Shown here: positions 1-64,000 of the stretch, one piece after another | How the letters are laid out: every line of letters starts with the position of its first letter | Position numbering within the stretch: the stretch's first letter is position 1 | From: Caldilineaceae bacterium SB0661_bin_34 | Lineage (GTDB): Bacteria; Chloroflexota; Anaerolineae; Caldilineales; Caldilineaceae | DNA: 64,000 nt | NCBI GenBank assembly: GCA_009841145.1 | Contig: VXMJ01000017.1 | Span: 1-64,000, forward strand | Direction of reading: 5' to 3' | The notes under the pieces: generated by a model | What the model was told of the DNA's origin: nothing | Seen by the model: the letters and a program-made list of their open reading frames with translations, nothing else | Database searches by the model: none | Translations under genes and position numbers: made by a program

Positions 1-340
1 GCGGCAGGCCCCCGGCCGGGTCGTACCGCTCCCGGTCCTCGCACAGCTCGAGGAGCCGGTCGACGACATAGCGCAGCAGCCGGACCGCCAGATGGCGCTG
101 GCGCGAAGACTGGGCCTCGACGATCATCATGACGGTGCGCTGGCGCTCGGTGTCGAAGGTCCAGGCGGCATCGGCGATGCGTTCGCGCTCGGACTCCCGG
201 ACCGAACTGGTGGGACCGGCCCGCAGGGAGGGCCGTGCGACGGTACCGAGGTTGAACTCATCGGCCAACAGACGGGCCACGTCGTAGGCAAAGACGGGGC
301 TGGTGAGGATGCGCTTGTAGCGCCTGTCGTGCACTGCCAT
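1..340 (-). CDS. Rpn-like PD-(D/E)XK nuclease/transposase-related protein, N-terminal part
   Basis: The reading frame is open from an ATG at 340 to the window edge (113 codons), so the C-terminus is missing. It begins MAVHDRRYKRIL, then has an LLADEF stretch and a core VEAQSSRQR followed by RLLRYVVDRLLELCED. The HDxxYK start, the E-x-Q core and the following RLLRY helix are typical of the Rpn/PDDEXK_2 recombination-promoting nucleases, which are often labelled putative transposases. No partner gene is visible. A TTGCCT-18 bp-TAGAAT promoter lies about 40 bp upstream. Family assignment is from motif pattern only; activity cannot be judged without the C-terminal half. Confidence 0.6.
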   Translation of the reverse strand, partial: MAVHDRRYKRILTSPVFAYDVARLLADEFNLGTVARPSLRAGPTSSVRESERERIADAAWTFDTERQRTVMMIVEAQSSRQRHLAVRLLRYVVDRLLELCEDRERYDPAGGLP

Positions 341-816
341 GGCTGGAGCGACCACCGGACTGCCGCGGTTTCGAAGGCACGATTCTATGTGCAGTAGTCT
401 TCAACAGGCAAAAAACTGACCAAAGTTGCAATGGAACACCGCCGCGGGCGCGGGTGCCGCCCCTGCCTGACGGGCCGCACGGTGCCCATGCCGGCATTCC
501 CTGGAGGCATGCCAGGTGGGGATTCCGCCCTGGTGCCGGCGGGGACGGTGGCGGTACAGGCTCCCTGATGCGGACGCAGGGGCGCACCGCGGGCAGCGGT
601 CTCCAACGGAGGCGCAGGTGCCGCTGCGTGGACGCGCTTGGCAGCGGGATGGTGTGGCCGCCAATCTTGGGCATTCCGGGAATTCGTGCGCGGGCCTATG
701 GAACGGACAGGAGCCGGGATGCAGTCCGCGACGAGGGCTCCCCCGTCCTTTCCGGGTCCGACCAAATCAACAAAACTGAAACAGTGCTATCTCAAGGGAC
801 TTCCTTTGAAAGTTCT
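341..816. other. Intergenic, no gene recognised
   Basis: This stretch separates the edge gene from the 3' end of the first CAP gene. Apart from the candidate promoter at 382-411 I see no conserved coding signal; the overlapping open frames are low-complexity, Arg/Pro-rich and look like GC-rich chance frames. Confidence 0.5.
382..411 (-). promoter_or_regulatory. Candidate sigma-70-type promoter for the Rpn-like gene
   Basis: On the minus strand TTGCCT (411-406) and TAGAAT (387-382) are separated by 18 bp, about 40 bp before the ATG at 340. A TAGAAT-18 arrangement is also present upstream of the binding-protein gene near 50.9 kb. Prediction by eye only. Confidence 0.4.
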
Positions 817-2835
817 CTACCTCTCGACTTCGATGGCGTACTCGGTCAGCGCTACCGACTCTCCATCGACATCACCCCACAGAACCATGCTGTAGATGCC
901 CGGACCATGGGTTTGGATAACCTGGTTCAGGTCGGCTTCAATGCGGAACGAACCCGCCTCCACCTGCCAAATGTCGGCGGTCACCAGTGCCACGTCAACT
1001 CTCTTGCGGATCAGAAAGCCGTCCCTGATCTGTTGACGCAGCTGGTCGATTTCGGCCTCGTTGCCCGGCAACTGCAAGTTTGGATTGGCATCCCATGGGG
1101 CTGGACAGTGTTCCCAGTCCATCTCTCGACTTTCCCCCTCCAGCCAATAAAATCCGTCAGGCAGGGGCCGGGGGATGTAGGCAACCGGCCTCCCGGGTGA
1201 ATAGCAAAATGTCTGGGAAACTTGGCCCCGGGTGTAATCGGCCAAGGGAGGATCCCAGTTCACCACGACGTTGGTCCGGTCGTTCAGCTTCACCTCCGGT
1301 GTAACCTGACCCGCCATCGCAAGCCTGCCTCCCACCAACTCCGGGGACAGGCTGAACCGAACATATTCCCCCTCAAACACTTGCGCCACCACCATGGCCT
1401 GGCAACTGTTGGCGATGCCGATGTTCACTTCCCGGTGGTAGGGACGGAGGATGTTGTCCCGATGGCCGGGACTGTCCATAAGTCCTGCCATCGCATCATT
1501 GAGAACCTGTTCGGAAACGGGAGGCGCACAGAAGCCAGCCGGAGCATCCGCGATGCTCCTGAAGGAAAGGTTCTCGACACTGTAGTCGTGGCCCCCAGCC
1601 CAGGTGTGACGCATGGCCGGAGTCTCACCGCGCAGATTCCAGTGCGACATGTACCGATTTTCCGCCAAGTCTTCCGCGTGAAGCTGGGCACCTTCGTTGT
1701 ACGCCATAACCACCGATTCCAGACCCCTCAACGAACGCTCGCGGTTGATGAGTTCCAGCATGTGGAGCCGAAGCTCCGCCAACCTGTCCGCCTCGGGTCG
1801 AAAATCGGGAGGTCCGTTCCCTATGGGTTCCGTTGCGGCAACGGCATCGGTGGCAGGAGCCGAACCCGTCTCCGGCACGGGCTCATTGGAGACATCGGCA
1901 CTGATATCCCCGGCTATCGAAACCTCTGCTGTCGCCCCATTGCCCTCACGGGTGACCAGGGAGCTGTAAATCCAAGTGCCGTTCTCCAGTTCCAGCCACT
2001 CTCCGTCATCGCTGACGCCAACAACGACGACTTCCGTGCCGACTGGAAGGACCCGCACCACGGAAGAATCGGTACTCGGCCCAGCGCGAAGGTTGGAACC
2101 GATGTTGACAATCCCGGTCCAGCCGGCCGGGCCGGGTGCTGCCTCCTCCCGAGACGGGGAGGCCTCGGGTGGGGTAACAACCTGCGCCTCCGGGGTGACG
2201 TCCTGTGCCTCCGGGGCGATGGCCGGCGCCTCCGGGCTGCTAGGCCAGTTGGCCCCAAGTTCAGCGAACAACGCGGGCGGACAATCCCGGAACGCAGCAC
2301 TGGCGGCAACGAACGCCGAAAACGCCTGGGGATCGACTGTGAATTGGCCGGTGGAGGCATCGTAGGCGACTAATCCCATCAGATAGGTGGCCGAACCCGA
2401 CCCGGCCGGATCCGCGTATGTCCCTATGTCCGCAAGGTCGATAACGCTCTCCATGGGCAGCCACATGATGCCCTGTTGCGAGTCGGTGACCACCAGCCAA
2501 TCGGCTGCGAGATTTCGGTCCAGGAGCAATATCCACTGCTGCTTGGGCTCGGGCAGGCCCAAACTCGTACTCTGTGCCAGCGCAACGAGTCTCGGTCGCA
2601 CCTCGCGGCAGATATGCCGGTCCGGAGATGGCATGGCCGGTCCGGATTCGGAAACCACAACCGGCTGACGGCCGGAGGTGGCCATCCTGAGTTCGCTGTA
2701 CTTCAGATACCACGCGACTGAGATTCCGAACAGGAGCACAATTGCCACTAAAGGCAGGCTGCAACCGCACGAACACGGTCCCGACAGGCATCCCCGCCGG
2801 GGCCGGCGGGGAACGTGTCCTGGTGTGACGTACAT
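817..2835 (-). CDS. Membrane-anchored SH3 and CAP (SCP) domain protein
   Basis: A 672-residue protein read from the ATG at 2835; an in-frame TTG nine bases upstream is a poorer start. A Cys-rich cytosolic N-terminus precedes one membrane helix (about 26-46), then an extracellular region, a bacterial SH3 domain (about 230-292, containing NLRAGPSTDSSVV), a CAP domain (about 350-490) and a C-terminal domain of about 180 residues. CAP hallmarks are present: HAEDL, SHWNL, AGGHDYSVENL and SPGHRDNILRP, which supply the two His and two Glu of the CAP cavity. It is a paralogue of the gene at 5511-7493. CAP proteins are secreted and often bind lipid or glycan; the role here is unknown. Confidence 0.88.
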   Translation of the reverse strand: MYVTPGHVPRRPRRGCLSGPCSCGCSLPLVAIVLLFGISVAWYLKYSELRMATSGRQPVVVSESGPAMPSPDRHICREVRPRLVALAQSTSLGLPEPKQQWILLLDRNLAADWLVVTDSQQGIMWLPMESVIDLADIGTYADPAGSGSATYLMGLVAYDASTGQFTVDPQAFSAFVAASAAFRDCPPALFAELGANWPSSPEAPAIAPEAQDVTPEAQVVTPPEASPSREEAAPGPAGWTGIVNIGSNLRAGPSTDSSVVRVLPVGTEVVVVGVSDDGEWLELENGTWIYSSLVTREGNGATAEVSIAGDISADVSNEPVPETGSAPATDAVAATEPIGNGPPDFRPEADRLAELRLHMLELINRERSLRGLESVVMAYNEGAQLHAEDLAENRYMSHWNLRGETPAMRHTWAGGHDYSVENLSFRSIADAPAGFCAPPVSEQVLNDAMAGLMDSPGHRDNILRPYHREVNIGIANSCQAMVVAQVFEGEYVRFSLSPELVGGRLAMAGQVTPEVKLNDRTNVVVNWDPPLADYTRGQVSQTFCYSPGRPVAYIPRPLPDGFYWLEGESREMDWEHCPAPWDANPNLQLPGNEAEIDQLRQQIRDGFLIRKRVDVALVTADIWQVEAGSFRIEADLNQVIQTHGPGIYSMVLWGDVDGESVALTEYAIEVER

Positions 2836-3032
2836 GGAACGCAACCGGTAGTGGGTGCCTGTGCGAAGTTCAGCGCACCTGACGGCAAAGGCTCTCGATC
2901 AGCCCCGCGCCCACAATCAGGTTGCTGTGGGCAAGAACATAGTCCATCGGATGTCCGCTTCGGTTTGCCGTCGGACTTCAAACCGCAATCAAATGCAGTC
3001 CCGGAGTCTCGGCTTGCACGGTTTGGGGCGGT

Positions 3033-4217
3033 TCATCCGCCTGGACGCATGGCCGTCAAGACCCGAGCCGCGCCATGAAACCCCGACCACAGCATCCGCG
3101 TCGAGAGACCTGTCCCGAGGGAGGGCAGAAGTTCACCGACATTGAGGTCCTCGACGGCCGCCAAAGTCCTGCGCAATCCCGTGTGCACAAGCTCGAGGGC
3201 TGGCCCGGCTTCGGCTTCAAGCCCCCCACAAACCATGACTGTGTATTGCAGATGCCCCAGGATGTGCATCCGATAGGCATGCCACCAGACATCGAATGCA
3301 ATATCGGTGCCGGCACGTGCCATTGCCTCGCCGTACTCCTCGATCACATCACGCTCGACAGTCCGGCGGACATCCGGCTCCACGTTTGTGGCCAGAAACA
3401 AAGCTAGGTCGCGCATGCCTGACCCAATCGAGCACACTTGCCAGTCGATGACGGCCAATCTCGACGGATCTTGTGGATCGAAAAACAGGTTGTCCAGCCG
3501 GTAGTCGCCGTGCGTGAAGGTGAGGGGAACAAGACGCGCAGCCCGTCGCCAAAATGAAATCATCGAGCAGCCGAACTCAAGCATGACCCGGTTCAGCGGA
3601 GGCGACAGGTACTCCCCAAAATCCCTGCGGACCGACGGCAGGAACCACAGGTACAGGGCTTGCAACAGAAACAACTCCCAGCGCGACCTCTTCATCCAGA
3701 CTCTGGCAGCAAACCGTTCGTCCCGGATTTGGCCCAGAAACTGCGCGTGCAACATCGTTACACTGTGGAGGGCGACACGTGCCTGTTCTGCCGTCGCGCC
3801 GGCAATCTGGTCCACCTGCACCATCCCGGTCAGATCTTCTTGCACGATCACGCAATCATCCGTCTCTGCGTCGTAGTCGATGTAGTACAGACAGGGCGTG
3901 CGTACGAGAACATCATCCCGCAGACGCGAGTAGAACGCGTATTCCCGTTCGTGCAGTCCAAGCCGGCGGCTCATGGTGCGGCTGCGGCGATCGCGCCCTG
4001 GAAGTTTCACGATTACGGACGTCGGGGCATCGGGATCCTCATCGGCATACGCCAAACAGCAGCGCAGGATTTCTCCCACCAGGCCGCGACCAACGCCGAC
4101 AGGGACGGTTGATACCTGGGTCACTGCTGGAAATCCGGCACCTCCCGCAGCGAACGCGCGGTTTATCCAGTCGGTCGTGATGTCGGCGCCAATGTCGATC
4201 AGAGGCGGTTTCGACAT
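3033..4217 (-). CDS. Phosphotransferase of the CHK/EcKinase-like aminoglycoside-kinase fold
   Basis: A 394-residue kinase-fold protein. The ATG at 4217 is preferred over an upstream GTG because AGGA lies nine bases before it. The N-lobe holds the Lys of SVIVKLPG; the C-lobe holds the catalytic loop HGDYRLDNLFFD and the metal-binding VIDWQ. The latter two motifs define the APH/choline-kinase superfamily, and the overall length and arrangement resemble CHK/EcKinase-like members that phosphorylate hydroxylated lipids, steroids or other small molecules. The substrate is not predictable. It sits between two SH3 membrane-protein genes on the same strand with gaps of 120-200 bp. Confidence 0.85.
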   Translation of the reverse strand: MSKPPLIDIGADITTDWINRAFAAGGAGFPAVTQVSTVPVGVGRGLVGEILRCCLAYADEDPDAPTSVIVKLPGRDRRSRTMSRRLGLHEREYAFYSRLRDDVLVRTPCLYYIDYDAETDDCVIVQEDLTGMVQVDQIAGATAEQARVALHSVTMLHAQFLGQIRDERFAARVWMKRSRWELFLLQALYLWFLPSVRRDFGEYLSPPLNRVMLEFGCSMISFWRRAARLVPLTFTHGDYRLDNLFFDPQDPSRLAVIDWQVCSIGSGMRDLALFLATNVEPDVRRTVERDVIEEYGEAMARAGTDIAFDVWWHAYRMHILGHLQYTVMVCGGLEAEAGPALELVHTGLRRTLAAVEDLNVGELLPSLGTGLSTRMLWSGFHGAARVLTAMRPGG

Positions 4218-4337
4218 GGGGGAAGATCCTGGTTTTGGGGGACACACCGCTGCATTGTAGCGAGGGTTGCCACCAATATGCCGAGACGAGTTCCCGAACC
4301 AGAGCCACCCGACACGGCCGGGAGGGGACCCGCGGCC

Positions 4338-5264
4338 CTACGGATCCCCCTCCACCTGTGGATCGAGCACAACCAGTGACTGATGTATCCACGAACCGTC
4401 TTCGGTCTTCAGCCACTGTCCATCGATGCTGCGGTGGACCACCACGATCTCCGTGCCTGCATCCACTACTCCCCTGACGGCAAAGTTCAGGTTGGGCCCC
4501 GCGCGCAGATTCGCCCTGGCCGACACCGTGCCGGTCCTTGGCTGCAACAGTCCGAAGGATGAATCGGCAGGTTGCGGAACTGCCGGCGGTTCCGACTGTG
4601 CCGGGGGATCTTCCTCCAAGGGAGCGGAGTCCCGCAATGACAGGTCGGCCGGATCCATCCGGAACCGACCAAAACCCATGCCGTTCGCCACGAGTTCCTG
4701 CAGCCTGGCGGAATCGCAGCCCCTGAACATCGGGCTGGCAGCCATCGCTGCCATGCCGGTGACCGGAGACACTGTCGGAACCGGGATGGAACCTTCCCCC
4801 TCCGGGTGGCCGGCCTCACTGTTGTCCGCCGCGGGAGTAGCTGAACCCTCGGCCAGATAGGCGGTCTCGGAGTTCTGCAACGCCAGCCAGTGCATGTCTA
4901 TCCACAAGTATTCCGAACCGTTCGCAACCACCTGCCACGCACCGCCGTTGTGGGTGTCTGCAACATAGTGCCAACGGATGGCCCGGGCGGCTGCGCCCAG
5001 CCGGGTACTCATGAAAGACCGCAACTGGCGGCAACGGAGACCAACGGGTGAAGCCGGTACACTGCGCGGTTCGTTCACCACGCTTCGGGTGGTGGTGGCC
5101 GGTGGCCCGTTCAATTGCCTGAATTCCCTGTACCAGGCAACTCCAATCGAGGAAAACATCGCCAGCAGCACGACCAGGACAGCAACGCCACAGGTAAGGA
5201 ATCGCCAGACATGCCCGTGCGATCTCAGACTAAACAGGATTGTCTTGAGTACTGTCAACGCCAT
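4338..5264 (-). CDS. Membrane-anchored SH3-domain protein (CAP-less paralogue)
   Basis: A 308-residue protein starting at an ATG. One membrane helix (about 20-42, with VLVVLLAMF) is followed by an extracellular region with the same WQVVxxxxxYLW signature as its two neighbours, and a C-terminal bacterial SH3 domain (about 245-305, with SARANLRAGPNLNF and WIHQSLVVLD). It matches the N-terminal half of the flanking SH3/CAP proteins but ends just after the SH3 domain, so it is either a natural short form or a paralogue that lost its CAP part. No remnant of a CAP domain is visible in the 90 bp downstream. Confidence 0.8.
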   Translation of the reverse strand: MALTVLKTILFSLRSHGHVWRFLTCGVAVLVVLLAMFSSIGVAWYREFRQLNGPPATTTRSVVNEPRSVPASPVGLRCRQLRSFMSTRLGAAARAIRWHYVADTHNGGAWQVVANGSEYLWIDMHWLALQNSETAYLAEGSATPAADNSEAGHPEGEGSIPVPTVSPVTGMAAMAASPMFRGCDSARLQELVANGMGFGRFRMDPADLSLRDSAPLEEDPPAQSEPPAVPQPADSSFGLLQPRTGTVSARANLRAGPNLNFAVRGVVDAGTEIVVVHRSIDGQWLKTEDGSWIHQSLVVLDPQVEGDP

Positions 5265-5510
5265 CGTCTACGCGTCCATGCAACACAGGAATGCCGTGCC
5301 CCAACGCCAACATCCAGCTCCACTGAACATCTGGACCGGAGGGAATGGCGAAAGGCGCCTGCCATGGTCAAACATCACTGACACGGCGCTTCGGCACCCG
5401 GTCCTGCCGCTCCGGACGCAGCGACAACCACCTTGGCCGGCGACTCGGACCCATCGGCCGGATCCGCTAAGGATCCCGCGTGAACGAACAGGCCGTTCCG
5501 ACAGGATGGC

Positions 5511-7493
5511 CTAACCTGCACCCACGAATAGGGAGTAGAGCGACAGCGGGATGGCGGCCCCGGAAAGATCGCCCTGCAGCTCGACCGTATAGATGCCGGG
5601 CCCCATGATATCGATTACTTGGCTGAGGTCCGCCTCGATGCGAAACAGATCCGGTTCCTCGTGCCAGACATCGGCGGCAGCTACCATGACGTTCACGGTC
5701 CTGGTTTGGAGTTCGAAACCCCGTCCCGCCCTGTGTTGCAGCATCTGTTCCACGTCCTCCGGGAACCGCAGCGACGGATCCGCTTCCCTAGGCGATTGGC
5801 AACGGACCCATTCACGTTCGACAATCTGATTCAGTTCAAGACTGCCCGAAGTTCCAACAGGAACGAGTTCGAGAATTGGCATCGGCTCATGACGACACCC
5901 GGTCTGCCACAGCTGGGACCGGGACGATCCCGTCAGCGGCTGTTCCCATCGAATCAGGAGGCCCGCACCCTCCTTCAGCGTCACGCCGCCCAACAGATTG
6001 CCCTCCATAACGAGTCTGCCGTCCACCAGTTGAGGGACGGCCACGAAGCGAACAAACTCGCCTTCGAACAGTTGCACCATGGTCTTGAGGCTGCAACCGG
6101 AAGCCAGGCCGATGCTCACTTCCCTGTAATGCGGATTCAGAAGAGCGTCCCGGTGCAGGCTGCTGGCCAACAACTGATCCGTCATCTCGTCGATGTCGTC
6201 CGTCGACATCGGTGGCAGACAGGCCGCATTGCCTGCCGCCGGATACCCCAGGTAGGCAACATTCTCCGCGCTGTAATCGTGTCCCCCAGCCCACGTATGT
6301 CGCATGTAGGAGGTTTCCAGTTTCAGGTTCCAGTGGGACACGTAGTGATTGCGCACCATGTCGTAGGCGTGGGCCTGCGCGGCCCCGATGTAGGTTGGGG
6401 TTACTGGTTCCAGTTCCCTGCCCGTCCGCACTTCATTGATTCGGTCCAAGGCATGATTCAGGAGGACCAGCCGCTGCAAATCGTCGAGAAAATCCACCCG
6501 GGTGGAGCCTGGATCCTCCCCGTCCGGCACGTCCTCGAGTTCCACAAGGGATGCATGGATCCAGGAACCTGCGGTCAACTGCCACCACTCGCCGTCCTCG
6601 CTCTGTTCCAGCACCATAATCCGCGTGCCCGGTTCCAGCACTTCCTGGACTTGGTGTTCCAGACCCGGACCCAGGCGAAGATTGGCTTGCGTCACGACCA
6701 CTGCAATGCGCCCCGCGGGATCTTCCGGTGTGGATGTGGGCGGTACGACGGTGGGGGTTGGAAGGAGCGGGGTATTGGTTGGCGGTGCGGTCGGCGTAGG
6801 CTCCGGGATCTCCACCGTGGCTGTTGGTTCAACCGGAGTGGTAGGCGTTGGTGTACTGGTCGGCGTTGGATCCGCGGCCTCCGCACCACTTGGCGCCGCA
6901 GGCACCTCGGCCACGGGGACAGCGGCCAGTGAACCGCGGGAAGTCATGTCGGCCAGAATGGCTGGATCGCAATCGCGGAACAAGGGACTGGCGGCAAATA
7001 CGTTCAAAGTCGCGGACGGTTCCGGCACCAGACCGGCAAACCACTCGGTGGGCAATGCGTAACCGACGGCGCGCAGTACCCCTTCCGAGGTATCGGTGCC
7101 TGTTTCCACCCTGTCCCAAAGATAACCGGTCGGACCTCCAGCCACCTGCCACAGGTCTCCGCGGACGTTGTCCACGGCAAACAGCCAGTGGGGCATGTCC
7201 GAACCCGCAACTGCGGATGTCGAGGTCCACAGGAGATAGCGGGGTTCCCTACAGAGGACAATGTCTTCCGGCCGGGGCAACCGGTCCATTGGGACAGGCT
7301 GTGTCATCGTTCCCACATGCACCGCCTGCCTGATACGCGCATAGGCACCGTACCAGGGCACGGCCACAACCACAGCCAGTATCACGGATACCAGCGCGAC
7401 GATACAGCCGCAGTTGAAGAGCTTGGCCCTAAATCCCGGCCGGCCGCTTGGAGAAGCGGAGCCGAACGCCTCCTCAAAGGAATCTGTAGGCAT
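5511..7493 (-). CDS. Membrane-anchored SH3 and CAP (SCP) domain protein with Thr/Pro linker
   Basis: A 660-residue paralogue of the gene at 817-2835. It starts at an ATG; a membrane helix (about 27-50) follows NCGC. An extracellular region with the same core as its neighbours leads into a Thr/Pro-rich linker (about 205-255) made of TPTPT-like units, then an SH3 domain (about 262-322), a CAP domain (about 341-485, with SHWNL, AGGHDYSAENV and SSLHRDALLNP) and a conserved C-terminal domain. The linker is typical of cell-surface proteins that cross a wall and is absent from the first paralogue. Gene order suggests duplication in place. Confidence 0.88.
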   Translation of the reverse strand: MPTDSFEEAFGSASPSGRPGFRAKLFNCGCIVALVSVILAVVVAVPWYGAYARIRQAVHVGTMTQPVPMDRLPRPEDIVLCREPRYLLWTSTSAVAGSDMPHWLFAVDNVRGDLWQVAGGPTGYLWDRVETGTDTSEGVLRAVGYALPTEWFAGLVPEPSATLNVFAASPLFRDCDPAILADMTSRGSLAAVPVAEVPAAPSGAEAADPTPTSTPTPTTPVEPTATVEIPEPTPTAPPTNTPLLPTPTVVPPTSTPEDPAGRIAVVVTQANLRLGPGLEHQVQEVLEPGTRIMVLEQSEDGEWWQLTAGSWIHASLVELEDVPDGEDPGSTRVDFLDDLQRLVLLNHALDRINEVRTGRELEPVTPTYIGAAQAHAYDMVRNHYVSHWNLKLETSYMRHTWAGGHDYSAENVAYLGYPAAGNAACLPPMSTDDIDEMTDQLLASSLHRDALLNPHYREVSIGLASGCSLKTMVQLFEGEFVRFVAVPQLVDGRLVMEGNLLGGVTLKEGAGLLIRWEQPLTGSSRSQLWQTGCRHEPMPILELVPVGTSGSLELNQIVEREWVRCQSPREADPSLRFPEDVEQMLQHRAGRGFELQTRTVNVMVAAADVWHEEPDLFRIEADLSQVIDIMGPGIYTVELQGDLSGAAIPLSLYSLFVGAG

Positions 7494-7651
7494 AGCATGC
7501 TCTTGAACAGCGTTACTGTATCAGCCCGGACCTGCAGGCTCTCATCGCGCACGGTGCACTCCACCGGGCGCCGTGGACAACGGCCCGAACCCAGTCCCTG
7601 TAGCATAGGCCGGATCCACCGGCCGCAATGCCACCAGTGCCCACACACGCC

Positions 7652-8503
7652 ATGAACCTGCAAATCCACGTTGGCGACAACCTGCCCATCCTGGAGGCCA
7701 TGCCTGCGGCATCCGTCGACCTGATCTACATCGATCCCCCCTTCAACACCGGCCGCACGCAAACCCGAACCACCCTGCAGACGGTCCGCGACGAGGAACG
7801 GGGCGATCGGACCGGGTTTCAGGGTCACCGGTACCGCACCACAGAGGTAGGCCGCCTTTCATATGCCGACTCGTTCTCGGACTATCTGGACTTCATCGGC
7901 CCCAGGGTGGAACAGGCCCTGCGCCTGCTCAGACCCCACGGCTCTTTCTTCTTCCACATCGACTACCGGGAGGTCCACTACTGCAAGGTCCTGATCGACT
8001 CGGTGTTTGGACGGGACAACTTCATGAACGAAATCATCTGGGCCTACGACTACGGCGGCCGGTCCCGGAAGCGCTGGTCCCCCAAACATGACAACATTCT
8101 CTGGTATGTGCGGGATGCCAACCGCTACACCTACCGGTTCGACGACATCGACCGCATCCCCTACATGGCCCCCGGCCTGGTGGGCCCGGACAAGGCGCGC
8201 CGGGGCAAGACCCCGACCGACTGCTGGTGGCAGACTATCGTCAGTCCCAACAGCCGGGAGAAGACCGGCTACCCCAGCCAGAAACCGCTGGCCCTGCTCA
8301 ACCGAATCATCCGGGTGCACTCCAATCCCGGCGATACCGTGTTGGACTTCTTTGCCGGGTCGGGCACCACGGGAGAAGCCGCCCTGGGCAACGGACGCCA
8401 CGCCATCCTGGTGGACTCCAGCCCGGAGGCCATTGAGGTCATGGTCCGGCGACTGGCTATCTGGGATCCCGAAGTCATCCGTCCCCGGGATATGCAGACA
8501 TAG
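7652..8503 (+). CDS. Site-specific DNA methyltransferase, beta class
   Basis: A 283-residue amino-methyltransferase. The N-terminal MNLQIHVGDNL start is preferred because it begins directly at the conserved GDN motif; an ATG at 7628 is in frame. Catalytic motif IV is DLIYIDPPFNTG near the N-terminus and the SAM-binding motif I, DFFAGSGTTGEAAL, is near the C-terminus, the order that defines beta-class adenine-N6 or cytosine-N4 enzymes. The YPSQKP motif precedes motif I. No restriction endonuclease gene is adjacent, so it may be an orphan regulatory methyltransferase. It lies 334 bp upstream of a toxin-antitoxin pair. Confidence 0.92.
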   Translation: MNLQIHVGDNLPILEAMPAASVDLIYIDPPFNTGRTQTRTTLQTVRDEERGDRTGFQGHRYRTTEVGRLSYADSFSDYLDFIGPRVEQALRLLRPHGSFFFHIDYREVHYCKVLIDSVFGRDNFMNEIIWAYDYGGRSRKRWSPKHDNILWYVRDANRYTYRFDDIDRIPYMAPGLVGPDKARRGKTPTDCWWQTIVSPNSREKTGYPSQKPLALLNRIIRVHSNPGDTVLDFFAGSGTTGEAALGNGRHAILVDSSPEAIEVMVRRLAIWDPEVIRPRDMQT

Positions 8504-8837
8504 GGAATCATGGGACCGTGTGCCCCGCGAACCATCAATTCAACGGCTATTCCTCTTCACGGACCGCGTCCGTGTCCACCGGCTGCCTCCGGGCTATTGT
8601 TCTCCCTGTACCAACCCAGGACACCACCACGACAGCACACATGCCAACCACTTGTTATCGCAGCCAGATCTGTGCATGCACGTTCCGGCAATTGAGGTCA
8701 ACCTCTTGGGAGTCAACACTCCCGTGCATCCGCAATGGTCATCTCGAGCGCAGTAGTCTTTGAACTGTTGGTGATGGCGACAGAAGACTCACAACCTCGC
8801 TGCCAACAGATATGACCCTCATGTCATATAATGGGTC
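8504..8837. other. Intergenic, two small hairpins
   Basis: No gene is visible. Two adjacent perfect hairpins lie at 8694-8705 (GAGGT/ACCTC) and 8708-8723 (GGGAGT/ACTCCC) without a U-tract. The 3' end carries the higBA promoter/operator described separately. Confidence 0.45.
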
Positions 8838-8843
8838 ATGACA
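8812..8843 (+). promoter_or_regulatory. higBA promoter with interlocked operator repeats
   Basis: TATAAT at 8827-8832 ends only five bases before the toxin ATG, so the transcript is probably leaderless. Two interleaved inverted pairs cover the box: ATGACCC (8812-8818) with GGGTCAT (8833-8839), and ATGTCAT (8821-8827) with ATGACAT (8837-8843). This is the kind of site the HigA antitoxin would bind to repress the operon. The -35 region is weak. Confidence 0.6.
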
Positions 8844-9191
8844 TGGGAAGTTAACTTCCATCCGGCGTTCTATAAGGAGTTCCAAGGCTTGGCACCAGAT
8901 GTGCAGGATGAACTGCTTGCGCACGCGCAGGTCTTGGAAGAGTTTGGACCAATGCTGGGCAGACCGCTGGCGGACACACTCAAGGGGTCGCGACACGCCA
9001 ACATGAAGGAGCTCCGTTTCAACGCCTCCGGTGGGGTCTGGCGAACCGCATTTGCATTCGACCCCAGTCGGAAGGCCCTCTTGCTTGTTGCCGGCAACAA
9101 ATCCGGTACATCTGAACGGCGCTTCTACAAACAGCTGATCAGGAAGGCGGACGAACGCTTCGATGAGCATCTGAGTCAATTGCAAAGATGA
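8838..9191 (+). CDS. higB: HigB-type toxin of the RelE/ParE superfamily
   Basis: A 117-residue protein of the phage Gp49-like/HigB group: MTWEVNFHPAFYKEF at the start, a helical GLAPDVQDELLAHAQ, then the beta-sheet core LKGSRHANMKELRFNAS, VWRTAFAFDPSR and LLLVAGNKSG. Proteins with this pattern are ribosome-dependent mRNA interferases that are held inactive by a cognate XRE antitoxin. The toxin gene comes first, as in other HigBA loci, and ends just before the antitoxin start. TATAAT immediately upstream of the ATG implies a leaderless mRNA. Assignment is by fold signature and gene order. Confidence 0.9.
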   Translation: MTWEVNFHPAFYKEFQGLAPDVQDELLAHAQVLEEFGPMLGRPLADTLKGSRHANMKELRFNASGGVWRTAFAFDPSRKALLLVAGNKSGTSERRFYKQLIRKADERFDEHLSQLQR

Positions 9192-9202
9192 AGGAGACAT
9201 TG

Positions 9203-9553
9203 ATGACCACCCTCAAGGAGGCTATGGACAAGCTGCCAGCGGCGCGGCGACAGAAAGTAGAGGCTCGAGCCCAAGCACTGATTGCCGAGGAGATGTCACT
9301 GAGGGACCTGCGAAAGGCACTTAGCCAAACCCAGGTGAGCGTCGCCGAGAAGTTGGGAATCAACCAGGAGAACGTATCCCGGCTCGAACAGCGTAGCGAT
9401 CTGTTGCTTTCGACACTCAGCGGTTACGTGGAGGCGATGGGCGGGAAGCTGAGCTTGATTGCACAGTTCCCCGATCGGCCGCCGGTAGCCCTGACGGGCA
9501 TTGCGGCACTTGACGAAAAGAGCCCGGCAGCCAAGACACTTGACTCGACCTGA
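9203..9553 (+). CDS. higA: HigA-type antitoxin with XRE helix-turn-helix
   Basis: A 116-residue protein. The ATG at 9203 is preferred because AAGGAG lies eight bases before it; an ATG at 9188 overlapping the toxin stop is the alternative. An N-terminal helical segment (ARRQKVEARAQALIAEEM) precedes a canonical XRE helix-turn-helix with SQTQVSVAEKLGINQENVSRLEQR, then a segment (LSTLSGYVEAMGGKLSLIAQF) shared by the HigA subgroup that pairs with Gp49-like toxins. It should neutralise the toxin and bind the interlocked repeats upstream of the operon. Confidence 0.9.
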   Translation: MTTLKEAMDKLPAARRQKVEARAQALIAEEMSLRDLRKALSQTQVSVAEKLGINQENVSRLEQRSDLLLSTLSGYVEAMGGKLSLIAQFPDRPPVALTGIAALDEKSPAAKTLDST

Positions 9554-9639
9554 ACACGGACAGCCCCGGCAATGATTGCGTCAACCGCTTGAGGCCGGTG
9601 CATCCCCGGACAGGACGGGACCGGCAATCTGATGCGGCA

Positions 9640-9663
9640 GGTCCGGCTGTTCGGTACCGGACC
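9640..9663. terminator. Weak hairpin between convergent genes
   Basis: GGTCCGG (9640-9646) pairs with CCGGACC (9657-9663) around a 10-base loop, between the 3' ends of higA and the chromate transporter. No clear U-tract on either strand, so function as a terminator is tentative. Confidence 0.3.
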
Positions 9664-10859
9664 TATGTCAGCCACAGCCATCCTACTGCTGCCGCAACAA
9701 TCACCAGTAGCCAGGACGGCACGCGCCAGAACACGAGCCCGGTAAACGCAGCCAGAGCCATCAAAAAGGTGCGACCATCTGTAACTGCTGAGACCCAAAT
9801 CGGCTGGTACAGGGCTGCCAGCAGAACCCCGACGACCGCGGCGTTGATGCCCATCTGGGCCTTCTGAACCGGTCCGTGACGCTGTACCGCGGACCAGAAC
9901 GGCAACACACCGAACAGCAGCAGGAACGACGGCAGGTAGATTGCCGCCAGACAGAACAACGCCCCCTGCCAACCGCTGGGGAACGGTGCCAGCACCGTTC
10001 CCAGATAGGCGGACAGACTGAACAGGGGCCCGGGCACGGCCTGGGCCGCGCCGTAGCCGGCCAGGAACTCGCTCGACGTCACCCAGCCCGGGGACACCAC
10101 CGTGGCCTGCAGCAACGGCAGGACCACATGCCCGCCACCGAACACCAAAGAGCCGGAACTGAAGAAGCTCAGGAATACCTTCACCAACTGGTGGTCCGCC
10201 AGCGCGGGAACCAGACCCGGCAGTAGTGCCGGTGCTGCCAACAGCACTGCAAGCAGAACCAGGCAGAACATCGAAAGACCGCGGCCAATGCCCAACTCCC
10301 GGGTTGCGGACGGCGGTTCCCTGTCGTCCAGGGCAAGCCACTGCCCGGCCACGGCAGCCAGCCCCATCATCAACAGGGGTGCCAGGGAGGAGGGAATCAA
10401 CAGGGAGCCGGCCGCTCCGACCACTGCCATGGACACGCGCACGCGATCAGGGCAGAACTGGTTCGCCATGCGCCAGACCGCTTGGGCTACCACCGCCACG
10501 GCCACCGTCTTGAGGGCGGTCAACAACCCCGGGGGAATGCTGTCGCGCCACACTGTTACCCCGTAGCCGAAGGCCACCATCACGAGCACGGAGGGAAGCA
10601 GAAATGCAATCCAAGCGAGGAACGCTCCGGCCAGTCCGGCGCGCGCCAAGCCGATGCCAATGCAGACCTGACTGGAGGCCGGACCGGGCAGGAACTGGCA
10701 GATGGCCACCAGGTTCCCATAGTCGCGCGCGGTGAGCCACCCGCGTCTCTGTACGAATGCCTCGTGGAAGTAGCCCAGGTGGGCAACGGGGCCGCCGAAG
10801 GAGGTCAGGCCCAACCGCAGGAACACCCGGAAGACTTCGCCGAGGTTGCCTGGATTCAT
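9663..10859 (-). CDS. chrA: Chromate efflux transporter (CHR family)
   Basis: A 398-residue polytopic membrane protein, the usual length of two-domain CHR transporters. The N-terminal half has FLRLGLTSFGGPVAHLGYF and CQFLPGPASSQ; the C-terminal half repeats the pattern as FFSSGSLVFGGGHVVLPLL and GAAQAVPGPLFS. These duplicated FGGP/FGGG and PGP motifs define the family, whose members expel chromate, probably by proton or sulfate antiport. About ten hydrophobic segments are visible. It stands alone between HigBA and a sulfatase gene, so link to sulfate handling is only a possibility. Confidence 0.93.
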   Translation of the reverse strand: MNPGNLGEVFRVFLRLGLTSFGGPVAHLGYFHEAFVQRRGWLTARDYGNLVAICQFLPGPASSQVCIGIGLARAGLAGAFLAWIAFLLPSVLVMVAFGYGVTVWRDSIPPGLLTALKTVAVAVVAQAVWRMANQFCPDRVRVSMAVVGAAGSLLIPSSLAPLLMMGLAAVAGQWLALDDREPPSATRELGIGRGLSMFCLVLLAVLLAAPALLPGLVPALADHQLVKVFLSFFSSGSLVFGGGHVVLPLLQATVVSPGWVTSSEFLAGYGAAQAVPGPLFSLSAYLGTVLAPFPSGWQGALFCLAAIYLPSFLLLFGVLPFWSAVQRHGPVQKAQMGINAAVVGVLLAALYQPIWVSAVTDGRTFLMALAAFTGLVFWRVPSWLLVIVAAAVGWLWLT

Positions 10860-11001
10860 TGATCGCAGCCTACAGGTCCATAGACAGTTTCGGCTGCCTG
10901 ATCGCCATGGGCGGACACCGGGATGCCGGCATCATGCGGACCGCGGTCGCCTGATTGTGCCGGCCAACCGCAACGCATGCGTCTCCGATGCAGCCCTAAG
11001 A

Positions 11002-12414
11002 TCAGTAGTAGAGGATCTGTCGGGTGCCCGGATCCACGGCGCGGGCCAAGGCATCGAAGTTCCGCTGCATGAGCCGAAACCGCAGGTCGGCACTGCCGGG
11101 ATCGTCCCACAGGTTGTTGTGTTCCCGCGGGTCGGCCTCAAGATCAAACAGCTCTCCCACGTCAAGACCGTGGTAGTTCACAATCTTGTGGGTTCGGGTG
11201 CGCAGCATGGTGGCGTACATGCCGGTGAACTCCTCGCGGCCCGGCACGTCGGAATTCAAGGCGCTGTAGTACTCGGTTCGCACGAACTCCCGGTGAGCCC
11301 GATCATCGGCCTGTCCGGTCAGAATGGGCATGAGGGATCGGCCCTGCATTCGCTGGGGGATTTCCAGCCCCGCCACCTCCAGCAGCGTTGGTGTCAAGTC
11401 CAGGAGCTCCACCAAGGCATCGCTGACGCGGCCGGCCTGTACGGTCCCCGGCATGGAGATGATCAACGGTACCCTGACCAGGCCTTCGTAGAAGCGGCAT
11501 CCCTTCAAAACTAGGCCGTGATCTCCGAGTGCCTCCCCATGGTCCGACGTGAAGATGACGAGCGTGTTTTCCCGCTCACCGTGTTCATCAAGCCAGTCCA
11601 GCATGCGGCCCACGTTCTCGTCCACCAGTTCGATCATGGCGTAGTAGGCCGCATGGATCTCCCGGCCATCGAACTCGTCCGGGTGCTGGGGCGAAGTTTG
11701 GAAATCGACGCCGGTCAGCCTGGCCTGGGCCTCCAGATCCGAGTCCCTGAACCAGGGACCCGGCAACCGATCCTTGTCGAACCGCTCTCGGTAATCAGCC
11801 GGCGGATCAAACGGGGGATGGGGATCGAACATGTTGACCGACATCAGCCACGGACCATCGCGCTCCTCGGCCATGAACTCCAGCGCCCGGTCCGTGCAGA
11901 ACGTGGTCTGGTGGTACTCGGCCGGGATTGGTTCCGCTGCCGCATGCAGTTCGCCCAGGTCGGCTCCCTTTTCGCGGACCCAGCGCCGGTAGGCGTGATC
12001 CTCGCCCCATTCGTCGCGGGGCGAGTGGCTCCACTCGAACATCCGGTAACCATCGTCCCGGGGTCGCGGCTCGGTGCGATGGCTGGCACCGGCCAGGTGC
12101 AACTTGCCCGACAGGCCACAGTCGTAACCGGACCCGTCCCGCAGTGTAACCGTCACCAGCTCCGCGGCCTCCGCCCACAGGTCGTTGCCGTTGCGACAGC
12201 CGTGGACCGTGCTCGGGTAGAGCCCGGTCAGGAAGCTGGAACGGCTGGGGGTACAGATGGGGCTCTGGCAGAAGGCCAGGTCAAAGGCCGTGCCTTCGGC
12301 ACAGAGCCTGTCCAGGTTTGGCGTGTGCACATGGGGATTGCCCAAGGCGCCGATTGTGTCGAACCGCTGCTGGTCCGAGCATATCCAGAGAATGTTGGGA
12401 GCTGAATTCGACAT
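11002..12414 (-). CDS. Type I sulfatase
   Basis: A 470-residue alkaline-phosphatase-fold hydrolase. The start at 12414 (MSNSAPNILWICSDQQ) is chosen because family members begin directly before the metal-binding SDQQR; the frame extends a further 21 codons upstream. The formylglycine motif is C54-T-P-S-R, followed by SSFLTGLYPS. Later metal and active-site signatures are FDPHPPFDPP and TSDHGEALGDHG. It therefore needs a formylglycine-generating enzyme, not seen in this window. It lies 16 bp downstream of a dehydrogenase gene on the same strand. It is a close paralogue of the sulfatase at 58364-59779. No signal peptide is evident, so a cytoplasmic role is likely. Confidence 0.92.
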   Translation of the reverse strand: MSNSAPNILWICSDQQRFDTIGALGNPHVHTPNLDRLCAEGTAFDLAFCQSPICTPSRSSFLTGLYPSTVHGCRNGNDLWAEAAELVTVTLRDGSGYDCGLSGKLHLAGASHRTEPRPRDDGYRMFEWSHSPRDEWGEDHAYRRWVREKGADLGELHAAAEPIPAEYHQTTFCTDRALEFMAEERDGPWLMSVNMFDPHPPFDPPADYRERFDKDRLPGPWFRDSDLEAQARLTGVDFQTSPQHPDEFDGREIHAAYYAMIELVDENVGRMLDWLDEHGERENTLVIFTSDHGEALGDHGLVLKGCRFYEGLVRVPLIISMPGTVQAGRVSDALVELLDLTPTLLEVAGLEIPQRMQGRSLMPILTGQADDRAHREFVRTEYYSALNSDVPGREEFTGMYATMLRTRTHKIVNYHGLDVGELFDLEADPREHNNLWDDPGSADLRFRLMQRNFDALARAVDPGTRQILYY

Positions 12415-12430
12415 GCCTGCACTCCCGGGG

Positions 12431-13480
12431 CTAGAGATCGGGACTGAGGACAATCTTAACCACCGTGTCATCGCCAAGCCGGTAGTCGCCGTTCAGAGCC
12501 TGGAAACCGTCTCGGACCTGTTCCAGCGGCAGGACATGACTCACCATGTCGGCATACGGGAACTCCAGCTTCTCAAGGATCGGCATGGCGCGCACGAAGT
12601 GGTCCTCGCCACTGCCCCAAATCGCCTCAACCCGGCAGTTGCGGACCATGAGCGACCGGTTGATGTTGAACTCCAGCGTGCCCATGTCGACAAAATGGCC
12701 CACCTCAACGAAGGTGCCGCTGTGCCGCAGGTATCCCAGGCCTTCAGGTGTGGCCGGCAGGAATCCGGCGCATTCGAACACCCGGTCCGCGCCCCGACGG
12801 CCCGGCGTGGCATCCAGGACCAGCTCCGTGCGCTCCTCGCCGGATGTCACTTCTTCAATGTCAATCGTGACGTCGGCGCCGAACTTGCGGGCCAGATCCA
12901 ACCGCGCGGCCGGACCTCCGACCACGATGATTTTGCCGGCACCGGACACCTTGGCGCAGATCGTGGTGACCAGCCCGATGGCACCGGAGCCCTGCACCAC
13001 CACCGTGTCGCCAAACTGAATGTCACCGCGCATGATGGCGTGCACCCCGACCGTGAACGGCTCGGTCAACACGGCTACCTCGGGCGGCAGGTCGGTCTTG
13101 ATGAAACAGGTATTCGGCTTGTCCAGGTACACATAGTCCGAGAACCCGCCGTAGAAGTGGGGGGCGGCATCCGGTTCGGTGTAGAAACCGTAGGCACCCG
13201 AACTGGTGCCTGGCTTGAAGATGATGCGGTCACCTTCCTTGACCGGAACGCCGTTCCAGTCCGTTGCCACATCCTTGCCGAGGTCGGTGATGACACCGAC
13301 GTTTTCGTGACCCAGCACCATCTCCTTGCTGAAACCGTTCTGCCACATGTGCAAGTCGGTGCCGCAGATGCCGGCCAGCTCCTGCTTGATTACCACGGCG
13401 TCCGCCGCCGGCGCAGGGACATCGTATTCCCTGATGGCGAACTCCTGGCCCTTGGCTACGATGAGTCGGCCGCTCTTCAT
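12431..13480 (-). CDS. Zinc-type medium-chain alcohol/polyol dehydrogenase
   Basis: A 349-residue MDR-family enzyme with AAGGAG before its ATG. Catalytic-zinc ligands are seen in GICGTDLH, GHENVG and the TEPF Glu; the NAD(P) site is VVQGSGAIGLV. The four-Cys structural zinc loop is absent: the segment between EGDRIIFKPG and FSDYVYL carries no Cys. It has a paralogue immediately upstream at 13661-14716 (many identical stretches such as FECAGFLPA and MVSHVLPLE), and a sulfatase gene 16 bp downstream, so it probably oxidises a sugar alcohol or polyol released in that pathway. Exact substrate unknown. Confidence 0.9.
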   Translation of the reverse strand: MKSGRLIVAKGQEFAIREYDVPAPAADAVVIKQELAGICGTDLHMWQNGFSKEMVLGHENVGVITDLGKDVATDWNGVPVKEGDRIIFKPGTSSGAYGFYTEPDAAPHFYGGFSDYVYLDKPNTCFIKTDLPPEVAVLTEPFTVGVHAIMRGDIQFGDTVVVQGSGAIGLVTTICAKVSGAGKIIVVGGPAARLDLARKFGADVTIDIEEVTSGEERTELVLDATPGRRGADRVFECAGFLPATPEGLGYLRHSGTFVEVGHFVDMGTLEFNINRSLMVRNCRVEAIWGSGEDHFVRAMPILEKLEFPYADMVSHVLPLEQVRDGFQALNGDYRLGDDTVVKIVLSPDL

Positions 13481-13660
13481 GGGAGGATGCTCCTTGTGAT
13501 TTGGATCGGGCTAAGGGGTGGAAAATGCCGGGACACCCCTTGTGGCAGATCGGTTTGAATTCGCGCCTTCTGCCAGCGTTCCATTATCCGCGAGAGGCAA
13601 ACAATGGCTTTTTCCGCCGACACGGAAACCGGCGGCGGATCGCCTCGGACCCGGCTCCGC

Positions 13661-14716
13661 TCAGTCGAACATCGCAGGATCGCGGGCCAGGGCGATTTTG
13701 ACCACATCCTCGCCATCCAGCGAATAGGTGCCGTTCAGGGCGTCAAAACCGGCCTGCACCCTTTCCAAAGGCAACACGTGGCTCACCATCTCGCCGATGG
13801 GCAGGTCCGACTGCTCAAGCAGGGCATGCCCACGCACGAAGTGGGGGAAGCGACTGCCCCAAATCCCCTCCACCCGAATGTTGGGGATCAGGATGTGGCG
13901 AGCCGGGTTGATGGGGACTTCGCCAATGTCGACAAAATGCCCGCACTCTATGAACTTGCCATCCTGCTTGACATATCCAAAGCCTTCCGGCACGGCCGGC
14001 AGGAACCCGGCGCACTCGAACACGACATCGGCGCCTTCACCCCGGGTCAGGTCCATCACCAGTTCATGGCGAGCCTCCTGCTCGGAATGGACCGCAATGT
14101 CAATGGTTTCGTGGGCTCCCAGACGCCTGGCCAGTGCCAAGCGGCCGGACGGTCCCCCGATCACGATGACCCTGGCCGCGCCGCTCAGACGGGCACAGAT
14201 CATGACCATCAGACCGATTGCGCCGGAGCCCTGCACGAGCACCGTGTCACCCAACTGGACCTCGGCCCGCATCACGGCATGGGTGCCAATGGCAAACGGC
14301 TCCGCAAGCACGGCGGTCCGTGGATCCGTTTCAGTCCGGATCACACAGGCATCCGGATCGTCCAGGTGGACATACTCCGCAAACCCGCCCGAAAACGGCG
14401 ACTCCAGACCGCGGTAGCCGAACGGCTTGCCAAGGGCGTTGCGCGGGTGGTACACAACCCGATCGCCCTCCCGCAGGGGGTTGCCAAGGTAGTCGCGGCT
14501 GCGTCCGGAACCCAGCGCCGCCACCGTGCCCACGGCCTCGTGCCCCAACAGCGTGGGTTCGGGCAGACCGTTTTGCCAGTTGTGGAGATCGGTGCCGCAA
14601 ATTCCACCGAGTTCCTGTTGCAGCAGCAGCCCGCCGGTCGCAGGGTCGGGCACCCGGCCCTGCTCCACCGAAAAGGCCTGTCCGGTGACGACCACCGCGC
14701 GCCCTGTCAAGTCCAT
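13661..14716 (-). CDS. Zinc-type medium-chain alcohol/polyol dehydrogenase, paralogue
   Basis: A 351-residue MDR enzyme and tandem duplicate of the next gene downstream. It keeps the catalytic-zinc signature (GICGTDLHNWQNG, GHEAVG, AEPF), the nucleotide-binding VLVQGSGAIGLM and the C-terminal FECAGFLPAVPEG. Like its partner it lacks the Cys-rich structural-zinc loop. A 180-bp gap separates the two, so they may share a promoter or be separately expressed. Two diverged copies beside a sulfatase suggest two related substrates rather than simple dosage, but that is inference. Confidence 0.9.
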   Translation of the reverse strand: MDLTGRAVVVTGQAFSVEQGRVPDPATGGLLLQQELGGICGTDLHNWQNGLPEPTLLGHEAVGTVAALGSGRSRDYLGNPLREGDRVVYHPRNALGKPFGYRGLESPFSGGFAEYVHLDDPDACVIRTETDPRTAVLAEPFAIGTHAVMRAEVQLGDTVLVQGSGAIGLMVMICARLSGAARVIVIGGPSGRLALARRLGAHETIDIAVHSEQEARHELVMDLTRGEGADVVFECAGFLPAVPEGFGYVKQDGKFIECGHFVDIGEVPINPARHILIPNIRVEGIWGSRFPHFVRGHALLEQSDLPIGEMVSHVLPLERVQAGFDALNGTYSLDGEDVVKIALARDPAMFD

Positions 14717-14763
14717 GGAAATTCCCTATCCTGTATGTCAGTTTCAGTTTCTCTCGGCGGCAC

Positions 14764-15168
14764 CTAGCGGTCGTCGCCGTCCCCGCCAATTTTGCCCCGT
14801 TCCCGGCGGGACGACAGCTTCGCGATGTTGGCCTGGGCCACCTCCGCCAGGCTCAGGTCCAGCTGTGTGCAAATCTGGGTCAGGTACCACAGGACATCGC
14901 CCAACTCGCCCTTGAGCGCCTCCCGGTCCGCCTCGGTGATCTGTCCGTCGCGATCCCTGAATATCTTCTTGACCTTGCCGGCCAGTTCGCCGGCCTCGTT
15001 AGTCAGGCCCAGAGTGGGATAGACGATCGGATGATTTGTTTCTATCACTCCCCAGGTGGCGAAGGACTGTGCCTGGTACCAGTCGAACATGTCCTTGACA
15101 TCGCCCGACGCGACATCACCGGACACCGGTGGCTGCTTGCCCACGGCCAACCCCTTGCAGCCCGTCAT
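14764..15168 (-). CDS. MazG-like nucleotide pyrophosphohydrolase
   Basis: A 134-residue all-alpha NTP-PPase. The ATG at 15168 overlaps the stop of the upstream ABC gene in an ATGA junction, which fixes the start and indicates translational coupling. Metal-binding motifs are NEAGELAGKVKKIF and GELGDVLWYL, the E-x(2)-E and E-x(2)-D arrangement of MazG/dUTPase-like enzymes that hydrolyse nucleoside triphosphates to monophosphates. The open frame continues far upstream through the ABC gene but only this portion is conserved. Coupling to an exporter is unusual; the enzyme may clean non-canonical nucleotides. Confidence 0.88.
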   Translation of the reverse strand: MTGCKGLAVGKQPPVSGDVASGDVKDMFDWYQAQSFATWGVIETNHPIVYPTLGLTNEAGELAGKVKKIFRDRDGQITEADREALKGELGDVLWYLTQICTQLDLSLAEVAQANIAKLSSRRERGKIGGDGDDR

Positions 15169-17006
15169 GCTGCGGTTGCAGGTTCCGCAGGCGGAACCCC
15201 GTTGGGTGAAACGACATCCGAAAACTGGCGGGTGTGCAGGTCGGCATAGAGACCGCCCAGTACCATCAGTTCGTCGTGCGTGCCGCGCTCCACGATCCGG
15301 CCGTGGTCCATCACGAGCACCATGTCCGCATTGCGGATGGTACTCAGGCGATGCGCGATCACGATGCTGGTTCGGTTGCGCAGCATGCGCTGCATTACGT
15401 TTTGGATAACGACCTCGGTGCGCGTATCCACGCTTGCCGTGGCTTCGTCCAACACCAGAATCCGGGGATCCGCGACGAGGGCCCGGGCAAAGCTGAGCAG
15501 CTGCCGCTGCCCCTGCGACAGCGTACCGCCGCGCTCCCCCAGCTCGGTGAGATAGCCGTCCTCGAGTTCGAAGATGAAGGGCTCCGCCTCGACCAGTTGG
15601 GCCGCCTCCGCCACCTCGGCATCCGTGGCTTCGAGCCGCCCGTAGCGAATGTTCTCCTGCACCGTGTCGGAGAACATGAAGTTCTCCTGCAGGACCACCC
15701 CGATTTGCCGGCGCAGGCTGTCCTGGGTCACATCGCGCACATCGATGCCGTCGACGCGCACGGACCCGGACTGCACGTCGTAGAAGCGCGCCAGGAGATT
15801 GATCAGGGAGGTCTTGCCAGCCCCGGTGGGCCCCACCACCGCGCAGGTCTGGCCGGCGCCCACCCGGAAACTCACGTCCCGGAGCACAGGTTCGTCCGGG
15901 TCGTAGCCGAAGGTGACGCCGTCGAATTCGACTTCGCCCCCGACGGCCGGGAGCTCGACGGCATCGGGCGTATCCTCCAGGTCCGGCTGCTGGTCCAGCA
16001 GCTCGAACGTCCGTTCGGCACCGGCCAAGGCTCCCTGCAAAACGTTCCACTGCTGGGAAATCTCCTGGAGGGGAAAGAAGAAGCGGCGGATGTACTCCAG
16101 GAAGGAAATCAAGACTCCCAGGGTCAAGCGACCCTCCAGCACCAGCCAACCACCCAGGCCAATCACGGCCGCGGTGGTCAGCGCATTCAGGGACTCGATG
16201 GCCGGGGCAAAGGCCGCGGAAATGCTGACGGCTCCGACGTTGGCCTCCAGATTGTCCCGGTTCAACCGATCGAAGTGCCGCTGGTTGGCCTCGACCCGGT
16301 TGAAGGCCTGGGCCACCTTGACCCCCGCGATGCCCTCTTCCAGTTCCGTGGAGACGGCACCCAAGGACTGTCGGCTTCTCCGGTAGGCAACCCGGGCCAT
16401 GGCCGCCAGCCGCGTGGACACGAGCAGGATCAGAGGCACCGCGCACAGCGAGATTAACGCCATGCGCCAGTCGAGCACCGCCATGGCCCCTAACAGAAGC
16501 AGCATGCGTACCAACCCGCCGATCAACTGGGTCAACCCCTGGCTCAGGAACTGGTTCAGCACGTCTACGTCGTTGACCAGCTTGCTCATCAGATCGCCGG
16601 CGTCGTTCTTGTCGAAGTAGGAGAGCGACAGACTCTGGATGCGGACAAAGATGTCCGCCCTGAGTTTCGTCATCAGCTTGCCGGTCAACAGCCCCATCGT
16701 GTAGAACTGCCAGCGGAAACCCAGGTATTGCAGTCCGTAGTTCACCAGCAGAATGGCCAACGGCAGGTACAGGCCCTGGACCGTCGGCGCCTCAATCAGG
16801 ATCCGGTTGTCGATGGTCCAGCCGATCATGAAGGGACCGAAGGCAATGGCGCCGCTGGCCAGGGCCATGGTGGCCATAACGATCACCGAATTCAACCGGT
16901 AGCCAAGGACGAGGCGCATCACGCGCCAGGCGGTCTCCCGCAGCGAACGGGAATCGGTTTCGTCGACCTGGGCAGCCAGCTCGAAGCTGCGGGTGGCACG
17001 GCTCAA
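15165..17006 (-). CDS. ABC exporter half-transporter, subunit with canonical catalytic site
   Basis: A 613-residue protein with an N-terminal six-helix type IV exporter domain (about 30-340) and a C-terminal nucleotide-binding domain. Walker A is GPTGAGKTS (about 392-400), the signature is the variant LSQGQRQ, and Walker B is ILVLDEATASVD with a normal catalytic Glu. The TTG start at 17006 overlaps the stop of the upstream subunit (TTGA) and has AGGAGC seven bases before it. With the upstream gene it makes a heterodimer of the TM287/288, LmrCD or BmrCD type. Substrate (drug, lipid or peptide) cannot be told from sequence. Confidence 0.92.
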   Translation of the reverse strand: MSRATRSFELAAQVDETDSRSLRETAWRVMRLVLGYRLNSVIVMATMALASGAIAFGPFMIGWTIDNRILIEAPTVQGLYLPLAILLVNYGLQYLGFRWQFYTMGLLTGKLMTKLRADIFVRIQSLSLSYFDKNDAGDLMSKLVNDVDVLNQFLSQGLTQLIGGLVRMLLLLGAMAVLDWRMALISLCAVPLILLVSTRLAAMARVAYRRSRQSLGAVSTELEEGIAGVKVAQAFNRVEANQRHFDRLNRDNLEANVGAVSISAAFAPAIESLNALTTAAVIGLGGWLVLEGRLTLGVLISFLEYIRRFFFPLQEISQQWNVLQGALAGAERTFELLDQQPDLEDTPDAVELPAVGGEVEFDGVTFGYDPDEPVLRDVSFRVGAGQTCAVVGPTGAGKTSLINLLARFYDVQSGSVRVDGIDVRDVTQDSLRRQIGVVLQENFMFSDTVQENIRYGRLEATDAEVAEAAQLVEAEPFIFELEDGYLTELGERGGTLSQGQRQLLSFARALVADPRILVLDEATASVDTRTEVVIQNVMQRMLRNRTSIVIAHRLSTIRNADMVLVMDHGRIVERGTHDELMVLGGLYADLHTRQFSDVVSPNGVPPAEPATAA

Positions 17007-18877
17007 GGTACGCGCTCCTGTAGGACCTTCGTCGGGGAAGACCGCTGCCTGAGCACCGCCTGCTCACGTGCCGCATCCCTGTTGAACTGCGAGGCGATGA
17101 TGTCCGCGTAGATCGAGCTGTGTGCCACGAGCTCCTCATGCGTGCCGCGGTCGACAATGCGTCCACCCTCAAGGACCAGTACCTGGTCGGCCTCGCGCAC
17201 GGTGGAAATACGCTGGGCAATCACAAAGGCGGTCCGATCCTGCATCAGAAACCTGAGGGCCTCCAGGATGCGTTCCTCGGTTTCGGCATCGACCGCGCTG
17301 GTGCTGTCGTCCAGAATCAGGATCCGCGGATCCATCAACAGGGCACGGGCGATGGCAACGCGCTGGCGTTGGCCGCCGCTCAGGCCCACGCCGCGTTCGC
17401 CCACGCGGGATTCATAGCCGTCCGGCAGTTCCGCGATGAAGTCGTGGGCGGCCGCGGCCCGGGCCGCCTGCTCGATTTCCGCCTGCGACGCCTCGGGGCG
17501 GCCGTAGGCAATGTTGCTGGCGATTGTGCCCGAAAAGAGGATCGCCTCCTGCAGGACAATCCCGATCTGCGACCGCAGCGACGACAGGGTCACGGCGCGC
17601 ACGTCCTCGCCGTCGATGGTGACCGATCCGGACGACACGTCGTAGAAGCGCGGGAGCAGGTTGATGATGGAGCTTTTGCCCGAACCCGTCTTGCCCATGA
17701 TGGCAATGGTCTGGCCGGGCGACGCCAGAAAGCTCACGCCCTTCAACACGTCCGTGGTCTGACCGGCATACCGGAAGTACACATCGCGGAACTGCACGCG
17801 GCCGGCAACCGACCCTAGGACGCGGGCATTCGGGGCGTCCGTCAATTCGGACGGCGTGTCCAGGACCTCGAATATGCGCTCGGCACTCACCAGCGCCCTA
17901 ACCATCATGCCCGCCAGAAAGCCGATTGTCATCAAGGGCATGGTGAGGAAGATCAGATAGGTAATGAAGGCGGTCAGGTCGCCAATCGACAGCGCGTCCC
18001 GCATGACCAGACTGCCGCCGAAACCCAGAATGAGGGTCAGCTGGATGTTGGACATCAGGAAGGTGGCGGGAAAGACCTTGGACACGCTGTTGATGAACTT
18101 CAGCAGGTTGAGTCGATAGTTTTCGTTCTCCACCGCGAAGCGTTCGATTTCGAAGTCGGCGCGGGCAAAGGCCTTGACCACCCGAATCCCCGACAGGTTT
18201 TCCTGCAACCGGGCGTTCAGCTTGTCGAGCGTTGCCTGAATGTTGCCGAAATAGGGGCGGATTACCCTGACAAAGACAACCAACAGCAGAATGTTCAGGG
18301 GAAAGATAACCCCGGTGACAATGGCCAGCCGCCAGTTCATGTAGATGAGCACGGCGAACGTTCCCGCCAGCATCAGACTGGAGGTGATCATGAGGAACAG
18401 CCCCTGCCCCATGAACTGGCGGACCAACTCCACGTCGTTGGTGGCGCGGGTCATCAACTGGCCGGTCTGCGCCCGGTCGTGATAGCTGAAGCTGAGGTTG
18501 TGGACCTTGGTATAGATTTGGTTGCGCAGATCGAAGGCCACGCTCTGGCTGGCCTTCTCGCCCAGGAAGTTCTGTAGGAAGTTGAACACACCCCGACCGA
18601 CCGCCAAGCCGCTCAGGAGGATGGTGCCGTCCCGAATCACCCGCCAGTCGAAGTCGACGATACCGGCAGCCCCGCCCTGCAGGGCGTCGGCTAGGTTGTC
18701 AACCACCCAACGTATGACCTGGGGCGAGCCCAGGACGGTGGCCGTCATGAGGATAAGGCTGATCAGGGCTCCGGCAGCCTGACCGCGATAGGGTCCCAGG
18801 GCGCGCAATAGGCGCCACATGGTGCGCGCCGAGGGATTGGGACCGCTTTCAGATGGTTGGGAACCAGAGGATTGCAT
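17003..18877 (-). CDS. ABC exporter half-transporter, subunit with degenerate catalytic site
   Basis: A 624-residue exporter half with six N-terminal membrane helices and an NBD. Walker A is GKTGSGKSS (about 394-402), the signature is canonical LSGGQRQ, but Walker B reads LILDDSTSAVD, with Asp in place of the catalytic Glu. Its partner, the next gene, has the opposite pattern (normal Glu, LSQGQ signature). In known heterodimeric exporters this complementary division gives one hydrolysing and one degenerate site. Gene order and the 4-nt overlap support a three-gene coupled operon ending in the MazG-like gene. Confidence 0.92.
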   Translation of the reverse strand: MQSSGSQPSESGPNPSARTMWRLLRALGPYRGQAAGALISLILMTATVLGSPQVIRWVVDNLADALQGGAAGIVDFDWRVIRDGTILLSGLAVGRGVFNFLQNFLGEKASQSVAFDLRNQIYTKVHNLSFSYHDRAQTGQLMTRATNDVELVRQFMGQGLFLMITSSLMLAGTFAVLIYMNWRLAIVTGVIFPLNILLLVVFVRVIRPYFGNIQATLDKLNARLQENLSGIRVVKAFARADFEIERFAVENENYRLNLLKFINSVSKVFPATFLMSNIQLTLILGFGGSLVMRDALSIGDLTAFITYLIFLTMPLMTIGFLAGMMVRALVSAERIFEVLDTPSELTDAPNARVLGSVAGRVQFRDVYFRYAGQTTDVLKGVSFLASPGQTIAIMGKTGSGKSSIINLLPRFYDVSSGSVTIDGEDVRAVTLSSLRSQIGIVLQEAILFSGTIASNIAYGRPEASQAEIEQAARAAAAHDFIAELPDGYESRVGERGVGLSGGQRQRVAIARALLMDPRILILDDSTSAVDAETEERILEALRFLMQDRTAFVIAQRISTVREADQVLVLEGGRIVDRGTHEELVAHSSIYADIIASQFNRDAAREQAVLRQRSSPTKVLQERVP

Positions 18878-19346
18878 GGGGAGTTATTGCCCGGTGCATA
18901 CCTGTACACAGGGCGAAACCCGAGAAACGTAATACAAGCCGGAAGCGGGCCGAGATACTAAATATTGTAGTCAACGGCCGGCTACATTGCTGAGAAGACT
19001 GCAGCCGAATTCCCATTGGTTCGGTGGCCGAGGGGTCCGTTCAAGCGGTACAGAATGCCAAGCGACCTCCGGATGGCCAACACGATGTCGATACCACCAA
19101 ATGTGCAGGCGTACATTGGACGGCGATGGAGCCGCGGACCGCATCCGGAGGCTGTCCTTGCACCGTTGTCTGTTGGCTCCTTCACCGGACCGCGGTCATG
19201 CGGGAATCGGATACGATCTGCCTGTCGCTGAAACCCGTACCGACCGGCTACGGTATCCCTGCCGGAACCAGCCGAAGCCGGCAATGCGCGGGTCGTTCCC
19301 GGCCCCGCGCGGACCGCGGGACGGAATTCGCATCAGGAGGCCGAAC
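18878..19346. other. Intergenic region between divergent ABC operon and GH32 gene
   Basis: No gene is visible. An AT-rich patch at about 18955-18974 stands out in the GC-rich background and is a likely promoter zone for the ABC operon on the minus strand. A good ribosome-binding site (AGGAGG, 19335-19340) precedes the GH32 GTG start. Confidence 0.45.
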
Positions 19347-20849
19347 GTGCACCGAAGCGAGCTATTGCACCAGGCTCAGGACGCACTGAAGCTGGCTATC
19401 CCCCGCGCCCAGGCGGATCCCAGCCGGCCGGCCTACCACTTCCGGGCGCCGGCCCAGCGCATGAACGACCCCAACGGTCCGATCTTTCACCGGGGCTGGC
19501 ATCACATCTTCTATCAGACCAATCCGCTGACGGACATCACCAAGCCGTTCGGTACGAACTTCTGGGGCCATGCCCGCAGCCGCGACCTGGTGAACTGGGA
19601 ACACCTGCCGTTTGCCCTGATTCCCGACCACGCCTCGGGGGAGTTCGGCTGCTGGTCCGGCACGGTGGGGGTGAACGGCGAGGGCAACCTGGTGCTCCTG
19701 TACACCAGCGTGCCCGACCGGCAGGATCGGGGGCGGATCCCGTTTCAGCAACGAGCCGCGATCGGAGACGAGAAAGACCGCTTCTTTACTCCCTACGACG
19801 GCAACCCCATCCTGGCGCTGGACGATCATCTGCGGCTGCCTGGAGGACCAACCATGGATCCAACCTGGCGGGATCCCTACCTCTGGGTTCATCGGGGACG
19901 AACCTTCATGACCGTGGGCATGTGCGGTGAGGAAGCAGGTTCGCCGCTCTTCGAAGCCGCGGACAGCAGCCTGACCCGTTGGGCGTACAAGGGTTCGATG
20001 TGCCCGGTGAGCGCGGAGTGCCCCAACTTCTTCCCGCTGGGCCGCCACTGGGTGTATCTGTACTCGCCCTTCGACGCCGTTGAGTACCGGGTGGGAGACT
20101 TCGATGCCGACACACCGTTGTTCACCGAGTTGGACGGCGGCATCGTGGACCATGGCTGCCGGGATTGGAACGGTTTCTATGCCAGCAACGTGCATGCCGC
20201 GCCCGACGGCCGCCAAATCCTGCACGGCTGGGTGCGCGGCTTCGAAGAGGGCCACGGCTGGAACGGATGTCTGGCCCTGCCGCGCGAACTTGCCCTGGAC
20301 GACGATTTGGTCCTGCGCCAGAGCCCCATCCGGGAGCTTCAATCCCTGCGCGGGCCGGAACAGCGGGTTTCGGGCATGATGCTGGACAACGCCAGGCAAC
20401 CGCTGCCGGACATCACGGGCAGTCAACTGGAACTACGGGTGCGCCTGCAGCGCCTGTCCGCTGAATCCTGCGGCATCCGGTTGCGCACGGAAGCCAACGG
20501 CGACGGCGGGATTGCCATTGGCCTGTCCGACGCGGGCCTGATCGTGGACGAACAGCCGGCGGTGCCGCTCGCCGACGAGAATTCCGACCTGCACATCTTC
20601 CTGGATCGATGCGTGGTCGAGGTGTTCGCCGATGGAGGACGTGTTGCCTACACCCGGACCATCCCGCAGGATCTGTGGGGCACGGGTGTCACGGTCTGGA
20701 GTCAGGGCGGCGTGGCTGTCCTGGACCAACTGTCGGGCTGGACCATCAACGCGGCCGATATTCGCTGGCCGAACCCTGGCCGCAGTTCTGCAGTCCCTCC
20801 GGAGGTTTCCCAGAAAAATCGGTTGAGGGAGACACGACCGGCTTGTTGA
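19347..20849 (+). CDS. Glycoside hydrolase family 32 beta-fructosidase (sucrose/levan/fructan hydrolase)
   Basis: A 500-residue enzyme. The GTG at 19347 is chosen because AGGAGG lies six bases upstream and the conserved region begins about 28 residues later; the frame stays open 120 codons further 5' without conservation. The catalytic triad of GH32 is complete: nucleophile Asp41 in RMNDPNGP, Asp176 in WRDPYLW and acid/base Glu224 in AECPNFF. A five-bladed propeller domain is followed by a C-terminal beta-sandwich (from about 345). No signal peptide, so it acts on imported fructosides. It is monocistronic with no sugar transporter nearby. Confidence 0.93.
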   Translation: MHRSELLHQAQDALKLAIPRAQADPSRPAYHFRAPAQRMNDPNGPIFHRGWHHIFYQTNPLTDITKPFGTNFWGHARSRDLVNWEHLPFALIPDHASGEFGCWSGTVGVNGEGNLVLLYTSVPDRQDRGRIPFQQRAAIGDEKDRFFTPYDGNPILALDDHLRLPGGPTMDPTWRDPYLWVHRGRTFMTVGMCGEEAGSPLFEAADSSLTRWAYKGSMCPVSAECPNFFPLGRHWVYLYSPFDAVEYRVGDFDADTPLFTELDGGIVDHGCRDWNGFYASNVHAAPDGRQILHGWVRGFEEGHGWNGCLALPRELALDDDLVLRQSPIRELQSLRGPEQRVSGMMLDNARQPLPDITGSQLELRVRLQRLSAESCGIRLRTEANGDGGIAIGLSDAGLIVDEQPAVPLADENSDLHIFLDRCVVEVFADGGRVAYTRTIPQDLWGTGVTVWSQGGVAVLDQLSGWTINAADIRWPNPGRSSAVPPEVSQKNRLRETRPAC

Positions 20850-21001
20850 GTACCGACTGTGTTGTCCAAAGGCCCTTGGCGTCCCGGCCCGTCCGACCAT
20901 CGACCTACAATGGTCATACCTCGCCGCCGGGGCCCCGGACAGGTTGACCGGCCCAACATAGCCATGTCCGTGACGCGAAACCCACATCACACAGGCGAGC
21001 T

Positions 21002-21781
21002 ATGACCACCAATCAGGACAGCGCGGCGGTATCGCGGCCGGATGCCCTGCTGCCGATGCCGGATCCGCCCGAACGCACACCCGAGGAACTGTCTGGCTTC
21101 AATCACCTCAGCATCACCGGCAGTTCCCATTTTCTGGCGATGCACTTTGGCAAACTCGAAACAACTCTGGTGGCCGGGGAGCATTACCTTGCTCCGTTCC
21201 CAACGCGGAAGATGGCCGGGCTCAAATTCCCGGACCTGATGATTGCATTCGACGTGAATCCGGAAGCCTACTACCGGCACAACGCCTACATCATTTCGGA
21301 ACAGGGCAAGCCGCCCGACTTCGTGCTGGAAATCGCCTCCCGTGCCACCGGACGCGCAGACGTTCTTGAAAAACCCGAAGCCTACGCTGCACTGGGCATT
21401 CCCGAGTACTGGCGCTTCGACGAAACCGGCCGCTACCACGGTGCCAGGCTTGAAGGCGACCGTCTGGTGCACGGAGCCTACCAACCCATCGCCATCCAGG
21501 AACTGGATGAGGGAATCCTGCAGGGATACAGCGAGGTCCTGAACCTGATCCTGCGGTGGGAGGACAGCCGACTGGGATGGTACGACCCGGCCACCGGACG
21601 GTACATTCTCACATTCAAGGACCAAACCGCCCGCGCCCACGATGCCGAAGCCGCCCTCAGGACCGAGCGGGAAGCTCGAGCCGCCTCCGAAGCCGCCCTC
21701 AAGGCCGAAAGGGAAGCCCGAGCCGCCTCTGAGGCCAAAATCCGAGCGCTGGAACAGGAACTCGAACGGAGGACCTCGTAG
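21002..21781 (+). CDS. Uma2-family (DUF820) PD-(D/E)XK endonuclease-like protein with coiled-coil tail
   Basis: A 259-residue protein. The Uma2 nuclease-like core (about 60-195) shows FPDLMIAFDV, PPDFVLEIASRAT and ALGIPEYWRFD, matching the D-(E/D)xK arrangement of this family, which is widespread in cyanobacteria and Chloroflexota and of uncertain function. The C-terminal 50 residues are nearly pure helix with a near-exact repeat of EREARAASEA, which should form a coiled coil. The gene stands alone, with no recognisable partner. Confidence 0.85.
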   Translation: MTTNQDSAAVSRPDALLPMPDPPERTPEELSGFNHLSITGSSHFLAMHFGKLETTLVAGEHYLAPFPTRKMAGLKFPDLMIAFDVNPEAYYRHNAYIISEQGKPPDFVLEIASRATGRADVLEKPEAYAALGIPEYWRFDETGRYHGARLEGDRLVHGAYQPIAIQELDEGILQGYSEVLNLILRWEDSRLGWYDPATGRYILTFKDQTARAHDAEAALRTEREARAASEAALKAEREARAASEAKIRALEQELERRTS

Positions 21782-22326
21782 AAGGAATTGTCCGGGCTTA
21801 ATTCGGTCCCTCGGAGACTGCCGACACAAAACCGGATTGGATTGGTCCCCACCGATACCAGCCTTCTCCCGGACACATCATGGTTGGGGCTGACACCGGA
21901 TCCCGGCCAGATGGCAGTCGTCGCAACAACCCCTTCCGTTGTCGTCAAGCCGCCCCCCCATGCGGCGCATCCCCGGAGGCGGCCGCAACACGCCGGGTAC
22001 ATCGCGATCCTTGACGCAGGCCAACGGCCCGAACGCCACAGCCACAGACAGGGAGCGGTCCCGTTCGATACCGTGACCTCGGGACTGGCAGGTTTCTCGG
22101 AAGCCCTGGGGGCGGAGACCGGCCATCGAAACGCGTACAAGCGGTCCGAAGGAACCGGCGAGGCCTGATCCGACGCATTTTGCAGACCGGAGAACAAACC
22201 GCCAATCCGAAACCAGCTCAAGGCATACGCGGATTCCGCGGCGGCACACGGCTATACTGCCCTGACTTTAGTGTTGGCAGAACCGCACGCCCTGCTGCGG
22301 CGGCAGACCCATTCAGGAACACCGTC
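21782..22326. other. Intergenic, no gene recognised
   Basis: About 545 bp without conserved coding signal. A TATACT box at 22253-22258, about 70 bp before the AIM24 start, could be a -10 element, but no convincing -35 is seen. Confidence 0.4.
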
Positions 22327-23004
22327 ATGAAGTATGAAATCATCGGCACGACCATGCAGGCGGTCGAAATCACGCTGGCAACAGGTGAATCCGTAGTCAC
22401 GGAAGCCGGGGGCATGGCCTGGATTTCAGGCGAAGTGGACATGTCGACCAAGGCCGAGGGCGGCCTGTTCGGCGGTATCAAGCGCAAATTGGCCGGTGAA
22501 TCCTTCTTCCAGACCACCTATACCGCCAAGGAGGACAACTGTCTCATCAGTTTCAATCCCTATGCGCCGGGCAAGGTTCTGCCCTTGGAGCTCACCGGAA
22601 ACAACGAATACGTGCTGCAAAGGGATGCCTTCATGGTGTCGGAGACCACCGTGGAACGGGACATCCACTTCCAGCGGCGCCTGGGGGCCGGCTTCTTCGG
22701 GGGCGAAGGCTTCATCTTGCAGAGGGTCTACGGAACCGGTGTCATATTTGTCGAGGTGCCGGGCGAGGTCGTTGTCAAGGAACTGGCCCCGAACGAGGAA
22801 TTGAAGGTGGATCCGGGCCACATCGCCCTATACGACTCGACCATCGACTTCGACGTAAAACGGAACGAAGGCGTGCGGAACATCGTGTTCAGCGGCGAAG
22901 GCCTGTTCCTGGCCCACTTGCGGGGACCGGGCCGCGTCTGGCTGCAGACCATGACGCTGCAAAACCTGGCCGCCAAAATATCTCAGCACTCGCCGTCCAG
23001 CTGA
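22327..23004 (+). CDS. AIM24 / TIGR00266 family protein
   Basis: A 225-residue beta-rich protein that starts at MKYEIIGTTMQAVEI. Family signatures include GESVVTEAGGMAWIS, a Gly-rich GGLFGGIKR segment, LQRDAFMVS, and RLGAGFFGGEGFILQ, with a C-terminal LRGPGRVWLQTM. AIM24-type proteins are named for a yeast mitochondrial biogenesis factor; the bacterial members form tryptophan-RNA-binding-attenuator-like folds with no agreed function. The upstream extension of the open frame is unconserved. The next gene downstream on the same strand begins 88 bp later. Confidence 0.9.
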   Translation: MKYEIIGTTMQAVEITLATGESVVTEAGGMAWISGEVDMSTKAEGGLFGGIKRKLAGESFFQTTYTAKEDNCLISFNPYAPGKVLPLELTGNNEYVLQRDAFMVSETTVERDIHFQRRLGAGFFGGEGFILQRVYGTGVIFVEVPGEVVVKELAPNEELKVDPGHIALYDSTIDFDVKRNEGVRNIVFSGEGLFLAHLRGPGRVWLQTMTLQNLAAKISQHSPSS

Positions 23005-23092
23005 TCCGATTCGACAAAACAGGGATTCCGGTGTGCGGCCGAGACCCGCGACACCAGCCTCAAACCCATTCAAGATAAGGAACCACAAACCG

Positions 23093-24883
23093 ATGGGAAA
23101 CCGATACGAACTCAGCGGCTGGCAGCTGACGGACCTGCTGCCGGATGCCGAGGATGACACGGTACAGGCGCACCTGGCCGCACTGACCACCGCCGTCGAA
23201 CAGTTCGAGGGCCAACGCGCGGCGCTGGAAGCCTTTGATCAGGGCGAGCAGGACCTGGATCTCGTGCCCTTGATGCAGCAGCTGGAGGACATCTCGGAAC
23301 GCATGTACGTCCTGGGAGCCTACGGCAGCCTGTGGTTCTCGGCGGATACGCAGTCGGAAGAGGCCCTGCGCTATGAGGGATACATGCAGCAGGAACTCAC
23401 CAACCTGCAAAACCGGGTCATTTTCTTCGACCTCTGGTGGAAGAGCCTCGGCGACGAGCAGGCCGCCGCCCTCCTGCCGGACCCGGAACAGTACCCCGAC
23501 TACGTCTACTCCCTGCAGAGCGACCGCCGCTTCTGTCCCTTTACGCTGGACGAGCAGTCCGAGCAAATCATCAACACCAAGGATGCGAACGGCATGAGTT
23601 CGCTGATCACGGTGTTTTCGATGCTGACCAACCGCCTGGAGTTCACGCTGGAGGTGGACGGCGAAACCCGAACCCTAACCCGCGAAGAGTTGATGCAGCA
23701 CGCCTATTCGTCGGACGCGGCCCTGCGCGAGGCGGCCTACCGGGAACTGTTCCGAGTCTACGAGCAGGAAAACGGCATCCTAGGCCAGATCTATGCCTCC
23801 CGGGTCAGGGATTGGCATTCCGAGAATCTGGGCCTGCGCAACTATAGTTCGCCGATCGCCGTCAAGAACCTGGGCAACAACGTGCCGGACGCCGCGGTCG
23901 AGGCACTGTTGCAGGTGTGCCAGGACAACGCCGGCCTGTTCCAGGAGTACTTTCGGCTGAAGGCCAAGTGGCTGGGCCTGGAGAAGCTGCGGCGCTTCGA
24001 CATCTACGCGCCCCTGGGCGGCTCGGACAAGCAGATCGACTACGGCGATGCCGTGGACATGGTGCTGGAAACCGTCGACGCCTTCGACAGCGGCGTGGCC
24101 ACCAAGGCGGAACGGGTCTTCCGCGACGGCCACATCGACAGTGAAATCCGCAAGGGCAAGCGTTCGGGGGCCTTCTGTGCCACCGTCCTGCCCTCGCAAA
24201 CGCCGTGGATCCTGATGAACTACACGGGCCGCGTGCGCGACGTGGCCACCCTGGCCCACGAACTCGGGCACGCCATCCACAGCCTGCAGGCGGAGGACCA
24301 CTCGCTCCTAACCCAGCATGCCCCCCTGCCTCTGGCCGAGACCGCCTCGGTCTTCACCGAGATGCTGTTGACCGACCGGTTCATGCAGGAGGAGACCGAT
24401 CCCCTGGTCCGGCGCGAATTGCTGGCTACCGCCGTGGACGACATGTACGCCACGGTCATGCGCCAGGCCTATTTCGTGGTGTTCGAGAAGGCGGCCCACG
24501 AAGCGGTGCTGCAGAACAAGTCCACCGGGGACCTGAGCGAGATCTACCGGAGCCAGCTGGCACAGCAGTTCGGGGACGCGGTGGACGTGGACGACATCTT
24601 CGCCCACGAATGGCTGATGATTCCCCACATCTACCACACGCCGTTCTACTGCTATGCCTACAGCTTCGGCCAGTTGCTGGTCCTGGCCCTGTACCGCAGG
24701 TACCAGCAGGAAGGCGAGGCGTTCAAGCCCGGCTATCTGCGGCTGCTGGCGTACGGCGGCTCCAAGGATCCGGACGACATCTTGCAGGAGATGGGCATCG
24801 ACATGTCCGACCCGGCCTTCTGGCAGGGCGGTTTCGACGTATGCCGGGACATGATCGACCAGCTCAAGGAACTGGATATCTGA
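23093..24883 (+). CDS. pepF: M3 family oligoendopeptidase F
   Basis: A 596-residue cytosolic zinc metallopeptidase. The ATG at 23093 follows AAGGA by about ten bases; an in-frame upstream start adds 20 unconserved residues. The active site is H389-E-L-G-H393, with the third zinc ligand in LAETASVFTEM about 25 residues later, as in PepF-type M3 peptidases. The N-terminal half is the helical prolyl-endopeptidase-like cap. These enzymes cleave short oligopeptides of roughly 7-17 residues. The stop codon abuts the stop of rnc on the other strand with no gap. Confidence 0.93.
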   Translation: MGNRYELSGWQLTDLLPDAEDDTVQAHLAALTTAVEQFEGQRAALEAFDQGEQDLDLVPLMQQLEDISERMYVLGAYGSLWFSADTQSEEALRYEGYMQQELTNLQNRVIFFDLWWKSLGDEQAAALLPDPEQYPDYVYSLQSDRRFCPFTLDEQSEQIINTKDANGMSSLITVFSMLTNRLEFTLEVDGETRTLTREELMQHAYSSDAALREAAYRELFRVYEQENGILGQIYASRVRDWHSENLGLRNYSSPIAVKNLGNNVPDAAVEALLQVCQDNAGLFQEYFRLKAKWLGLEKLRRFDIYAPLGGSDKQIDYGDAVDMVLETVDAFDSGVATKAERVFRDGHIDSEIRKGKRSGAFCATVLPSQTPWILMNYTGRVRDVATLAHELGHAIHSLQAEDHSLLTQHAPLPLAETASVFTEMLLTDRFMQEETDPLVRRELLATAVDDMYATVMRQAYFVVFEKAAHEAVLQNKSTGDLSEIYRSQLAQQFGDAVDVDDIFAHEWLMIPHIYHTPFYCYAYSFGQLLVLALYRRYQQEGEAFKPGYLRLLAYGGSKDPDDILQEMGIDMSDPAFWQGGFDVCRDMIDQLKELDI

Positions 24884-25771
24884 TCAGTCGATGGGGTCCA
24901 GTTCCGTCTGGGCCGCAAGATAGTCGGCCAGCGCCACTTCCGCGGCGCGGAAACCGGCCTTCTGGATGCTGGGGCCCTTGCCGGTGGCAAGGGTCTTGCC
25001 CTCCAGGGTCACCGCCACCTCGAACTCCGGCTGATGGCTGGGACCGGTCGCGGCCCGCTTCTCATAGCGGGGGGTGGCTCCCAGATCCCGCTGCATAACT
25101 TCCTGCAGCGCACTCTTGGCATTCTGTTGCGACTGGCCGTCCGACTTGGCGGCCTTGTCGACCGCCGGATTGAGCCACCGCGCCAAAAATCGTCTCACGC
25201 CCTGTTCCCCTTGATCCACATAGAGTGCACCGATCAGCGCCTCGAACACACTGCCTAGCATACGGGAACTGCGCAGGATTTCCCGGTTTTTGACACTGGG
25301 CCCGGTCAGGACAAGCCTGTCCAACCCCAACTCCAGTGCCCATTCGGTCAGGGTCGCGTTGCGCACCAGTTCCGATCGCAGCCGAGTCAGATCCCCTTCC
25401 AGATGGCTGGGCAGGGCCCGAAAGAGATGCTCGGCCACGATCTTGCCCAACACGGCATCGCCCAGATATTCCAATCGCTCGAAATGGAGTGTGGGATCGT
25501 CCAGCCCGTAATCAAGCACAAATGAACTGTGGACAAAGGCATTGTACAACCAGGTCGGTTCCCGAAACACCAGCCCTTCCCGTTCCGCAAACGCCGACAC
25601 CTGTTGCCGCAGGTTGTCGAAGACATCATCCGCGTCGAGACGCGTGCTGCAGCCGAGCACGAATTGGCCGCCACTGCGCGCCGGACCGGATTCCGCCCCG
25701 TGGGCATCGGGAAAACCATCGTCGTCCTGGGCCAGCAGCCTGTCCCAAAGCGACCTCAAGCGCACGGGCAC
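24884..25771 (-). CDS. rnc: Ribonuclease III
   Basis: A 295-residue RNase III. The GTG at 25771 is chosen because GGAGG lies seven bases upstream. The signature motif ERLEYLGDAVL is present, the second acidic cluster is in FEALIGALYVDQGEQG, and a C-terminal double-stranded-RNA-binding domain (about 215-285) ends in AGFRAAEVALADYL. The first 60 residues are an extension not usual in this family. RNase III processes rRNA precursors and structured mRNAs; it is normally near core genes but here is convergent with pepF and divergent from a GH3-like gene. Confidence 0.93.
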   Translation of the reverse strand: MPVRLRSLWDRLLAQDDDGFPDAHGAESGPARSGGQFVLGCSTRLDADDVFDNLRQQVSAFAEREGLVFREPTWLYNAFVHSSFVLDYGLDDPTLHFERLEYLGDAVLGKIVAEHLFRALPSHLEGDLTRLRSELVRNATLTEWALELGLDRLVLTGPSVKNREILRSSRMLGSVFEALIGALYVDQGEQGVRRFLARWLNPAVDKAAKSDGQSQQNAKSALQEVMQRDLGATPRYEKRAATGPSHQPEFEVAVTLEGKTLATGKGPSIQKAGFRAAEVALADYLAAQTELDPID

Positions 25772-25934
25772 GACAATCCTCCGTCGGCTCCATCAGTGGA
25801 AATGGACCGTGACAGCCTCCTTCCGTCCGCGACGACCGGCTCCGGGACGTGGTGGACAAGGAAATGTTCCGGGCGGCGGCACCGTCCTTGAAGTACATTC
25901 TATAGACAACCTGGTGGCCGCACCGTCCGAACAG

Positions 25935-28900
25935 ATGAACGATCCCCCGCCCATGATTCAGCGCACGGCCGGATGGCTGGCCTGCCTATTGCTTTGGGCG
26001 GGTTGCACACTGGTCGGGACGGACACCGCCCGGGCCCAAACCGCAGCCGACCCGGTCACCGATCCCGACGACAACATCGGGCGTCAGTCCATGGAGGCCA
26101 CGGTCGAAACGCTCCTGGCTTCCATGACCGTGGCGGACCGCATCGGTCAACTGTTTGTGATTCCGTTCCAGGGATCCTCCATCCGTCAATCCGATGCCAT
26201 CGTGCGACTGGTGCACGACTATCGGGTGGGGGCCGTGGTACTGACGGAGCAGAACGGCAATATCGACAACGCGCCCGGCAGCGATACGCCGCGTCAAGTC
26301 GCCGCGCTGACCAGCCAGCTTCAGGCCCTGCCCTGGGGCCTGTACACTCCGCGCGGCGAACTGCCGCCCGATCGGGCCGACATTGTGGCTGACCACTGGA
26401 TGCGGTTGCCGGATCCGTTGCTGGAGACGGGACTTGGCATCCCGCTTCTAATCGGGGTGTCGCAAACCGGTCCGGACCAGTCGGCGCCGGTCCTGCGCAG
26501 CGGGTTCACGGCCATGCCAAACCAAATGGCCGTGGGAGCTGCATGGGATCCCGCCTATGCCCAGGCCCTGGGCACGATTCTGGGCCAGGAACTGGCCGCC
26601 GTGGGCATCAATATGCTGCTGGGCCCCAGTCTCGATGTACTTGGTTCGGATGGACGCCAACCATCCGGTGTGCGCGCCACATCCACCTATGGGGGCGACA
26701 GTTGGTGGGTCGCCGAAAACGGTGTTGCCTTCATCCAGGGAGTCGCCGACGGCAGCAGCGGCCGGGTCCTGTCCATTGCAGGACACTTTCCGGGCCAAGG
26801 CGGCAGCGACCGCGACCTCAACCGGGAACTGGCCACCATCCAGCGTTCGCTGACGGACCTGCAGCGGAACGAGCTGTTGCCTTTTGTACGGGCCGTGCAG
26901 GCCCGACGGGAATCCGAGACCAGCGGTTCCGGAAGTCCGATGGCCGGCCTGCTGACCAGCCACATCCGGTACAGCGGATTTCTGTCGTCGCGCGAACGCA
27001 CGCCGCCCATCAGCCTTGCGCCGCAACTGGAGGAGATCCTGGCATTGGATGCCTTTGCCGATTGGCGGGAGGCCGGCGGCTTGTTGATGAGCGGGAAGCT
27101 GATCGTGCCTTCGCTGAGCAGCTACTACGGGCAGTCGGGTCAAACCTCCTTTGCCAACCGCATCGCCAACGATGCCTTCCAGGCCGGCAACGACCTTCTG
27201 TGGCTGGCTGGGTCCGGGCCGCTGGATCCGAACGCGGCATCGACCCTGCAGGAGGTCATCCTGTTCTTCAATGTCCAGTACCTGGAGAAACCGGATTTCG
27301 CGCGGGCGGTGGACAACACCGTGCGGCGCATCCTGCAAGCCAAGCTCCGTCTCTACCCACCCGCCTTCTTCGATCGGGCCGCCTGGACCAAACTGGAGGA
27401 GGCCGACAACCCGTTGTCGATGCAGACGATCCGGCGCCTGGCGCCAGTTGGCGCCAGCCAGGCGGATCCGGAGGTTGTTGCCGTGGGTTTTGATCCACTG
27501 GTCGGCCAGATGCTGGACGGGGTGCCGGACCAGCTCAGCGAAGGCAATCTGGCTGTGAAGGCCGGAATCATCACATGGGTTGCGCAGGATGCCGCCACGC
27601 TGCTGCACCTGGATGCCGAACAGGCCGCGGATCAGGTCCGGGCCGTGCCCAATCCGGACGATCGCCTGCTCATATTCACCGACGACCGCACGCGCCCGAC
27701 CTGTCCCGGGTGCCAACCGGAAACAGTCCTGGCGGTCGATCAGGTCGAAGCCACCATCCTGCGCCTGTTCGGTCCGGATGCCACAGCCCAGATTGAGCCC
27801 GACCGCATTTCCAGCTACGGTTTCGGTGACGTGGTGGCCTGGCTCAACCGCACGGCCAACACCGTGGCTCAGTTCCGCATGGATCGCGCCCTGACGGAAG
27901 CCACGTGGGTGATCTTCGCGATGCTGGATGTGGATCCCGAACAGCATCCTGCCAGCGAGGTCGTCCACCAGTTCCTGCGGCAAAAGCCGGACCTGCTCCT
28001 CGGCAAGCGGGTGGCGGTGCTCTCATTCGACGCACCGTACATGCTGGATGAGACTGAAATCAGCAAGCTGTCGGTGTACATCGCCGCCTACAGCCCAAAC
28101 CCGCCGTTTGTGGAAACCGCGGTGCGCGGCTTGTTCCACGACTTGGAGATGTCCGGCGCGCCGCCGGTCAACGTGCCGGGTACGCCCTATGGCAGTCTGG
28201 TCGAACGGCTGGAACCCGATCCGAACCAGGTAATCCCCCTGACGGTGTTCGACGACAAGCACAGTTCCCTGGATCTTCAGGCCTTGGAAGTGCGACTGGG
28301 GGATTCCCTGCAGATCCGGGCTGGTCCCATCCTGGACCGCAACGGCAACCGGGTTCCCGACGGCACCCCGGTGGAGTTTCTGCTCCGGTATCCCAGCGAC
28401 AACCTGGATCTGCGCATTGATCCCATCCCCACGCGGGACGGCAGTGCCACCATGGATCTGCTTTTGGATCGCGCCGGCACCCTTGAACTGGCTGCGCGCA
28501 GCCTGGAAAGTACCACCAGCATCGGGTTTCAGATTCGGGTAGAGGAGGAAAGCGCGGCACAGATCCTCACGGTACAGCCAACGGTTACGCCCCTGACCAA
28601 CACCGACCCGCCGTCCGCGGAACCCGATCCAGCGATCAACCGCACCCCCGCGCTGCGCTGGACACTCACCCCATTGTCGTTCCTTGGTTCGCTGGCAGTC
28701 CTCCTTGCCTGCCTAGGGCTCTACGCCGTGCTTTGGGCACGCGATCTGGCTGTGGAAAGGAAGGTTCTCAACATGCTCTGGGGCGCGGGAAGCAGTGCCG
28801 GCCTTTACGTTGCCGCCGCCTTTGTGCTCCCGTTCGCGACTCCGCACCTGAACCAAGCAACGTTGATGCTCGTCACGGCCATCCTGTCTGCCGGCAGTTG

Positions 28901-28946
28901 CCTTGTGGCCTTGGCCTGGCTCCACCTTGTCCGGGCCGACCACTGA
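25935..28946 (+). CDS. GH3-like surface protein with lost nucleophile and C-terminal membrane helices
   Basis: A 1003-residue protein; the ATG at 25935 or one at 25953 starts a signal sequence ending near TARAQ, with a possible lipobox (WAGC). The N-terminal 400 residues follow the beta-N-acetylhexosaminidase GH3 barrel: QLFVIPFQG, a VGAVVL strand, PNQMAVGAAWDPAYA and INMLLGPSLDV. The usual KHFPGHG motif is G283-HFPGQG and the nucleophile Asp of the SDDL motif is replaced by Gly387 (MSGKL), so hydrolysis is unlikely. An unassigned region and a beta-sandwich (about 790-870) follow, and the last 130 residues hold three hydrophobic helices. Probably a binding or scaffolding wall protein. Confidence 0.8.
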   Translation: MNDPPPMIQRTAGWLACLLLWAGCTLVGTDTARAQTAADPVTDPDDNIGRQSMEATVETLLASMTVADRIGQLFVIPFQGSSIRQSDAIVRLVHDYRVGAVVLTEQNGNIDNAPGSDTPRQVAALTSQLQALPWGLYTPRGELPPDRADIVADHWMRLPDPLLETGLGIPLLIGVSQTGPDQSAPVLRSGFTAMPNQMAVGAAWDPAYAQALGTILGQELAAVGINMLLGPSLDVLGSDGRQPSGVRATSTYGGDSWWVAENGVAFIQGVADGSSGRVLSIAGHFPGQGGSDRDLNRELATIQRSLTDLQRNELLPFVRAVQARRESETSGSGSPMAGLLTSHIRYSGFLSSRERTPPISLAPQLEEILALDAFADWREAGGLLMSGKLIVPSLSSYYGQSGQTSFANRIANDAFQAGNDLLWLAGSGPLDPNAASTLQEVILFFNVQYLEKPDFARAVDNTVRRILQAKLRLYPPAFFDRAAWTKLEEADNPLSMQTIRRLAPVGASQADPEVVAVGFDPLVGQMLDGVPDQLSEGNLAVKAGIITWVAQDAATLLHLDAEQAADQVRAVPNPDDRLLIFTDDRTRPTCPGCQPETVLAVDQVEATILRLFGPDATAQIEPDRISSYGFGDVVAWLNRTANTVAQFRMDRALTEATWVIFAMLDVDPEQHPASEVVHQFLRQKPDLLLGKRVAVLSFDAPYMLDETEISKLSVYIAAYSPNPPFVETAVRGLFHDLEMSGAPPVNVPGTPYGSLVERLEPDPNQVIPLTVFDDKHSSLDLQALEVRLGDSLQIRAGPILDRNGNRVPDGTPVEFLLRYPSDNLDLRIDPIPTRDGSATMDLLLDRAGTLELAARSLESTTSIGFQIRVEEESAAQILTVQPTVTPLTNTDPPSAEPDPAINRTPALRWTLTPLSFLGSLAVLLACLGLYAVLWARDLAVERKVLNMLWGAGSSAGLYVAAAFVLPFATPHLNQATLMLVTAILSAGSCLVALAWLHLVRADH

Positions 28947-29280
28947 CACCAATGGGGCCGATTGCACCATCGCCGCCCGGACCGGCGGGACCGCCGCCCA
29001 CTGCGGGGATCGGAAGTGGCAGCCAGCCGGCGACAGACCCGGCCGATGGTCACGGACTGGAAATGGTTTGACGGTGCCAGGGAGAGGTTGACATGGCAAG
29101 GAACCGGTCCCCGAACCAAATTCAACGAAAGTGAAACAGCGTTTCGGAATGGCGGAACAGTTGCATTTGATGTCTGAATAGCATATTGTTAGTGGTATAC
29201 ACCATACAGCAGTCTCCAGGGCCCTCTTCGGCGCACACGCGGAATTGGAGTCTGCTGCGGGTGTTCTGGAATAACATATT

Positions 29281-29348
29281 GGCCCGGTCATAGATCAGGC
29301 CGGCGGAAACCGTGTTCTGGACGGCCAAGCCGACCGACTTGAAGAACG
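29281..29348 (-). pseudogene. Relic of an ornithine cyclodeaminase C-terminus
   Basis: These 68 bp align without gaps to 35241-35308, the 3' part of the intact cyclodeaminase gene, with about seven mismatches. In frame it reads SVGLAVQNTVSAGLIYDRA against SVGLAVQDTVSADLVHARA. The frame is lost on both sides. It is a leftover of a paralogue that was deleted or interrupted, directly beside the IS607 relic. Confidence 0.75.
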
Positions 29349-29406
29349 CCTGATCTGCCGCTCACCCCATGTGATCCCACCGATCCAAGCTGTCCACCCG
29401 CAGTTT

Positions 29407-29664
29407 CTGCTACTCCTTGACCGAAGCCATCCTGCCTTCCAGGGACACCCGCACCGCGTTGAACATGCGCGCCGGGATCCCGTACCGCTGCAGGTACTCG
29501 CTCTTCAACGCAACTGCCGACCGCCCCACCGCCACCTCGGCGAACAACGTCCGCTCCACGCGCCCGTAGAGCTCACCGTAGGCCGACAGCACCGCGTCGC
29601 CGGCCTAGCGCTCCACGCCAACGTACGTGGCAACGCGCGTCTGGTAGGTGCCAGGATGCTGCAT
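29407..29664 (-). pseudogene. tnpB-related N-terminal fragment with internal stop
   Basis: From ATG at 29664 the frame reads MQHPGTYQTRVATYVGVER, then a TAG at 29608-29610, then LSAYGELYGRVERTLFAEV, KSEYLQRYGIPARMFNAVR and VSLEGRMASVKE before a second stop. The post-stop block is the conserved N-terminus of TnpB-related proteins carried by IS607-like elements. The RuvC nuclease domain is absent. Confidence 0.7.
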
Positions 29665-29993
29665 CAGCCTATCTGCGTTGCCACCAGTGCTTGCTCCGCA
29701 CGGCGATGTGCCGAACGTCTCCCGTACAGCCGCGCGCACAGCGAGGTCGGCACCTCGGTTGACTCCCTGACCAGGTCATCCTCAAGTTCCTCCTCTTCCA
29801 TCACCGGAATGCGGGTTCGCCGTTCCGTCAGCGCGGCCTCCACGTACTCGAATCCGAAACGGGTCACGCGCTCCCGGTGCTCCACCATAATGGCCCCTAC
29901 TGTGTGATCCGCGACCAGCCGTCGCAATCGTCGTCGGTTGCCATCCGGGCCGGAACCGATCGCCTGGACCACCTCGTCGGGCCGGCAGCCCGG
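29664..29993 (-). pseudogene. IS607 tnpA (serine recombinase) C-terminal fragment
   Basis: The frame contains PDEVVQAIGSGPDGNRRRL, VGAIMVEHRERVTRFGFEYV and TSLCARLYGRRSAHRRAE, which are the helix after the catalytic domain, the VEHRDRLTRFGFEY signature and the C-terminal LYGRRSAxxRA of IS607 TnpA. The N-terminal MerR-like helix-turn-helix and catalytic Ser are not found upstream, so the gene is inactive. Confidence 0.75.
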
Positions 29994-30305
29994 CGCGTGG
30001 CCCATACCGCAACCCGGCCACTGAAACCACCATGTCCGAGATTGTGACCGTGCAGCAGAACCGGATGGGACTGTCCCATCCCAAGCCACCGACGGGGCGA
30101 GTTGGCGGGTTTCCGTGTCAAGTTCCATACCGGCCCAACGCCAATACCAATGTGTCTCCAGCGGATACCTTCCGCACCCCTTCAAGAAACAGCGGCCAGC
30201 CGTCCACTGCCAACCACCGGACGGCCCGATTGGTCATTGCCGTCGGCACACACGACATGTTGCGTTACAACAGTGACCAGAATTGGCCTGGCTCCCGGAA
30301 CAGGG

Positions 30306-31379
30306 TCAGCCAGCCTGCGAATGCGGAACAACCTCGTTGTTGTATCCCAAAATCTGTTGCCCGGGTGCACACGCTTCAGCCAGCCGTCGCTGGTTTACCG
30401 ACCCCAGGCGGGGCCAACGGGGTTTCGTGCTACGGGGCAATGCGCTCACTTCCCCGAGCCAACGGGAATCGTACAGCTGAGGCCCAACAAACTCGATAAA
30501 ACGGGTCATTTCCTCCTGCGGCGATTCCAACAGGGACTCGAAGCGTATCGAAAGGACTTGGTCTGCCGGAAGCGTATTGAGAAACTCGATGCCGCGTTTG
30601 ATCATGCCACTCCAGAGCCAGCCGAAAGTCGCCAGATCCACGTTGGCTGCCATGATTCGCTTTGGTGGGATGAATCGTCCATGGATCGCGGCGACAATAT
30701 GTACCCACGGACTACTGCCCCGCCAGTTCTTCGGTGAGAACGGATCGAGTCCGACCCTATCGAACGCGGACGCGGTCATTGCCATGGCGCGAAAGCCAGG
30801 GTGGTTGTACATGGAAAGAGCCGTGTCTCTACCATCGCGGAAAATGTGGACGAAGCGGGCGTCCGGGAAATAGCATGCCAGTACAGGGCTCATGGGAAGT
30901 GTGCCTCCGGAGCGTTCCACCCATAGCTTCCTGCCGAAGTGTCTCGTCAGCCATTCGAAGACGAATCGGTAGTGGTCCGTGAGGCGATGGCGTTCCCTAG
31001 AGCGCAGCTCGGGCCCCAATTCGTCCCACAGCTTCTCGCAGTCGTCGGTGAGATGCGGCAGCGTGGTGCACATAATCGGCGGAACATCCTGTCGTGAAAA
31101 CCGTCTGCCCGCATCCAATGGATAAATCAACTCACTGATCGATACATCACTTTCCAGAAACGCGCGCAACCCAGGCGCAGGGGTGTTCAAACGCCGGAAC
31201 GCGGCTTCTCCACTCACCCTCGGCGCGCGCACCGCACCCGGTCCCAGATAGGAGAAGAATTCCGATATGCTCAAGAGTTGCGGGTGCTTTCGCATCATGG
31301 CTGACAGCAGGGTGGATCCACACCGTCCGGTGCTGACGACAAACACCGGTGCGAGCGTTGCTTCATCGCGTTCATCCAT
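30306..31379 (-). CDS. Sulfotransferase family protein
   Basis: A 357-residue PAPS-dependent sulfotransferase-fold protein. The ATG at 31379 is chosen; the frame begins 17 codons earlier at a TTG. The 5'-phosphosulfate loop is VVSTGRCGSTLLSAMM near residue 10-25 and the 3'-phosphate motif is FVHIFRDGRDTALSMYN. These place it with the bacterial Sulfotransfer_3-type enzymes that sulfate hydroxyl groups of lipids, carbohydrates or secondary metabolites. It is the third gene on this strand after the GPP34-P450 fusion and another sulfotransferase, but a 413-bp gap separates it from them. Confidence 0.87.
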   Translation of the reverse strand: MDERDEATLAPVFVVSTGRCGSTLLSAMMRKHPQLLSISEFFSYLGPGAVRAPRVSGEAAFRRLNTPAPGLRAFLESDVSISELIYPLDAGRRFSRQDVPPIMCTTLPHLTDDCEKLWDELGPELRSRERHRLTDHYRFVFEWLTRHFGRKLWVERSGGTLPMSPVLACYFPDARFVHIFRDGRDTALSMYNHPGFRAMAMTASAFDRVGLDPFSPKNWRGSSPWVHIVAAIHGRFIPPKRIMAANVDLATFGWLWSGMIKRGIEFLNTLPADQVLSIRFESLLESPQEEMTRFIEFVGPQLYDSRWLGEVSALPRSTKPRWPRLGSVNQRRLAEACAPGQQILGYNNEVVPHSQAG

Positions 31380-31792
31380 CGGATTGTTTTCGTGTGATTG
31401 AGTCTGTTCCCGATACGATTTCTTTCTCAAGACGAGTGTTCAATCATCGGTGGGGGGCTCTTCCTTTGGGGGAGGGAGAAGGGATGGTTCCCTCAATGGT
31501 TGACGGGTTCCACCGACACCGTTTCCAACCACCTTGACCACGGTGGTCCAGTCTGGACACCAAGAGCATTTTGGGGCTTGTATACCGAACCAGACAGCCG
31601 GCATATCGTGTTCGCGGATCGTTGGGGGTGCCCGACGACAACATCCCTCGCCGTGTACAAGCCCCGGTCCCGTGGGCCAAACTGGTTTGCTGGGAGCGAA
31701 CCAGGATGTTGGCCATCGCCATTCAGGGGATCCCACCCGATCCCCGCCGATTGTCGCATTTCAAGAACTGGAAGACTGCGGAGAGGGCGTCG
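31380..31792. other. Intergenic between two sulfotransferase genes, no gene recognised
   Basis: About 413 bp without conserved coding signal. It may hold a promoter for the downstream sulfotransferase on the minus strand, but no convincing box is seen. Confidence 0.4.
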
Positions 31793-32911
31793 CTAACCTG
31801 GAGGTGAATAGTTCCAGTGATCCAGTACAAATCCCCAATCGCGGTCCACCACATCAATGACCGACTGGTCAATCTGGTAGCGGTTCTGGCGATAATTGGA
31901 TATCGTCTGCAGATAGATGTCCATGTGTTGTCGGGCCTGATCCCAATCGGGCAGCGCCAGGTCCGCGTAGATGCGCGCCATCTCGCTCATGGGATCGGTC
32001 ACGAGGTCTTCAAACAGGACTTCAGTGAAATTCCCGGCAGGAATCAGTACCCGGTCCTGTAGATACCGGCGCATGACCACGGCATAGTCGCGGCGTACGG
32101 TTCTCTCGATTTCGCTCCAGTCGGAGTCGGCTAATTGGAACACGGGCGCCAGTGTCCGACGCATCCGTAACAGGGACGGATAGACAACATAGGGATTGCG
32201 CATGATATTGACGAACTTGGCCTCCGGGAAGAGGCGCAGCATATGGGCAATCTTGCCCAAGTTCGTAGGACTCTTGAGCACTATGCGGCGTCCATCGGCG
32301 GCCGCGGTTGCCTTGCGCACGACTTCCATGTAGGCATGTTCCCATTGAGCCAGTTCCTGGCCACCTACCCCCCGCAGCAGGCTGTACTTCCCGAAGAAAG
32401 TGGAACTCAGATCCGGGAATGTGAGGCTGTGGATGTACGACATGTGGCAGGAGCATGCCAACGCGAGTTCCTCCTCCTGAGGTGCATCCAAGGACACGGC
32501 TACATTGTCCATCGGTCGCGTGGCCGGCATGTTCCGGGCCACCGCACGCCGAAGCCAATTCCAGTGTCGTACGGTGAGGTAGGCACTTGGACACAATGCC
32601 TGCAGCGTTGTTACCGAAGCATGGTTGTGGTCCTGCACAAGCAAGTTGTGGAGATGTGTCGTACCGGTACGCCCATATCCCAGAATTATGAGGGGAGGCT
32701 TGGTGAGTGTGGTGTTGTCCACGAGGCGTCCGTAACGCAGGCTTTCGACCACACGCAGCGGCAGCGTCAGGGCGCTGGCCAGCAGGACGGTTGCCAGACG
32801 GCCCCGATGGTTCCGGGCAACACCACCGTTCGCGCGAATGAGGTGCAGCCAGACGGACAATGGTGCCAACGAGAAAGGGTGCAGAGGCACTTTGGAGGAC
32901 GAGTCTGACAT
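31793..32911 (-). CDS. Sulfotransferase family protein
   Basis: A 372-residue sulfotransferase-fold protein beginning MSDSSSKVPLHPFS (ATG at 32911). A hydrophobic N-terminal region precedes the PAPS 5'-phosphosulfate loop IILGYGRTGTTHLHNLL; the 3'-phosphate motif is KFVNIMRNPYVVYPSLL. SLDAPQEEELALA and VLKSPTNLGKI are features of Sulfotransfer_3 members related to those acting on long-chain or isoprenoid substrates. The start lies only 41 bp after the GPP34-P450 stop, so the two genes are probably cotranscribed and act in one pathway: oxidation by the P450, then sulfation. Confidence 0.88.
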   Translation of the reverse strand: MSDSSSKVPLHPFSLAPLSVWLHLIRANGGVARNHRGRLATVLLASALTLPLRVVESLRYGRLVDNTTLTKPPLIILGYGRTGTTHLHNLLVQDHNHASVTTLQALCPSAYLTVRHWNWLRRAVARNMPATRPMDNVAVSLDAPQEEELALACSCHMSYIHSLTFPDLSSTFFGKYSLLRGVGGQELAQWEHAYMEVVRKATAAADGRRIVLKSPTNLGKIAHMLRLFPEAKFVNIMRNPYVVYPSLLRMRRTLAPVFQLADSDWSEIERTVRRDYAVVMRRYLQDRVLIPAGNFTEVLFEDLVTDPMSEMARIYADLALPDWDQARQHMDIYLQTISNYRQNRYQIDQSVIDVVDRDWGFVLDHWNYSPPG

Positions 32912-32952
32912 GCAACCATTTCTGCCGGGGCGCACTTGGTCCTGCAAATCTG

Positions 32953-34956
32953 TCAGACGGTCCCCGATGCTCGGCGCCGACGCACCTGGCGAATTTTGAA
33001 CGAGGCCGCGGGGTGTGGCAGGGGCATCTGTTTGATGTCAATGGGCCGGTGGGGCCGCTCGAGTACAAGCTCGGTCTCGCGGACAATGGTCGCCATTGTG
33101 ACCGCGATCTGCACCTCGGCAAACCCGCTGCCCAAACAGCGATGTCTGCCCACGCCAAAAGGCGCAAAGGCTCCCGGTTTCCGATGCTCCGCCCTCCCCC
33201 TCTGGTAGCGGTCGATATCGAAGCGCTCCGGATGTGGAAAGCATGCCGGCAAGTGGTGCGCCACGGTGTTGCCGATGATGACCTGTGCCCCGGCCGGTAC
33301 CAGGTAGCCACCAAATTCAAAGGAGTTGGACACGGTACGCGTCAATCCGGGAATGATCGGATACATGCGCAGCGTCTCAAGGGCGATGCGGTGGGTGACA
33401 TCAAGTTCGGATAGACCCTGTGCCGTCGGTGTGCCCCGATCGAACAGAGCATCGACCTCCGCTGTCATCCGGGCCAGCAACTCCGGGTGCTTCAGAAGCA
33501 CATGGAGCATGAACGCGCAGACACTGGCCGAAGTATCCAACCCCGCGAAATAGGAACCCAGGAAAGCCACCGGCAAGTCGGTCTCGGGCAGAAACTGCGG
33601 ATCGGTCCTATGCAGCTCGAGGAGGTCATCGATGAAGTCCGAATGCCGGTGCCGCCGATTCTCCGGCTGATGCGCCACCAGAAGCGCGGCGTACAACTCC
33701 ATCACCCGTCTGCGCGCCTGCCGGAAGCGCGGCCAATGCATCATGAGCTTCGGCCATTGGTGTACAACCTGGATTTTGAGAAGGGTTTCGAGAAAGACTG
33801 TCAGATCGTTGATGTAGGGCTGTGGCGACAGACTGGTCAGGAGCAGTCCGATCTGTTCGGCGACGATTCTCTGGAGGGCTGGAAAACCACTCATGGCTTG
33901 GTCCATGGGCCAGGTGTCGATCGCGCGCCGGGTGATGTCAATGACATCGTCCAGCCGGTTCTGGATCACCTTGGAGGAATAGCCTGCCGCCTGCACCTTG
34001 CGCATGCGCATGTGCTCGGGACCATCCATGCTCATCACCGTGCGGCCGCTTCCAGTAGCCGCATCGAAATCCCGCCACAACTCGTTTGAGCGCAAGTGCA
34101 CATGTTCGGCCTTGGTCACGAAAACATTCGCTTCGGGACCCGCCAAGACGATAAAGCGACGGTTGAAGGCCTTGATGCGGAAAATGGGACCGTGCCGTTG
34201 GTATTGGCGGGTGAGGAAAATCCGCAAGTCGCGGCTCATGGCGAAAGCGTGGCCGGCGATGGGCCAACCCGCAACACATGGGATTTGCTGGTGAGGGCGG
34301 GCGGACTTTCGGGACCGGGCAGACGGGGTGTGCTGCCGGAGGGCCGCGGCCACCGTCCGGCCTATCAAATCAAGTCGGGCAACCTGATCGATCCGATCCC
34401 GAACCTGGGCCCGTTCTTCCCCGGAGAGCAGGCTGTCAAATACGCCGCAGGAGGCCGCCAGACTGACGATCAGGGCATCGCGCGGATCCGGGATATCCTG
34501 GCTGAAAAGCACTCTCATGATACGGACATGGACATCTTCCATGTCCGTTCCGTCTACGGACGGGTAGCGACGAATGCGGGAAACCAGGCGCGAGAAAAAG
34601 ACAGGGCCATGGCCTTCGGTTTCCAGGATGCCGCGGGCGGCCAGCCGGTTGATCGCCCTTTGACGGATTTGCTCACCCCGCTCTGCCGTGCGGGCGATCC
34701 AATATGCAGTGTCGTGTGTGTCGGTTGCGTTCGCAATGTCCGCCAGCGTGGGGTCGAGAAAGTCGTCTCCCAAGGGTATCGGGTTGACCAGGATAAGTTG
34801 CTGCAAATCCGTGTCGATTCGGTCTTCCATGGCCAAATCCATCAGCACCGCACCGGCGATGACGATATCCCGGGTATGCGCGGGGAGCGAAACCCGGATG
34901 TTCCCTTGCTCCGTATCCAGAATGAGAAGCAGGATCTCTTCCGTAATTCTCAGCAT
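32953..34956 (-). CDS. GPP34 (GOLPH3-like) domain fused to cytochrome P450
   Basis: A 667-residue fusion. The start MLRITEEILLLILD (ATG at 34956, AAAGAG nine bases upstream) is the normal beginning of bacterial GPP34 proteins. Residues 1-208 give a complete GPP34 domain: AGAVLMDLAMEDRI, NPIPLGDDFLDPTLADI, IRQRAINRLAARGIL, DPRDALIVSLAASCGV. A short linker leads to a full P450 (about 225-655) with I-helix AGLDTS (471-476), ETLR (527-530) and heme loop FGVGRHRCLG with Cys607. GOLPH3 in eukaryotes binds PI4P membranes and retains Golgi enzymes; here the domain may tether the P450 to a membrane or recruit partners. The Trp of the GOLPH3 PI4P site is not evident. No redox partner gene is nearby. 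Confidence 0.9.
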   Translation of the reverse strand: MLRITEEILLLILDTEQGNIRVSLPAHTRDIVIAGAVLMDLAMEDRIDTDLQQLILVNPIPLGDDFLDPTLADIANATDTHDTAYWIARTAERGEQIRQRAINRLAARGILETEGHGPVFFSRLVSRIRRYPSVDGTDMEDVHVRIMRVLFSQDIPDPRDALIVSLAASCGVFDSLLSGEERAQVRDRIDQVARLDLIGRTVAAALRQHTPSARSRKSARPHQQIPCVAGWPIAGHAFAMSRDLRIFLTRQYQRHGPIFRIKAFNRRFIVLAGPEANVFVTKAEHVHLRSNELWRDFDAATGSGRTVMSMDGPEHMRMRKVQAAGYSSKVIQNRLDDVIDITRRAIDTWPMDQAMSGFPALQRIVAEQIGLLLTSLSPQPYINDLTVFLETLLKIQVVHQWPKLMMHWPRFRQARRRVMELYAALLVAHQPENRRHRHSDFIDDLLELHRTDPQFLPETDLPVAFLGSYFAGLDTSASVCAFMLHVLLKHPELLARMTAEVDALFDRGTPTAQGLSELDVTHRIALETLRMYPIIPGLTRTVSNSFEFGGYLVPAGAQVIIGNTVAHHLPACFPHPERFDIDRYQRGRAEHRKPGAFAPFGVGRHRCLGSGFAEVQIAVTMATIVRETELVLERPHRPIDIKQMPLPHPAASFKIRQVRRRRASGTV

Positions 34957-35204
34957 GCACTCATACTCTTTGCCGCAAGCAGTGTCCATCGGCACCGGTG
35001 TTTGCCGCCCATCGTCGTTTCAACCAACGCGTGCGACCCGGCACCGCACATCCCGCACGATCGGCCAGGGAAGGCACCTGCCGTTCCATTGGACCGCGCC
35101 TCGATGAACCGTCAACCAGCGGCGTGACGTACGCTCCCCGGATTGAACGCGTTGCCACCGGCGAAACGGGGCGGACAGTGGGACTTGAGAAGATGCATCA
35201 TCCA

Positions 35205-37121
35205 CTACAGCGACACTGCCGTGCCAATGCCCAGTTCCCTGGCCCGGGCATGGACCAGATCGGCGGAAACCGTGTCCTGGACGGCCAGGCCGACCGACTT
35301 GAAGAACGTAGTCTCTTGGGCGGACGTGCGTCCGGAACAGCGACCCGTGAGCAGGTCACCGAGCGAACCGACAACATGGTCCTCCGTGATGGTTCCGTCG
35401 GCCAGTGGGATCAGCAGGTCGCCGGCTTCCTCCATCATGGCTTCCCGGTCGTCCACATACACCTTCGCGCGTGCGACGGTGGCCGCCGGCACCTCCCGGC
35501 GATCCGGCTGAAACACGCCGACGGCATTGACATGGACCCCTTCCTCCAGATCGCCGTCCGCGAAGACCGGCGTCGCGGAGGTGGTCGCGCAGCATACTAT
35601 GTCGCTGTCCGCCAGCGCCTCGCGCGCAGAGGTCGCGGCCTGATACTCAATGCCATCGGGCAGTTGGCCCCGCAGGTCCTCGATCATCCGCGCCACGTTG
35701 GCCGGGGTCGGGGAGTAGACACTGATCCTTTCGAGACGGCGTACCTCGCTGACGGCCGCCGCCTGGGTCCGCGCCTGCACGCCCGCGCCCAACACGGCTA
35801 GCCGACCGGCTCCGGCAGGAGCCAGCAAATCGGTGGCCAGCCCCGCCACGGCTCCCGTGCGAATGGCCGTCAAGGCACCGCCGTCCATGCCGGCCAACAC
35901 CTTCCCGGTGGCCGCATCCACCAGGAGCACCAGCCCGTGGATTACCGGTTCGCCGCGCGCGGCATTGTCCGGGTAGACGGACACCACCTTGACCGACGTG
36001 TGTCCTGCAGCGGTGTCGTCCCGCATCCAGGCCGGCATCACGAGCGAGATCCCGGCCGTGCCGGGCGGATTGATCTGGGAGCGCACCGGCTGCACGACTT
36101 GGCCGCGGGCCAAAGCCTCAAATGCCGTGCGCATGCCGCCGACCGCCTTGTTCATGGGCAGGCAACGAACCACCTCGTCTCCCGACAGCATCAGGATCGA
36201 GTCGCCTTGTTGGAATTGGGACATGTCATCATCCTTTGGTGCTGCATCGGGATCGGATCTGCGCGGACTTCCCGGGGCAACCTGTACCCGGATCCCCCTT
36301 GCGCGTTCCGTACCGGCGGCGCGTTTGACGGCATCGCTGCCACGTGGTGCCAGGCCGGAATGCAGATCGAGATCGGCCCTGTCAAGCAACTGGCCAACCC
36401 GGCCAACCGTGGTGCCAAGCTCACGGGCCAACGACTGCCGGGACCATTGTGCGCTGCCGTCCGCCGGCGCCTCCGACAGCTTGAGCAATAGGCGTTCCAA
36501 ATCCGGACCGGCGTCCTTGCGCGGCCGGCCTGACCGAGGCCTGTCGGTCAGGCCGCCGATTCCCTCCTCCAGGTATCGGCGGCACCAGTGCAGGACCCTG
36601 GGGCTGGCCATATCCAGCCGTTCGCCGATTGCCGGTGCATTCAGGCCCCGATGGGCCAGAAGTACCGCCCGCGCCCGTTGGGCCAGCCGGTTTTCGATCC
36701 GCGGCTGCTGTACCAGTTTCCGAAGTTCCAGGACCTGCTCGTCGGTCAGGTCCACATCCCGGACCGCGCCTCGCTGACCTTGCAGTTCCTGATTGGACCC
36801 CGAGGCCTGTCGCAAGTCCCTAAGTTGCGGTCGCCGCCCCGACTGTCCCGCATTCAGACGGCGCATCAGGATGCCATCGAAGCCGAAATCGGCAAACCGT
36901 CGACGCCACACGCTGACCTGACTGGCTGAAATACCCAGTTGGCCGGCGATGTCTCCGGTGGTGCGGCCGTCCGCGGCCATCAGGATCGCCAGATACCTGC
37001 GCCTCATCGCCTCGCCGGTGGCCGGATTGTTGAGCAGCGCCTCCAGTTGCGCGCGTTCGGACGCGGACAACTCCACGCGGATGGGCGGGCGTCCAATGTG
37101 GGAATTGGATGGGCGGGTCAT
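35205..37121 (-). CDS. Tandem HTH (IS630-type) fused to ornithine cyclodeaminase/mu-crystallin-family enzyme
   Basis: One uninterrupted 638-codon frame. Residues 1-110 and about 120-215 are two homeodomain-like modules of the IS630 transposase N-terminus (for example YLAILMAADGRTTGDIAGQL and LTDRPRSGRPRKD), without a DDE domain. After a basic linker, residue 300 is the Met of a complete 339-residue cyclodeaminase: SVKVVSVYP, the NAD(P) loop LGAGVQARTQ and HVNAVGVFQPDRREV. The family includes ornithine cyclodeaminase, ketimine reductases and alanine dehydrogenase-like enzymes. A good ribosome-binding site precedes Met300, so a stand-alone enzyme (35205-36224) may also be made. It may be an enzyme-regulator fusion or a gene fusion from a decayed transposase. 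Confidence 0.78.
   Translation of the reverse strand: MTRPSNSHIGRPPIRVELSASERAQLEALLNNPATGEAMRRRYLAILMAADGRTTGDIAGQLGISASQVSVWRRRFADFGFDGILMRRLNAGQSGRRPQLRDLRQASGSNQELQGQRGAVRDVDLTDEQVLELRKLVQQPRIENRLAQRARAVLLAHRGLNAPAIGERLDMASPRVLHWCRRYLEEGIGGLTDRPRSGRPRKDAGPDLERLLLKLSEAPADGSAQWSRQSLARELGTTVGRVGQLLDRADLDLHSGLAPRGSDAVKRAAGTERARGIRVQVAPGSPRRSDPDAAPKDDDMSQFQQGDSILMLSGDEVVRCLPMNKAVGGMRTAFEALARGQVVQPVRSQINPPGTAGISLVMPAWMRDDTAAGHTSVKVVSVYPDNAARGEPVIHGLVLLVDAATGKVLAGMDGGALTAIRTGAVAGLATDLLAPAGAGRLAVLGAGVQARTQAAAVSEVRRLERISVYSPTPANVARMIEDLRGQLPDGIEYQAATSAREALADSDIVCCATTSATPVFADGDLEEGVHVNAVGVFQPDRREVPAATVARAKVYVDDREAMMEEAGDLLIPLADGTITEDHVVGSLGDLLTGRCSGRTSAQETTFFKSVGLAVQDTVSADLVHARARELGIGTAVSL
36232..36236 (-). 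promoter_or_regulatory. Internal ribosome-binding site for the cyclodeaminase part
   Basis: AAGGA on the minus strand lies seven bases before the ATG at 36224, inside the fusion frame. It supports an independent start giving a normal-length cyclodeaminase of 339 residues (35205-36224), besides or instead of the fused form. Confidence 0.55.
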
Positions 37122-37535
37122 GTCTCGGGTTTTGTTTTGTCTGTGGACTTTCCAAGTGTGTACCGGCCCGTGCGCGGCGGTGGCAGGAGCGACGGCACCC
37201 CCCGAAGCCATCCGGAACAGTCTGCCGTGTCCATCCGCTGCACCGGGACGGTCCATGCTGCACAACCGCGGCGAGGCTGAATCCACAGTCCCTGGCCACC
37301 GACATGGGCCGTGGCCGGATTGAATTCGTGCGCGGAGGGGATCAGCATACACAATTGAAACCGCGGGCCATCGACGCATGCGCGGATGGTGATTTACCAA
37401 GTGGCCGCGGGACATGCACGTCCGCACCCCCCTTGGTTGCCTGCCGACGGTGGACCCGTCCTGTAGGATTCCTTCCGCTCGTCCGCCCCCTGGTGGTGCA
37501 GGACTTCCACAAAGCAGCTTCAAGGCAGGTAAAAC
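37122..37535. other. Intergenic region between divergent HTH-cyclodeaminase and SDR genes
   Basis: About 414 bp without a recognisable gene. It should contain the divergent promoters, but I see no strong box. Confidence 0.4.
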
Positions 37536-38315
37536 ATGACGCTCACAGGCCGCAATGCTCTCATCACCGGCGCCACCAAGGGCATCGGACGCGCCATTGC
37601 CCTGGCCATGGCGGAAGCCGGCGCCAACATCGCAGCGACAGGACGCAACGAGGAAGAGTTGGCCAGCCTGCAGAGCGAAGTCACGCGGATGGGTCCCGCC
37701 TGTCATACCCGGGCCGTGGACTTGTCGCTCGAGGATGCCGCGGCCACCGTGTTCGAGTTTGCCAAGTCCACCTGCGGGAACATCCACGTCCTCGTCAACA
37801 ACGCGGGCATCGGCTCCAGCCAGCAGCCAATGCTGGTATCGGAATACGACGACACGTTTTGGCACCTGATGATGCACGTCAACCTGACCGTCCCCTACCA
37901 GCTCGTGCGCATGGTGTTGCCGGAAATGATCGAACGCCGACACGGACGCATCATCAACGTGTCTTCCATCAACGGCAAGGTGCCGTCCTCCTTCGGCGTG
38001 GCCTACACCGCCAGCAAGCATGGGCTGCTTGGGGTGACCAAGACGGTTGCCCTCGAGAACGTGGTGCACGGCATCACGTCCAATGCCATCTGCCCCGGAC
38101 CGGTCGTGTCCAAGTTGAACAATGCCCGCATCCAATTCGACGCGGACCGCCTGGGTCGCAGTTTCGAGGAGCAGGAGGAAACCATGACCGGCCACGGCCG
38201 GCGGATGGTGCCGGAGGAAATCGCACCCCTGGCCGTCTTCCTGGCCGGCGACGGCGCGGCCATGATCAACGGCCAGTCGCTGAACGTGGACGCCGGCAAC
38301 GTGATGGCAGCCTAA
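37536..38315 (+). CDS. Short-chain dehydrogenase/reductase
   Basis: A 259-residue classical SDR. The cofactor loop is TGATKGIG, the structural NNAG is present, catalytic Ser lies in NVSSINGKV, and the YTASK motif supplies Tyr and Lys. The C-terminal SLNVDAGNVMAA is the usual end. These enzymes interconvert hydroxyl and keto groups with NAD(P)H; a sugar or hydroxy-acid substrate is likely from the setting but not proven. The ATG follows AGGCAGGT at a normal distance. It ends ten bases before the convergent stop of a Gfo/Idh/MocA gene. Confidence 0.93.
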   Translation: MTLTGRNALITGATKGIGRAIALAMAEAGANIAATGRNEEELASLQSEVTRMGPACHTRAVDLSLEDAAATVFEFAKSTCGNIHVLVNNAGIGSSQQPMLVSEYDDTFWHLMMHVNLTVPYQLVRMVLPEMIERRHGRIINVSSINGKVPSSFGVAYTASKHGLLGVTKTVALENVVHGITSNAICPGPVVSKLNNARIQFDADRLGRSFEEQEETMTGHGRRMVPEEIAPLAVFLAGDGAAMINGQSLNVDAGNVMAA

Positions 38316-38325
38316 CCAGGCTGTT

Positions 38326-39381
38326 TCAATCCTCCAGGGGCAGGCTGATGCGCCGACCCTCCTGTGCGGACCGGTAGGCCGCCAGAACCATTTCCACCGA
38401 AACCCGTCCCTCTTCCGCCGTGATGGTTTCGTCCGTTCGACCCAGCACGTAGTCCACGAAGGGCCGGGGCACGTTGCCGATGCGCGCCCCGTGCGTGTCG
38501 GGAATGTCCATGGGAATCTCGGTCCAGGCCTTGTCTCCCTGTCGGATGTAGCGCAGGGCGCAGGCGTCGGCAGGCCGCGGCGCGGAGGTCGAAGGACCAT
38601 CGTCGTAGTCTTGGATGATGGTGCCTTCGTCCCCGTAGATTTCGGTGGTGTTGACCCCGGCCACCGTGGTCGAGGCGTTGAACAGGAACCCCATCTCGCC
38701 CTTGCCGAAGCGATAGACGGCGATGCCGGTATCGTCGGTGTCGATGGGCGTCACGATGCGATCAATTTCGGCCATCACCGACACCGGCTGTCCCAACAGC
38801 CAGTAGAACCAGTCCGCCGGATGGCTGGCATCGTCGAAGAACATGCCGATGTTGGCTTCCGGATCAAAGTGCCAGCGGCTGGGGCTGTTGACGAACTGCG
38901 GATTCAGCAGCACACCGATGCAGTGGCGGCGGCGCACCACGGAGACGTTGCCGACGACCCCTTCATCCAACAGCCGCTTGATAGCCTGGTTGGAGGGATC
39001 CTGGCGCATCTGGAAGGCCATGCTGAACTTGACACCGCTGTCGTTGACGGCCTTGATGATGCGGTCGCAGTCGGCCAGTGTCGTGGCCATGGGTTTTTGC
39101 AGCAGGATGTGCTTCCCGGCCGCAGCCGCCAATTCCACCATGTCGGCATGGCGGTTGGTTTCGATGCCGATCATCACCGCGTCAATGTCGGGATCCTCGA
39201 CCACGGCGGCCGCGCGGTCCCGAAACTCATGGCCGTAATTCGCCGCGGCGGCTTGGCCGCGCTCGCGATTGTCGTCCCAAGAGGCAACCACTTCGGCGTC
39301 GGGAAAGTCCCGCAACACTCCGCAGTAGGCGCCCACATGCCCGTGGGCATGGCTCAACACGCCCAACCGTACCTTGTCCAT
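38326..39381 (-). CDS. Gfo/Idh/MocA family oxidoreductase
   Basis: A 351-residue enzyme beginning MDKVRLGVLSHAHGHVG; an in-frame GTG 12 bases upstream is possible. The Rossmann domain covers about 1-125 with VMIGIETNRHADMV and LLQKPMATTLADCD, which holds the conserved Lys of the (E)KP motif. A C-terminal alpha/beta domain follows, with HPADWFYWLLG. The family oxidises or reduces sugars, inositols and related polyols with NAD(P). It is the last gene of a minus-strand run DapA-like, PhyH, Gfo, suggesting breakdown of a polyhydroxylated compound. Confidence 0.92.
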   Translation of the reverse strand: MDKVRLGVLSHAHGHVGAYCGVLRDFPDAEVVASWDDNRERGQAAAANYGHEFRDRAAAVVEDPDIDAVMIGIETNRHADMVELAAAAGKHILLQKPMATTLADCDRIIKAVNDSGVKFSMAFQMRQDPSNQAIKRLLDEGVVGNVSVVRRRHCIGVLLNPQFVNSPSRWHFDPEANIGMFFDDASHPADWFYWLLGQPVSVMAEIDRIVTPIDTDDTGIAVYRFGKGEMGFLFNASTTVAGVNTTEIYGDEGTIIQDYDDGPSTSAPRPADACALRYIRQGDKAWTEIPMDIPDTHGARIGNVPRPFVDYVLGRTDETITAEEGRVSVEMVLAAYRSAQEGRRISLPLED

Positions 39382-39414
39382 CACCTTCCCCACTGCCGAC
39401 TGGCTGTCCCGGTT

Positions 39415-40269
39415 CTAAACCGCGAACAACTTGTTGCGCAGGACCGTTTGGTTCTCGTAGATCGACCCGCCCTTGAGTGCCGGCGGAAGCGGCATGCGCA
39501 CTGGCACATCGGTCACCCGGGCCTCGTAGGTCGGATCCCCGCGCAGAATGTTGTCGTTGAAGCTGTCCCAGTCGGACACCCCCAGCAGCGGCCAGGCATC
39601 AATGGCGGCCATCTGGAACAGGAGCAGCCGACGGGGATGCGCCGAGACATTCTTGGCCGAGGCGTGGAGCGTGCGCACGTGGTGAAGTGAAATGCCGCCG
39701 GCATGGACCTCCATCAGCTCCGCCTTGTCGGCATCCGCCACTTCCTCGGTGACCGCTCCGGCAAAGTAGCCGTCCTGATGGTGATCAAGAATCGGCCCCC
39801 GGTGGGAGTCGGGAATGCACAGCATGCAGCCATTCTCCTCCAGCGTGTCGTCCATGCAAACCCCCACGGCCAGCAGGTCGTCGTTGGTATGGGGATAGAA
39901 GGCCCAGTCCTGGTGCCATTCGATGGGACTGCCAAAATGCGGCGACTTCATGTTGAGCTTGTCGCCGTTGGTGCGCACGCCGGGGCCGATCAACTCCTCC
40001 ACGATGTCCAGGATGCCGTCGTGGTTCATGATGTCCCGGTACACCTGATGCTGCTCAACCGGGGCCTTGAGGCGACGCAGGCGCGGTTCCTCGGGCGTGT
40101 GCTCCGGCTCCAGGTCGAACACGTCGGTGTGTTCGGTGACGGTGCGGGACTGCTCGACAAAGTAGTCCGTGACTTCGCGCAGGGCCAGCACCTCATCCAC
40201 GCTCAAGACATCCTCCACCACAAGGAAGCCCTTCTCCTCGTAGGTGTCCTTCTGTTGACGCGACAGCAT
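39415..40269 (-). CDS. Phytanoyl-CoA dioxygenase (PhyH) family protein
   Basis: A 284-residue Fe(II)/2-oxoglutarate-dependent oxygenase. The ATG at 40269 has AAGGAG nine bases upstream. The iron ligands are the His and Asp of IEWHQDWAF and a distal His in LHHVRTLHAS. The N-terminal YEEKGFLVVEDVLS is typical. Family members hydroxylate a wide range of small molecules, not only phytanoyl-CoA. It sits 33 bp upstream of the Gfo/Idh/MocA gene and downstream of a DapA-like lyase, in one transcription unit. Confidence 0.92.
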   Translation of the reverse strand: MLSRQQKDTYEEKGFLVVEDVLSVDEVLALREVTDYFVEQSRTVTEHTDVFDLEPEHTPEEPRLRRLKAPVEQHQVYRDIMNHDGILDIVEELIGPGVRTNGDKLNMKSPHFGSPIEWHQDWAFYPHTNDDLLAVGVCMDDTLEENGCMLCIPDSHRGPILDHHQDGYFAGAVTEEVADADKAELMEVHAGGISLHHVRTLHASAKNVSAHPRRLLLFQMAAIDAWPLLGVSDWDSFNDNILRGDPTYEARVTDVPVRMPLPPALKGGSIYENQTVLRNKLFAV

Positions 40270-40400
40270 GATGATCAACTCCTTGGACCTTTGGGCCTCG
40301 GCAGATTTCTGCCTGCATGGTGCATTACACGGTCGGAACGGAAATTATATGGCAGCAGCGGCGGCGACCCGTTGTCGGCCCCATCCAAACGTTTGCCCCG

Positions 40401-41294
40401 TCAGTCCACAGGCAACAGCAGATCGTCGATCCTTTCCAGAATTATGTCGAGTTCCTTGGCATCCTGCCCGTCGAGAGCGGGCAGACCGGTGCGGCGGGTA
40501 TACGCCGTCCCGATGATCCCCCTGCGCACCAGCAGTTCCTTGATCACGGACAGTCCGAGGCAGAAGCCAAGATTGATGAACGGAAGCAGACGGTTGTACA
40601 GGTCGCGGGCCGCAGCCTGCTCCCCGGCGTGGAAGAGATCCCAGATCCTGACATGCACGTCCACGATCTCGACCGAGGGCATGAACCCGTGGGCCCCGCG
40701 GTCCAGTTCCGACATCATCCACCGGCACCAGGCACCTCCGAACACCCCCTGACAGGCGTCGCCCAGCCCCTCGATTAGGGCTGAAATGTTGTGGGCGGAG
40801 GGTTCGTTCTCCTCCTTGACATAGGCCAAGTGCTCAATCCGCTGCAGCAGTTCCATGATGCGCGGAACCGGCAGGCCGGGGGGCGCGTCCTGAAGGAAGA
40901 CGGGTCGCCGGGCGGCATTGGAAATCGCTTCGTAGTAGCGGAAGACGTCATCCGGTCCCAGGACGCCGACATAGGGAGGCAGGGCAATGACGGCATCCGC
41001 CCCGTGCTCAACGGCATGGGCTGCGTATTCTGCTGCCGACTGCGCACTGGTCCCTGCCACGCCGGCCACAACGGGAATTTCGCCGTCTGCAGCCTTGAGC
41101 ACTCGTTCCAGGGCGGAACGGCGCTCGCCGTCGGTGAGCAACTGGAACTCGCTCGCCAGGACGGGGTACACCAACCCATGGGCCCCTGCTTGCCGACAGA
41201 AGTCCACCTGTCTGGCCAGACTGGATTCGTCCACCATCCCCTGATCATCGAACGGGGTTTGGACCACCGGAAAGATGCCCCTGAAACCAGCCAT
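40401..41294 (-). CDS. DapA/NanA-family lyase or dehydratase
   Basis: A 297-residue TIM-barrel class I aldolase/lyase. The Schiff-base Lys160 is in HLAYVKEEN. The usual Tyr motif YNxP is replaced by LQDAPPG, so it is not a dihydrodipicolinate synthase; variants with QDAP are among family members acting on keto-deoxy sugar acids. AAGAGG precedes the ATG. An intact IS607 element ends only about 29 bp upstream of this start and separates it from the rest of a same-strand catabolic cluster, so its expression may now depend on a promoter at the IS boundary. Confidence 0.9.
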   Translation of the reverse strand: MAGFRGIFPVVQTPFDDQGMVDESSLARQVDFCRQAGAHGLVYPVLASEFQLLTDGERRSALERVLKAADGEIPVVAGVAGTSAQSAAEYAAHAVEHGADAVIALPPYVGVLGPDDVFRYYEAISNAARRPVFLQDAPPGLPVPRIMELLQRIEHLAYVKEENEPSAHNISALIEGLGDACQGVFGGAWCRWMMSELDRGAHGFMPSVEIVDVHVRIWDLFHAGEQAAARDLYNRLLPFINLGFCLGLSVIKELLVRRGIIGTAYTRRTGLPALDGQDAKELDIILERIDDLLLPVD

Positions 41295-41322
41295 GCTGCC
41301 TCTTGATCAGATGTTGGTGAAT

Positions 41323-41530
41323 CCGGTCTCCAGAACCTACGCTACCCTGTCAAGGTCCGGGATAATCGAACCATGATGGCTGGCTGTCTGGTAGACGCTT
41401 CACGGACCGTGCGCGTACCTCACGGCAGTGCGACTTACGGGTCTCCACGTCCCTTTCTTCGCCGGCGGACCTCGCCGGCCCGGGGAGCGCGTTCAGGGTT
41501 CGGGCCGGCTCCGTGTGACCCGTGTACGCC
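41323..41530 (-). ncRNA. Probable omega (reRNA) RNA of TnpB, overlapping the tnpB 3' end
   Basis: The 3' end of tnpB and the following bases to the right end are highly conserved with the tnpB-less copy at 48 kb, including GGAGACC, AAGGGACGTGGAGACC and GCGTCTACCAGACAG on the minus strand. Conservation outside the protein, at the place where TnpB guide RNAs lie, suggests the scaffold. The guide would be the flanking DNA just below 41323. Exact ends are unknown. Confidence 0.5.
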
Positions 41531-42666
41531 TGGATATTGCGGGCGGCGTTCTCGTCCCGGTCGCACTCGAACCCGCACCGGTTGCAGCGGTAGGTGCGTT
41601 CCGACAGCAGCAGCGACTGCTTCACGGCCCCGCACGCACTGCACGTCTTTGAGGACGGATACCAGCGGTCCACCTTCTCGAAGGCGGTTCCGTACCAACC
41701 GCACTTGTACTCCAGCTGCCGCACGAATTCGGACATGCCGGCATCGCTGATCGCCCGGGCCAGTCTGCGGTTGCACTTCATGCCGTCGATGTTGAGCGTC
41801 TCCACCTTCACGGTGCCGCCGCGTTTGGCTATCTGCGTGGTGGCCTTGTGGTGGTGGTCGGCTCTCAGGTTGGCAACGTCGATGTGCAACTGCCTGCGCT
41901 TGGCGTACAGGTCGTCCCTGCGCTTGGATGGGTTGTGCTTGCCGTGCGTATTGAGGCTGCGGGCGATGGCCTTGTCCAGACGGCGCAGCGACTTCAACTT
42001 GGAAGCCAGGGCCTGCGGATTGGCCACCTCCGTCGTTGCATCCCCATCCCACACAACGGCCAGCGTCTTCACGCCCATGTCGACGCCCACCGTGGGTCCG
42101 GGCCTTGGCGGGGCTGGCTCGTCGGCGGTGTGCACCTGGATGGACGCGAACCAGCGTTGGCCGGACTTGGACACCGTGACTTCACCGATGTCTCCTTCAA
42201 ACCGCAGTGCCTCCCGCATCCGCACCCAGCCCACGACCGGCAACCGGATTTTCCGGCCGTCCACCGGGACCGTGTTGCGCCCGTTGGAGGCCGTGTAGGC
42301 CATTTTCCGGTGCTTCTTTCTGTGTGGCGGAAACCCTACCTTGCGGGGCTGTTCGCCGCGCTTCCGGGCCTTGCAGTAGTCGCCCCATCCGTCCAACCCC
42401 GTGCCCATGTGGATGATCGCGTTCTTGGCAGCCGCCTGGGGCAAGCATCCGCACCACGGGAAAAGGTCAAACTTGACGGCGTTGAACCGTTTGCGCAGGT
42501 CCATGTCCGACAGCCATTCGCCGGACTTGCCGTCCCCCGTGAACCAGGAGGCCCGGAATTCGTCCCGCGCCCAGTTGGCCGCCACGCGCGCATAGCCGCA
42601 GTGCTGGGCCAGCAGCGACGCCTGCTGGGCGTTCGGGTCCAGGGCGATGCGGTGGGAGCGGATCAC
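41350..42666 (-). CDS. tnpB: TnpB, RNA-guided RuvC-type nuclease of IS607
   Basis: A 438-residue TnpB. The GTG at 42666 overlaps the tnpA stop (GTGA), which fixes the start. The RuvC triad is complete: Asp in VGVDMGVKTLAVV, Glu in VKVETLNIDGM and Asp in CDRDENAARNI. A zinc ribbon CSACG...CNRCG lies between the last two. The N-terminal wedge domain begins IRSHRIALDPNAQQ. TnpB nucleases cut DNA matching a guide RNA derived from the element's right end, aiding element retention. All key residues are present, so it may be active. Confidence 0.94.
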   Translation of the reverse strand: MIRSHRIALDPNAQQASLLAQHCGYARVAANWARDEFRASWFTGDGKSGEWLSDMDLRKRFNAVKFDLFPWCGCLPQAAAKNAIIHMGTGLDGWGDYCKARKRGEQPRKVGFPPHRKKHRKMAYTASNGRNTVPVDGRKIRLPVVGWVRMREALRFEGDIGEVTVSKSGQRWFASIQVHTADEPAPPRPGPTVGVDMGVKTLAVVWDGDATTEVANPQALASKLKSLRRLDKAIARSLNTHGKHNPSKRRDDLYAKRRQLHIDVANLRADHHHKATTQIAKRGGTVKVETLNIDGMKCNRRLARAISDAGMSEFVRQLEYKCGWYGTAFEKVDRWYPSSKTCSACGAVKQSLLLSERTYRCNRCGFECDRDENAARNIQAYTGHTEPARTLNALPGPARSAGEERDVETRKSHCREVRARSVKRLPDSQPSWFDYPGP

Positions 42667-43274
42667 GTCTGTTCCTGCGCCGACTTCAGCGCATCGATCA
42701 ACTTGCGCGACTTGCGCGAGCGGCTGCCGTACAAACGGGCAGAGAACACGGTGATGCTCTCGAGCACGTCCTGTGCCAGCCCCTCCTCGAAGGAGGGAGG
42801 TTCGCCCTTGTGAATGATCACAATCTCGATGCCTTGCAGCTCGCACATGGCAAACACCAGTTCGGCTCCCAAACGCAGCAGCCGGTCCTTGTGGGTGATC
42901 ACCAGACGTCTGATCCGGCGTTTCATGATCAGGTCCAGCAGTCGCTGTAGCCCGGCCTTGCGGTAGTGCAGGCCACTGCCCAGGTCCCGGATCGTCTCCG
43001 CCGGCCAGCCCTTGGCCGCACAGTAGGCTTCCAAGGCCGCCTGCTGCCGGTCCAGGTCGGCCTTCCGGTCGCGTCCGGACACACGGGCATGGCAAAGGGT
43101 GGGGGCCGCCTCGTTGGCACTTCCGAGCAGGTCCGCCACGGCGTAGTAGCGCGTGCCGCCGCGGGTCTTGCGGGCCGGCAGCAGTTCGCCGGTCTTTTCC
43201 CACTTGCGCAGAACCTCCGGGGTGGTCCCCGGCATCGCCGCGGCCTTGCCGATTTTGACCAGCCTGTTGCCCAT
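42663..43274 (-). CDS. tnpA: TnpA, serine recombinase transposase of IS607
   Basis: A 203-residue recombinase with an N-terminal MerR-type helix-turn-helix (VKIGKAAAMPGTTPEVLRKW, and RGGTRYY) followed by a serine-resolvase domain. The catalytic Ser is in CHARVSGRDRKADLDRQ; HKDRLLRLG and the C-terminal ARLYGSRSRKSRKL are IS607-type signatures. It catalyses element excision and insertion through GG-type core dinucleotides. There is no visible ribosome-binding site, and a TATGAT box lies about 20 bp upstream of the ATG, so the transcript may be nearly leaderless. Confidence 0.94.
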   Translation of the reverse strand: MGNRLVKIGKAAAMPGTTPEVLRKWEKTGELLPARKTRGGTRYYAVADLLGSANEAAPTLCHARVSGRDRKADLDRQQAALEAYCAAKGWPAETIRDLGSGLHYRKAGLQRLLDLIMKRRIRRLVITHKDRLLRLGAELVFAMCELQGIEIVIIHKGEPPSFEEGLAQDVLESITVFSARLYGSRSRKSRKLIDALKSAQEQT

Positions 43275-43397
43275 GATTGGAATAAATTATCATAGGTTAC
43301 AGTCCGCTGCAACTACCCCGTTGGAGCGCGACTGCACCTACTCGGTTTGGGCCAATGCACCGGCGTGCCTGATGGAAGGCACTTCGCTGGCCAAACG

Positions 43398-44768
43398 TCA
43401 GGATTGACGGCCATAGAGGAACGTGTAGCCAACCGTCCCGGTTTCATCCACCGTGTACCCGAACTGCTCCACATACTCGTCGCCGGATAGGAACTTGTCG
43501 TTTCGCGCATCCAGCATCGCGTGCAGATCCCTGTGGAATGACGTCTGGAGATCGGAATGGTTCGGCTGGTTTGCCAGGTTGTTCAGTTGATAGGGATCTT
43601 CTTCGTTGTCGTACAACAGCCAAGGTCCGTCCAGGTCCTCGACATAGGTGTATTGATCTGTTACCAACCCGCGGTACTCCCGGCCGCCGGCCGTCCGCAC
43701 AAACTGGCCAAACGGTTGCAGACACATCACCAGGGCCTGTCCGCCTGACGGGTCTTCCCCGCCGCGCAGGTGGCCGCTGAAGTCCAGTCCCTCCATTTCG
43801 GACCGGGCCTCGAGGCCGCACAGCCCCAGCAGCGTGGGCAGGACATCCACAATATCGATGGGGGCGTCCTCCGTGCGGGCTTCCGTTCCCAGGCCCGCCG
43901 GCCAGCGCAACAGGAACGGCACCCGGATCGACTCCTCCCAGGGACGCTGCTTCATGTGCTGTCCCTGAGAACCCAGCATGTCCCCGTGGTCGGACAGGAA
44001 CAGGAAGATGGTGTTCTCCTCCAGGTCCAGGGCCTGGAGGGTGTCGCGCAGCTCGCCGACACAGCTGTCCAAGGCGGAACAGTGGGCGTAATAGCCCGCA
44101 ATCCGTTCCCTGGCCAGGTCGGCCACCTCGGGCGGAACGTTGGGCCTCAACTCGATCGAGTCCGGGTCGTACATCGCCCTAAACTCTGGCGGTGCCGTCT
44201 CGTAGGGGTCATGGGGCGGTCCCCACGACAGAAACAGCAGGAAGGGCTTGTCCGAGTCGCTGCGTTCCTCCAGCCAGCGGCAGGCATCCCGGGTCTGGTC
44301 GCGGGCATCGTAGTCCGGCCAGATGTCCGGTTCCGTCTTGTCGTGGTCGTAGTACAGGGAGCGGTTGTAGGAATGGGTGCACTCCAGGACCTTCCAATAC
44401 TCGAATCCCTGCCGGCTCTCCCTGGGAATGGGTGCGTCGCGGCCGCGCCCGTCCACATGCCACTTGCCGATGTAGGCGGTGTCGTAACCGTTGCGGCCGA
44501 AGATTTTGCCCATGCTCTCAACGTCGTCGGCCAGATGCACGTCGTTCACGAACAATCCATGTGTCTGGGCGTAGAGGCCGGTCAACATACAGCCCCGGGC
44601 CGGCGTGCAGACCGGAATGCCCGACACGGCCTTCCGGTAGTTGATGCTCTCGGCCGCCAACCGATCCAGGTGCGGGGTCCGCACCTGACTGTCTCCGGCG
44701 TACCCGCAGGCCTGGGCCCGCCACTGGTCCGCCAGCACAATCACGACATTGGGACTTGACTCGGTCAT
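43398..44768 (-). CDS. Type I sulfatase
   Basis: A 456-residue sulfatase. The formylglycine motif is C54-T-P-A-R, followed by GCMLTGLYAQTHG; N-terminal VVIVLADQWRAQA and later SDHGDMLGSQGQ supply metal ligands, and YIGKWHVDG holds the conserved Lys and His. It is more distant from the other two sulfatases of the window than they are from each other. GAGGA precedes the ATG. It is the last gene of a five-gene minus-strand run (PhyH, peroxiredoxin, isomerase, lactonase, sulfatase), suggesting desulfation of a sugar-like substrate. No signal peptide is visible. Confidence 0.92.
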   Translation of the reverse strand: MTESSPNVVIVLADQWRAQACGYAGDSQVRTPHLDRLAAESINYRKAVSGIPVCTPARGCMLTGLYAQTHGLFVNDVHLADDVESMGKIFGRNGYDTAYIGKWHVDGRGRDAPIPRESRQGFEYWKVLECTHSYNRSLYYDHDKTEPDIWPDYDARDQTRDACRWLEERSDSDKPFLLFLSWGPPHDPYETAPPEFRAMYDPDSIELRPNVPPEVADLARERIAGYYAHCSALDSCVGELRDTLQALDLEENTIFLFLSDHGDMLGSQGQHMKQRPWEESIRVPFLLRWPAGLGTEARTEDAPIDIVDVLPTLLGLCGLEARSEMEGLDFSGHLRGGEDPSGGQALVMCLQPFGQFVRTAGGREYRGLVTDQYTYVEDLDGPWLLYDNEEDPYQLNNLANQPNHSDLQTSFHRDLHAMLDARNDKFLSGDEYVEQFGYTVDETGTVGYTFLYGRQS

Positions 44769-44807
44769 GGCCGCGAATCCTCGAGAGACCTTGAAATGGA
44801 AAGCGCG

Positions 44808-45902
44808 TTAGCGCAACACGAACTTCAGACAGACCGGAGTGGGCGCGTCGATAATCTCGCCCGTGGCGGACAACAATCCGGTCTCCTGGTCCAGTGCGAA
44901 CACCACGATGGTGTCCGAGTCCTGGTTGGCGGCATACAGCCGATCCCCTTCCGGACTCAGGGCAAAGTTGCGGGGCGTCTTGCCGCGCGTCGATTCGTGG
45001 CCCAGGAGCGTGAGCGTCCCGTCGTTGGCGTCCACGGCAAAGATCGTGATGGAGTCGTGCCCGCGGTTGGAATTGTAGGCCCACTTGCCGGACGGATGGA
45101 CATGGATGTCCGCCGTTGAGACGGGACCGTCCCAGTCGTCCGGCAGCGTGTTAATGGTTTGGATCGATGTCAGGGTGCCGGCATCGCCGTTCCAGTTGCA
45201 AACGTCAATCGTGGCGCTCAACTCGTTCAGGACATACGCCCACCGGCCATTGGGATGGAAGTCGAAGTGGCGAGGCCCCGATCCGGGCCGGACCACCAAG
45301 TCGCTGCGATGGGTCAGGGGACCGTCGGCCCCGTCCAACTCGTACACCCGCGCCATGTCCATGCCCAAATCGCAGGCGATGAGGAAAGTGCCGGACGGAT
45401 CGAGCGTGGTGGAATGGGCATGCGGTCCCTCCTGCCGTTCCTGGTTGACGCTGGATCCCTCGTGTTGCACGTTGAAGGCACCCTCAACGAACCGACCGTC
45501 GTCGCCATAGGGGATGGTCTGGATGGAGCCGCTCTTGTAGTTCGCCAGGGAAATGCGCGACCGGGCTTCATCCAGCCTTACGTGGCAGGGCCATTCCCCG
45601 CCGGACGCATGCCGGTCCACCATGGTGAGGGCTCCGGTTTCGGGATCAAAAGTGTGCGCGGATACGCCCCCGCCACCGAATTCCTCAATGTCGTCCACCT
45701 CGCCGCATGCGAACAGGAGGTTGTGTTCGGAATGAACGTCCAGGAACGTTGGGTTCGGCAGCGATGGATACCAGTCGATGGCCTGCATCAGCCCGTCGGC
45801 CGCGCGCTCGAACGCATAGATGCCCTGGGCTGTGGCCTGGACATGCGGCAGGGAAACCGTGTAGGTCCCCACGTACAGAAAGGTTCGGGATGGATCAGTC
45901 AT
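44808..45902 (-). CDS. Lactonase-family seven-bladed propeller protein
   Basis: A 364-residue beta-propeller of the 6-phosphogluconolactonase/YbhE-type lactonase family. Start MTDPSRTFLYVGTYT is typical; repeated blade strands include PNPTFLDVHSEHNLLFACGE, GTFLIACDLGMDMARVY, GPRHFDFHPNGRWAYVLNE and NFALSPEGDRLYAANQDS. It would hydrolyse a sugar-acid lactone made by an upstream dehydrogenase. The sulfatase start is 39 bp downstream and the isomerase 87 bp upstream, so cotranscription is likely. Confidence 0.9.
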   Translation of the reverse strand: MTDPSRTFLYVGTYTVSLPHVQATAQGIYAFERAADGLMQAIDWYPSLPNPTFLDVHSEHNLLFACGEVDDIEEFGGGGVSAHTFDPETGALTMVDRHASGGEWPCHVRLDEARSRISLANYKSGSIQTIPYGDDGRFVEGAFNVQHEGSSVNQERQEGPHAHSTTLDPSGTFLIACDLGMDMARVYELDGADGPLTHRSDLVVRPGSGPRHFDFHPNGRWAYVLNELSATIDVCNWNGDAGTLTSIQTINTLPDDWDGPVSTADIHVHPSGKWAYNSNRGHDSITIFAVDANDGTLTLLGHESTRGKTPRNFALSPEGDRLYAANQDSDTIVVFALDQETGLLSATGEIIDAPTPVCLKFVLR

Positions 45903-45989
45903 GATCGGACCTGATTCCTTGGTGGATTGGTGCTGGGGAAGCCGAATGGAACCGACCAGGGAGTGGCGAACATTCCCGGATCGGAGTGG

Positions 45990-46787
45990 TCAGAGTACGA
46001 ACGACTCCAGATAGCGCTTGCTGAGCAACAGCATGCGGCTGCGCAACGGTTCCCGGGACCATAGGGGTCCATGGGGCTCCATGGACAGCCAACCGCTGTA
46101 GCCGTGCTCGTGAAGGAAAGCAAAGAGCGTGCCCCACGGCACATCGCCCATGCCGGCCGCCGGCTGCGAGGCCAGTTCACCGTCAATGACCACATGTTCC
46201 TTGATGTGCATGTAGCCGACGCGGTGCCCGTATTGCCGAACCACCGGCACCGGATCCTGCCCGGCGTGCATGAAGTTGGCGGGGTCGTACTTGATGCGGA
46301 CGTCCAAGTCCAGCTCCCACACGCGTTCAAAGGCGGCCAGGCCGTCGAAGAACGAATTCCCGTGCAGTCCGTAGAAGGCCACGTCAAAGCCGGCTTCGGC
46401 CGCCCGATCAAGGAAGGGAGGAAAGATACGGGCAAACTCCCGAGCCTGCTCGTCCAGGGGCGCGCCGCCCCAGTCCCCGCCTCCGGTCACCAGCGTCTCC
46501 GCACCAAGAATGCGACCAAACGCCAGCAGACGGTCCAGATGGCGGTGCGCTTCCGCCCGTTCGGCCGGATCCGGAGCCAAGTGGTTCCAGCCCCATAAGC
46601 CAAGGGAGGCACAGCGGATGCTCCGCTCGTCCAGCATTGCGGCCGCGGCTTCGATATCCGCCTCGGTCAGGTCGGCAAAACCGGCCCAGTGGTTGAACTC
46701 GAGACCGGCAAAGCCGTGGAGGGAGGCAAACTCCACGTCGCGGGCCAGTTGGTCAGCATCGTTGGCGGCAATAAAGGCCCATTTCAC
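45990..46787 (-). CDS. Sugar phosphate isomerase/epimerase family (xylose-isomerase-like TIM barrel)
   Basis: A 265-residue AP-endonuclease-2 TIM barrel. It starts at a GTG (MKWAFIAANDADQLARD when read as Met). Barrel signatures are FAGLEFNHW, SLGLWGWNHLAPDP, VRIKYDPANFMHAG (metal-binding Asp), YMHIKEHVV and WLSMEPHG with the terminal Glu. Such enzymes isomerise or epimerise keto-sugars and inositol derivatives. It lies between a peroxiredoxin gene and a lactonase gene on the same strand and fits a sugar or cyclitol breakdown route. Confidence 0.88.
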   Translation of the reverse strand: MKWAFIAANDADQLARDVEFASLHGFAGLEFNHWAGFADLTEADIEAAAAMLDERSIRCASLGLWGWNHLAPDPAERAEAHRHLDRLLAFGRILGAETLVTGGGDWGGAPLDEQAREFARIFPPFLDRAAEAGFDVAFYGLHGNSFFDGLAAFERVWELDLDVRIKYDPANFMHAGQDPVPVVRQYGHRVGYMHIKEHVVIDGELASQPAAGMGDVPWGTLFAFLHEHGYSGWLSMEPHGPLWSREPLRSRMLLLSKRYLESFVL

Positions 46788-46847
46788 GGTTCACCGTCCC
46801 GGTCGGAACCAAGTTTGTACAGGCTGTACAGAAGATAGCGACACGGA

Positions 46848-47318
46848 TTAGCTACCCAGGGCTTCGAGGGCGGCCGCAACCGTCTTCTTCGGTTTGACGT
46901 CGTAGTCGACTGCAACCAAGTTGCCGTCTCCGTCGATTACAAAGCTGCTCCGGTGAACGCCCATGAACTTCTTGCCCATGAAGTTGCGTTCACCCCAAAC
47001 CCCGTAGGCTTCACAAATCGCATGGTCCTCGTCGACCAGCAGCGAGAAAGGCAGGTTGTACTTGCCGATGAACTTCGCATGGCGCTGGCTGTCATCCGGG
47101 CTTACGCCCAGAACCGTCGCGTTCAGGGCCTGCAAATCATCGAAGTTGTCGCGCAGCGAGCAGGCCTGCATGGTGCATCCGGGGGTGTCGTCCTTGGGAT
47201 AGAAATACAGGACCAAATTCTGGCCCCGGAAATCGGCCAGGGACACGGTTTCGCCGTTCTCGTTGACCGCGGTGAAGTCCGGTGCCGGGGTATTGGGTTG
47301 GAGGTGTTTGAGGGCCAT
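46848..47318 (-). CDS. bcp: Thioredoxin-dependent thiol peroxidase (Bcp/PrxQ)
   Basis: A 156-residue peroxiredoxin of the BCP group. The peroxidatic Cys48 and resolving Cys53 lie in DDTPGCTMQACSLRD with the CxxxxC spacing of the intramolecular PrxQ type. YFYPKDDTPG and ANTPAPDFT-like N-terminal features agree. It reduces peroxides using thioredoxin in the cytosol. Being placed between two oxygenase/isomerase genes on one strand, it may protect iron-dependent enzymes from peroxide, but the position may also be incidental. Confidence 0.94.
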   Translation of the reverse strand: MALKHLQPNTPAPDFTAVNENGETVSLADFRGQNLVLYFYPKDDTPGCTMQACSLRDNFDDLQALNATVLGVSPDDSQRHAKFIGKYNLPFSLLVDEDHAICEAYGVWGERNFMGKKFMGVHRSSFVIDGDGNLVAVDYDVKPKKTVAAALEALGS

Positions 47319-47383
47319 GGACCGTCCTCAGTGTTGCAAGTGGTGCGCCAAGGCATGCTTGGCACCGGAGAAAATTCCGAGGT

Positions 47384-48223
47384 TCAGGGCTTGGCCGTGA
47401 TCAGTTCAGGATTCTGATGCCAGACCACGGGATTCTGATTGTCGTCGTCGAGCACATCGCCGAGCTCGTAGGACGCGAACTGCTCGTCGGAGAGGATGTT
47501 CTGATTGCCGTTGAACGTGCTGCCGTACGGCATGAAACCACAGGTCATCGCGCGCCGCCACCCCCCCGTCATGTTGGCGCCGGCCCCGTGCACGAGCAGC
47601 GCGTTGTGGAAGGAACAGGAGCCCGCCTTCATGGGCGCGGCCATGGAGGGCAGGTTTACAAAGTCAGGGTACACCCGGAAGATGTCCGCCATGTTCTCCG
47701 TGATGCCAACGTTGTCGTAGGTCGTCTTCTTGTGCGAGCCGCCCAAGAAATACAAGCAACCATTCTGGTAGGTGGCATCGTCAAGCGCCACCCAGATGCT
47801 GGTGGATTTCCGGGAATAGAAGGACCAGTAGGGGTTGTCAAGGTGCCAGGCCGTGGGATTCGCCCACGGCTGCTTGATGAGGGCCTGATCGTGCCAAACC
47901 CGCATGCCCTCGGTCCCGGACAGGAGCGAGGCCATGCGGCCGATGCGCGGATCCAGGATCAGCTTGCGCACAGCGGGACTGTCCTTCCACAGGTTTATCC
48001 GCTGCACGAACACGTAGTCGTAGTACGAGTCGCCCGCCTTCCAGCGATCGTCGTCCTCGTCCGCGCCTTCCACCACCAGCTTGCGGTCCTTGCGGTTCCC
48101 CACGGCTTCATCCACGGCCGCGCGCCAAGTCTCCAGCTCGTCGGGGGCCAAAAAGTCGTCGAACACAACGAATCCGTTCTCCTGATAGGAGTCGATCTGT
48201 GCCTGTGTCACTTCACAGTTCAT
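47384..48223 (-). CDS. Phytanoyl-CoA dioxygenase (PhyH) family protein
   Basis: A 279-residue Fe(II)/2-oxoglutarate oxygenase, only distantly similar to the other PhyH protein here. The N-terminal YQENGFVVFDDFLAPDEL is characteristic; iron ligands are in TAWHLDNPYW and the distal His in LVHGAGAN. QNGCLYFLGGSHK is the usual pre-ligand strand. GGAGTGG precedes the ATG. It is the first gene of the five-gene run ending in a sulfatase, and a deleted IS607 copy lies 33 bp upstream. Confidence 0.92.
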   Translation of the reverse strand: MNCEVTQAQIDSYQENGFVVFDDFLAPDELETWRAAVDEAVGNRKDRKLVVEGADEDDDRWKAGDSYYDYVFVQRINLWKDSPAVRKLILDPRIGRMASLLSGTEGMRVWHDQALIKQPWANPTAWHLDNPYWSFYSRKSTSIWVALDDATYQNGCLYFLGGSHKKTTYDNVGITENMADIFRVYPDFVNLPSMAAPMKAGSCSFHNALLVHGAGANMTGGWRRAMTCGFMPYGSTFNGNQNILSDEQFASYELGDVLDDDNQNPVVWHQNPELITAKP

Positions 48224-48255
48224 GAGTTTCCACTCCAGTCTCCGATGGGAACCGT

Positions 48256-48470
48256 CCGGTCTCCAGAACCTATGACAATCTCATCCGATTCGGGATGATC
48301 TGCCTGTCTGGTAGACGCTTCACGGACCGCGCGCAGGCCTCTCGGCGGTGCGTCTTACAGGTCTCCACGTCCCTTTCTCCGCCGGCAGACCTCGCCGGCC
48401 TGGGGACTCGTTGAGATGTCGGGCCGGTCCCGGTTGACCCGTGAGCGTGTCCGGCCTCGGCCGGGGGCGG
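48256..48470 (-). ncRNA. Probable solo omega RNA of the deleted IS607 copy
   Basis: This part of the deleted element is the piece most similar to the 3' region of the intact element. The tnpB reading frame is broken here, yet the sequence is kept, which suggests selection on RNA or on the DNA end rather than on protein. A guide from this copy would be the DNA just below 48256, in front of the PhyH gene. Confidence 0.4.
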
Positions 48471-48686
48471 TTTCGTGGGGCGCATTGGTGATCTGGCGCC
48501 GGCGCGGGTTGGGCGCGTGCACGCCGCCGGAATGGTGGCTGAGGCCCTGGACTGTGTAGAGGGGTGCGGCCGTTGGCAACCTCCGATGGCTGATGGCGGG
48601 CGAGAGTCCGGATTGCTGCCGGGCTCTCTTGATTTCCACACATTTATACACGATTAACCTCGATTACAGCGAACTGCTGCTACCCC
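48256..48686 (-). mobile_element. 431-bp internally deleted IS607 derivative
   Basis: Both ends match the intact IS607: the right end GGTCTCCAGAACCTA (plus strand, from 48258) is identical, and the left end GATTACAG...CTGC..CTACCCC matches 43295-43319 at about 19 of 25 positions. tnpA and nearly all of tnpB are gone; only the last tnpB codons (ARSAGGERDVET, SVKRLPD) and the conserved 3' region remain. A non-autonomous, MITE-like copy that could be moved by TnpA supplied in trans. Confidence 0.7.
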
Positions 48687-48698
48687 TGCAAACATCCA

Positions 48699-48734
48699 GC
48701 CCGGCTGCCGGCGGAGGGATGCCGACAGCCGGGC
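48699..48734 (-). terminator. Hairpin downstream of the binding-protein gene
   Basis: GCCCGGCTG (48699-48707) pairs with CAGCCGGGC (48726-48734), extended inside by CGGC/GCCG. It lies about 45 bp beyond the binding-protein stop at 48778. The following bases are only moderately T-rich, so strength is uncertain. Confidence 0.55.
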
Positions 48735-48777
48735 CGTCGGGGAACCACTCGGATCCCCCGCACTTCATGTCACCGAG

Positions 48778-50727
48778 CTATTCGCTCGTGTAGAACATCT
48801 GCTCGCCGGAATTGTTGCCGGCGATGGCCTGGCCCGCGATGGGCACATTGCGCATGGCGGCGTCCGTGACCAGCACGTAGCCAACCTTTTCCACAAGTTG
48901 AATGAACCAGATGTTGTCGTAATGGTTCTGGTACAACTGCCTCGTGAGCTCCACATCCTCGGGCGATGCCGGCGGGACCCTGACGCGACCTTGGCCTGCA
49001 TCAATCAGATCCTTGACCGCCTGCGGGGGTTCTTCACCGCTTTCGCCATTGGTGTTCATCCAGGTCCGCCAGGCTCCAGCCCACCCGGGCGTGGGGAAAT
49101 AGTCTGTCCAGGTACCGTTCTTCCACATGGGCTGAACGGACCAGATCATGGTGGCCTGCATCTCGTTGGCGTTCCAGCGCTGTGACCAGAGCGACGGGTC
49201 AATTTGCTTGAGCGTGGTCTTGAGGCCCACGTCCTGCAAATACGAGGCCAACAGTTCGCCCATCGGTTGGAAGTCCGGCGCATGGTCGGCATGCTCCAGA
49301 GGCACCACAAACGTATTGCCGTCCGGCCCGATGCGGAAACCTTCGCTGTCACGCTCATTCAAGCCCATGCCGTCCAGCAGGGCATTGGCGGCTTCGGGGT
49401 CGTATTCGCTGGGAATCAGCTCGGGAAGAGAGGCGTAGGTGTAGTAGATGCTCTCAATGATTTCCGGCCGGTTGATGGCCAAGCTGACGGCGCGTCGGAA
49501 GTCGAGATTTCCCACCACCTCTCGCCAGACGTCGTCCTCAAAGGTCAGATTCAAGTAAAGGGCCACCGGATCGACATGGTTGTCGAGGATTGCGAAGTTG
49601 ATGTATCCGCTTTCCTTGGCTTCCTGGTAAAGCGGAAGCTTGAGGAGGGCGGTATCCTCTCGCAGCATGTCCACTTCGTCCGCGAAGACCTTGATGTTCA
49701 CCGTGTCGGTGTCGGCCACCAGGGCGGAAACCACTTCGTCGATGTAGGGCAACTGATTGCCCGCGGCATCCACCTTGAAGTAGTAGGCGTTCCGCTCGAA
49801 CTTCATGAGTTCGTCGGTTTCGGTTGCGTTGATCCAAGGCCACATCGCAGGGAAGCCGGCGCACTGCGGCCTTGTCAGGTCCCAGTTGCGGCAGTCCACA
49901 GAGGTGAAGAGCGCTCTTGGCGAATCCAGTCCCTTGTCCTCAATCATGGCCGCGATTTCATCCGCATCGCCGTAACCTGTGTGAAGGGGCTTCAGGTGAT
50001 GGGACGGCTTGAACACGTCCGTGTAGCCCTGCCAACCCTTGATGCTCAACTCGCGCAGAAAACCGCCATAGCTTTCGTCAAAGGTAATGCTGAAGGTGTA
50101 ATCGTCGGAAATGTCAAAGACTCCCACGGTGCCGTCCGGAGAACCCCCGGAGCGGAACTTGTTGGGAACGCTCGGCGTATATTCTTCATGCAGCAGGACG
50201 TCCTCATGCGCAAACCGCACATCCTCGGTCGTCACGGGCGCACCATCCGACCACTTCAGGCCCTCGCGCAGGTGGAATGTGAAGACCGTGTAGTCCTCGT
50301 TGAACGTGTAGTCCTCGACCACGTTGCCGTAGATGCCCTCCACGCCGATGCCCGGAGCCGCCAGTACGTTTTCGTTGAGCATGATGAAAATGTCGGGGTT
50401 CCAGCCCGGAGAGGGATGGGCAAACCTCATCACGCCACCGTATTCGCCAATGGCCAGGTCAGGCAGATCGTTCAATTCGGAGATGACTCCCGCCGTAACC
50501 ACTAGAGGATTGACCGGCAATCGGTCCTCTACCGGAGGCAGATCGCCCGAGGCGACCATTGCATCCAGGGAGGGTGACTGGGAATACTTGCTGTCCGAGT
50601 CGGCGGCTGCGTCCGCCGCAGGCTCGGCTTCGGCAGGGGCTTCCGGCTCAGGCGCGGCACAGGCGGCAGCCAAGGCCAAAGCCAGCAACAAGGACATGGC
50701 CGCAATCAAGAAAGTACGTAGGGTCAT
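48778..50727 (-). CDS. ABC transporter substrate-binding lipoprotein, family 5 (peptide/opine type)
   Basis: A 649-residue SBP_bac_5 protein. The ATG at 50727 has GGAG eight bases upstream; the frame extends 37 unconserved codons further. A lipoprotein signal (LLLALALAAAC, Cys23) is followed by an acidic Ala/Glu/Pro linker. Family hallmarks are GIYGNVVEDYTFNEDYTVFTFHLREGLKWSDGAPVTTEDVRFA near residue 170-210 and DFRRAVSLAINRPEI. It delivers a peptide, opine or oligosaccharide to an importer. No permease or ATPase genes are adjacent, so it is an orphan binding protein here. Confidence 0.92.
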   Translation of the reverse strand: MTLRTFLIAAMSLLLALALAAACAAPEPEAPAEAEPAADAAADSDSKYSQSPSLDAMVASGDLPPVEDRLPVNPLVVTAGVISELNDLPDLAIGEYGGVMRFAHPSPGWNPDIFIMLNENVLAAPGIGVEGIYGNVVEDYTFNEDYTVFTFHLREGLKWSDGAPVTTEDVRFAHEDVLLHEEYTPSVPNKFRSGGSPDGTVGVFDISDDYTFSITFDESYGGFLRELSIKGWQGYTDVFKPSHHLKPLHTGYGDADEIAAMIEDKGLDSPRALFTSVDCRNWDLTRPQCAGFPAMWPWINATETDELMKFERNAYYFKVDAAGNQLPYIDEVVSALVADTDTVNIKVFADEVDMLREDTALLKLPLYQEAKESGYINFAILDNHVDPVALYLNLTFEDDVWREVVGNLDFRRAVSLAINRPEIIESIYYTYASLPELIPSEYDPEAANALLDGMGLNERDSEGFRIGPDGNTFVVPLEHADHAPDFQPMGELLASYLQDVGLKTTLKQIDPSLWSQRWNANEMQATMIWSVQPMWKNGTWTDYFPTPGWAGAWRTWMNTNGESGEEPPQAVKDLIDAGQGRVRVPPASPEDVELTRQLYQNHYDNIWFIQLVEKVGYVLVTDAAMRNVPIAGQAIAGNNSGEQMFYTSE

Positions 50728-51405
50728 TGCATCGCTCCAATAACCAATGGGTCCAAACGGATTCGGGGTGTCGGGAAACATGCGACTCGTCACTTGACGG
50801 TAGGTCGCACCTTGCCGGCCGGTTGTCAGTCGGCACACGTTCGCTGATTCGGAGAATCCAAGCGCATTCTACCTGTTGCCCCGAAAAGTGGTCAAAGTGA
50901 GTTCGGGACAGGTCGGTTGCAGTCCTTCCGGTCACAACGCAGGCAGACAGGAAGTTTCCAGCCTTCGCGGCACCGTGGGAGCATCGGTCGTGGCCGGCCT
51001 CACTGAAGTCCCTTGGCGCCTCCGGTCACCAGGATTGGCCAAATATTGCCGAGAAAGAGCCTTGAGCAGGCATTGACCGGTTCAACCAGCCTGTATGGGC
51101 TTGGCCGCGATACTGCGAGGAGCGGTTCGGCCGGCGCAGCGACGGATGTTGCGTCCCAATTCGCGCATCCCGTCCCGGATGTCCGGAAGCCATAAATTCG
51201 AGCACGATTGCCTGGGAAACGGTGAGGATGACACGTTCCAGGCACCAGATCGTATACTACGATTCCCGACCTGTGGTTCGCGGGGATCGCCTTTCGCCGA
51301 GGGTCAGCCTGGCAGCCAAGGGTTGGACAGCGGTCCAAGAACCCTATTTGTGGCGAACCACGTTGTTGCCGAACCAGAATCCGGATGTATGGTCCAGGAG
51401 GTTGT
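50728..51405. other. Divergent intergenic region, no gene recognised
   Basis: About 680 bp between the binding-protein and msrP genes. A candidate promoter for the former is at 50866-50895. For msrP a TATACT box at 51253-51258 is possible, about 150 bp before the start, without a clear -35. AGGAGG (51396-51401) precedes the msrP GTG. Confidence 0.45.
50866..50895 (-). promoter_or_regulatory. Candidate promoter of the binding-protein gene
   Basis: On the minus strand TTGACC (50895-50890) and TAGAAT (50871-50866) are spaced by 18 bp, about 140 bp before the ATG at 50727. Same box pair and spacing class as the candidate promoter near 400. Confidence 0.45.
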
Positions 51406-52422
51406 GTGAACAGGTTCAAACCAGATCTGACCGATGCCGATGTGACGCCGCGGCACATCTACATGAACCGACGGCGGTTTATGCGGGCCACCGGCACCGT
51501 TGTGGGCGGTTCGCTGATCGCCGCTTGCCGGATGCCCGAAGAGACTGCGGAACCGGAGTCTGTGGAACAGGCCGCCCCGCCGGCCCAGGACGCTGCGCCG
51601 GCTTCGAACCCGGAGCCCGCTCCGGCCAATCCGGCGGTGGTGAAGGACTATGCGTCGCTGACCGACGAACTGGGGGATCCCCTCAACTCCTTCCACGATA
51701 TTTCCAACTACAACAACTACTACGAGTTCACCGTTGACAAGCAACGGGTGGCCGGCTTGGCCAAGGACTATCCAACTAGCCCCTGGACCGTGGAGGTGGG
51801 CGGCCTAGTGGACAAGCCTGGCACCTACACGCTCGCGGACTGGGACCGGTTTCCGCAGGAAGAGCGCATCTACCGGCTGCGCTGCGTGGAAGCCTGGTCA
51901 ATGGTGATTCCGTGGACGGGATTCCCCCTGCGCATGTTGCTGGACGAGATCCAGCCCCAATCCAACGCCAAGTACGTGGCCTTCCAAACGGTTTTCGATC
52001 CGGAACGCATGCCGGGCCAGAGGGGTGGCTACAACTGGCCCTATACCGAGGGCCTGCGCCTGGACGAGGCCGAAAACGACCTGGCCATGCTGGTCACGGG
52101 CCTGTACGGCGATCCCCTGCCTATGCAAAACGGCGCCCCCATCCGGCTGATCGTTCCCTGGAAGTACGGCTTCAAGAGCATCAAGTCGATTGTCAAAATC
52201 GACCTGGTGGAGGAACAGCCCACCTCGCTCTGGATGAGCGCCGCGCCCAACGAGTACGGCTTCTACTCCAACGTGAATCCCAACGTCAACCATCCCCGGT
52301 GGTCGCAGGCCCGGGAACGTCGCATCGGCGAAAACGGACGGCGGGAAACCCTCTTCCTGAACGGCTACGAGGACCAAGTAGGCTATCTTTACGAGGGGAT
52401 GGACCTCAAGGCGAACTACTGA
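51406..52422 (+). CDS. msrP: Protein-methionine-sulfoxide reductase catalytic subunit MsrP (YedY)
   Basis: A 338-residue molybdopterin enzyme. The GTG at 51406 is chosen because AGGAGG precedes it and the N-terminus ([19 protein letters not shown]) matches the known MsrP leader, where the twin-arginine motif comes about 20 residues in. NRRRFM is the Tat motif, and SLIAAC (Cys41) is a lipobox, so it should be a Tat-exported lipoprotein. Cys160 in [10 protein letters not shown] is the molybdenum ligand; [13 protein letters not shown] is family-specific. It repairs oxidised Met residues in exported proteins. msrQ follows on the same strand. Confidence 0.94.
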
Positions 52423-52446
52423 GCCCCATAGAGCCCCTTGGCTGAC

Positions 52447-52476
52447 GCGTGCGGCCCGGCTGTTTGGGCCGCACGC
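52447..52476 (+). terminator. Strong GC hairpin between msrP and msrQ
   Basis: GCGTGCGGCCC (52447-52457) pairs perfectly with GGGCCGCACGC (52466-52476) around an eight-base loop. There is no U-tract, so it is more likely an mRNA-stabilising or attenuating structure within the operon than a full terminator. Confidence 0.5.
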
Positions 52477-52515
52477 GCGTTCTGCACAACTGACCACCTG
52501 CCCAGGACCCACTCG

Positions 52516-53307
52516 ATGTCCAAAGCCGCCTTACAGCCGGACTCCCGATTCGGCACCCCGGTAGCCGCCGTCCAAGCCTTCCTCAAGAAGCGCCGCATGC
52601 ACTGGTCGCGGGCCGCCGTGCATGCGGCCATGCCCCTTTGGTTCATTGGCCTGGGCATCCTCTACCTGGTCTCCAATCCGGCCGACGACTCGCTTTGGCT
52701 CGTCCACAACATGGGGTTTACCGGGTTCCTGGTGCTCGTCTTTTCACTGGCCTGCACCCCTCTGGCCTTCGTCACGGGCTGGTCCCGATTCACGCGCCTG
52801 CGTCGTACCTTCGGCCTGTGGGGTTATTGGCTGATCCTGGTCCACGTCATCCTGTATGTCTCGATCTGGTCCTTCTTCGAATGGAAGTTCATCTTCATCG
52901 ACATCACCACCATTTTCATCTACCAGGTGGGGTTCATCGCCTTCTTCCTGATGTCGCTCCTGGCCTTCACGTCCTACGGATCCTGGCAGCGGCGCCTGAA
53001 GCGGAACTGGGTCCGACTGCACCGCCTGGCCTACGTGATCGTGCCGCTGGGCGGAATCCACTATGTGTACGTGGAGAAACGGCCCGACCTGTGGGTCTTG
53101 ATCGGGGAGCAGAACTGGCCGGCCCTCGGGGAGCAGCTCACATCTCGCCCCTGGATGTTCATCGAACTGGCCCTCCTGCTGTTGATCCTGCGGCTGCCGC
53201 CAGTTCGCCGTAATGTAATCAAATGGCGCCGTGCCCTGACCGGCGGACCGGGCCGCGGCAAGACCCGCGCGCCCCGCGGCCGGCCGGCTACGGCCAGCCG
53301 TTCCTGA
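52516..53307 (+). CDS. msrQ: Heme membrane subunit MsrQ of the MsrPQ system
   Basis: A 263-residue polytopic protein with about six hydrophobic helices, the ferric-reductase-like b-type heme subunit that passes electrons to MsrP. Conserved elements include TGFLVLVFSLACTPL, RRTFGLWGYWLILVHVILYV (heme His) and WVRLHRLAYVIVPLGGIHY (heme His pair). The ATG at 52516 is 93 bp after msrP, separated by a strong hairpin. The C-terminal tail is Arg/Gly-rich. Confidence 0.92.
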   Translation: MSKAALQPDSRFGTPVAAVQAFLKKRRMHWSRAAVHAAMPLWFIGLGILYLVSNPADDSLWLVHNMGFTGFLVLVFSLACTPLAFVTGWSRFTRLRRTFGLWGYWLILVHVILYVSIWSFFEWKFIFIDITTIFIYQVGFIAFFLMSLLAFTSYGSWQRRLKRNWVRLHRLAYVIVPLGGIHYVYVEKRPDLWVLIGEQNWPALGEQLTSRPWMFIELALLLLILRLPPVRRNVIKWRRALTGGPGRGKTRAPRGRPATASRS

Positions 53308-53337
53308 TCAACCCGTGCCGACCGGCCCCCTTCGTTC

Positions 53338-54537
53338 ATGGATCCGGCTCCGGCCACGACTGAACTCCTGGCGCGCCTGGACCGTGTCCTGAGCGAAGAC
53401 ATCCGGCCGCTGGAAGCGGACCTGCTCCAGCGCGGGCCGGAAGCCGTGGACGCATCGTTGATGCAACTGCGCCGGGCGCACCGCGCGCAGGGCCTGTGGA
53501 ATTTCCAGTTGCCCCAACACTTGGACGGCGTTGGCCTGTCCCTGTCGGAGTTCGCCCATGTCAGCGAGAGGCTTGGCCAAAGCCCCCTCGCCCATGCCGC
53601 CTTCAACTGCCAGGCCCCGGACGCAGGCAATATGGAAATCCTGGAACGGCAGGCCACCTCCGCGCAAAAGGAACGGTTCCTGCTGCCCCTAGTCCGCGGC
53701 GAAATCCGCAGTTGCTTTGCCATGACCGAACCGGAGCATGCGGGTTCCAACCCCGTATGGATGAGCACATCGGCTTCCCGGCAAGGAGGCGGATGGCTGC
53801 TGAACGGCCACAAGTGGTTTGTGACCAGCGCCCACGGGGCCGACTTCGCGCTGGTCATGGCCATCACCGATCCCGACGCGCCGCGTCACGGCCGGGCCAG
53901 CCAGTTCCTGGTGCCCATGGACACGCCCGGCGTGGAGCACGTACGCCGAATTCGCATCATGGGCGAGGAGGGATCCAGCTGGTTCAGCCACTCGGAACTG
54001 CGCTTCAGGGATGTGGCGCTGCCCGCCGACGCACTGCTGGGACCCCGCGGTTCCGGCTTCCACGTGGCCCAGGAACGCCTGGGTCCCGGACGCATCCATC
54101 ACTGCATGCGCTGGCTCGGCATTTGCCGCCGGGCACTCGACATGATGGCATCCCATGGGGTATCCCGGGAAGTGGCTCCGGGACGGGCCCTGGGCACGCG
54201 GCAGTCGTTTCAGCATGCCTTGGCCGAACTCGAGGCGTCGGTTGCGGGCGCCCGCTTGCTGGTCCTGGACACGGCGCGTCAAATCGAACGGAAGGGCCAC
54301 GCCGAGCTGCGCAGCCGGATCTCCATGATCAAGTTTCATACCGCGGGCGTTCTGCAGGACGTGGTGGACGCGGCCATTCAAGCCATGGGGGCCGCTGGAG
54401 TCAGCGACGATCATGTCCTGTCCTGGTGGTACCGGCACGAACGCTGCGCACGCATCTACGACGGCACCGACGAAGTACACAAGACAGTGGTGGCCCGGGA
54501 CCTGTTGGCTCGGCATGGACTCCAAGTCGGTTTCTAA
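53338..54537 (+). CDS. Acyl-CoA dehydrogenase, ACAD10/11-like
   Basis: A 399-residue flavoprotein dehydrogenase. FAMTEPEHAGSNP and WLLNGHKWFVTSA are the flavin and substrate loops; the C-terminal domain ends with ARIYDGTDEVHKTVVARDLL. It lies next to an aminoglycoside-kinase-fold gene (24 bp gap) in the order ACAD then kinase. In animals ACAD10/11 fuse the same two domains, and in Pseudomonas putida the LvaA kinase and LvaC dehydrogenase handle 4-hydroxyacyl-CoA. A role in breakdown of 4-hydroxy acids is therefore likely. Confidence 0.9.
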   Translation: MDPAPATTELLARLDRVLSEDIRPLEADLLQRGPEAVDASLMQLRRAHRAQGLWNFQLPQHLDGVGLSLSEFAHVSERLGQSPLAHAAFNCQAPDAGNMEILERQATSAQKERFLLPLVRGEIRSCFAMTEPEHAGSNPVWMSTSASRQGGGWLLNGHKWFVTSAHGADFALVMAITDPDAPRHGRASQFLVPMDTPGVEHVRRIRIMGEEGSSWFSHSELRFRDVALPADALLGPRGSGFHVAQERLGPGRIHHCMRWLGICRRALDMMASHGVSREVAPGRALGTRQSFQHALAELEASVAGARLLVLDTARQIERKGHAELRSRISMIKFHTAGVLQDVVDAAIQAMGAAGVSDDHVLSWWYRHERCARIYDGTDEVHKTVVARDLLARHGLQVGF

Positions 54538-54560
54538 CTGTTGCGCGGAACCCACTTGCC

Positions 54561-55664
54561 ATGACCGGCTCCTGTCAGGACCCGAAGCTTCCCCTCGATG
54601 TGCCCACCCCGGTCCAACCGGGCACTGAGATCGACCTCGGCCGACTGACGGAGGCCCTCCGCGAGACCGACACCGGCCTGGAACCGCCGTTCCGCCTGCA
54701 CCAGTATCCGCGCGGGTTTTCCTGGCTGACCTACCGGGTTACCGACGGCCGCGGCCGCCGGTGCGTCCTCAGAACGCCACCGCGCGGAGTCCATATCGCC
54801 CGGGCCCACGATCCCGCCCGCGAGCACCGCATCCTCTCGGGCCTAAAGCCCGTCTATCCGTTGGTACCCCGCGCCCTGGCCTGCCGTACGGACGCCAATC
54901 CCCTCGGTACACCCTTTCTGTTGATGGAACAGGTGAACGGTGCGATCCTGCGTGCCAATCCGGACACGGCTCCCGATGCCGCCTCCATGCGGACCATCGG
55001 GCACAGCCTGGTTGCCAACCTGGTCCGGCTGCACGGCCTCGACCTACGTGTCACCGACTTGGCCGACCTGGGCTATCCAGACGGGTTTGTACTGCGCCAG
55101 GTGCGCGGCTGGCAGGGCCGCTACGCAGCGGCCCGCACCGAGAATACCCCGGACTCGGCGGACATCGCCGCGTGGCTTGAGGACAACCTGCCGGCATCAC
55201 CGGCGCCCACCCTGATTCACAACGACTACAAGCACGACAACCTGGTGTTGGCGCCGGAACCGCCCCACGAACTTCGGGCTGTTCTGGACTGGGAGATGGC
55301 CACCCGGGGCGACCCCCTGATGGACCTGGGGTCCAGCCTGGCCTATTGGGTGACGGCGGACGATCCGCCGGCCATGCGGGAGCTACAGCACAGCCCCACC
55401 TACCTGCCCGGCAATCCAACCCGCGCCGAGGTTGTGGAACAATATGCCGCCCAAAGCGGCCGGGCCGTTGACGACATCGTGTTCTACTTCGTGTTCGGCA
55501 ACCTCAAGCTGGCTGCCATTCTGCAGCAGCTGTACCGGCGCTGGGCCGACGGGCTCACGCGCGAGGCGCGCTACGAGCGCCTTCACACCGAGGTGGCAAC
55601 CTGCCTGCAAACGGCTCGGCAAGCCATGCAGCTGGGCCGCATCGACAGTTTGTACACGGTCTGA
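54561..55664 (+). CDS. Phosphotransferase of the ACAD10/11-LvaA type (APH fold)
   Basis: A 367-residue kinase-fold protein. RFHQYPRGFS-like N-lobe with YRVTDGRGRRCVLRTPP; catalytic HNDYKHDNLVL and metal-binding VLDWEMATRGDPLMDLG are the signatures of the ACAD10/11-associated APH subfamily. It would phosphorylate the hydroxyl of a 4-hydroxyacyl-CoA so that the neighbouring dehydrogenase can rearrange it. The ATG at 54561 is chosen; the frame extends far upstream as an antisense-like shadow of the ACAD gene. The next gene follows 37 bp later. Confidence 0.9.
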   Translation: MTGSCQDPKLPLDVPTPVQPGTEIDLGRLTEALRETDTGLEPPFRLHQYPRGFSWLTYRVTDGRGRRCVLRTPPRGVHIARAHDPAREHRILSGLKPVYPLVPRALACRTDANPLGTPFLLMEQVNGAILRANPDTAPDAASMRTIGHSLVANLVRLHGLDLRVTDLADLGYPDGFVLRQVRGWQGRYAAARTENTPDSADIAAWLEDNLPASPAPTLIHNDYKHDNLVLAPEPPHELRAVLDWEMATRGDPLMDLGSSLAYWVTADDPPAMRELQHSPTYLPGNPTRAEVVEQYAAQSGRAVDDIVFYFVFGNLKLAAILQQLYRRWADGLTREARYERLHTEVATCLQTARQAMQLGRIDSLYTV

Positions 55665-55701
55665 ATTCCGTCCCCTGGACCCTTGAAAGGAGCAATCCCC
55701 A

Positions 55702-56484
55702 GTGATTCAATTCGGCATCTGCAACCCTTTGACCAACCACGAACTGGCCGCGGCAGGCGGCTGCGACTACCTTGAGTGCGGCGTCTCGGAACTACTCCCT
55801 CTCATCCCCGAAGACGATCATCCCGATGTCGAGGCCCGCATGGCGGAGTTCGCCGCCACCGCACTGCCCGTCAAGGCGTTTGCCGGCTTCATCCCGGCCG
55901 ATCTGAAGGTCACCGGGCCCGAAGTCGAGTGGGGCCGCCTGTCCGCCTATCTGGACACCGCCCTGCGGCGGGCCAGCCAGGTGGGAGCCGATATCGTGGT
56001 CTGGGGCAGCGGCCACTCCCGTCATGTCCCGGACGGCTTTGCCCGCGACGCGGCGGAGGAACAGGTGGTCCGCTTCCTACACTTGGCCGGTCACTGGGCC
56101 GAGCAGCATGGCGTCACCATCGCGATCGAGCCCCTCAACACCAAGGAGTCCAACATCGTCAACTCGGTCAGCGAGGGGGTCAACTTCGCCGAGCGCATAG
56201 CCCATCCCCGCATTCGCGTCCTGGCCGACTTCTACCACATGCAGGAGGAGGACGAGCCGACCGACGTCATTTCACGCTTCGGACCCTGGCTGAGCCACAT
56301 GCACACGGCCGACACCGGCCGGTTGTATGCCGGTTCCGGCGACTATCCCTACGCCGACTTCGTGACGGAGGTCAACAAGGCGGGTTACCAAGGCATGCTT
56401 TCGGTGGAGTGCCGCTGGGGCGAGGATCTGGCCGGAGAAATCAAGGCCAGCGTGGACTACCTGAAGTCCCTGTGGGCCACCTGA
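55702..56484 (+). CDS. Sugar phosphate isomerase/epimerase family TIM barrel
   Basis: A 260-residue AP-endonuclease-2-type barrel. The GTG at 55702 has AAAGGAG about nine bases upstream. Metal-binding and core elements are YLECGVSELLPL, IAIEPLNTKESN (Glu), VLADFYHMQEE (Asp, His), LSHMHTADTG and MLSVECRWG (Glu). It resembles D-psicose 3-epimerase/hydroxypyruvate-isomerase-like enzymes and is only distantly similar to the barrel at 45990-46787. It is last in the run after the ACAD and kinase genes but may not be functionally linked to them. Confidence 0.88.
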   Translation: MIQFGICNPLTNHELAAAGGCDYLECGVSELLPLIPEDDHPDVEARMAEFAATALPVKAFAGFIPADLKVTGPEVEWGRLSAYLDTALRRASQVGADIVVWGSGHSRHVPDGFARDAAEEQVVRFLHLAGHWAEQHGVTIAIEPLNTKESNIVNSVSEGVNFAERIAHPRIRVLADFYHMQEEDEPTDVISRFGPWLSHMHTADTGRLYAGSGDYPYADFVTEVNKAGYQGMLSVECRWGEDLAGEIKASVDYLKSLWAT

Positions 56485-56595
56485 CCAACGACTCTGAACA
56501 GTACCCGTGCAAACTGCATCAGGCTTGTGCAGGGTGCACAAGCAATTGGTGTCAAATTCGTTGGGATAGCCATTCATCAATCTCTGGCAGGTACC

Positions 56596-56628
56596 TATAC
56601 TGATGCTCAGTTGTCAATCGTTGAGCAT
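56596..56628 (+). promoter_or_regulatory. Promoter and inverted repeat before the small peptide gene
   Basis: TATACT (56596-56601) is a good -10 box, with TTCATC 17 bp upstream as a weak -35. Just downstream ATGCTCA (56603-56609) pairs with TGAGCAT (56622-56628), an early-transcript hairpin or operator. The peptide ATG is at 56652 with AGGAG eight to ten bases before it. Confidence 0.5.
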
Positions 56629-56651
56629 TAGTTACCAAAGAGGAGACTGAC

Positions 56652-56747
56652 ATGGCCCTACTCATTGCAATCGGAGGATTTGCAGCCCTCTTCACCATGT
56701 GGGTCGTGCTGCCGAAGGTTCTTCACAATCGGGCCTCCTCCGAGTAG
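56652..56747 (+). CDS. 31-residue single-span membrane peptide
   Basis: MALLIAIGGFAALFTMWVVL opens the peptide, followed by a short basic tail PKVLHNRASSE and TAG. One helix spans nearly the whole chain, with the positive charges C-terminal. It has an AAGAGGAG ribosome-binding site, a TATACT promoter upstream and a two-hairpin terminator downstream, so it looks like a genuine independent gene rather than chance. No known family is recognised; a small accessory subunit of a membrane complex or a stress peptide is possible. Confidence 0.6.
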   Translation: MALLIAIGGFAALFTMWVVLPKVLHNRASSE

Positions 56748-57072
56748 GAGTCAATCCGGCCAACAAGCGAACATCCCGCCGGACAAGGGCGGGATGGGAT
56801 GAAAAGGAGGCGGTTTCGCCTCCTTTTTGCTGTCCGATTTTGGAAGGGCCGTCGGGAGGAACGGCCAATGCAACGTCAATTGCCCGGTCCCGGGCTCCGC
56901 GGCAACGCTCGCCGCCTTGACTGTCTGTGTACTGCGATTATGATCGGGAACGGGCGCACATACTGAATCGGGTCGGCCGCCACATGTCCCCACCTGCGGG
57001 ACGTTCGGCCACTGCCAAGCTGACCGACGAAGAGTCCGCCCAGTCGCAGTTCCATGTCTTTCCGATCGGGTC
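56748..57072. other. Intergenic after the small peptide
   Basis: Contains the tandem hairpin terminator; the remaining bases up to the PPK2 gene hold no recognisable gene. Confidence 0.5.
56772..56826 (+). terminator. Tandem hairpin intrinsic terminator
   Basis: CATCCCGCC pairs with GGCGGGATG (56772-56796), then AAAAGGAGGCG pairs with CGCCTCCTTTT (56802-56825) and runs into a T-tract. This is the clearest intrinsic terminator of the window and ends the small peptide transcript. Confidence 0.88.
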
Positions 57073-57807
57073 ATGACCCCATCTCCCCTCAACAACGTTG
57101 ACTTAAGCCAGTCGCTCGGGCGCAAGACGTACGAAAAGCGACTGATCCCGCTCCAGGAACGCTTTCTGGCCCTGCGCCTGCAACTGGGAGGCCAGGTCGG
57201 AAATACCCTGGGACCGCCCCTGCTCATCCTGTTCGAGGGATGGGATGCCGCCGGCAAGGGCGGGTGCATTCGCCGACTGGTTCAGCCGCTGGATCCACGG
57301 CACTTCACCGTGCATCAGTACCAGGCTCCGACCCCGCGTGAGAAGCGGCACCACTTCCTGTGGCGCTTCTGGCCGGCGGTTCCGGGCTACGGCGGCATGT
57401 GCATTTTCGATCGCACCTGGTACGGGCGAGTGCTGGTGGAGCGAGTGGAAGAGTTTGCCTCGCGCACGGAGTGGTACCGGGCTTACGAGGAAATCAGGAA
57501 CTTCGAGTCCCTGCTCATCATGGAGGACGTACTCCTGATCAAGTTCTTCCTGCACATTTCCCCGGAGGAACAGACCTTGCGGTTCAAACGCCGCGAGCGC
57601 GATCCGCTGAAGAACTGGAAACTGACAGAGGAAGACTGGCGCAACCGTGCCAAGTTACCCGCCTACACCGAAGCCATCGAGGACATGCTGCACGAAACCC
57701 ATACCGCCATCGCCCCGTGGACCGTCGTGCCGGCCGAGTCCAAGCGGTTCGCCCGCATCCAGGTGCTGGAAACCGTGATTGCCAAACTGGAAGCCGCGCT
57801 CGATTAA
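57073..57807 (+). CDS. ppk2: Polyphosphate kinase 2 family protein
   Basis: A 244-residue PPK2. Walker A is EGWDAAGKGGCIRRL (about 55-69), the lid-region Arg/Lys stretch is PTPREKRHHFLWRFW, and Walker B is FDRTWYGRVLVERVE. RFKRRERDPLKNWKL and DWRNRAKLPAY are family signatures. These enzymes use polyphosphate to phosphorylate nucleotides (AMP, ADP or GDP depending on class) or make polyphosphate. A nucleoside deoxyribosyltransferase gene starts 23 bp downstream, so the pair may serve nucleotide salvage. Confidence 0.93.
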   Translation: MTPSPLNNVDLSQSLGRKTYEKRLIPLQERFLALRLQLGGQVGNTLGPPLLILFEGWDAAGKGGCIRRLVQPLDPRHFTVHQYQAPTPREKRHHFLWRFWPAVPGYGGMCIFDRTWYGRVLVERVEEFASRTEWYRAYEEIRNFESLLIMEDVLLIKFFLHISPEEQTLRFKRRERDPLKNWKLTEEDWRNRAKLPAYTEAIEDMLHETHTAIAPWTVVPAESKRFARIQVLETVIAKLEAALD

Positions 57808-57829
57808 TCGCAACCGACAGGTGCCCAAC

Positions 57830-58327
57830 ATGTCAAAGAAAACGCTGTACCTGGCCAACCCGTACGGCTTCAACCGTTTGGTGGCCGAAGGTCCCCTGTT
57901 GGAGATTCAGGGAAAGCTCGAGGCCATGGGCTTCGAGGTGTGGGAGCCGTTCCAGCGCAACAACCAGCACGACCGAACCGATCTGGCCGCGTTCTACTAC
58001 CGGGTTGGCCAGTGCGACAAGAACGATGTCCGCGACTGCGACGGCGTCTTTGCCATCACGGATGGGTCCCCACCGGACGAGGGGGTCATGATCGAGGTCG
58101 GCCTGGCGATCGCGTGGAAGCGGCCGGTCTTCTTCTATCGCGCGGACACCCGACACTGCAGCGACACGAGCGTGTATCCGCTCAACATCATGCTGTTTGT
58201 CGGCCTAGCCGACGCGGAAGTCTGGAAACGCTACTGGTACACCGACGTGACCGACCTGGACAATCCGGACAAGGCCTTGTCCCTATTTGCCGCCGGTGAG
58301 CCCCTGCCCGGGTTCCTGCAGGACTGA
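57830..58327 (+). CDS. Nucleoside 2-deoxyribosyltransferase
   Basis: A 165-residue enzyme starting MSKKTLYLANPYGFN (ATG at 57830). The fold signature is the N-terminal YLANPYGF, followed by DCDGVFAITDGSPPDEGVM and the catalytic Glu in MIEVGLAIAWKRPV. Such enzymes exchange bases between deoxynucleosides and support purine or pyrimidine salvage. The 23-bp gap to ppk2 suggests one transcript. Confidence 0.9.
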   Translation: MSKKTLYLANPYGFNRLVAEGPLLEIQGKLEAMGFEVWEPFQRNNQHDRTDLAAFYYRVGQCDKNDVRDCDGVFAITDGSPPDEGVMIEVGLAIAWKRPVFFYRADTRHCSDTSVYPLNIMLFVGLADAEVWKRYWYTDVTDLDNPDKALSLFAAGEPLPGFLQD

Positions 58328-58363
58328 CGCCCCCTTGCAGGCTGCCGGCCCTGCGGTCCGCCA

Positions 58364-59779
58364 TCACACGGAATCGTCTTCCTGCCTGGACGTCTCCGGT
58401 ACCAGGCCGGTCATGTACCGGCGCAAGTTGGCACAGGCCGGGTCGTCCCAACGGTTGTCGAACTCCATCGGGTCCTGTTCCAGGTCGAACAGTTCGCCCA
58501 GTCCAGTACCGTGGTAGCGGACCAGCTTCCAGCCTTCGGTCCGAATCATGGTTCCGTGGCTGCGTTTCGGTTCCCGCCCCAGGTTGAGGGCACCGTGGTA
58601 GTCGCACCGCACAAACTCCCGATGGCTGTTGGTCGGCACCTGGCCCATCAACAACGGCAATAGACTTCGGCCCGGCAGTTCGTCTGGGACATCAAGGCCT
58701 GCGCCGTCCATGAAGGTCGGCACCAGATCGGTCAGTTCAACCAGGGCATCGCTGACGACGCCTTCCTGCACGCGTCCGGGCCATGACACGACGAGTGGCA
58801 CGCGGACCAAGCCTTCGTAGAAGCGGCAACCCTTGCCCCAAAGTCCATGATCGCCCAGCATGTCGCCGTGGTCCGACATGAAGACGACCAGCGTCCGGTC
58901 CCTTTGACCGGTCTCTGTCAGGGCCTTGATCACGCGTCCGACATTGTCGTCAATCAATTCGATCATGGCGTGGTAGGCCGCCTTCCGACAGCCGTCGTCC
59001 TCCGGATCCGGGGGCTTCGCCGATGTCTGAAAGTCCACATCCCCCAACCTGGACTGGGCATCAAGATCGCTGTGCCTGAAAGTCGGGTCGGGCATCGCAG
59101 CCGGGTCGAACCGGGCGAGATAGTCCGGTGGCGGGTCAAAGGGCGGATGCGGGTCGAAGAGGTTCATGCTGGCGAGCCACGGACTGGCAAGCCCTCCGGC
59201 AATGAACTCGATGGCCGTATCGGCACAAAACGTGGTCTGGTGGCACTCCGCCGGAATGGGTCCCCCACAACGTCGCATCTTCCCTAGATCGAACCCTCTG
59301 TCCCGGACCCAGCTGGCGTAGGCATGGCGCCGCCCCCAGTCATCGAAGGGGCTGTGGCTCCACTGAAAGACGCGATACCCGTCGTCGCGCGGCCGCGCCT
59401 CGGGTTCAAACACGCGGACGCCATGTACACGGCTGTCCTGCGCTTCCCGCTGATAGGCACCTGCCAGGTGCAACTTGCCGACCAGGCCACAGTCGTAGCC
59501 GGCCTGGTCCCGCAGCAGGCGCGGCAGCAAATCGGCGCGCTCCGGCCACCGGTCGTTGTTGTTGCGCCCGGCACCAATCGCGCCAGGATAGCGACCGGTC
59601 AGGAAACTGGATCGGCTGGGCGTGCAAACCGGACTTTGGCAATACGCGTTCTGAAACACGGTGCCAGTGGCGCACAGTCGGTCCAGGTTGGGTGTGTGGG
59701 CATGGGGATTGCCCAACGCACCGATGGTGTCCAGACGCTGCTGATCCGTGCAAATCCAGAGGACGTTGGGGCGGTTCAA
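58364..59779 (-). CDS. Type I sulfatase
   Basis: A 471-residue sulfatase closely related to the one at 11002-12414 (shared CTDQQRLDTIGALGNPHAHT-like start, FDPHPPFDPP and GKGCRFYEGLVRVPL). The formylglycine motif is C52-T-P-S-R. The start is the TTG at 59779, overlapping the methyltransferase stop by four bases (TTGA), which implies coupling. Metal-binding DQQ and SDHGDMLGDHG are present. It is the last gene of a four-gene minus-strand operon. No signal peptide is seen. Confidence 0.92.
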   Translation of the reverse strand: MNRPNVLWICTDQQRLDTIGALGNPHAHTPNLDRLCATGTVFQNAYCQSPVCTPSRSSFLTGRYPGAIGAGRNNNDRWPERADLLPRLLRDQAGYDCGLVGKLHLAGAYQREAQDSRVHGVRVFEPEARPRDDGYRVFQWSHSPFDDWGRRHAYASWVRDRGFDLGKMRRCGGPIPAECHQTTFCADTAIEFIAGGLASPWLASMNLFDPHPPFDPPPDYLARFDPAAMPDPTFRHSDLDAQSRLGDVDFQTSAKPPDPEDDGCRKAAYHAMIELIDDNVGRVIKALTETGQRDRTLVVFMSDHGDMLGDHGLWGKGCRFYEGLVRVPLVVSWPGRVQEGVVSDALVELTDLVPTFMDGAGLDVPDELPGRSLLPLLMGQVPTNSHREFVRCDYHGALNLGREPKRSHGTMIRTEGWKLVRYHGTGLGELFDLEQDPMEFDNRWDDPACANLRRYMTGLVPETSRQEDDSV

Positions 59780-60465
59780 GACATGGGTTCCTCAACCCGC
59801 AGCATTTGGTTTCCGTTCCGCATGAACTCGTAGTTGACCAACACCAACTCCGCACACAGGCCTGCCGCGCGGCAGGCCGCCACAACCCCTGACACGTGAG
59901 GGGAAGGCGCGCCGCCCAACTGCAGCAGGGGGAACACCCGGACTTCCCGGGCCACCCTGAGCATCTCCTGCATGGCCCGCACGTGGAATTCCAGGTCAAA
60001 CTGCTGGCTGTATAGGAAAAGGAAATGGGAACACAGGGCCAAGTCAAACGTCCCATCGGAGAACGGCAGATCCGGCAGGGACGCGTCGATGTAGCGGCCC
60101 TCGGCCTTGCCGCAGGGAAAGTCTTCCAAAAACAGATGCTGGGCCTTCATCCGGAGTTGGCCCAGTGCCTCCGGCGAACTTATGCGGTCCCACACGAAGT
60201 CCTGTCGGTTGCACCGCGCCTGCTCCAACATCAGATCGAACGCCTCGCGACCCTGCTGCGCAATGGCCTCCGGCGTCAAGGCATACAACGGGTCAACGGA
60301 CACCACGCGGCATCCCTGTGCCGTCATCTCCGCATTGAAGCTGGCCGGTCCGTCCGCACATCCCAGGATGCATCCCGCCTTGTCCTGTGGCGACAGACTG
60401 AACATGGCCTCGTATTCATCGAGGGTCCGCCCCCAGGGAACGACTTGGTCAATCGAGAACGGCAT
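59776..60465 (-). CDS. Class I SAM-dependent methyltransferase
   Basis: A 229-residue methyltransferase-fold protein. The SAM-binding loop is ILGCADGPASFNAEM; the acidic strand end is VVSVDPLYAL, and motif IV-like FDLALCSHFLFLY is followed by the conserved RVAREVRVFPLLQL. It is a small-molecule rather than nucleic-acid methyltransferase by its pattern. Its stop overlaps the start of a sulfatase gene, and an FAD oxidoreductase gene lies 81 bp upstream on the same strand. The substrate is unknown. Confidence 0.88.
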   Translation of the reverse strand: MPFSIDQVVPWGRTLDEYEAMFSLSPQDKAGCILGCADGPASFNAEMTAQGCRVVSVDPLYALTPEAIAQQGREAFDLMLEQARCNRQDFVWDRISSPEALGQLRMKAQHLFLEDFPCGKAEGRYIDASLPDLPFSDGTFDLALCSHFLFLYSQQFDLEFHVRAMQEMLRVAREVRVFPLLQLGGAPSPHVSGVVAACRAAGLCAELVLVNYEFMRNGNQMLRVEEPMS

Positions 60466-60546
60466 CGCCGGTCACCAGGTTGTGGTTGTGCGGAAGTGTC
60501 CGGGAGCAGCGACTGTCGACTGCGGGACTTTGGGTAGAGGGACGCA

Positions 60547-62133
60547 TCAGACCGCGATGTTGCGGGCATGGTCCGGCCAGTGCAGGTCGGCGCCGCCACG
60601 AGCCAGGAGCCCCTGGTACTCGCTTAGCAGCCCTTCACCATGCAACACGCCGCGCGGCAACGTGCCCCTCTGCAGGCTGAACGCCGCCAGGGTACCCGCC
60701 GCTTCCCCGATCGCCCACTCCACGGGATGCAGCCGGTAACAGCCGTTGGTGATATGGGTAACTCCGAGGTTCTTGCACGCAGGCAGGACGTTTTCGACCC
60801 GCACGGGGATCAAGGCGCCCAACGGAATCTGGAATGGATAGGAGCCGACATAGACGTAGTTCCGGTTCGCGGAACTGGGATGCAGGTCAATCCGGTAGCA
60901 GCCCGTGCCCACAGTGTCCGGAAAGGACTCGGCTCCCTTCAGGTTTCCTCTCTGCTCCAGGCCCACGTGTTCCTCCAGGACGGTGAACTCCGCCCTGATG
61001 CGACGGGACTCGCGCACGTAGACATGCTTGGCAAGACCATCTTGCGAGCCGACCACGTCCTCTCTCAGCTTAAGCCCCTGATAGCCCGTCCCGCCGTCCA
61101 CCCGCGGAGCCTCGGTCTGCATCCAATACAGCCACGACAGACTTAGCTGGCGCGCCTCCCACAGTGCCTGTTCCCGCACGGTTGCCGACACGCCGAGCAA
61201 TGGCTTGGCCCAATAATCGTTCTGGGGCCAGTTAATTAGCGACACATCGCCGATGCCGGAATCCGGTTCCATGAGTCCGGCATCCAGCAGCCGGCGGTAG
61301 CGCCACCGTTCCCGCGACCGCTCCGGATGGTCCGGTGCATGGAAAATCGGCGCGAACCGGCGCTCCAGCGTGATCGGGTCGCAATCGTGCCAGTCGAAAA
61401 ACCGGCCGGGCCAGAAGTCCGGCCGATAGTTCCTCCAAACGGAGTACATGTCCGGTTGTTCGATTACATGGTCCTCGTCCGGATGGTGGGAGAGCGCGAA
61501 ACACCACGTGATGGACTGCTGGTCCATCAGATCGGCATCGCCCGGCAGGGCATGCAGTTCGCCAGTCTCCCGCTGACTTTCGGCCCCGATCACATGTTCA
61601 ACCTCGGCCAGTTCCAGGAGATCACCAAGTTCCGATGCATCCAGAACGTACGGAGCCCTGATCCATCGGGTTTGGCCGTACCGGTTGTCCTGCAGTTCCA
61701 CTGCATCGAGGCGGTCGCCTGCGGTCTGAACGGCAACCGGTTCGTGTTCAAGCAGCAACCGCAGATTGCCCCGCGCCAAATGAGGGGCAGCCATCTCCAT
61801 GAGAACCGCGTGGGCCACCCGCGGCTCGTGACACAGTCGGCTCACATATCCGTTCCCCGGATTCAGGAGGCTGGTACCCCGCGCTTCAGCCGTAAGCGGG
61901 TAGTGCCTGCGGTAATAGTCCCGCACCCCCTGCCGGAAACGACGGTAGTTGCGGCAGGACCCGTGACTCTCAATCCATGGATGTTCGTCCGGTGGCACCG
62001 CCTGAACGGTCAACTGGCCCCCAATCCAGTCCGTGGGCTCGGTCAACACCACGCGCAGCCCCATGGCAGCAGCCCGCATGGCTGCCGCCATGCCGCCTGT
62101 TCCGCCTCCGACAATCAGGATGTCCGTGTCCAC
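60547..62133 (-). CDS. FAD-dependent oxidoreductase
   Basis: A 528-residue flavoprotein starting at a GTG. The dinucleotide loop is DILIVGGGTGGMAAAMRAAAMG and the second FAD contact is VLTEPTDWIGGQLTVQ, with the C-terminal ENVLPACKNLGVTHITNGCYRLHPVEWAIGEAAG typical of the FAD_oxidored family. These often act on sugars or on unknown small molecules. It lies between an aminotransferase gene and a methyltransferase gene on the same strand. Confidence 0.9.
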   Translation of the reverse strand: MDTDILIVGGGTGGMAAAMRAAAMGLRVVLTEPTDWIGGQLTVQAVPPDEHPWIESHGSCRNYRRFRQGVRDYYRRHYPLTAEARGTSLLNPGNGYVSRLCHEPRVAHAVLMEMAAPHLARGNLRLLLEHEPVAVQTAGDRLDAVELQDNRYGQTRWIRAPYVLDASELGDLLELAEVEHVIGAESQRETGELHALPGDADLMDQQSITWCFALSHHPDEDHVIEQPDMYSVWRNYRPDFWPGRFFDWHDCDPITLERRFAPIFHAPDHPERSRERWRYRRLLDAGLMEPDSGIGDVSLINWPQNDYWAKPLLGVSATVREQALWEARQLSLSWLYWMQTEAPRVDGGTGYQGLKLREDVVGSQDGLAKHVYVRESRRIRAEFTVLEEHVGLEQRGNLKGAESFPDTVGTGCYRIDLHPSSANRNYVYVGSYPFQIPLGALIPVRVENVLPACKNLGVTHITNGCYRLHPVEWAIGEAAGTLAAFSLQRGTLPRGVLHGEGLLSEYQGLLARGGADLHWPDHARNIAV

Positions 62134-62232
62134 GGTTGTTAGTCCCAGAGTTTGGTCGCAGGTCCGGGGAGGTGTGCGCTTCCCATCGGTGCAGTACCGG
62201 GCGGGACAAACTCCTGTCCGTGGTGTGCCAGG

Positions 62233-63606
62233 CTACCGGAGCAGTTGGGGATACCCGGACTCGATAAACGGATAGGCTTCGATCAACGCCTCTTGAAAGA
62301 TCCCAATAGCCTGGTCGATGGTATCCCGGGTCATGGCTGTCGATGTGTTCAGGCCACCTCCCGTGGACATCATCAGGCCTCGATTCAGGCAGGCCAGGAA
62401 GAGAAAACGCCGCACCTCCGCAGGTGCCGTACCGGCGTCCCGGTAGTTGCGAACCTGCCTGTCGGTCATGTGGACCCCCACAAGTGATCCGCGGCCGGCA
62501 ATTTGCCCCTGCAGTCCTTGCTCAACCAGGACTTCGCGCATGCCTGTACGCAGACGATCGCCAAGATCATTGATGTAGGAGATGCGATCCTCCGTCAGGT
62601 GTGCCATGGCAGCCGCCCCCGCAGCCATGGTGACCGGATTGCCGTTGAAGGTGCCTCCATGGCCAATGGGTTCCGTTGAATCAGGAGCGTAGCGACCCAT
62701 CAAGTCCTCCCGGCCGCCGAACGCGCCTGCGGGGAAGCCACCACCGATGATTTTGGCAAAGGCCGTCAAGTCCGGCCTGATGCCATACAGGGCCTGGGCT
62801 CCACCCTGGTCGAGGCGGAAGGTTTGCACCTCGTCCAACACCAGCAGAACATTGTTCTCCTCGGTAATTCGACGCACCGCCTCCAGATAGGACTGCGTGG
62901 CCGTCGTATAGCCGTGGGAACCGAGCAGTGGTTCCACGATTACCGCGGCGATGGAGTCCTGGTGGGCTGCAACAGTCTCGGACAGGGCCTGTTCGTCGTT
63001 GAAGGGCACCACGTACATGGATTCCCGTGCGTATTCGGGTATGCCGGTACCTTCGGGCTTACTCAATGGCTGTTGGTCCGAGCCAGCATCGCGGATTCCG
63101 GGGGAGACACTGACACTGACGGCATCGTGAGTACCGTGATATCCACCTTCCACCTTGACGATGTGCGACTTCCCCGAGGCCGCCCGAGCCGCCCGCAACG
63201 CCAGCATGGTGGCCTCGGTGCCAGAATTGGCAAACCGGATGCGTTCGACGGATTCAACCCGACTGCACATGATTTCAGCCAGGGCAATCTGGTGTTCGTT
63301 GAGAGCCCCCCAGGCAGTTCCCTGAGCAACCTGGCTGCGCACAGCCTCCTCGACAGGACCGAAACGATGGCCGTGGATCAGCGTGGTGGCGTTGTTCATG
63401 AAGTCGAGCAGGCGATTGCCGTCCACATCCACCAGTTCCGTGCCCGCGGCCCGATCAATTACGAGGGGATAGGGCCGGAAATAGGTTGAACTCCGGGTTT
63501 CCCCGCCCGGCATGACACGCCTTGCTCGGGTGTGCAGCGCGGCGGACTTCGGGGTACGCTCCCGATAGCGGTTCTCCAGTTGTTGCATCAACTTTTTGGC
63601 AGTCAT
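62233..63606 (-). CDS. Class III PLP aminotransferase, glutamate-1-semialdehyde-aminomutase-like
   Basis: A 457-residue aminotransferase. The ATG at 63606 (MTAKKLMQQL) is chosen; an upstream extension is unconserved. MPGGETRSSTYFRPYP and NSGTEATMLALRAAR are family motifs; LDEVQTFR holds the PLP-binding Asp, and TAFAKIIGGGFPAGAFGG the Schiff-base Lys. Members include HemL and many aminotransferases of sugar or beta-amino-acid pathways; no other heme-synthesis gene is near, so a catabolic or biosynthetic aminotransferase is as likely. It is first in the four-gene operon ending in a sulfatase. Confidence 0.9.
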   Translation of the reverse strand: MTAKKLMQQLENRYRERTPKSAALHTRARRVMPGGETRSSTYFRPYPLVIDRAAGTELVDVDGNRLLDFMNNATTLIHGHRFGPVEEAVRSQVAQGTAWGALNEHQIALAEIMCSRVESVERIRFANSGTEATMLALRAARAASGKSHIVKVEGGYHGTHDAVSVSVSPGIRDAGSDQQPLSKPEGTGIPEYARESMYVVPFNDEQALSETVAAHQDSIAAVIVEPLLGSHGYTTATQSYLEAVRRITEENNVLLVLDEVQTFRLDQGGAQALYGIRPDLTAFAKIIGGGFPAGAFGGREDLMGRYAPDSTEPIGHGGTFNGNPVTMAAGAAAMAHLTEDRISYINDLGDRLRTGMREVLVEQGLQGQIAGRGSLVGVHMTDRQVRNYRDAGTAPAEVRRFLFLACLNRGLMMSTGGGLNTSTAMTRDTIDQAIGIFQEALIEAYPFIESGYPQLLR

Positions 63607-63970
63607 CGAAATCCGTTCCCGTCCAACAGGCATGCGACAGATGCAGCAGGCAGGCTTGTGCCGATACCTCGCCGATCGCTGCATTGTATGACCCAGCCGT
63701 GTGATGCCACATCAAGCAAGAAGGACGCGTGCAGGTACTTTGAGCGGAATGGACCCGTGCACCAGTCACCCATGGATGTTGCCTCGGTCGCCGGCCGGCA
63801 TCCCGACTCCAGACAGCAACCATTCCGCACCAGGACCGATAGGCAGTCCCTTGTCAAACTGTTTTTGCACTGATTTACAATCGGGCTTGATCGACTCGTC
63901 GCTGTTTCCGACCTGAGCAACCTGGCGGAATTCAGCGGCCAATCCCAATACATGGGAAGGAATGTACGCC
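63607..63970. other. Intergenic, no gene recognised
   Basis: About 364 bp between the aminotransferase gene and the edge gene. A 70-codon minus-strand frame here starts at TTG and matches no family I know. AAGGA (63957-63961) lies about ten bases before the ATG at 63971. Confidence 0.4.
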
Positions 63971-64000
63971 ATGCGCAAAGTAACGTTAACTCGTCGCGGA
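63971..64000 (+). CDS. Possible gene start truncated by the window edge
   Basis: Ten codons, MRKVTLTRRG, follow an AAGGA ribosome-binding site at a spacing of about ten bases. The basic start could lead into a membrane or DNA-binding protein; nothing more can be said. Confidence 0.35.
   Translation, partial: MRKVTLTRRG

Follow-up and report, generated by a model that had tools for sequence, protein, structure and literature searches.

Positions 817 to 7,493 of the window (the whole 64,000-nucleotide stretch that was analysed) encode three surface proteins, B, S and A, together with a kinase, K. This set, from a bacterium of a sponge-associated group, is a novel combination of known parts and not a new kind of system. 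The domain content of the proteins, their paralogy, conservation and distribution, and the predicted fold of the CAP domain with the C-terminal domain (CTD) are demonstrated below. The explanation which best accounts for the whole, and to which we give slightly better than even chances, is an anchored stalk carrying a CAP+CTD head that binds an external ligand. All ORFs reported in the earlier note (817-7493) were present on the minus strand, including the kinase it had placed within the run. The genes and their domains are:

5511..7493, minus strand: gene B, 660 amino acids, comprising anchor, ectodomain, Pro/Thr-rich linker, SH3_3, CAP and CTD
7344..7415, minus strand: predicted membrane anchor of B, approximately residues 27-50, read from the sequence
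6939..7271, minus strand: extracellular domain of B, genus-specific, bounded by two conserved cysteines
6543..6689, minus strand: SH3_3 domain of B, from Pfam and the whole-genome scan
6069..6449, minus strand: CAP domain of B, with putative cavity residues H387, E410, E436 and H447 (tetrad from alignment)
5514..6068, minus strand: CTD of B
4338..5264, minus strand: gene S, 308 amino acids, comprising anchor, ectodomain and SH3 without CAP
4716..5033, minus strand: extracellular domain of S (C78 to C183)
4371..4517, minus strand: SH3_3 domain of S, from Pfam and the whole-genome scan
3033..4247, minus strand: gene K, 404 amino acids, a small-molecule kinase of the EcKL/APH superfamily, between S and A
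817..2844, minus strand: gene A, 675 amino acids, comprising anchor, ectodomain, linker, SH3_3, CAP and CTD
2281..2610, minus strand: extracellular domain of A (C79 to C188)
1954..2094, minus strand: SH3_3 domain of A, from Pfam and the whole-genome scan
1390..1758, minus strand: CAP domain of A, with putative cavity residues H401, E424, D450 and H461 (tetrad from alignment)
820..1392, minus strand: CTD of A, a predicted beta-sandwich

The more likely start of A is the ATG at 2835 (672 amino acids) and not the TTG at 2844 three codons upstream, because the sequence downstream of the ATG is alignable in all four genomes of the genus. A promoter and terminator scan of the cluster gave no signal above shuffles. 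No RNA elements reached the gathering score in 1-15000. PADLOC returned no defence matches for the four genes. A phage origin was considered and rejected; PHROGs matches to A were weak and of CAP and SH3 type, with none to S, B or K. A literature search, mostly outside subscription journals, found no published description of the cluster or of the CTD.

The earlier note had described A, B and S as paralogues with a common N-terminal anchor and ectodomain, the third member S having no CAP, and these observations held. A and B align over almost their full length (33% identity, E 2e-98), and S aligns to both across the anchor, ectodomain and SH3. With the TM and SH3 regions removed, the ectodomain profiles matched pairwise at hhalign probabilities of 77-94%, while none of the 60 column-shuffled controls for each pair exceeded 2.2%. 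The best match was the S-B pair. The WQVV...YLW signature ascribed to all three proteins is literal in S only; A reads WLVV...IMW and B reads WQVAGGPTGYLW. The W.VV...W pattern is like the C-terminal half of SH3, and a hidden second SH3b was tried for the ectodomain and rejected (hhalign probability 1.1% against 30 SH3 domains). The score of 14.6, against 13.2 for the best of 100 column shuffles, reflects a 20-column resemblance. Neither the ectodomain nor the CTD matched Pfam or NCBIfam, in agreement with the earlier reading of both as lacking a curated family. Profile searches, a check proposed in the earlier note, detected the ectodomain at the thresholds applied in 4 of 46 genomes of the family and 4 of 298 of the class. 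Among the genomes searched it was found only in the genus, and one extra family genome gave a weak partial match (E 0.0017). The three paralogues are adjacent, with zero copies elsewhere in the genomes searched. The AF2 model of S (mean pLDDT 46) was poor except at the anchor and SH3, with a helix where the anchor was expected.

Local duplication with domain loss had been suggested for the three genes. The duplication part is supported for A and B, which form one clade (100/100). Loss of CAP from S is weakly indicated by the SH3 tree, in which S groups with B (82/74) and A falls outside, and by S-B being the best ectodomain match. The SH3 tree is weak, with 15 of 27 inner branches open and several long branches.

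Pfam SH3_3 (PF08239) matched A at 2e-08 (34.7 bits), above the 27-bit cut-off, while B (5.7e-06, 26.9 bits) and S (9.7e-06, 26.1 bits) fell slightly below it. All three were above the cut-off in the whole-genome scan. SH3_3 is frequent in this genome, with 30 matches at E <= 0.01. Certain SH3-like domains do not bind peptidoglycan. The most likely target of the SH3b in A, B and S is the peptidoglycan wall.

Pfam CAP (PF00188) matched A (4.3e-06, 28.0 bits) and B (1.3e-05, 26.4 bits) above the cut-off of 21.1. The AF2 model of CAP+CTD from A had a pLDDT of 90.4 and a pTM of 0.88. Its CAP part has a predicted alpha-beta-alpha CAP fold and aligned to 4ifa over 127 residues (Z 18.4, rmsd 2.0). The fold is common to bacterial CAP proteins of YkwD/SCP type, namely 4ifa of B. 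anthracis, 4d53 (Borrelia BB0689), 4h0a (S. aureus SAV1118) and 6z9k (Enterococcus PrgA), at Z 10.9-18.4. The Pfam match above cut-off is also shared with this type, and by alignment most putative cavity residues are kept. A and B differ in having the CTD C-terminally and the SH3b and membrane anchor N-terminally, and unlike the usual CAP motifs they carry SHWN...MR[HY]TWAGG and FEGE variants. From the alignment, B has H/E/E/H as its predicted cavity tetrad, and A has H/E/D/H. The tetrad of Pry1 is given as His-Glu-Glu-His, and SmVAL4 is given as an example that not every known CAP protein keeps it (PMC4921858). The B orthologue L045 does not have histidine H447, so the cavity may be dispensable in some copies.

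The CTD, which the earlier note had left unassigned, is not special to the cluster. It forms the latter half of a CAP+CTD module present across many Chloroflexota genomes. The wide distribution is based on the CAP+CTD profiles A5 and A7, among the matches listed; with the CTD alone as a profile, 400 genomes of the phylum gave matches (E <= 0.001) in only 3, its own included. The CTD is predicted to be an Ig-like beta-sandwich. Its structure matches (FlaF, MAdCAM-1, TarK and others) had Z <= 7.7, in the range of a common arrangement, and the assignment is therefore limited to that description. When the CTD and ectodomain were compared with PDB sequences, there were no relatives at E <= 1 with profile A3, a single weak SH3 match (2kt8) with A4, and only CAP structures and one chance-level match with A7. 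Other Chloroflexota proteins (L054-L080 and L140-L154) have CAP followed by the same CTD, as seen in a 28-row alignment and a 48-row tree. Some of them resemble lipoproteins or carry a different N-terminal portion, for example the RCC1 repeats of L059.

Among the matches listed, CAP leading directly into a CTD with C-terminal G[VI]Y[TSV] was found in 8/8 A/B proteins, 26/26 other-class proteins and 0/14 own-class proteins, which have a variant form. For FEG the counts were 8/8, 21/26 and 0/14, and for MR[YH] 8/8, 19/26 and 0/14, respectively. These three diagnostic motifs were chosen post hoc, once the alignment was known. In the 48-row tree A and B formed a single clade (100/100), which grouped with 12 other-class rows (96/94). 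This tree leaves out three of 51 pieces, L152 and two from L077, that aligned over fewer than 200 residues, and the 67-residue fragment L081 was kept out as well. A grouping of A and B with own-class proteins survived the AU test (p 0.245), and a firm claim of horizontal transfer was lowered to a probable one on this account: A and B probably acquired CAP+CTD from another Chloroflexota class. Only 8 of the 51 CAP+CTD proteins, all of them A or B, had SH3, and none was detected in the other 43 (among the matches listed). Among the same matches mraY was above cut-off in all four genomes of the genus and, of the genomes with CAP+CTD, in 12/14 from the own class and 2/26 from the other class. Sponge Caldilineae are described as having peptidoglycan genes and SAR202 as not having them (PMC6306507). 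The mraY pattern agrees with addition of the wall binder in a lineage that has a wall, and with a head that binds something else than peptidoglycan. Own-class carriers of CAP+CTD without detected SH3 nevertheless have mraY, so the SH3 fusion is not predicted by the presence of a wall alone.

The order and strand of B-S-K-A are identical in all four genomes of the genus, which are close relatives and include one sponge metagenome bin. Pairwise dN/dS was 0.31-0.49 for A and 0.25-0.34 for both B and S, whereas the two neighbouring genes that were examined gave 0.06-0.23. A, B and S are under purifying selection, more loosely than their neighbours. The syntenic orthologues in 4/4 genomes and the dN/dS of 0.25-0.49 indicate that the cluster genes are real. 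Surface diversification, as first proposed, was not borne out: the three orthologous copies are fixed in all four genomes and the highest pairwise dN/dS was 0.49, so that positive selection was rejected.

K matched EcKL (PF02958) at 1.7e-17 (64.2 bits against a cut-off of 22) and APH at 2.4e-13 in Pfam. The motifs HGD...N and IDW, read from its sequence, are common to EcKL/CHK-type kinases; K is bacterial. It is the only EcKL match in its genome. K may be linked to B, S and A.

In the favoured arrangement B, S and A would be held in the cytoplasmic membrane by the N-terminal helix and face outwards. The genus-specific domain, probably closed by a disulfide, would lie next to the membrane, followed by a Pro/Thr/Glu-rich spacer and the SH3b, most likely on the peptidoglycan wall. 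At the stalk tip of A and B a two-domain head is predicted, with the CAP, its metal/ligand cavity mostly intact, packed against the CTD beta-sandwich. This head would be a pre-existing Chloroflexota module, probably from another class, set on the anchor-SH3b stalk in a wall-bearing lineage, with duplication into A and B afterwards. S would be a headless form of the same stalk, acting as a partner or spacer. The most likely role is surface capture of an external ligand, with a hydrophobic molecule or a host or neighbour glycoprotein preferred over peptidoglycan.

It is doubtful that the four genes have no functional link and are ordinary adjacent Caldilineaceae surface proteins beside an unrelated metabolic kinase. 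The abundance of SH3_3 in the genome and the gaps of 246, 90 and 188 bases between the genes favour such a reading, as does the separate DNA history of K. Between the window and L045 the dS of K was 0.047 and that of A, S and B 0.21-0.26, with nucleotide identity highest over K. The four-gene order and strand kept in 4/4 genomes, albeit close relatives, and the adjacency of three paralogues absent elsewhere count against it.

We consider it unlikely that A and B are factors of division or wall maintenance like DalA, the divisome-associated lipoprotein of Rhodobacterales, with the CAP itself binding or remodelling peptidoglycan and the SH3b assisting. DalA is not known to have an SH3b or CTD. 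Several CAP+CTD relatives match the NCBIfam DalA model (NF052539) in their CAP region at E 8e-13 to 1e-3, but far under its 200 bits, and A, B and S were unmatched at E <= 0.1. DalA, which unlike A and B is an outer-membrane lipoprotein, reportedly binds peptidoglycan and is found at the septum (PMC10470522). The mraY of the genus and the wall-binding SH3b of lysostaphin (PMC6461655) agree with a wall role, but 24 of the 26 other-class CAP+CTD genomes, among the matches listed, had no mraY above cut-off, so the module evidently does not need peptidoglycan to work. Even less likely is a role of the cluster in the interaction of a sponge symbiont with its host, in which the CAP heads would attach to sponge molecules or prevent recognition by the host, comparable to extracellular eukaryotic CAP proteins. 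The congener Caldilineaceae bin34 (MPMO01) was binned from the sponge Aplysina aerophoba, the ectodomain is confined to the genus among the genomes searched, and A, B and S evolve faster than their neighbours; against this, CAP+CTD is widespread in Chloroflexota genomes and pairwise dN/dS gave no positive selection. It is very improbable that the genes form a unit for lipids or sterols on the surface of a sponge symbiont, with a CAP+CTD head of sterol/lipid-binding type, derived from a Chloroflexota class largely without peptidoglycan synthesis, retargeted to the wall by SH3b. Such a head would take up host sterols or comparable hydroxylated lipids, and K, as an enzyme resembling ecdysteroid kinases, would phosphorylate them inside.

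The capture of an external ligand by an anchored CAP+CTD head remains the preferred explanation. The A/B fusion would exemplify re-targeting of a module to the wall through an added SH3b. The occurrence of CAP+CTD mostly in genomes without mraY points to a CAP subtype which works without peptidoglycan and offers a handle on bacterial CAP ligands. The CTD is conserved and confidently foldable. Dozens of Chloroflexota proteins carry it beside CAP, and it merits a new family model since the proteins tested gave no Pfam or NCBIfam match. A lead only is the predicted resemblance, with no sequence match, of CAP+CTD to chain P of the Tetrahymena N-DRC linker (8th8 and 8tid). Foldseek covered both domains jointly over 299 and 304 columns (E 5.2e-07 and 1.1e-06). 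Against the model of A, chain P had a VIA Z of 14.4 and 15.0 over 217 and 226 residues at an rmsd of 7.8-18, so the arrangement of the two domains differs.

The cluster comprised four genes, in transcription order:

5511-7493, minus strand: gene B, first; SH3_3 and CAP (Pfam)
4338-5264, minus strand: gene S, second; SH3_3 alone (Pfam)
3033-4247, minus strand: gene K, third; EcKL/APH kinase (Pfam)
817-2844, minus strand: gene A, fourth; SH3_3 and CAP (Pfam)

Intergenic gaps were 246 (B-S), 90 (S-K) and 188 (K-A) bases. In NCBIfam, the only matches of the four genes were of YkwD, SH3-anchor and APH type, all below threshold. Order and strand were identical in all four genomes of the genus (G000-G003). 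The cluster is real and conserved, and CAP and SH3b surface proteins are of an ordinary kind. The combination of domains is new, and it includes a genus-specific N-terminal extracellular domain (ectodomain) and a widespread, uncatalogued domain C-terminal to CAP (CTD).

A, B and S were paralogous, as the earlier note had proposed. A and B shared 33% identity over almost their full length (E 2e-98), and S was 32% identical to A and 25% to B across anchor, ectodomain and SH3. With the transmembrane and SH3 segments cut out, profile-profile comparison of the ectodomains gave probabilities of 77-94% between paralogues, against 2.2% or less in 60 column shuffles per pair. The proposed WQVV...YLW signature was exact in S but not in A or B. 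Conserved ectodomain features were a pair of cysteines (C79/C188 in A, C78/C183 in S), several tryptophan residues and the motif AAS..FR.C. The ectodomain profile (A6) matched strongly in 4 of 46 family genomes, with three copies each, and gave one weak partial match in G029 (E 0.0017). Across the class it matched 4 of 298 genomes, all of the genus. Judged by these profile matches, the ectodomain appears limited to the genus and invariably lies within the triplet. The AlphaFold2 (AF2) model of S had a mean pLDDT of 46, with the anchor and SH3 alone confident. A hidden SH3b fold was tested for the ectodomain and was unsupported.

When B was compared with the 46 family genomes, matches outside the genus extended at most a few dozen residues beyond the SH3/linker. 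The CTD profile alone matched 3 of 400 phylum genomes, own genome included. CAP+CTD profiles matched 71 of 298 genomes of the own class, Anaerolineae, at 1e-10 (mostly CAP only) and 63 of 393 of the class of genome G239 at 1e-6 (many CAP only). When reading frames at the listed loci were inspected, CAP+CTD matched in at least 43 additional proteins or protein fragments. By these matches CAP+CTD is widespread in the two Chloroflexota classes searched. The CTD had been described as unassigned, and no Pfam or NCBIfam family covered it in eight relatives scanned, all from G239's class, but it is not special to the cluster. L063 held two tandem CAP+CTD modules in one open frame, L059 fused RCC1 repeats to CAP+CTD, and at L077:3-794 (G493) a single stop codon interrupted a CAP+CTD gene.

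AF2 modelling of the A head (CAP+CTD; 28-row alignment; pLDDT 90.4, pTM 0.88) predicted an alpha-beta-alpha CAP domain and, after it, a roughly nine-stranded beta-sandwich. The modelled CAP resembled bacterial CAP structures (4ifa, Z 18.4; 4d53, Z 17.1; 4h0a, Z 14.6), whereas the CTD alone peaked at Z 7.7, against unrelated Ig-like domains. A structural alignment with Tetrahymena axonemal chain P (8th8/8tid) spanned both domains, but these are arranged differently and no sequence similarity between the A head and chain P was found; it is a lead only.

A CAP+CTD tree was built from 48 rows sampled from the listed loci. A and B formed one clade (100/100); 12 rows from the class of G239 joined this clade at 96/94, and 14 own-class rows stood apart. 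Three motifs, picked after the alignment was seen, were present in all eight A/B rows and in none of the 14 own-class rows; in the other class FEG occurred in 21, MR[YH] in 19 and G[VI]Y[TSV] in all of 26 rows. Mean identity to the other class versus the own class was 32.9% versus 27.7% for A and 27.6% versus 23.8% for B. Transfer of the A/B head from another class is held at probable because the motifs were post hoc and a tree joining A/B to the own-class rows was not rejected by the AU test (lnL difference 2.5, p 0.245). Duplication of A and B would have followed acquisition of the head, or occurred earlier in an unsampled donor. The single A/B clade bears out the duplication part of the suggested duplication with domain loss. 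The likeliest reading of S, weakly supported by its nearness to B in both SH3 and ectodomain, is a copy that lost its head.

The gene mraY represents the committed membrane step of peptidoglycan synthesis. It was over cut-off in all four genus genomes. Among CAP+CTD carriers it was over cut-off in 12 of 14 own-class and 2 of 26 other-class genomes, with one additional other-class match under cut-off. PMC6306507 reports the same peptidoglycan contrast for sponge Caldilineae/Anaerolineae versus SAR202. Peptidoglycan is an unlikely ligand of the A/B head, since the head's closest relatives are mostly in cells probably without peptidoglycan. Of 51 CAP+CTD proteins, only the eight A/B proteins had a detected SH3, which suggests that this putative wall-binding module is an addition of this lineage; the argument is limited by mraY-bearing genomes that also hold own-class CAP+CTD proteins without detected SH3. 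By alignment, the CAP cavity residues were present in A (H401, E424, D450, H461) and B (H387, E410, E436, H447), and the B orthologue of L045 lacked the final histidine. The Pry1 tetrad binds a divalent cation required for sterol binding, according to PMC4921858. The favored reading, somewhat more likely than not, is that A and B carry ligand-binding heads tethered to the wall on a membrane stalk, with S as a headless form of the same stalk. The ligand would probably be hydrophobic or a glycoprotein, at a confidence far below that for the architecture.

Pairwise dN/dS ranged over 0.31-0.49 in A, 0.25-0.34 in both S and B and 0.18-0.38 in K; of the neighboring genes, the methyltransferase gave 0.08-0.23 and the chromate transporter 0.06-0.17. 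The cluster genes are under purifying selection, looser than their neighbors. These whole-gene averages, with a maximum of 0.49, carried no adaptive sign and gave no support to the proposed surface diversification. Against L045, dS was 0.047 for K and 0.21-0.26 for A, S and B, so the K stretch was probably exchanged between species by recombination, probably recently. The K proteins (window 3033-4247, L045:2454-3839) were 98% identical between the two species. A congener, bin34 (MPMO01), appears as a Chloroflexi/Caldilineaceae bin in a table of an Aplysina aerophoba sponge study (PMC5649159).

K is predicted to be cytosolic, with APH-type motifs visible in its sequence. It was the sole EcKL match in its genome at E ≤ 1e-5, and 9 of 31 relatives examined had one. 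Its adjacency to A, B and S was kept, but among close relatives only.

Divergent from gene B, 7628-8503 (plus strand) encodes a DNA methyltransferase (N6_N4_Mtase, 9e-47; PADLOC type II MTase model, 2.2e-129). At 8838-9553 (plus strand) a Gp49-like (HigB-type) toxin gene overlaps an HTH antitoxin-like gene (Pfam). The pair looks variable within the genus because blastn aligned 8545-9194, including most of the toxin gene, in L045 and not in L044 or L046. The contig end truncates a YhgA-like/Rpn-type gene, whose start lies at 2-355 (minus strand; PF04754, 3.7e-07). After a sulfatase gene (11002-12477) come two adjacent, similar genes, 12431-13480 and 13661-14716 (minus strand), assigned by eye as zinc-type alcohol dehydrogenase-like.

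Follow-up and report, generated by a model that had tools for sequence, protein, structure and literature searches.

The window analyzed in this study, a stretch of 64,000 nucleotides, comprises the first 64 kb of contig C46 (100 kb) in the genome of Caldilineaceae bacterium SB0661_bin_34 (4.34 Mb, 102 contigs, 98% complete). The window harbors a minus-strand gene for 667 aa (34956..32953), in which a GPP34 (GOLPH3-like) domain is joined to a cytochrome P450 in a single open frame, and frame translation revealed no internal stops. The preliminary description had correctly located this gene at 32953-34956, without its strand. The gene starts with an ATG at 34956 and its stop codon ends at 32953; an in-frame GTG at 34995, 39 bases upstream of that ATG, is a possible earlier start. 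The GPP34 domain (residues 4-207; 34336..34947, minus strand) matched Pfam PF05719 with 116.3 bits against a cut-off of 29.1 and covered profile positions 1-199 of 201, and the same coordinates scored 119.5 bits in a genome-wide profile search, which bears out the earlier claim of a complete domain at residues 1-208. The P450 domain (residues 229-642; 33031..34272, minus strand) matched PF00067 with 207.5 bits (cut-off, 22.8) and contained every motif previously read as marking a full P450: AGLDTS of the I-helix with its acid-threonine pair (residues 471-476), ETLR as the ExxR motif (527-530), and the heme motif FGVGRHRCLG (600-609), which fits FxxGxxxCxG and provides the heme cysteine, Cys607. 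A basic linker of about 20 residues (34276..34335, minus strand) separates the domains and is poorly conserved by identity and dN/dS, being 0-27% identical to most relatives, compared with 30-66% for the flanking domains. No transmembrane segment was found in the P450 part, and the highest 19-residue hydropathy value of the fusion (1.65) was located inside GPP34. A structure prediction of the fusion from five sequence rows reached a mean pLDDT of only 32.5 and was discarded.

The next gene after the fusion encodes a sulfotransferase (Sulfotransfer_3, PF13469, 115.6 bits; 31793..32947, minus strand), separated from it by 5 bases, or by approximately 41 bases if translation begins at the ATG of residue 13. 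A second sulfotransferase gene of the same Pfam family (69.6 bits) lies at 30306..31430 on the minus strand. Additionally, an open reading frame at 41350-43293 (minus strand) carries a C-terminal CSACG...CNRCG zinc-finger pattern that, by eye, is typical of TnpB-like transposon proteins. The 1131-aa frame at 35205-38600 (minus strand) contains helix-turn-helix domains followed by an ornithine cyclodeaminase/mu-crystallin domain and probably represents two separate genes sharing a frame, not a fusion.

Intact GPP34-P450 open reading frames numbered 34 in 29 genomes, nearly all belonging to Chloroflexota, with one Spirochaetaceae sponge symbiont. They were collected by way of a 400-genome sample of the phylum, which yielded many GPP34 open reading frames of about 680-710 aa that were then fetched. 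The GPP34 domain came first in all 34 fusions. The close relative at locus L010 belongs to Caldilineaceae bacterium isolate IRC1_bin_30, and the IRC and RHO bins are, we assume, sponge-derived. Another close carrier, Spirochaetaceae bin103 (MPNH01), originated from the sponge Aplysina aerophoba (PMC5649159). Among 198 Spirochaetota genomes sampled, GPP34 was present solely in the fusion-bearing MAG itself, and plasmid records contained GPP34 at 23-31% identity and no GPP34-P450 fusion. A frame break disrupts or splits a few copies elsewhere (L012, L017/L030, and L094). The window's clade (clade A) and a more distant clade of 25 open reading frames (clade B) were about 33% identical in the P450, and an intermediate lineage (L065 and L066) occurred alongside clade B in the same genomes.

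The two halves of the fusion have evolved together, as pairwise identities of the GPP34 and P450 parts were correlated at r = 0.98 over 561 pairs. The nearest relative of the window fusion (95% identity) retained the same frame, and comparison with it gave dN/dS values of 0.20 (GPP34), 0.21 (P450), and 0.76 (linker); both domains are under purifying selection. The GPP34 domains of the fusions fell into one supported set of their tree (SH-aLRT 98), together with stand-alone domains of the L003 type and the GPP34 of an ABC ATPase fusion. The P450 domains of the fusions likewise formed one supported set (97) in a tree of P450s, in which the split copy L017 was the sole unfused member and a P450 from Planktothrix was the nearest outside row. 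Both trees were quickly built and have some long branches; a single fusion event, after which the P450 was lost or swapped a few times, would explain the two of them.

Five GPP34 domains were identified in the window's genome: two in GPP34-P450 fusions (the second on contig C58 of that genome), one in the ABC ATPase fusion, and two as stand-alone proteins. The ABC fusion, a 603-aa open frame of GPP34, ABC transporter ATPase, and TOBE domains (L004:415-2223, minus strand, contig C65), belongs to the same GPP34 lineage as the P450-fused domains and was absent from three other searched genomes of the genus. One stand-alone GPP34 of the fusion lineage (L003:1342-3120, contig C33) is directly followed by a gene for a PhyH-type dioxygenase, and another PhyH gene is found inside the window at 39415-40278.

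A profile built from the GPP34 parts of the fusions matched human GOLPH3 (3kn1, E = 2.5e-9) and Vps74 (2zii, 2.2e-8) in the PDB over most of its length, so the homology to GOLPH3 is real. From the GOLPH3/Vps74 structures, we take the PI4P pocket of human GOLPH3 to consist of W81, R90, R171, and R174; the pocket marks the eukaryotic PI4P effector and not the Pfam family PF05719 as a whole. The aligned residues in the window protein are P, A, E, and R, so that at most one pocket residue (the R174 equivalent) is kept there, and none is kept in clade B. GOLPH3 also has a hairpin that inserts into membranes, and the stretch in its place is basic in the window protein (RLVSRIRRYP) and aromatic, rich in Trp, in clade B. 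The largely lost pocket, together with this basic or aromatic hairpin, makes membrane binding without PI4P plausible. Since the P450 has no transmembrane anchor of its own, and lipid enzymes and membrane transporters are encoded nearby, GPP34 may plausibly serve as the membrane tether of the P450, as the preliminary description had proposed.

Genes for conjugating enzymes accompany the fusion in the window's clade. The order of fusion and sulfotransferase genes is kept at L010, which is 94% identical to the window over 9.4 kb and also conserves the second sulfotransferase. An EcKL/APH kinase gene lies beside the fusion in L011 and L012, and in L091 the EcKL, MFS, and fusion genes stand in a row. 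The MFS exporters of L091 and L011, which come from G038 and the Spirochaetaceae MAG, share 51% identity, and each accompanies the fusion and an EcKL kinase, in differing gene order. Genes for Acyl_transf_3 proteins flank the fusion in L006, L092, L065, and L066. EcKL, Sulfotransfer_3, and Acyl_transf_3 are broad families, and the theme common to the clade may be the oxidation of a lipophilic molecule followed by attachment of a polar or acyl group.

The members of clade B reside among genes of sterol metabolism. Within 9 kb of the fusion, genes were found for a KshA_C-type Rieske oxygenase and an FAD amine-oxidase-like protein (22 of 25 loci each), an MMPL transporter with a sterol-sensing domain (21 of 25), and a methyltransferase with Sterol_MT_C (17 of 25). 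ERG4/ERG24 reductases occurred at eight clade-B loci and were paired in the largest family. These neighbor families were assigned mostly from one representative per cluster, and the counts are not independent, because the genomes are related and some contigs end early. Placement in a bacterial sterol cluster thus holds for clade B, but not for the window fusion: the window's genome had no match for squalene/oxidosqualene cyclase, ERG4/ERG24, KshA_C, or Sterol_MT_C, so that a sterol substrate would have to come from outside, for example from a sponge. The clade-B P450s keep the heme cysteine and have lost the acid-threonine pair of the I-helix, with SV-YLGD in place of AGLDTS and a one-residue deletion (e.g., L067:9098-11122 and L097:8816-10891). 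They may therefore rely on an unusual activation of oxygen or an altered chemistry, which may differ from that of the window enzyme. Within the sterol gene clusters of two Chloroflexota genomes, squalene epoxidase and squalene/oxidosqualene cyclase share one frame (L141:7754-11245, minus strand, 1164 aa; L142:11167-14955, plus strand, 1263 aa).

Genome G003 contains a clade-B fusion together with a sterol locus on one contig (C58 of G003), the fused gene beginning at 49.8 kb and the sterol genes occupying 35.7-46 kb. The latter include a squalene epoxidase-cyclase open reading frame, a separate P450, and ERG24, as well as genes for a Rieske protein and a 3-beta-HSD-like dehydrogenase resembling SdmA and SdmB, which are likely C-4 demethylation genes. 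Against CYP51, the separate P450 scored 356 bits, the window protein 126, and the clade-B protein 70.

The sterol genes around many of the fusions suggest an enzyme placed at the membrane for steroid-like lipids. Putting the domains and neighborhoods together, we consider it about an even chance that the protein is a single-chain monooxygenase, anchored by GPP34, for a lipophilic and probably triterpenoid or steroid-like substrate whose product is then conjugated. The C-terminal P450 would oxidize this substrate, and the N-terminal GPP34 would take the place of a membrane anchor, keeping the catalytic domain on the cytoplasmic side of the membrane near both the substrate and partner enzymes. 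The oxidized product would most likely be conjugated by the sulfotransferase of the next gene in the window, and by an EcKL-type kinase (with export through the MFS protein) or an acyltransferase in the case of the sister genes; the clade-B enzymes would work within their sterol gene clusters. The sterol and triterpenoid neighborhoods, the matches to CYP51 structures, the conjugating neighbors, and the co-varying domains count in favor of this reading. Counting against it are the window genome devoid of sterol genes, the mostly absent PI4P pocket, the breadth of the conjugating families, and the I-helix loss in clade B.

The P450s of the window's clade could instead act on other specialized metabolites, such as terpenes, fatty acids, or polyketides, with a steroid enzyme in clade B only. 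We rate this somewhat below even. The lack of genes for sterol synthesis or modification in the host genome and the low P450 identity between clades A and B agree with it, as does the fact that the best NCBIfam models for the window P450 were terpene oxygenases, at scores far below their cut-offs. However, the best solved structures were CYP51s (e.g., 7jj1 and 6mcw, 126 bits), and the intermediate lineage shares its genomes with clade B.

It is less probable, although still worth considering, that GPP34 is not a lipid tether but a protein-protein adaptor, attaching the P450 to a partner such as a redox protein, a transferase, or a transporter. GOLPH3 itself grips the tails of glycosyltransferases and offers a model for such a role. 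The fold of GPP34 is kept as strongly as that of the P450 even though the pocket residues are mostly lost, many neighboring membrane proteins are available as docking partners, and the same genome encodes a related GPP34 joined to the ATPase of an ABC transporter. Nevertheless, the family has no constant partner encoded nearby, since the neighbors vary among sulfotransferase, kinase, acyltransferase, Rieske, and MMPL proteins.

It is very improbable that these bacteria have the fused P450 as their sterol 14-alpha-demethylase (CYP51). The CYP51 matches in the PDB and the ERG4/ERG24-type reductases near the clade-B genes would fit such an identity, but the far stronger CYP51 match of the separate P450 in the epoxidase-cyclase cluster of G003 led us to reject it and makes the fused P450 a second sterol-associated P450. 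An artefact of assembly or a frameshift joining two adjacent genes deserves practically no credence, as the fragmentation of the window genome and the few split copies elsewhere are outweighed by 33 further intact open reading frames of the same architecture, similar trees for the two domains, and purifying selection.

The preliminary description therefore stands as to the fusion, its completeness, and its uninterrupted frame, and the search for the same architecture in other genomes that it had proposed brought out what it had missed, namely a conserved family with sterol-gene or conjugation-gene neighbors. Its statement that no GPP34-P450 enzyme has been described agrees with our literature searches, which covered few subscription journals and found none. 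The fusion is real and conserved, and is undescribed as far as the literature was searched. Being joined to an enzyme whose substrate can be guessed, it provides a direct handle on the role of GPP34 in bacteria, whether the domain binds partner proteins, sterols, or membranes. The sterol gene clusters known from uncultured bacteria, which bear on the origin of sponge sterols and on sterane biomarkers (PMC10070321), also gain an oxygenase that is undescribed to the same extent. Sterol methylation by bacterial sponge symbionts is already known from that study, the main text of which does not contain the words P450 and CYP51 (PMC10070321). A more far-reaching proposal, which we hold only tentatively and judge unlikely overall, is that bacterial GPP34 is an enzyme-placing module like GOLPH3, which keeps enzymes that modify lipids or glycans at a membrane, and that in sponge symbionts it has been permanently incorporated into a steroid-type P450 whose partners are conjugating enzymes and exporters and which possibly acts on host sterols.

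Compared with known systems, the nearest unfused P450 found was that of Planktothrix agardhii (WP_227398350.1, plasmid p2), which is 38% identical over residues 236-661 and has no GPP34; its gene lies in a triterpenoid-like cluster with squalene-cyclase-type and squalene-synthase-type genes. CYP51 is the nearest P450 among solved structures, and its I-helix, as we understand it, carries a His-Thr pair where the window protein has AGLDTS. Bacterial P450s fused to a second module are known from the P450-reductase CYP102 (BM3) and the CYP51-ferredoxin of Methylococcus, in which the partner module brings electrons. The present fusion likewise combines a P450 and a second module in one chain but differs from the CYP102/BM3-type fusions in that GPP34 is N-terminal and has no known redox cofactor. 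According to a 2025 paper, no GOLPH3-like protein of a prokaryote had been described before (PMC12402492). Our literature search found this paper as the only functional report on a bacterial GPP34, the Streptomyces coelicolor protein SCO4440, with a phenotype in peptidoglycan composition and wall-deficient cells (PMC12402492). SCO4440 is thus a bacterial GPP34 too, but it is described by its GOLPH3 domain only and its gene adjoins that of a carboxypeptidase, without a P450 (PMC12402492). GOLPH3 and Vps74 share the GPP34 profile with the N-terminus of the fusion, which differs from them in being bacterial, joined to an enzyme, and mostly replaced in its PI4P pocket.
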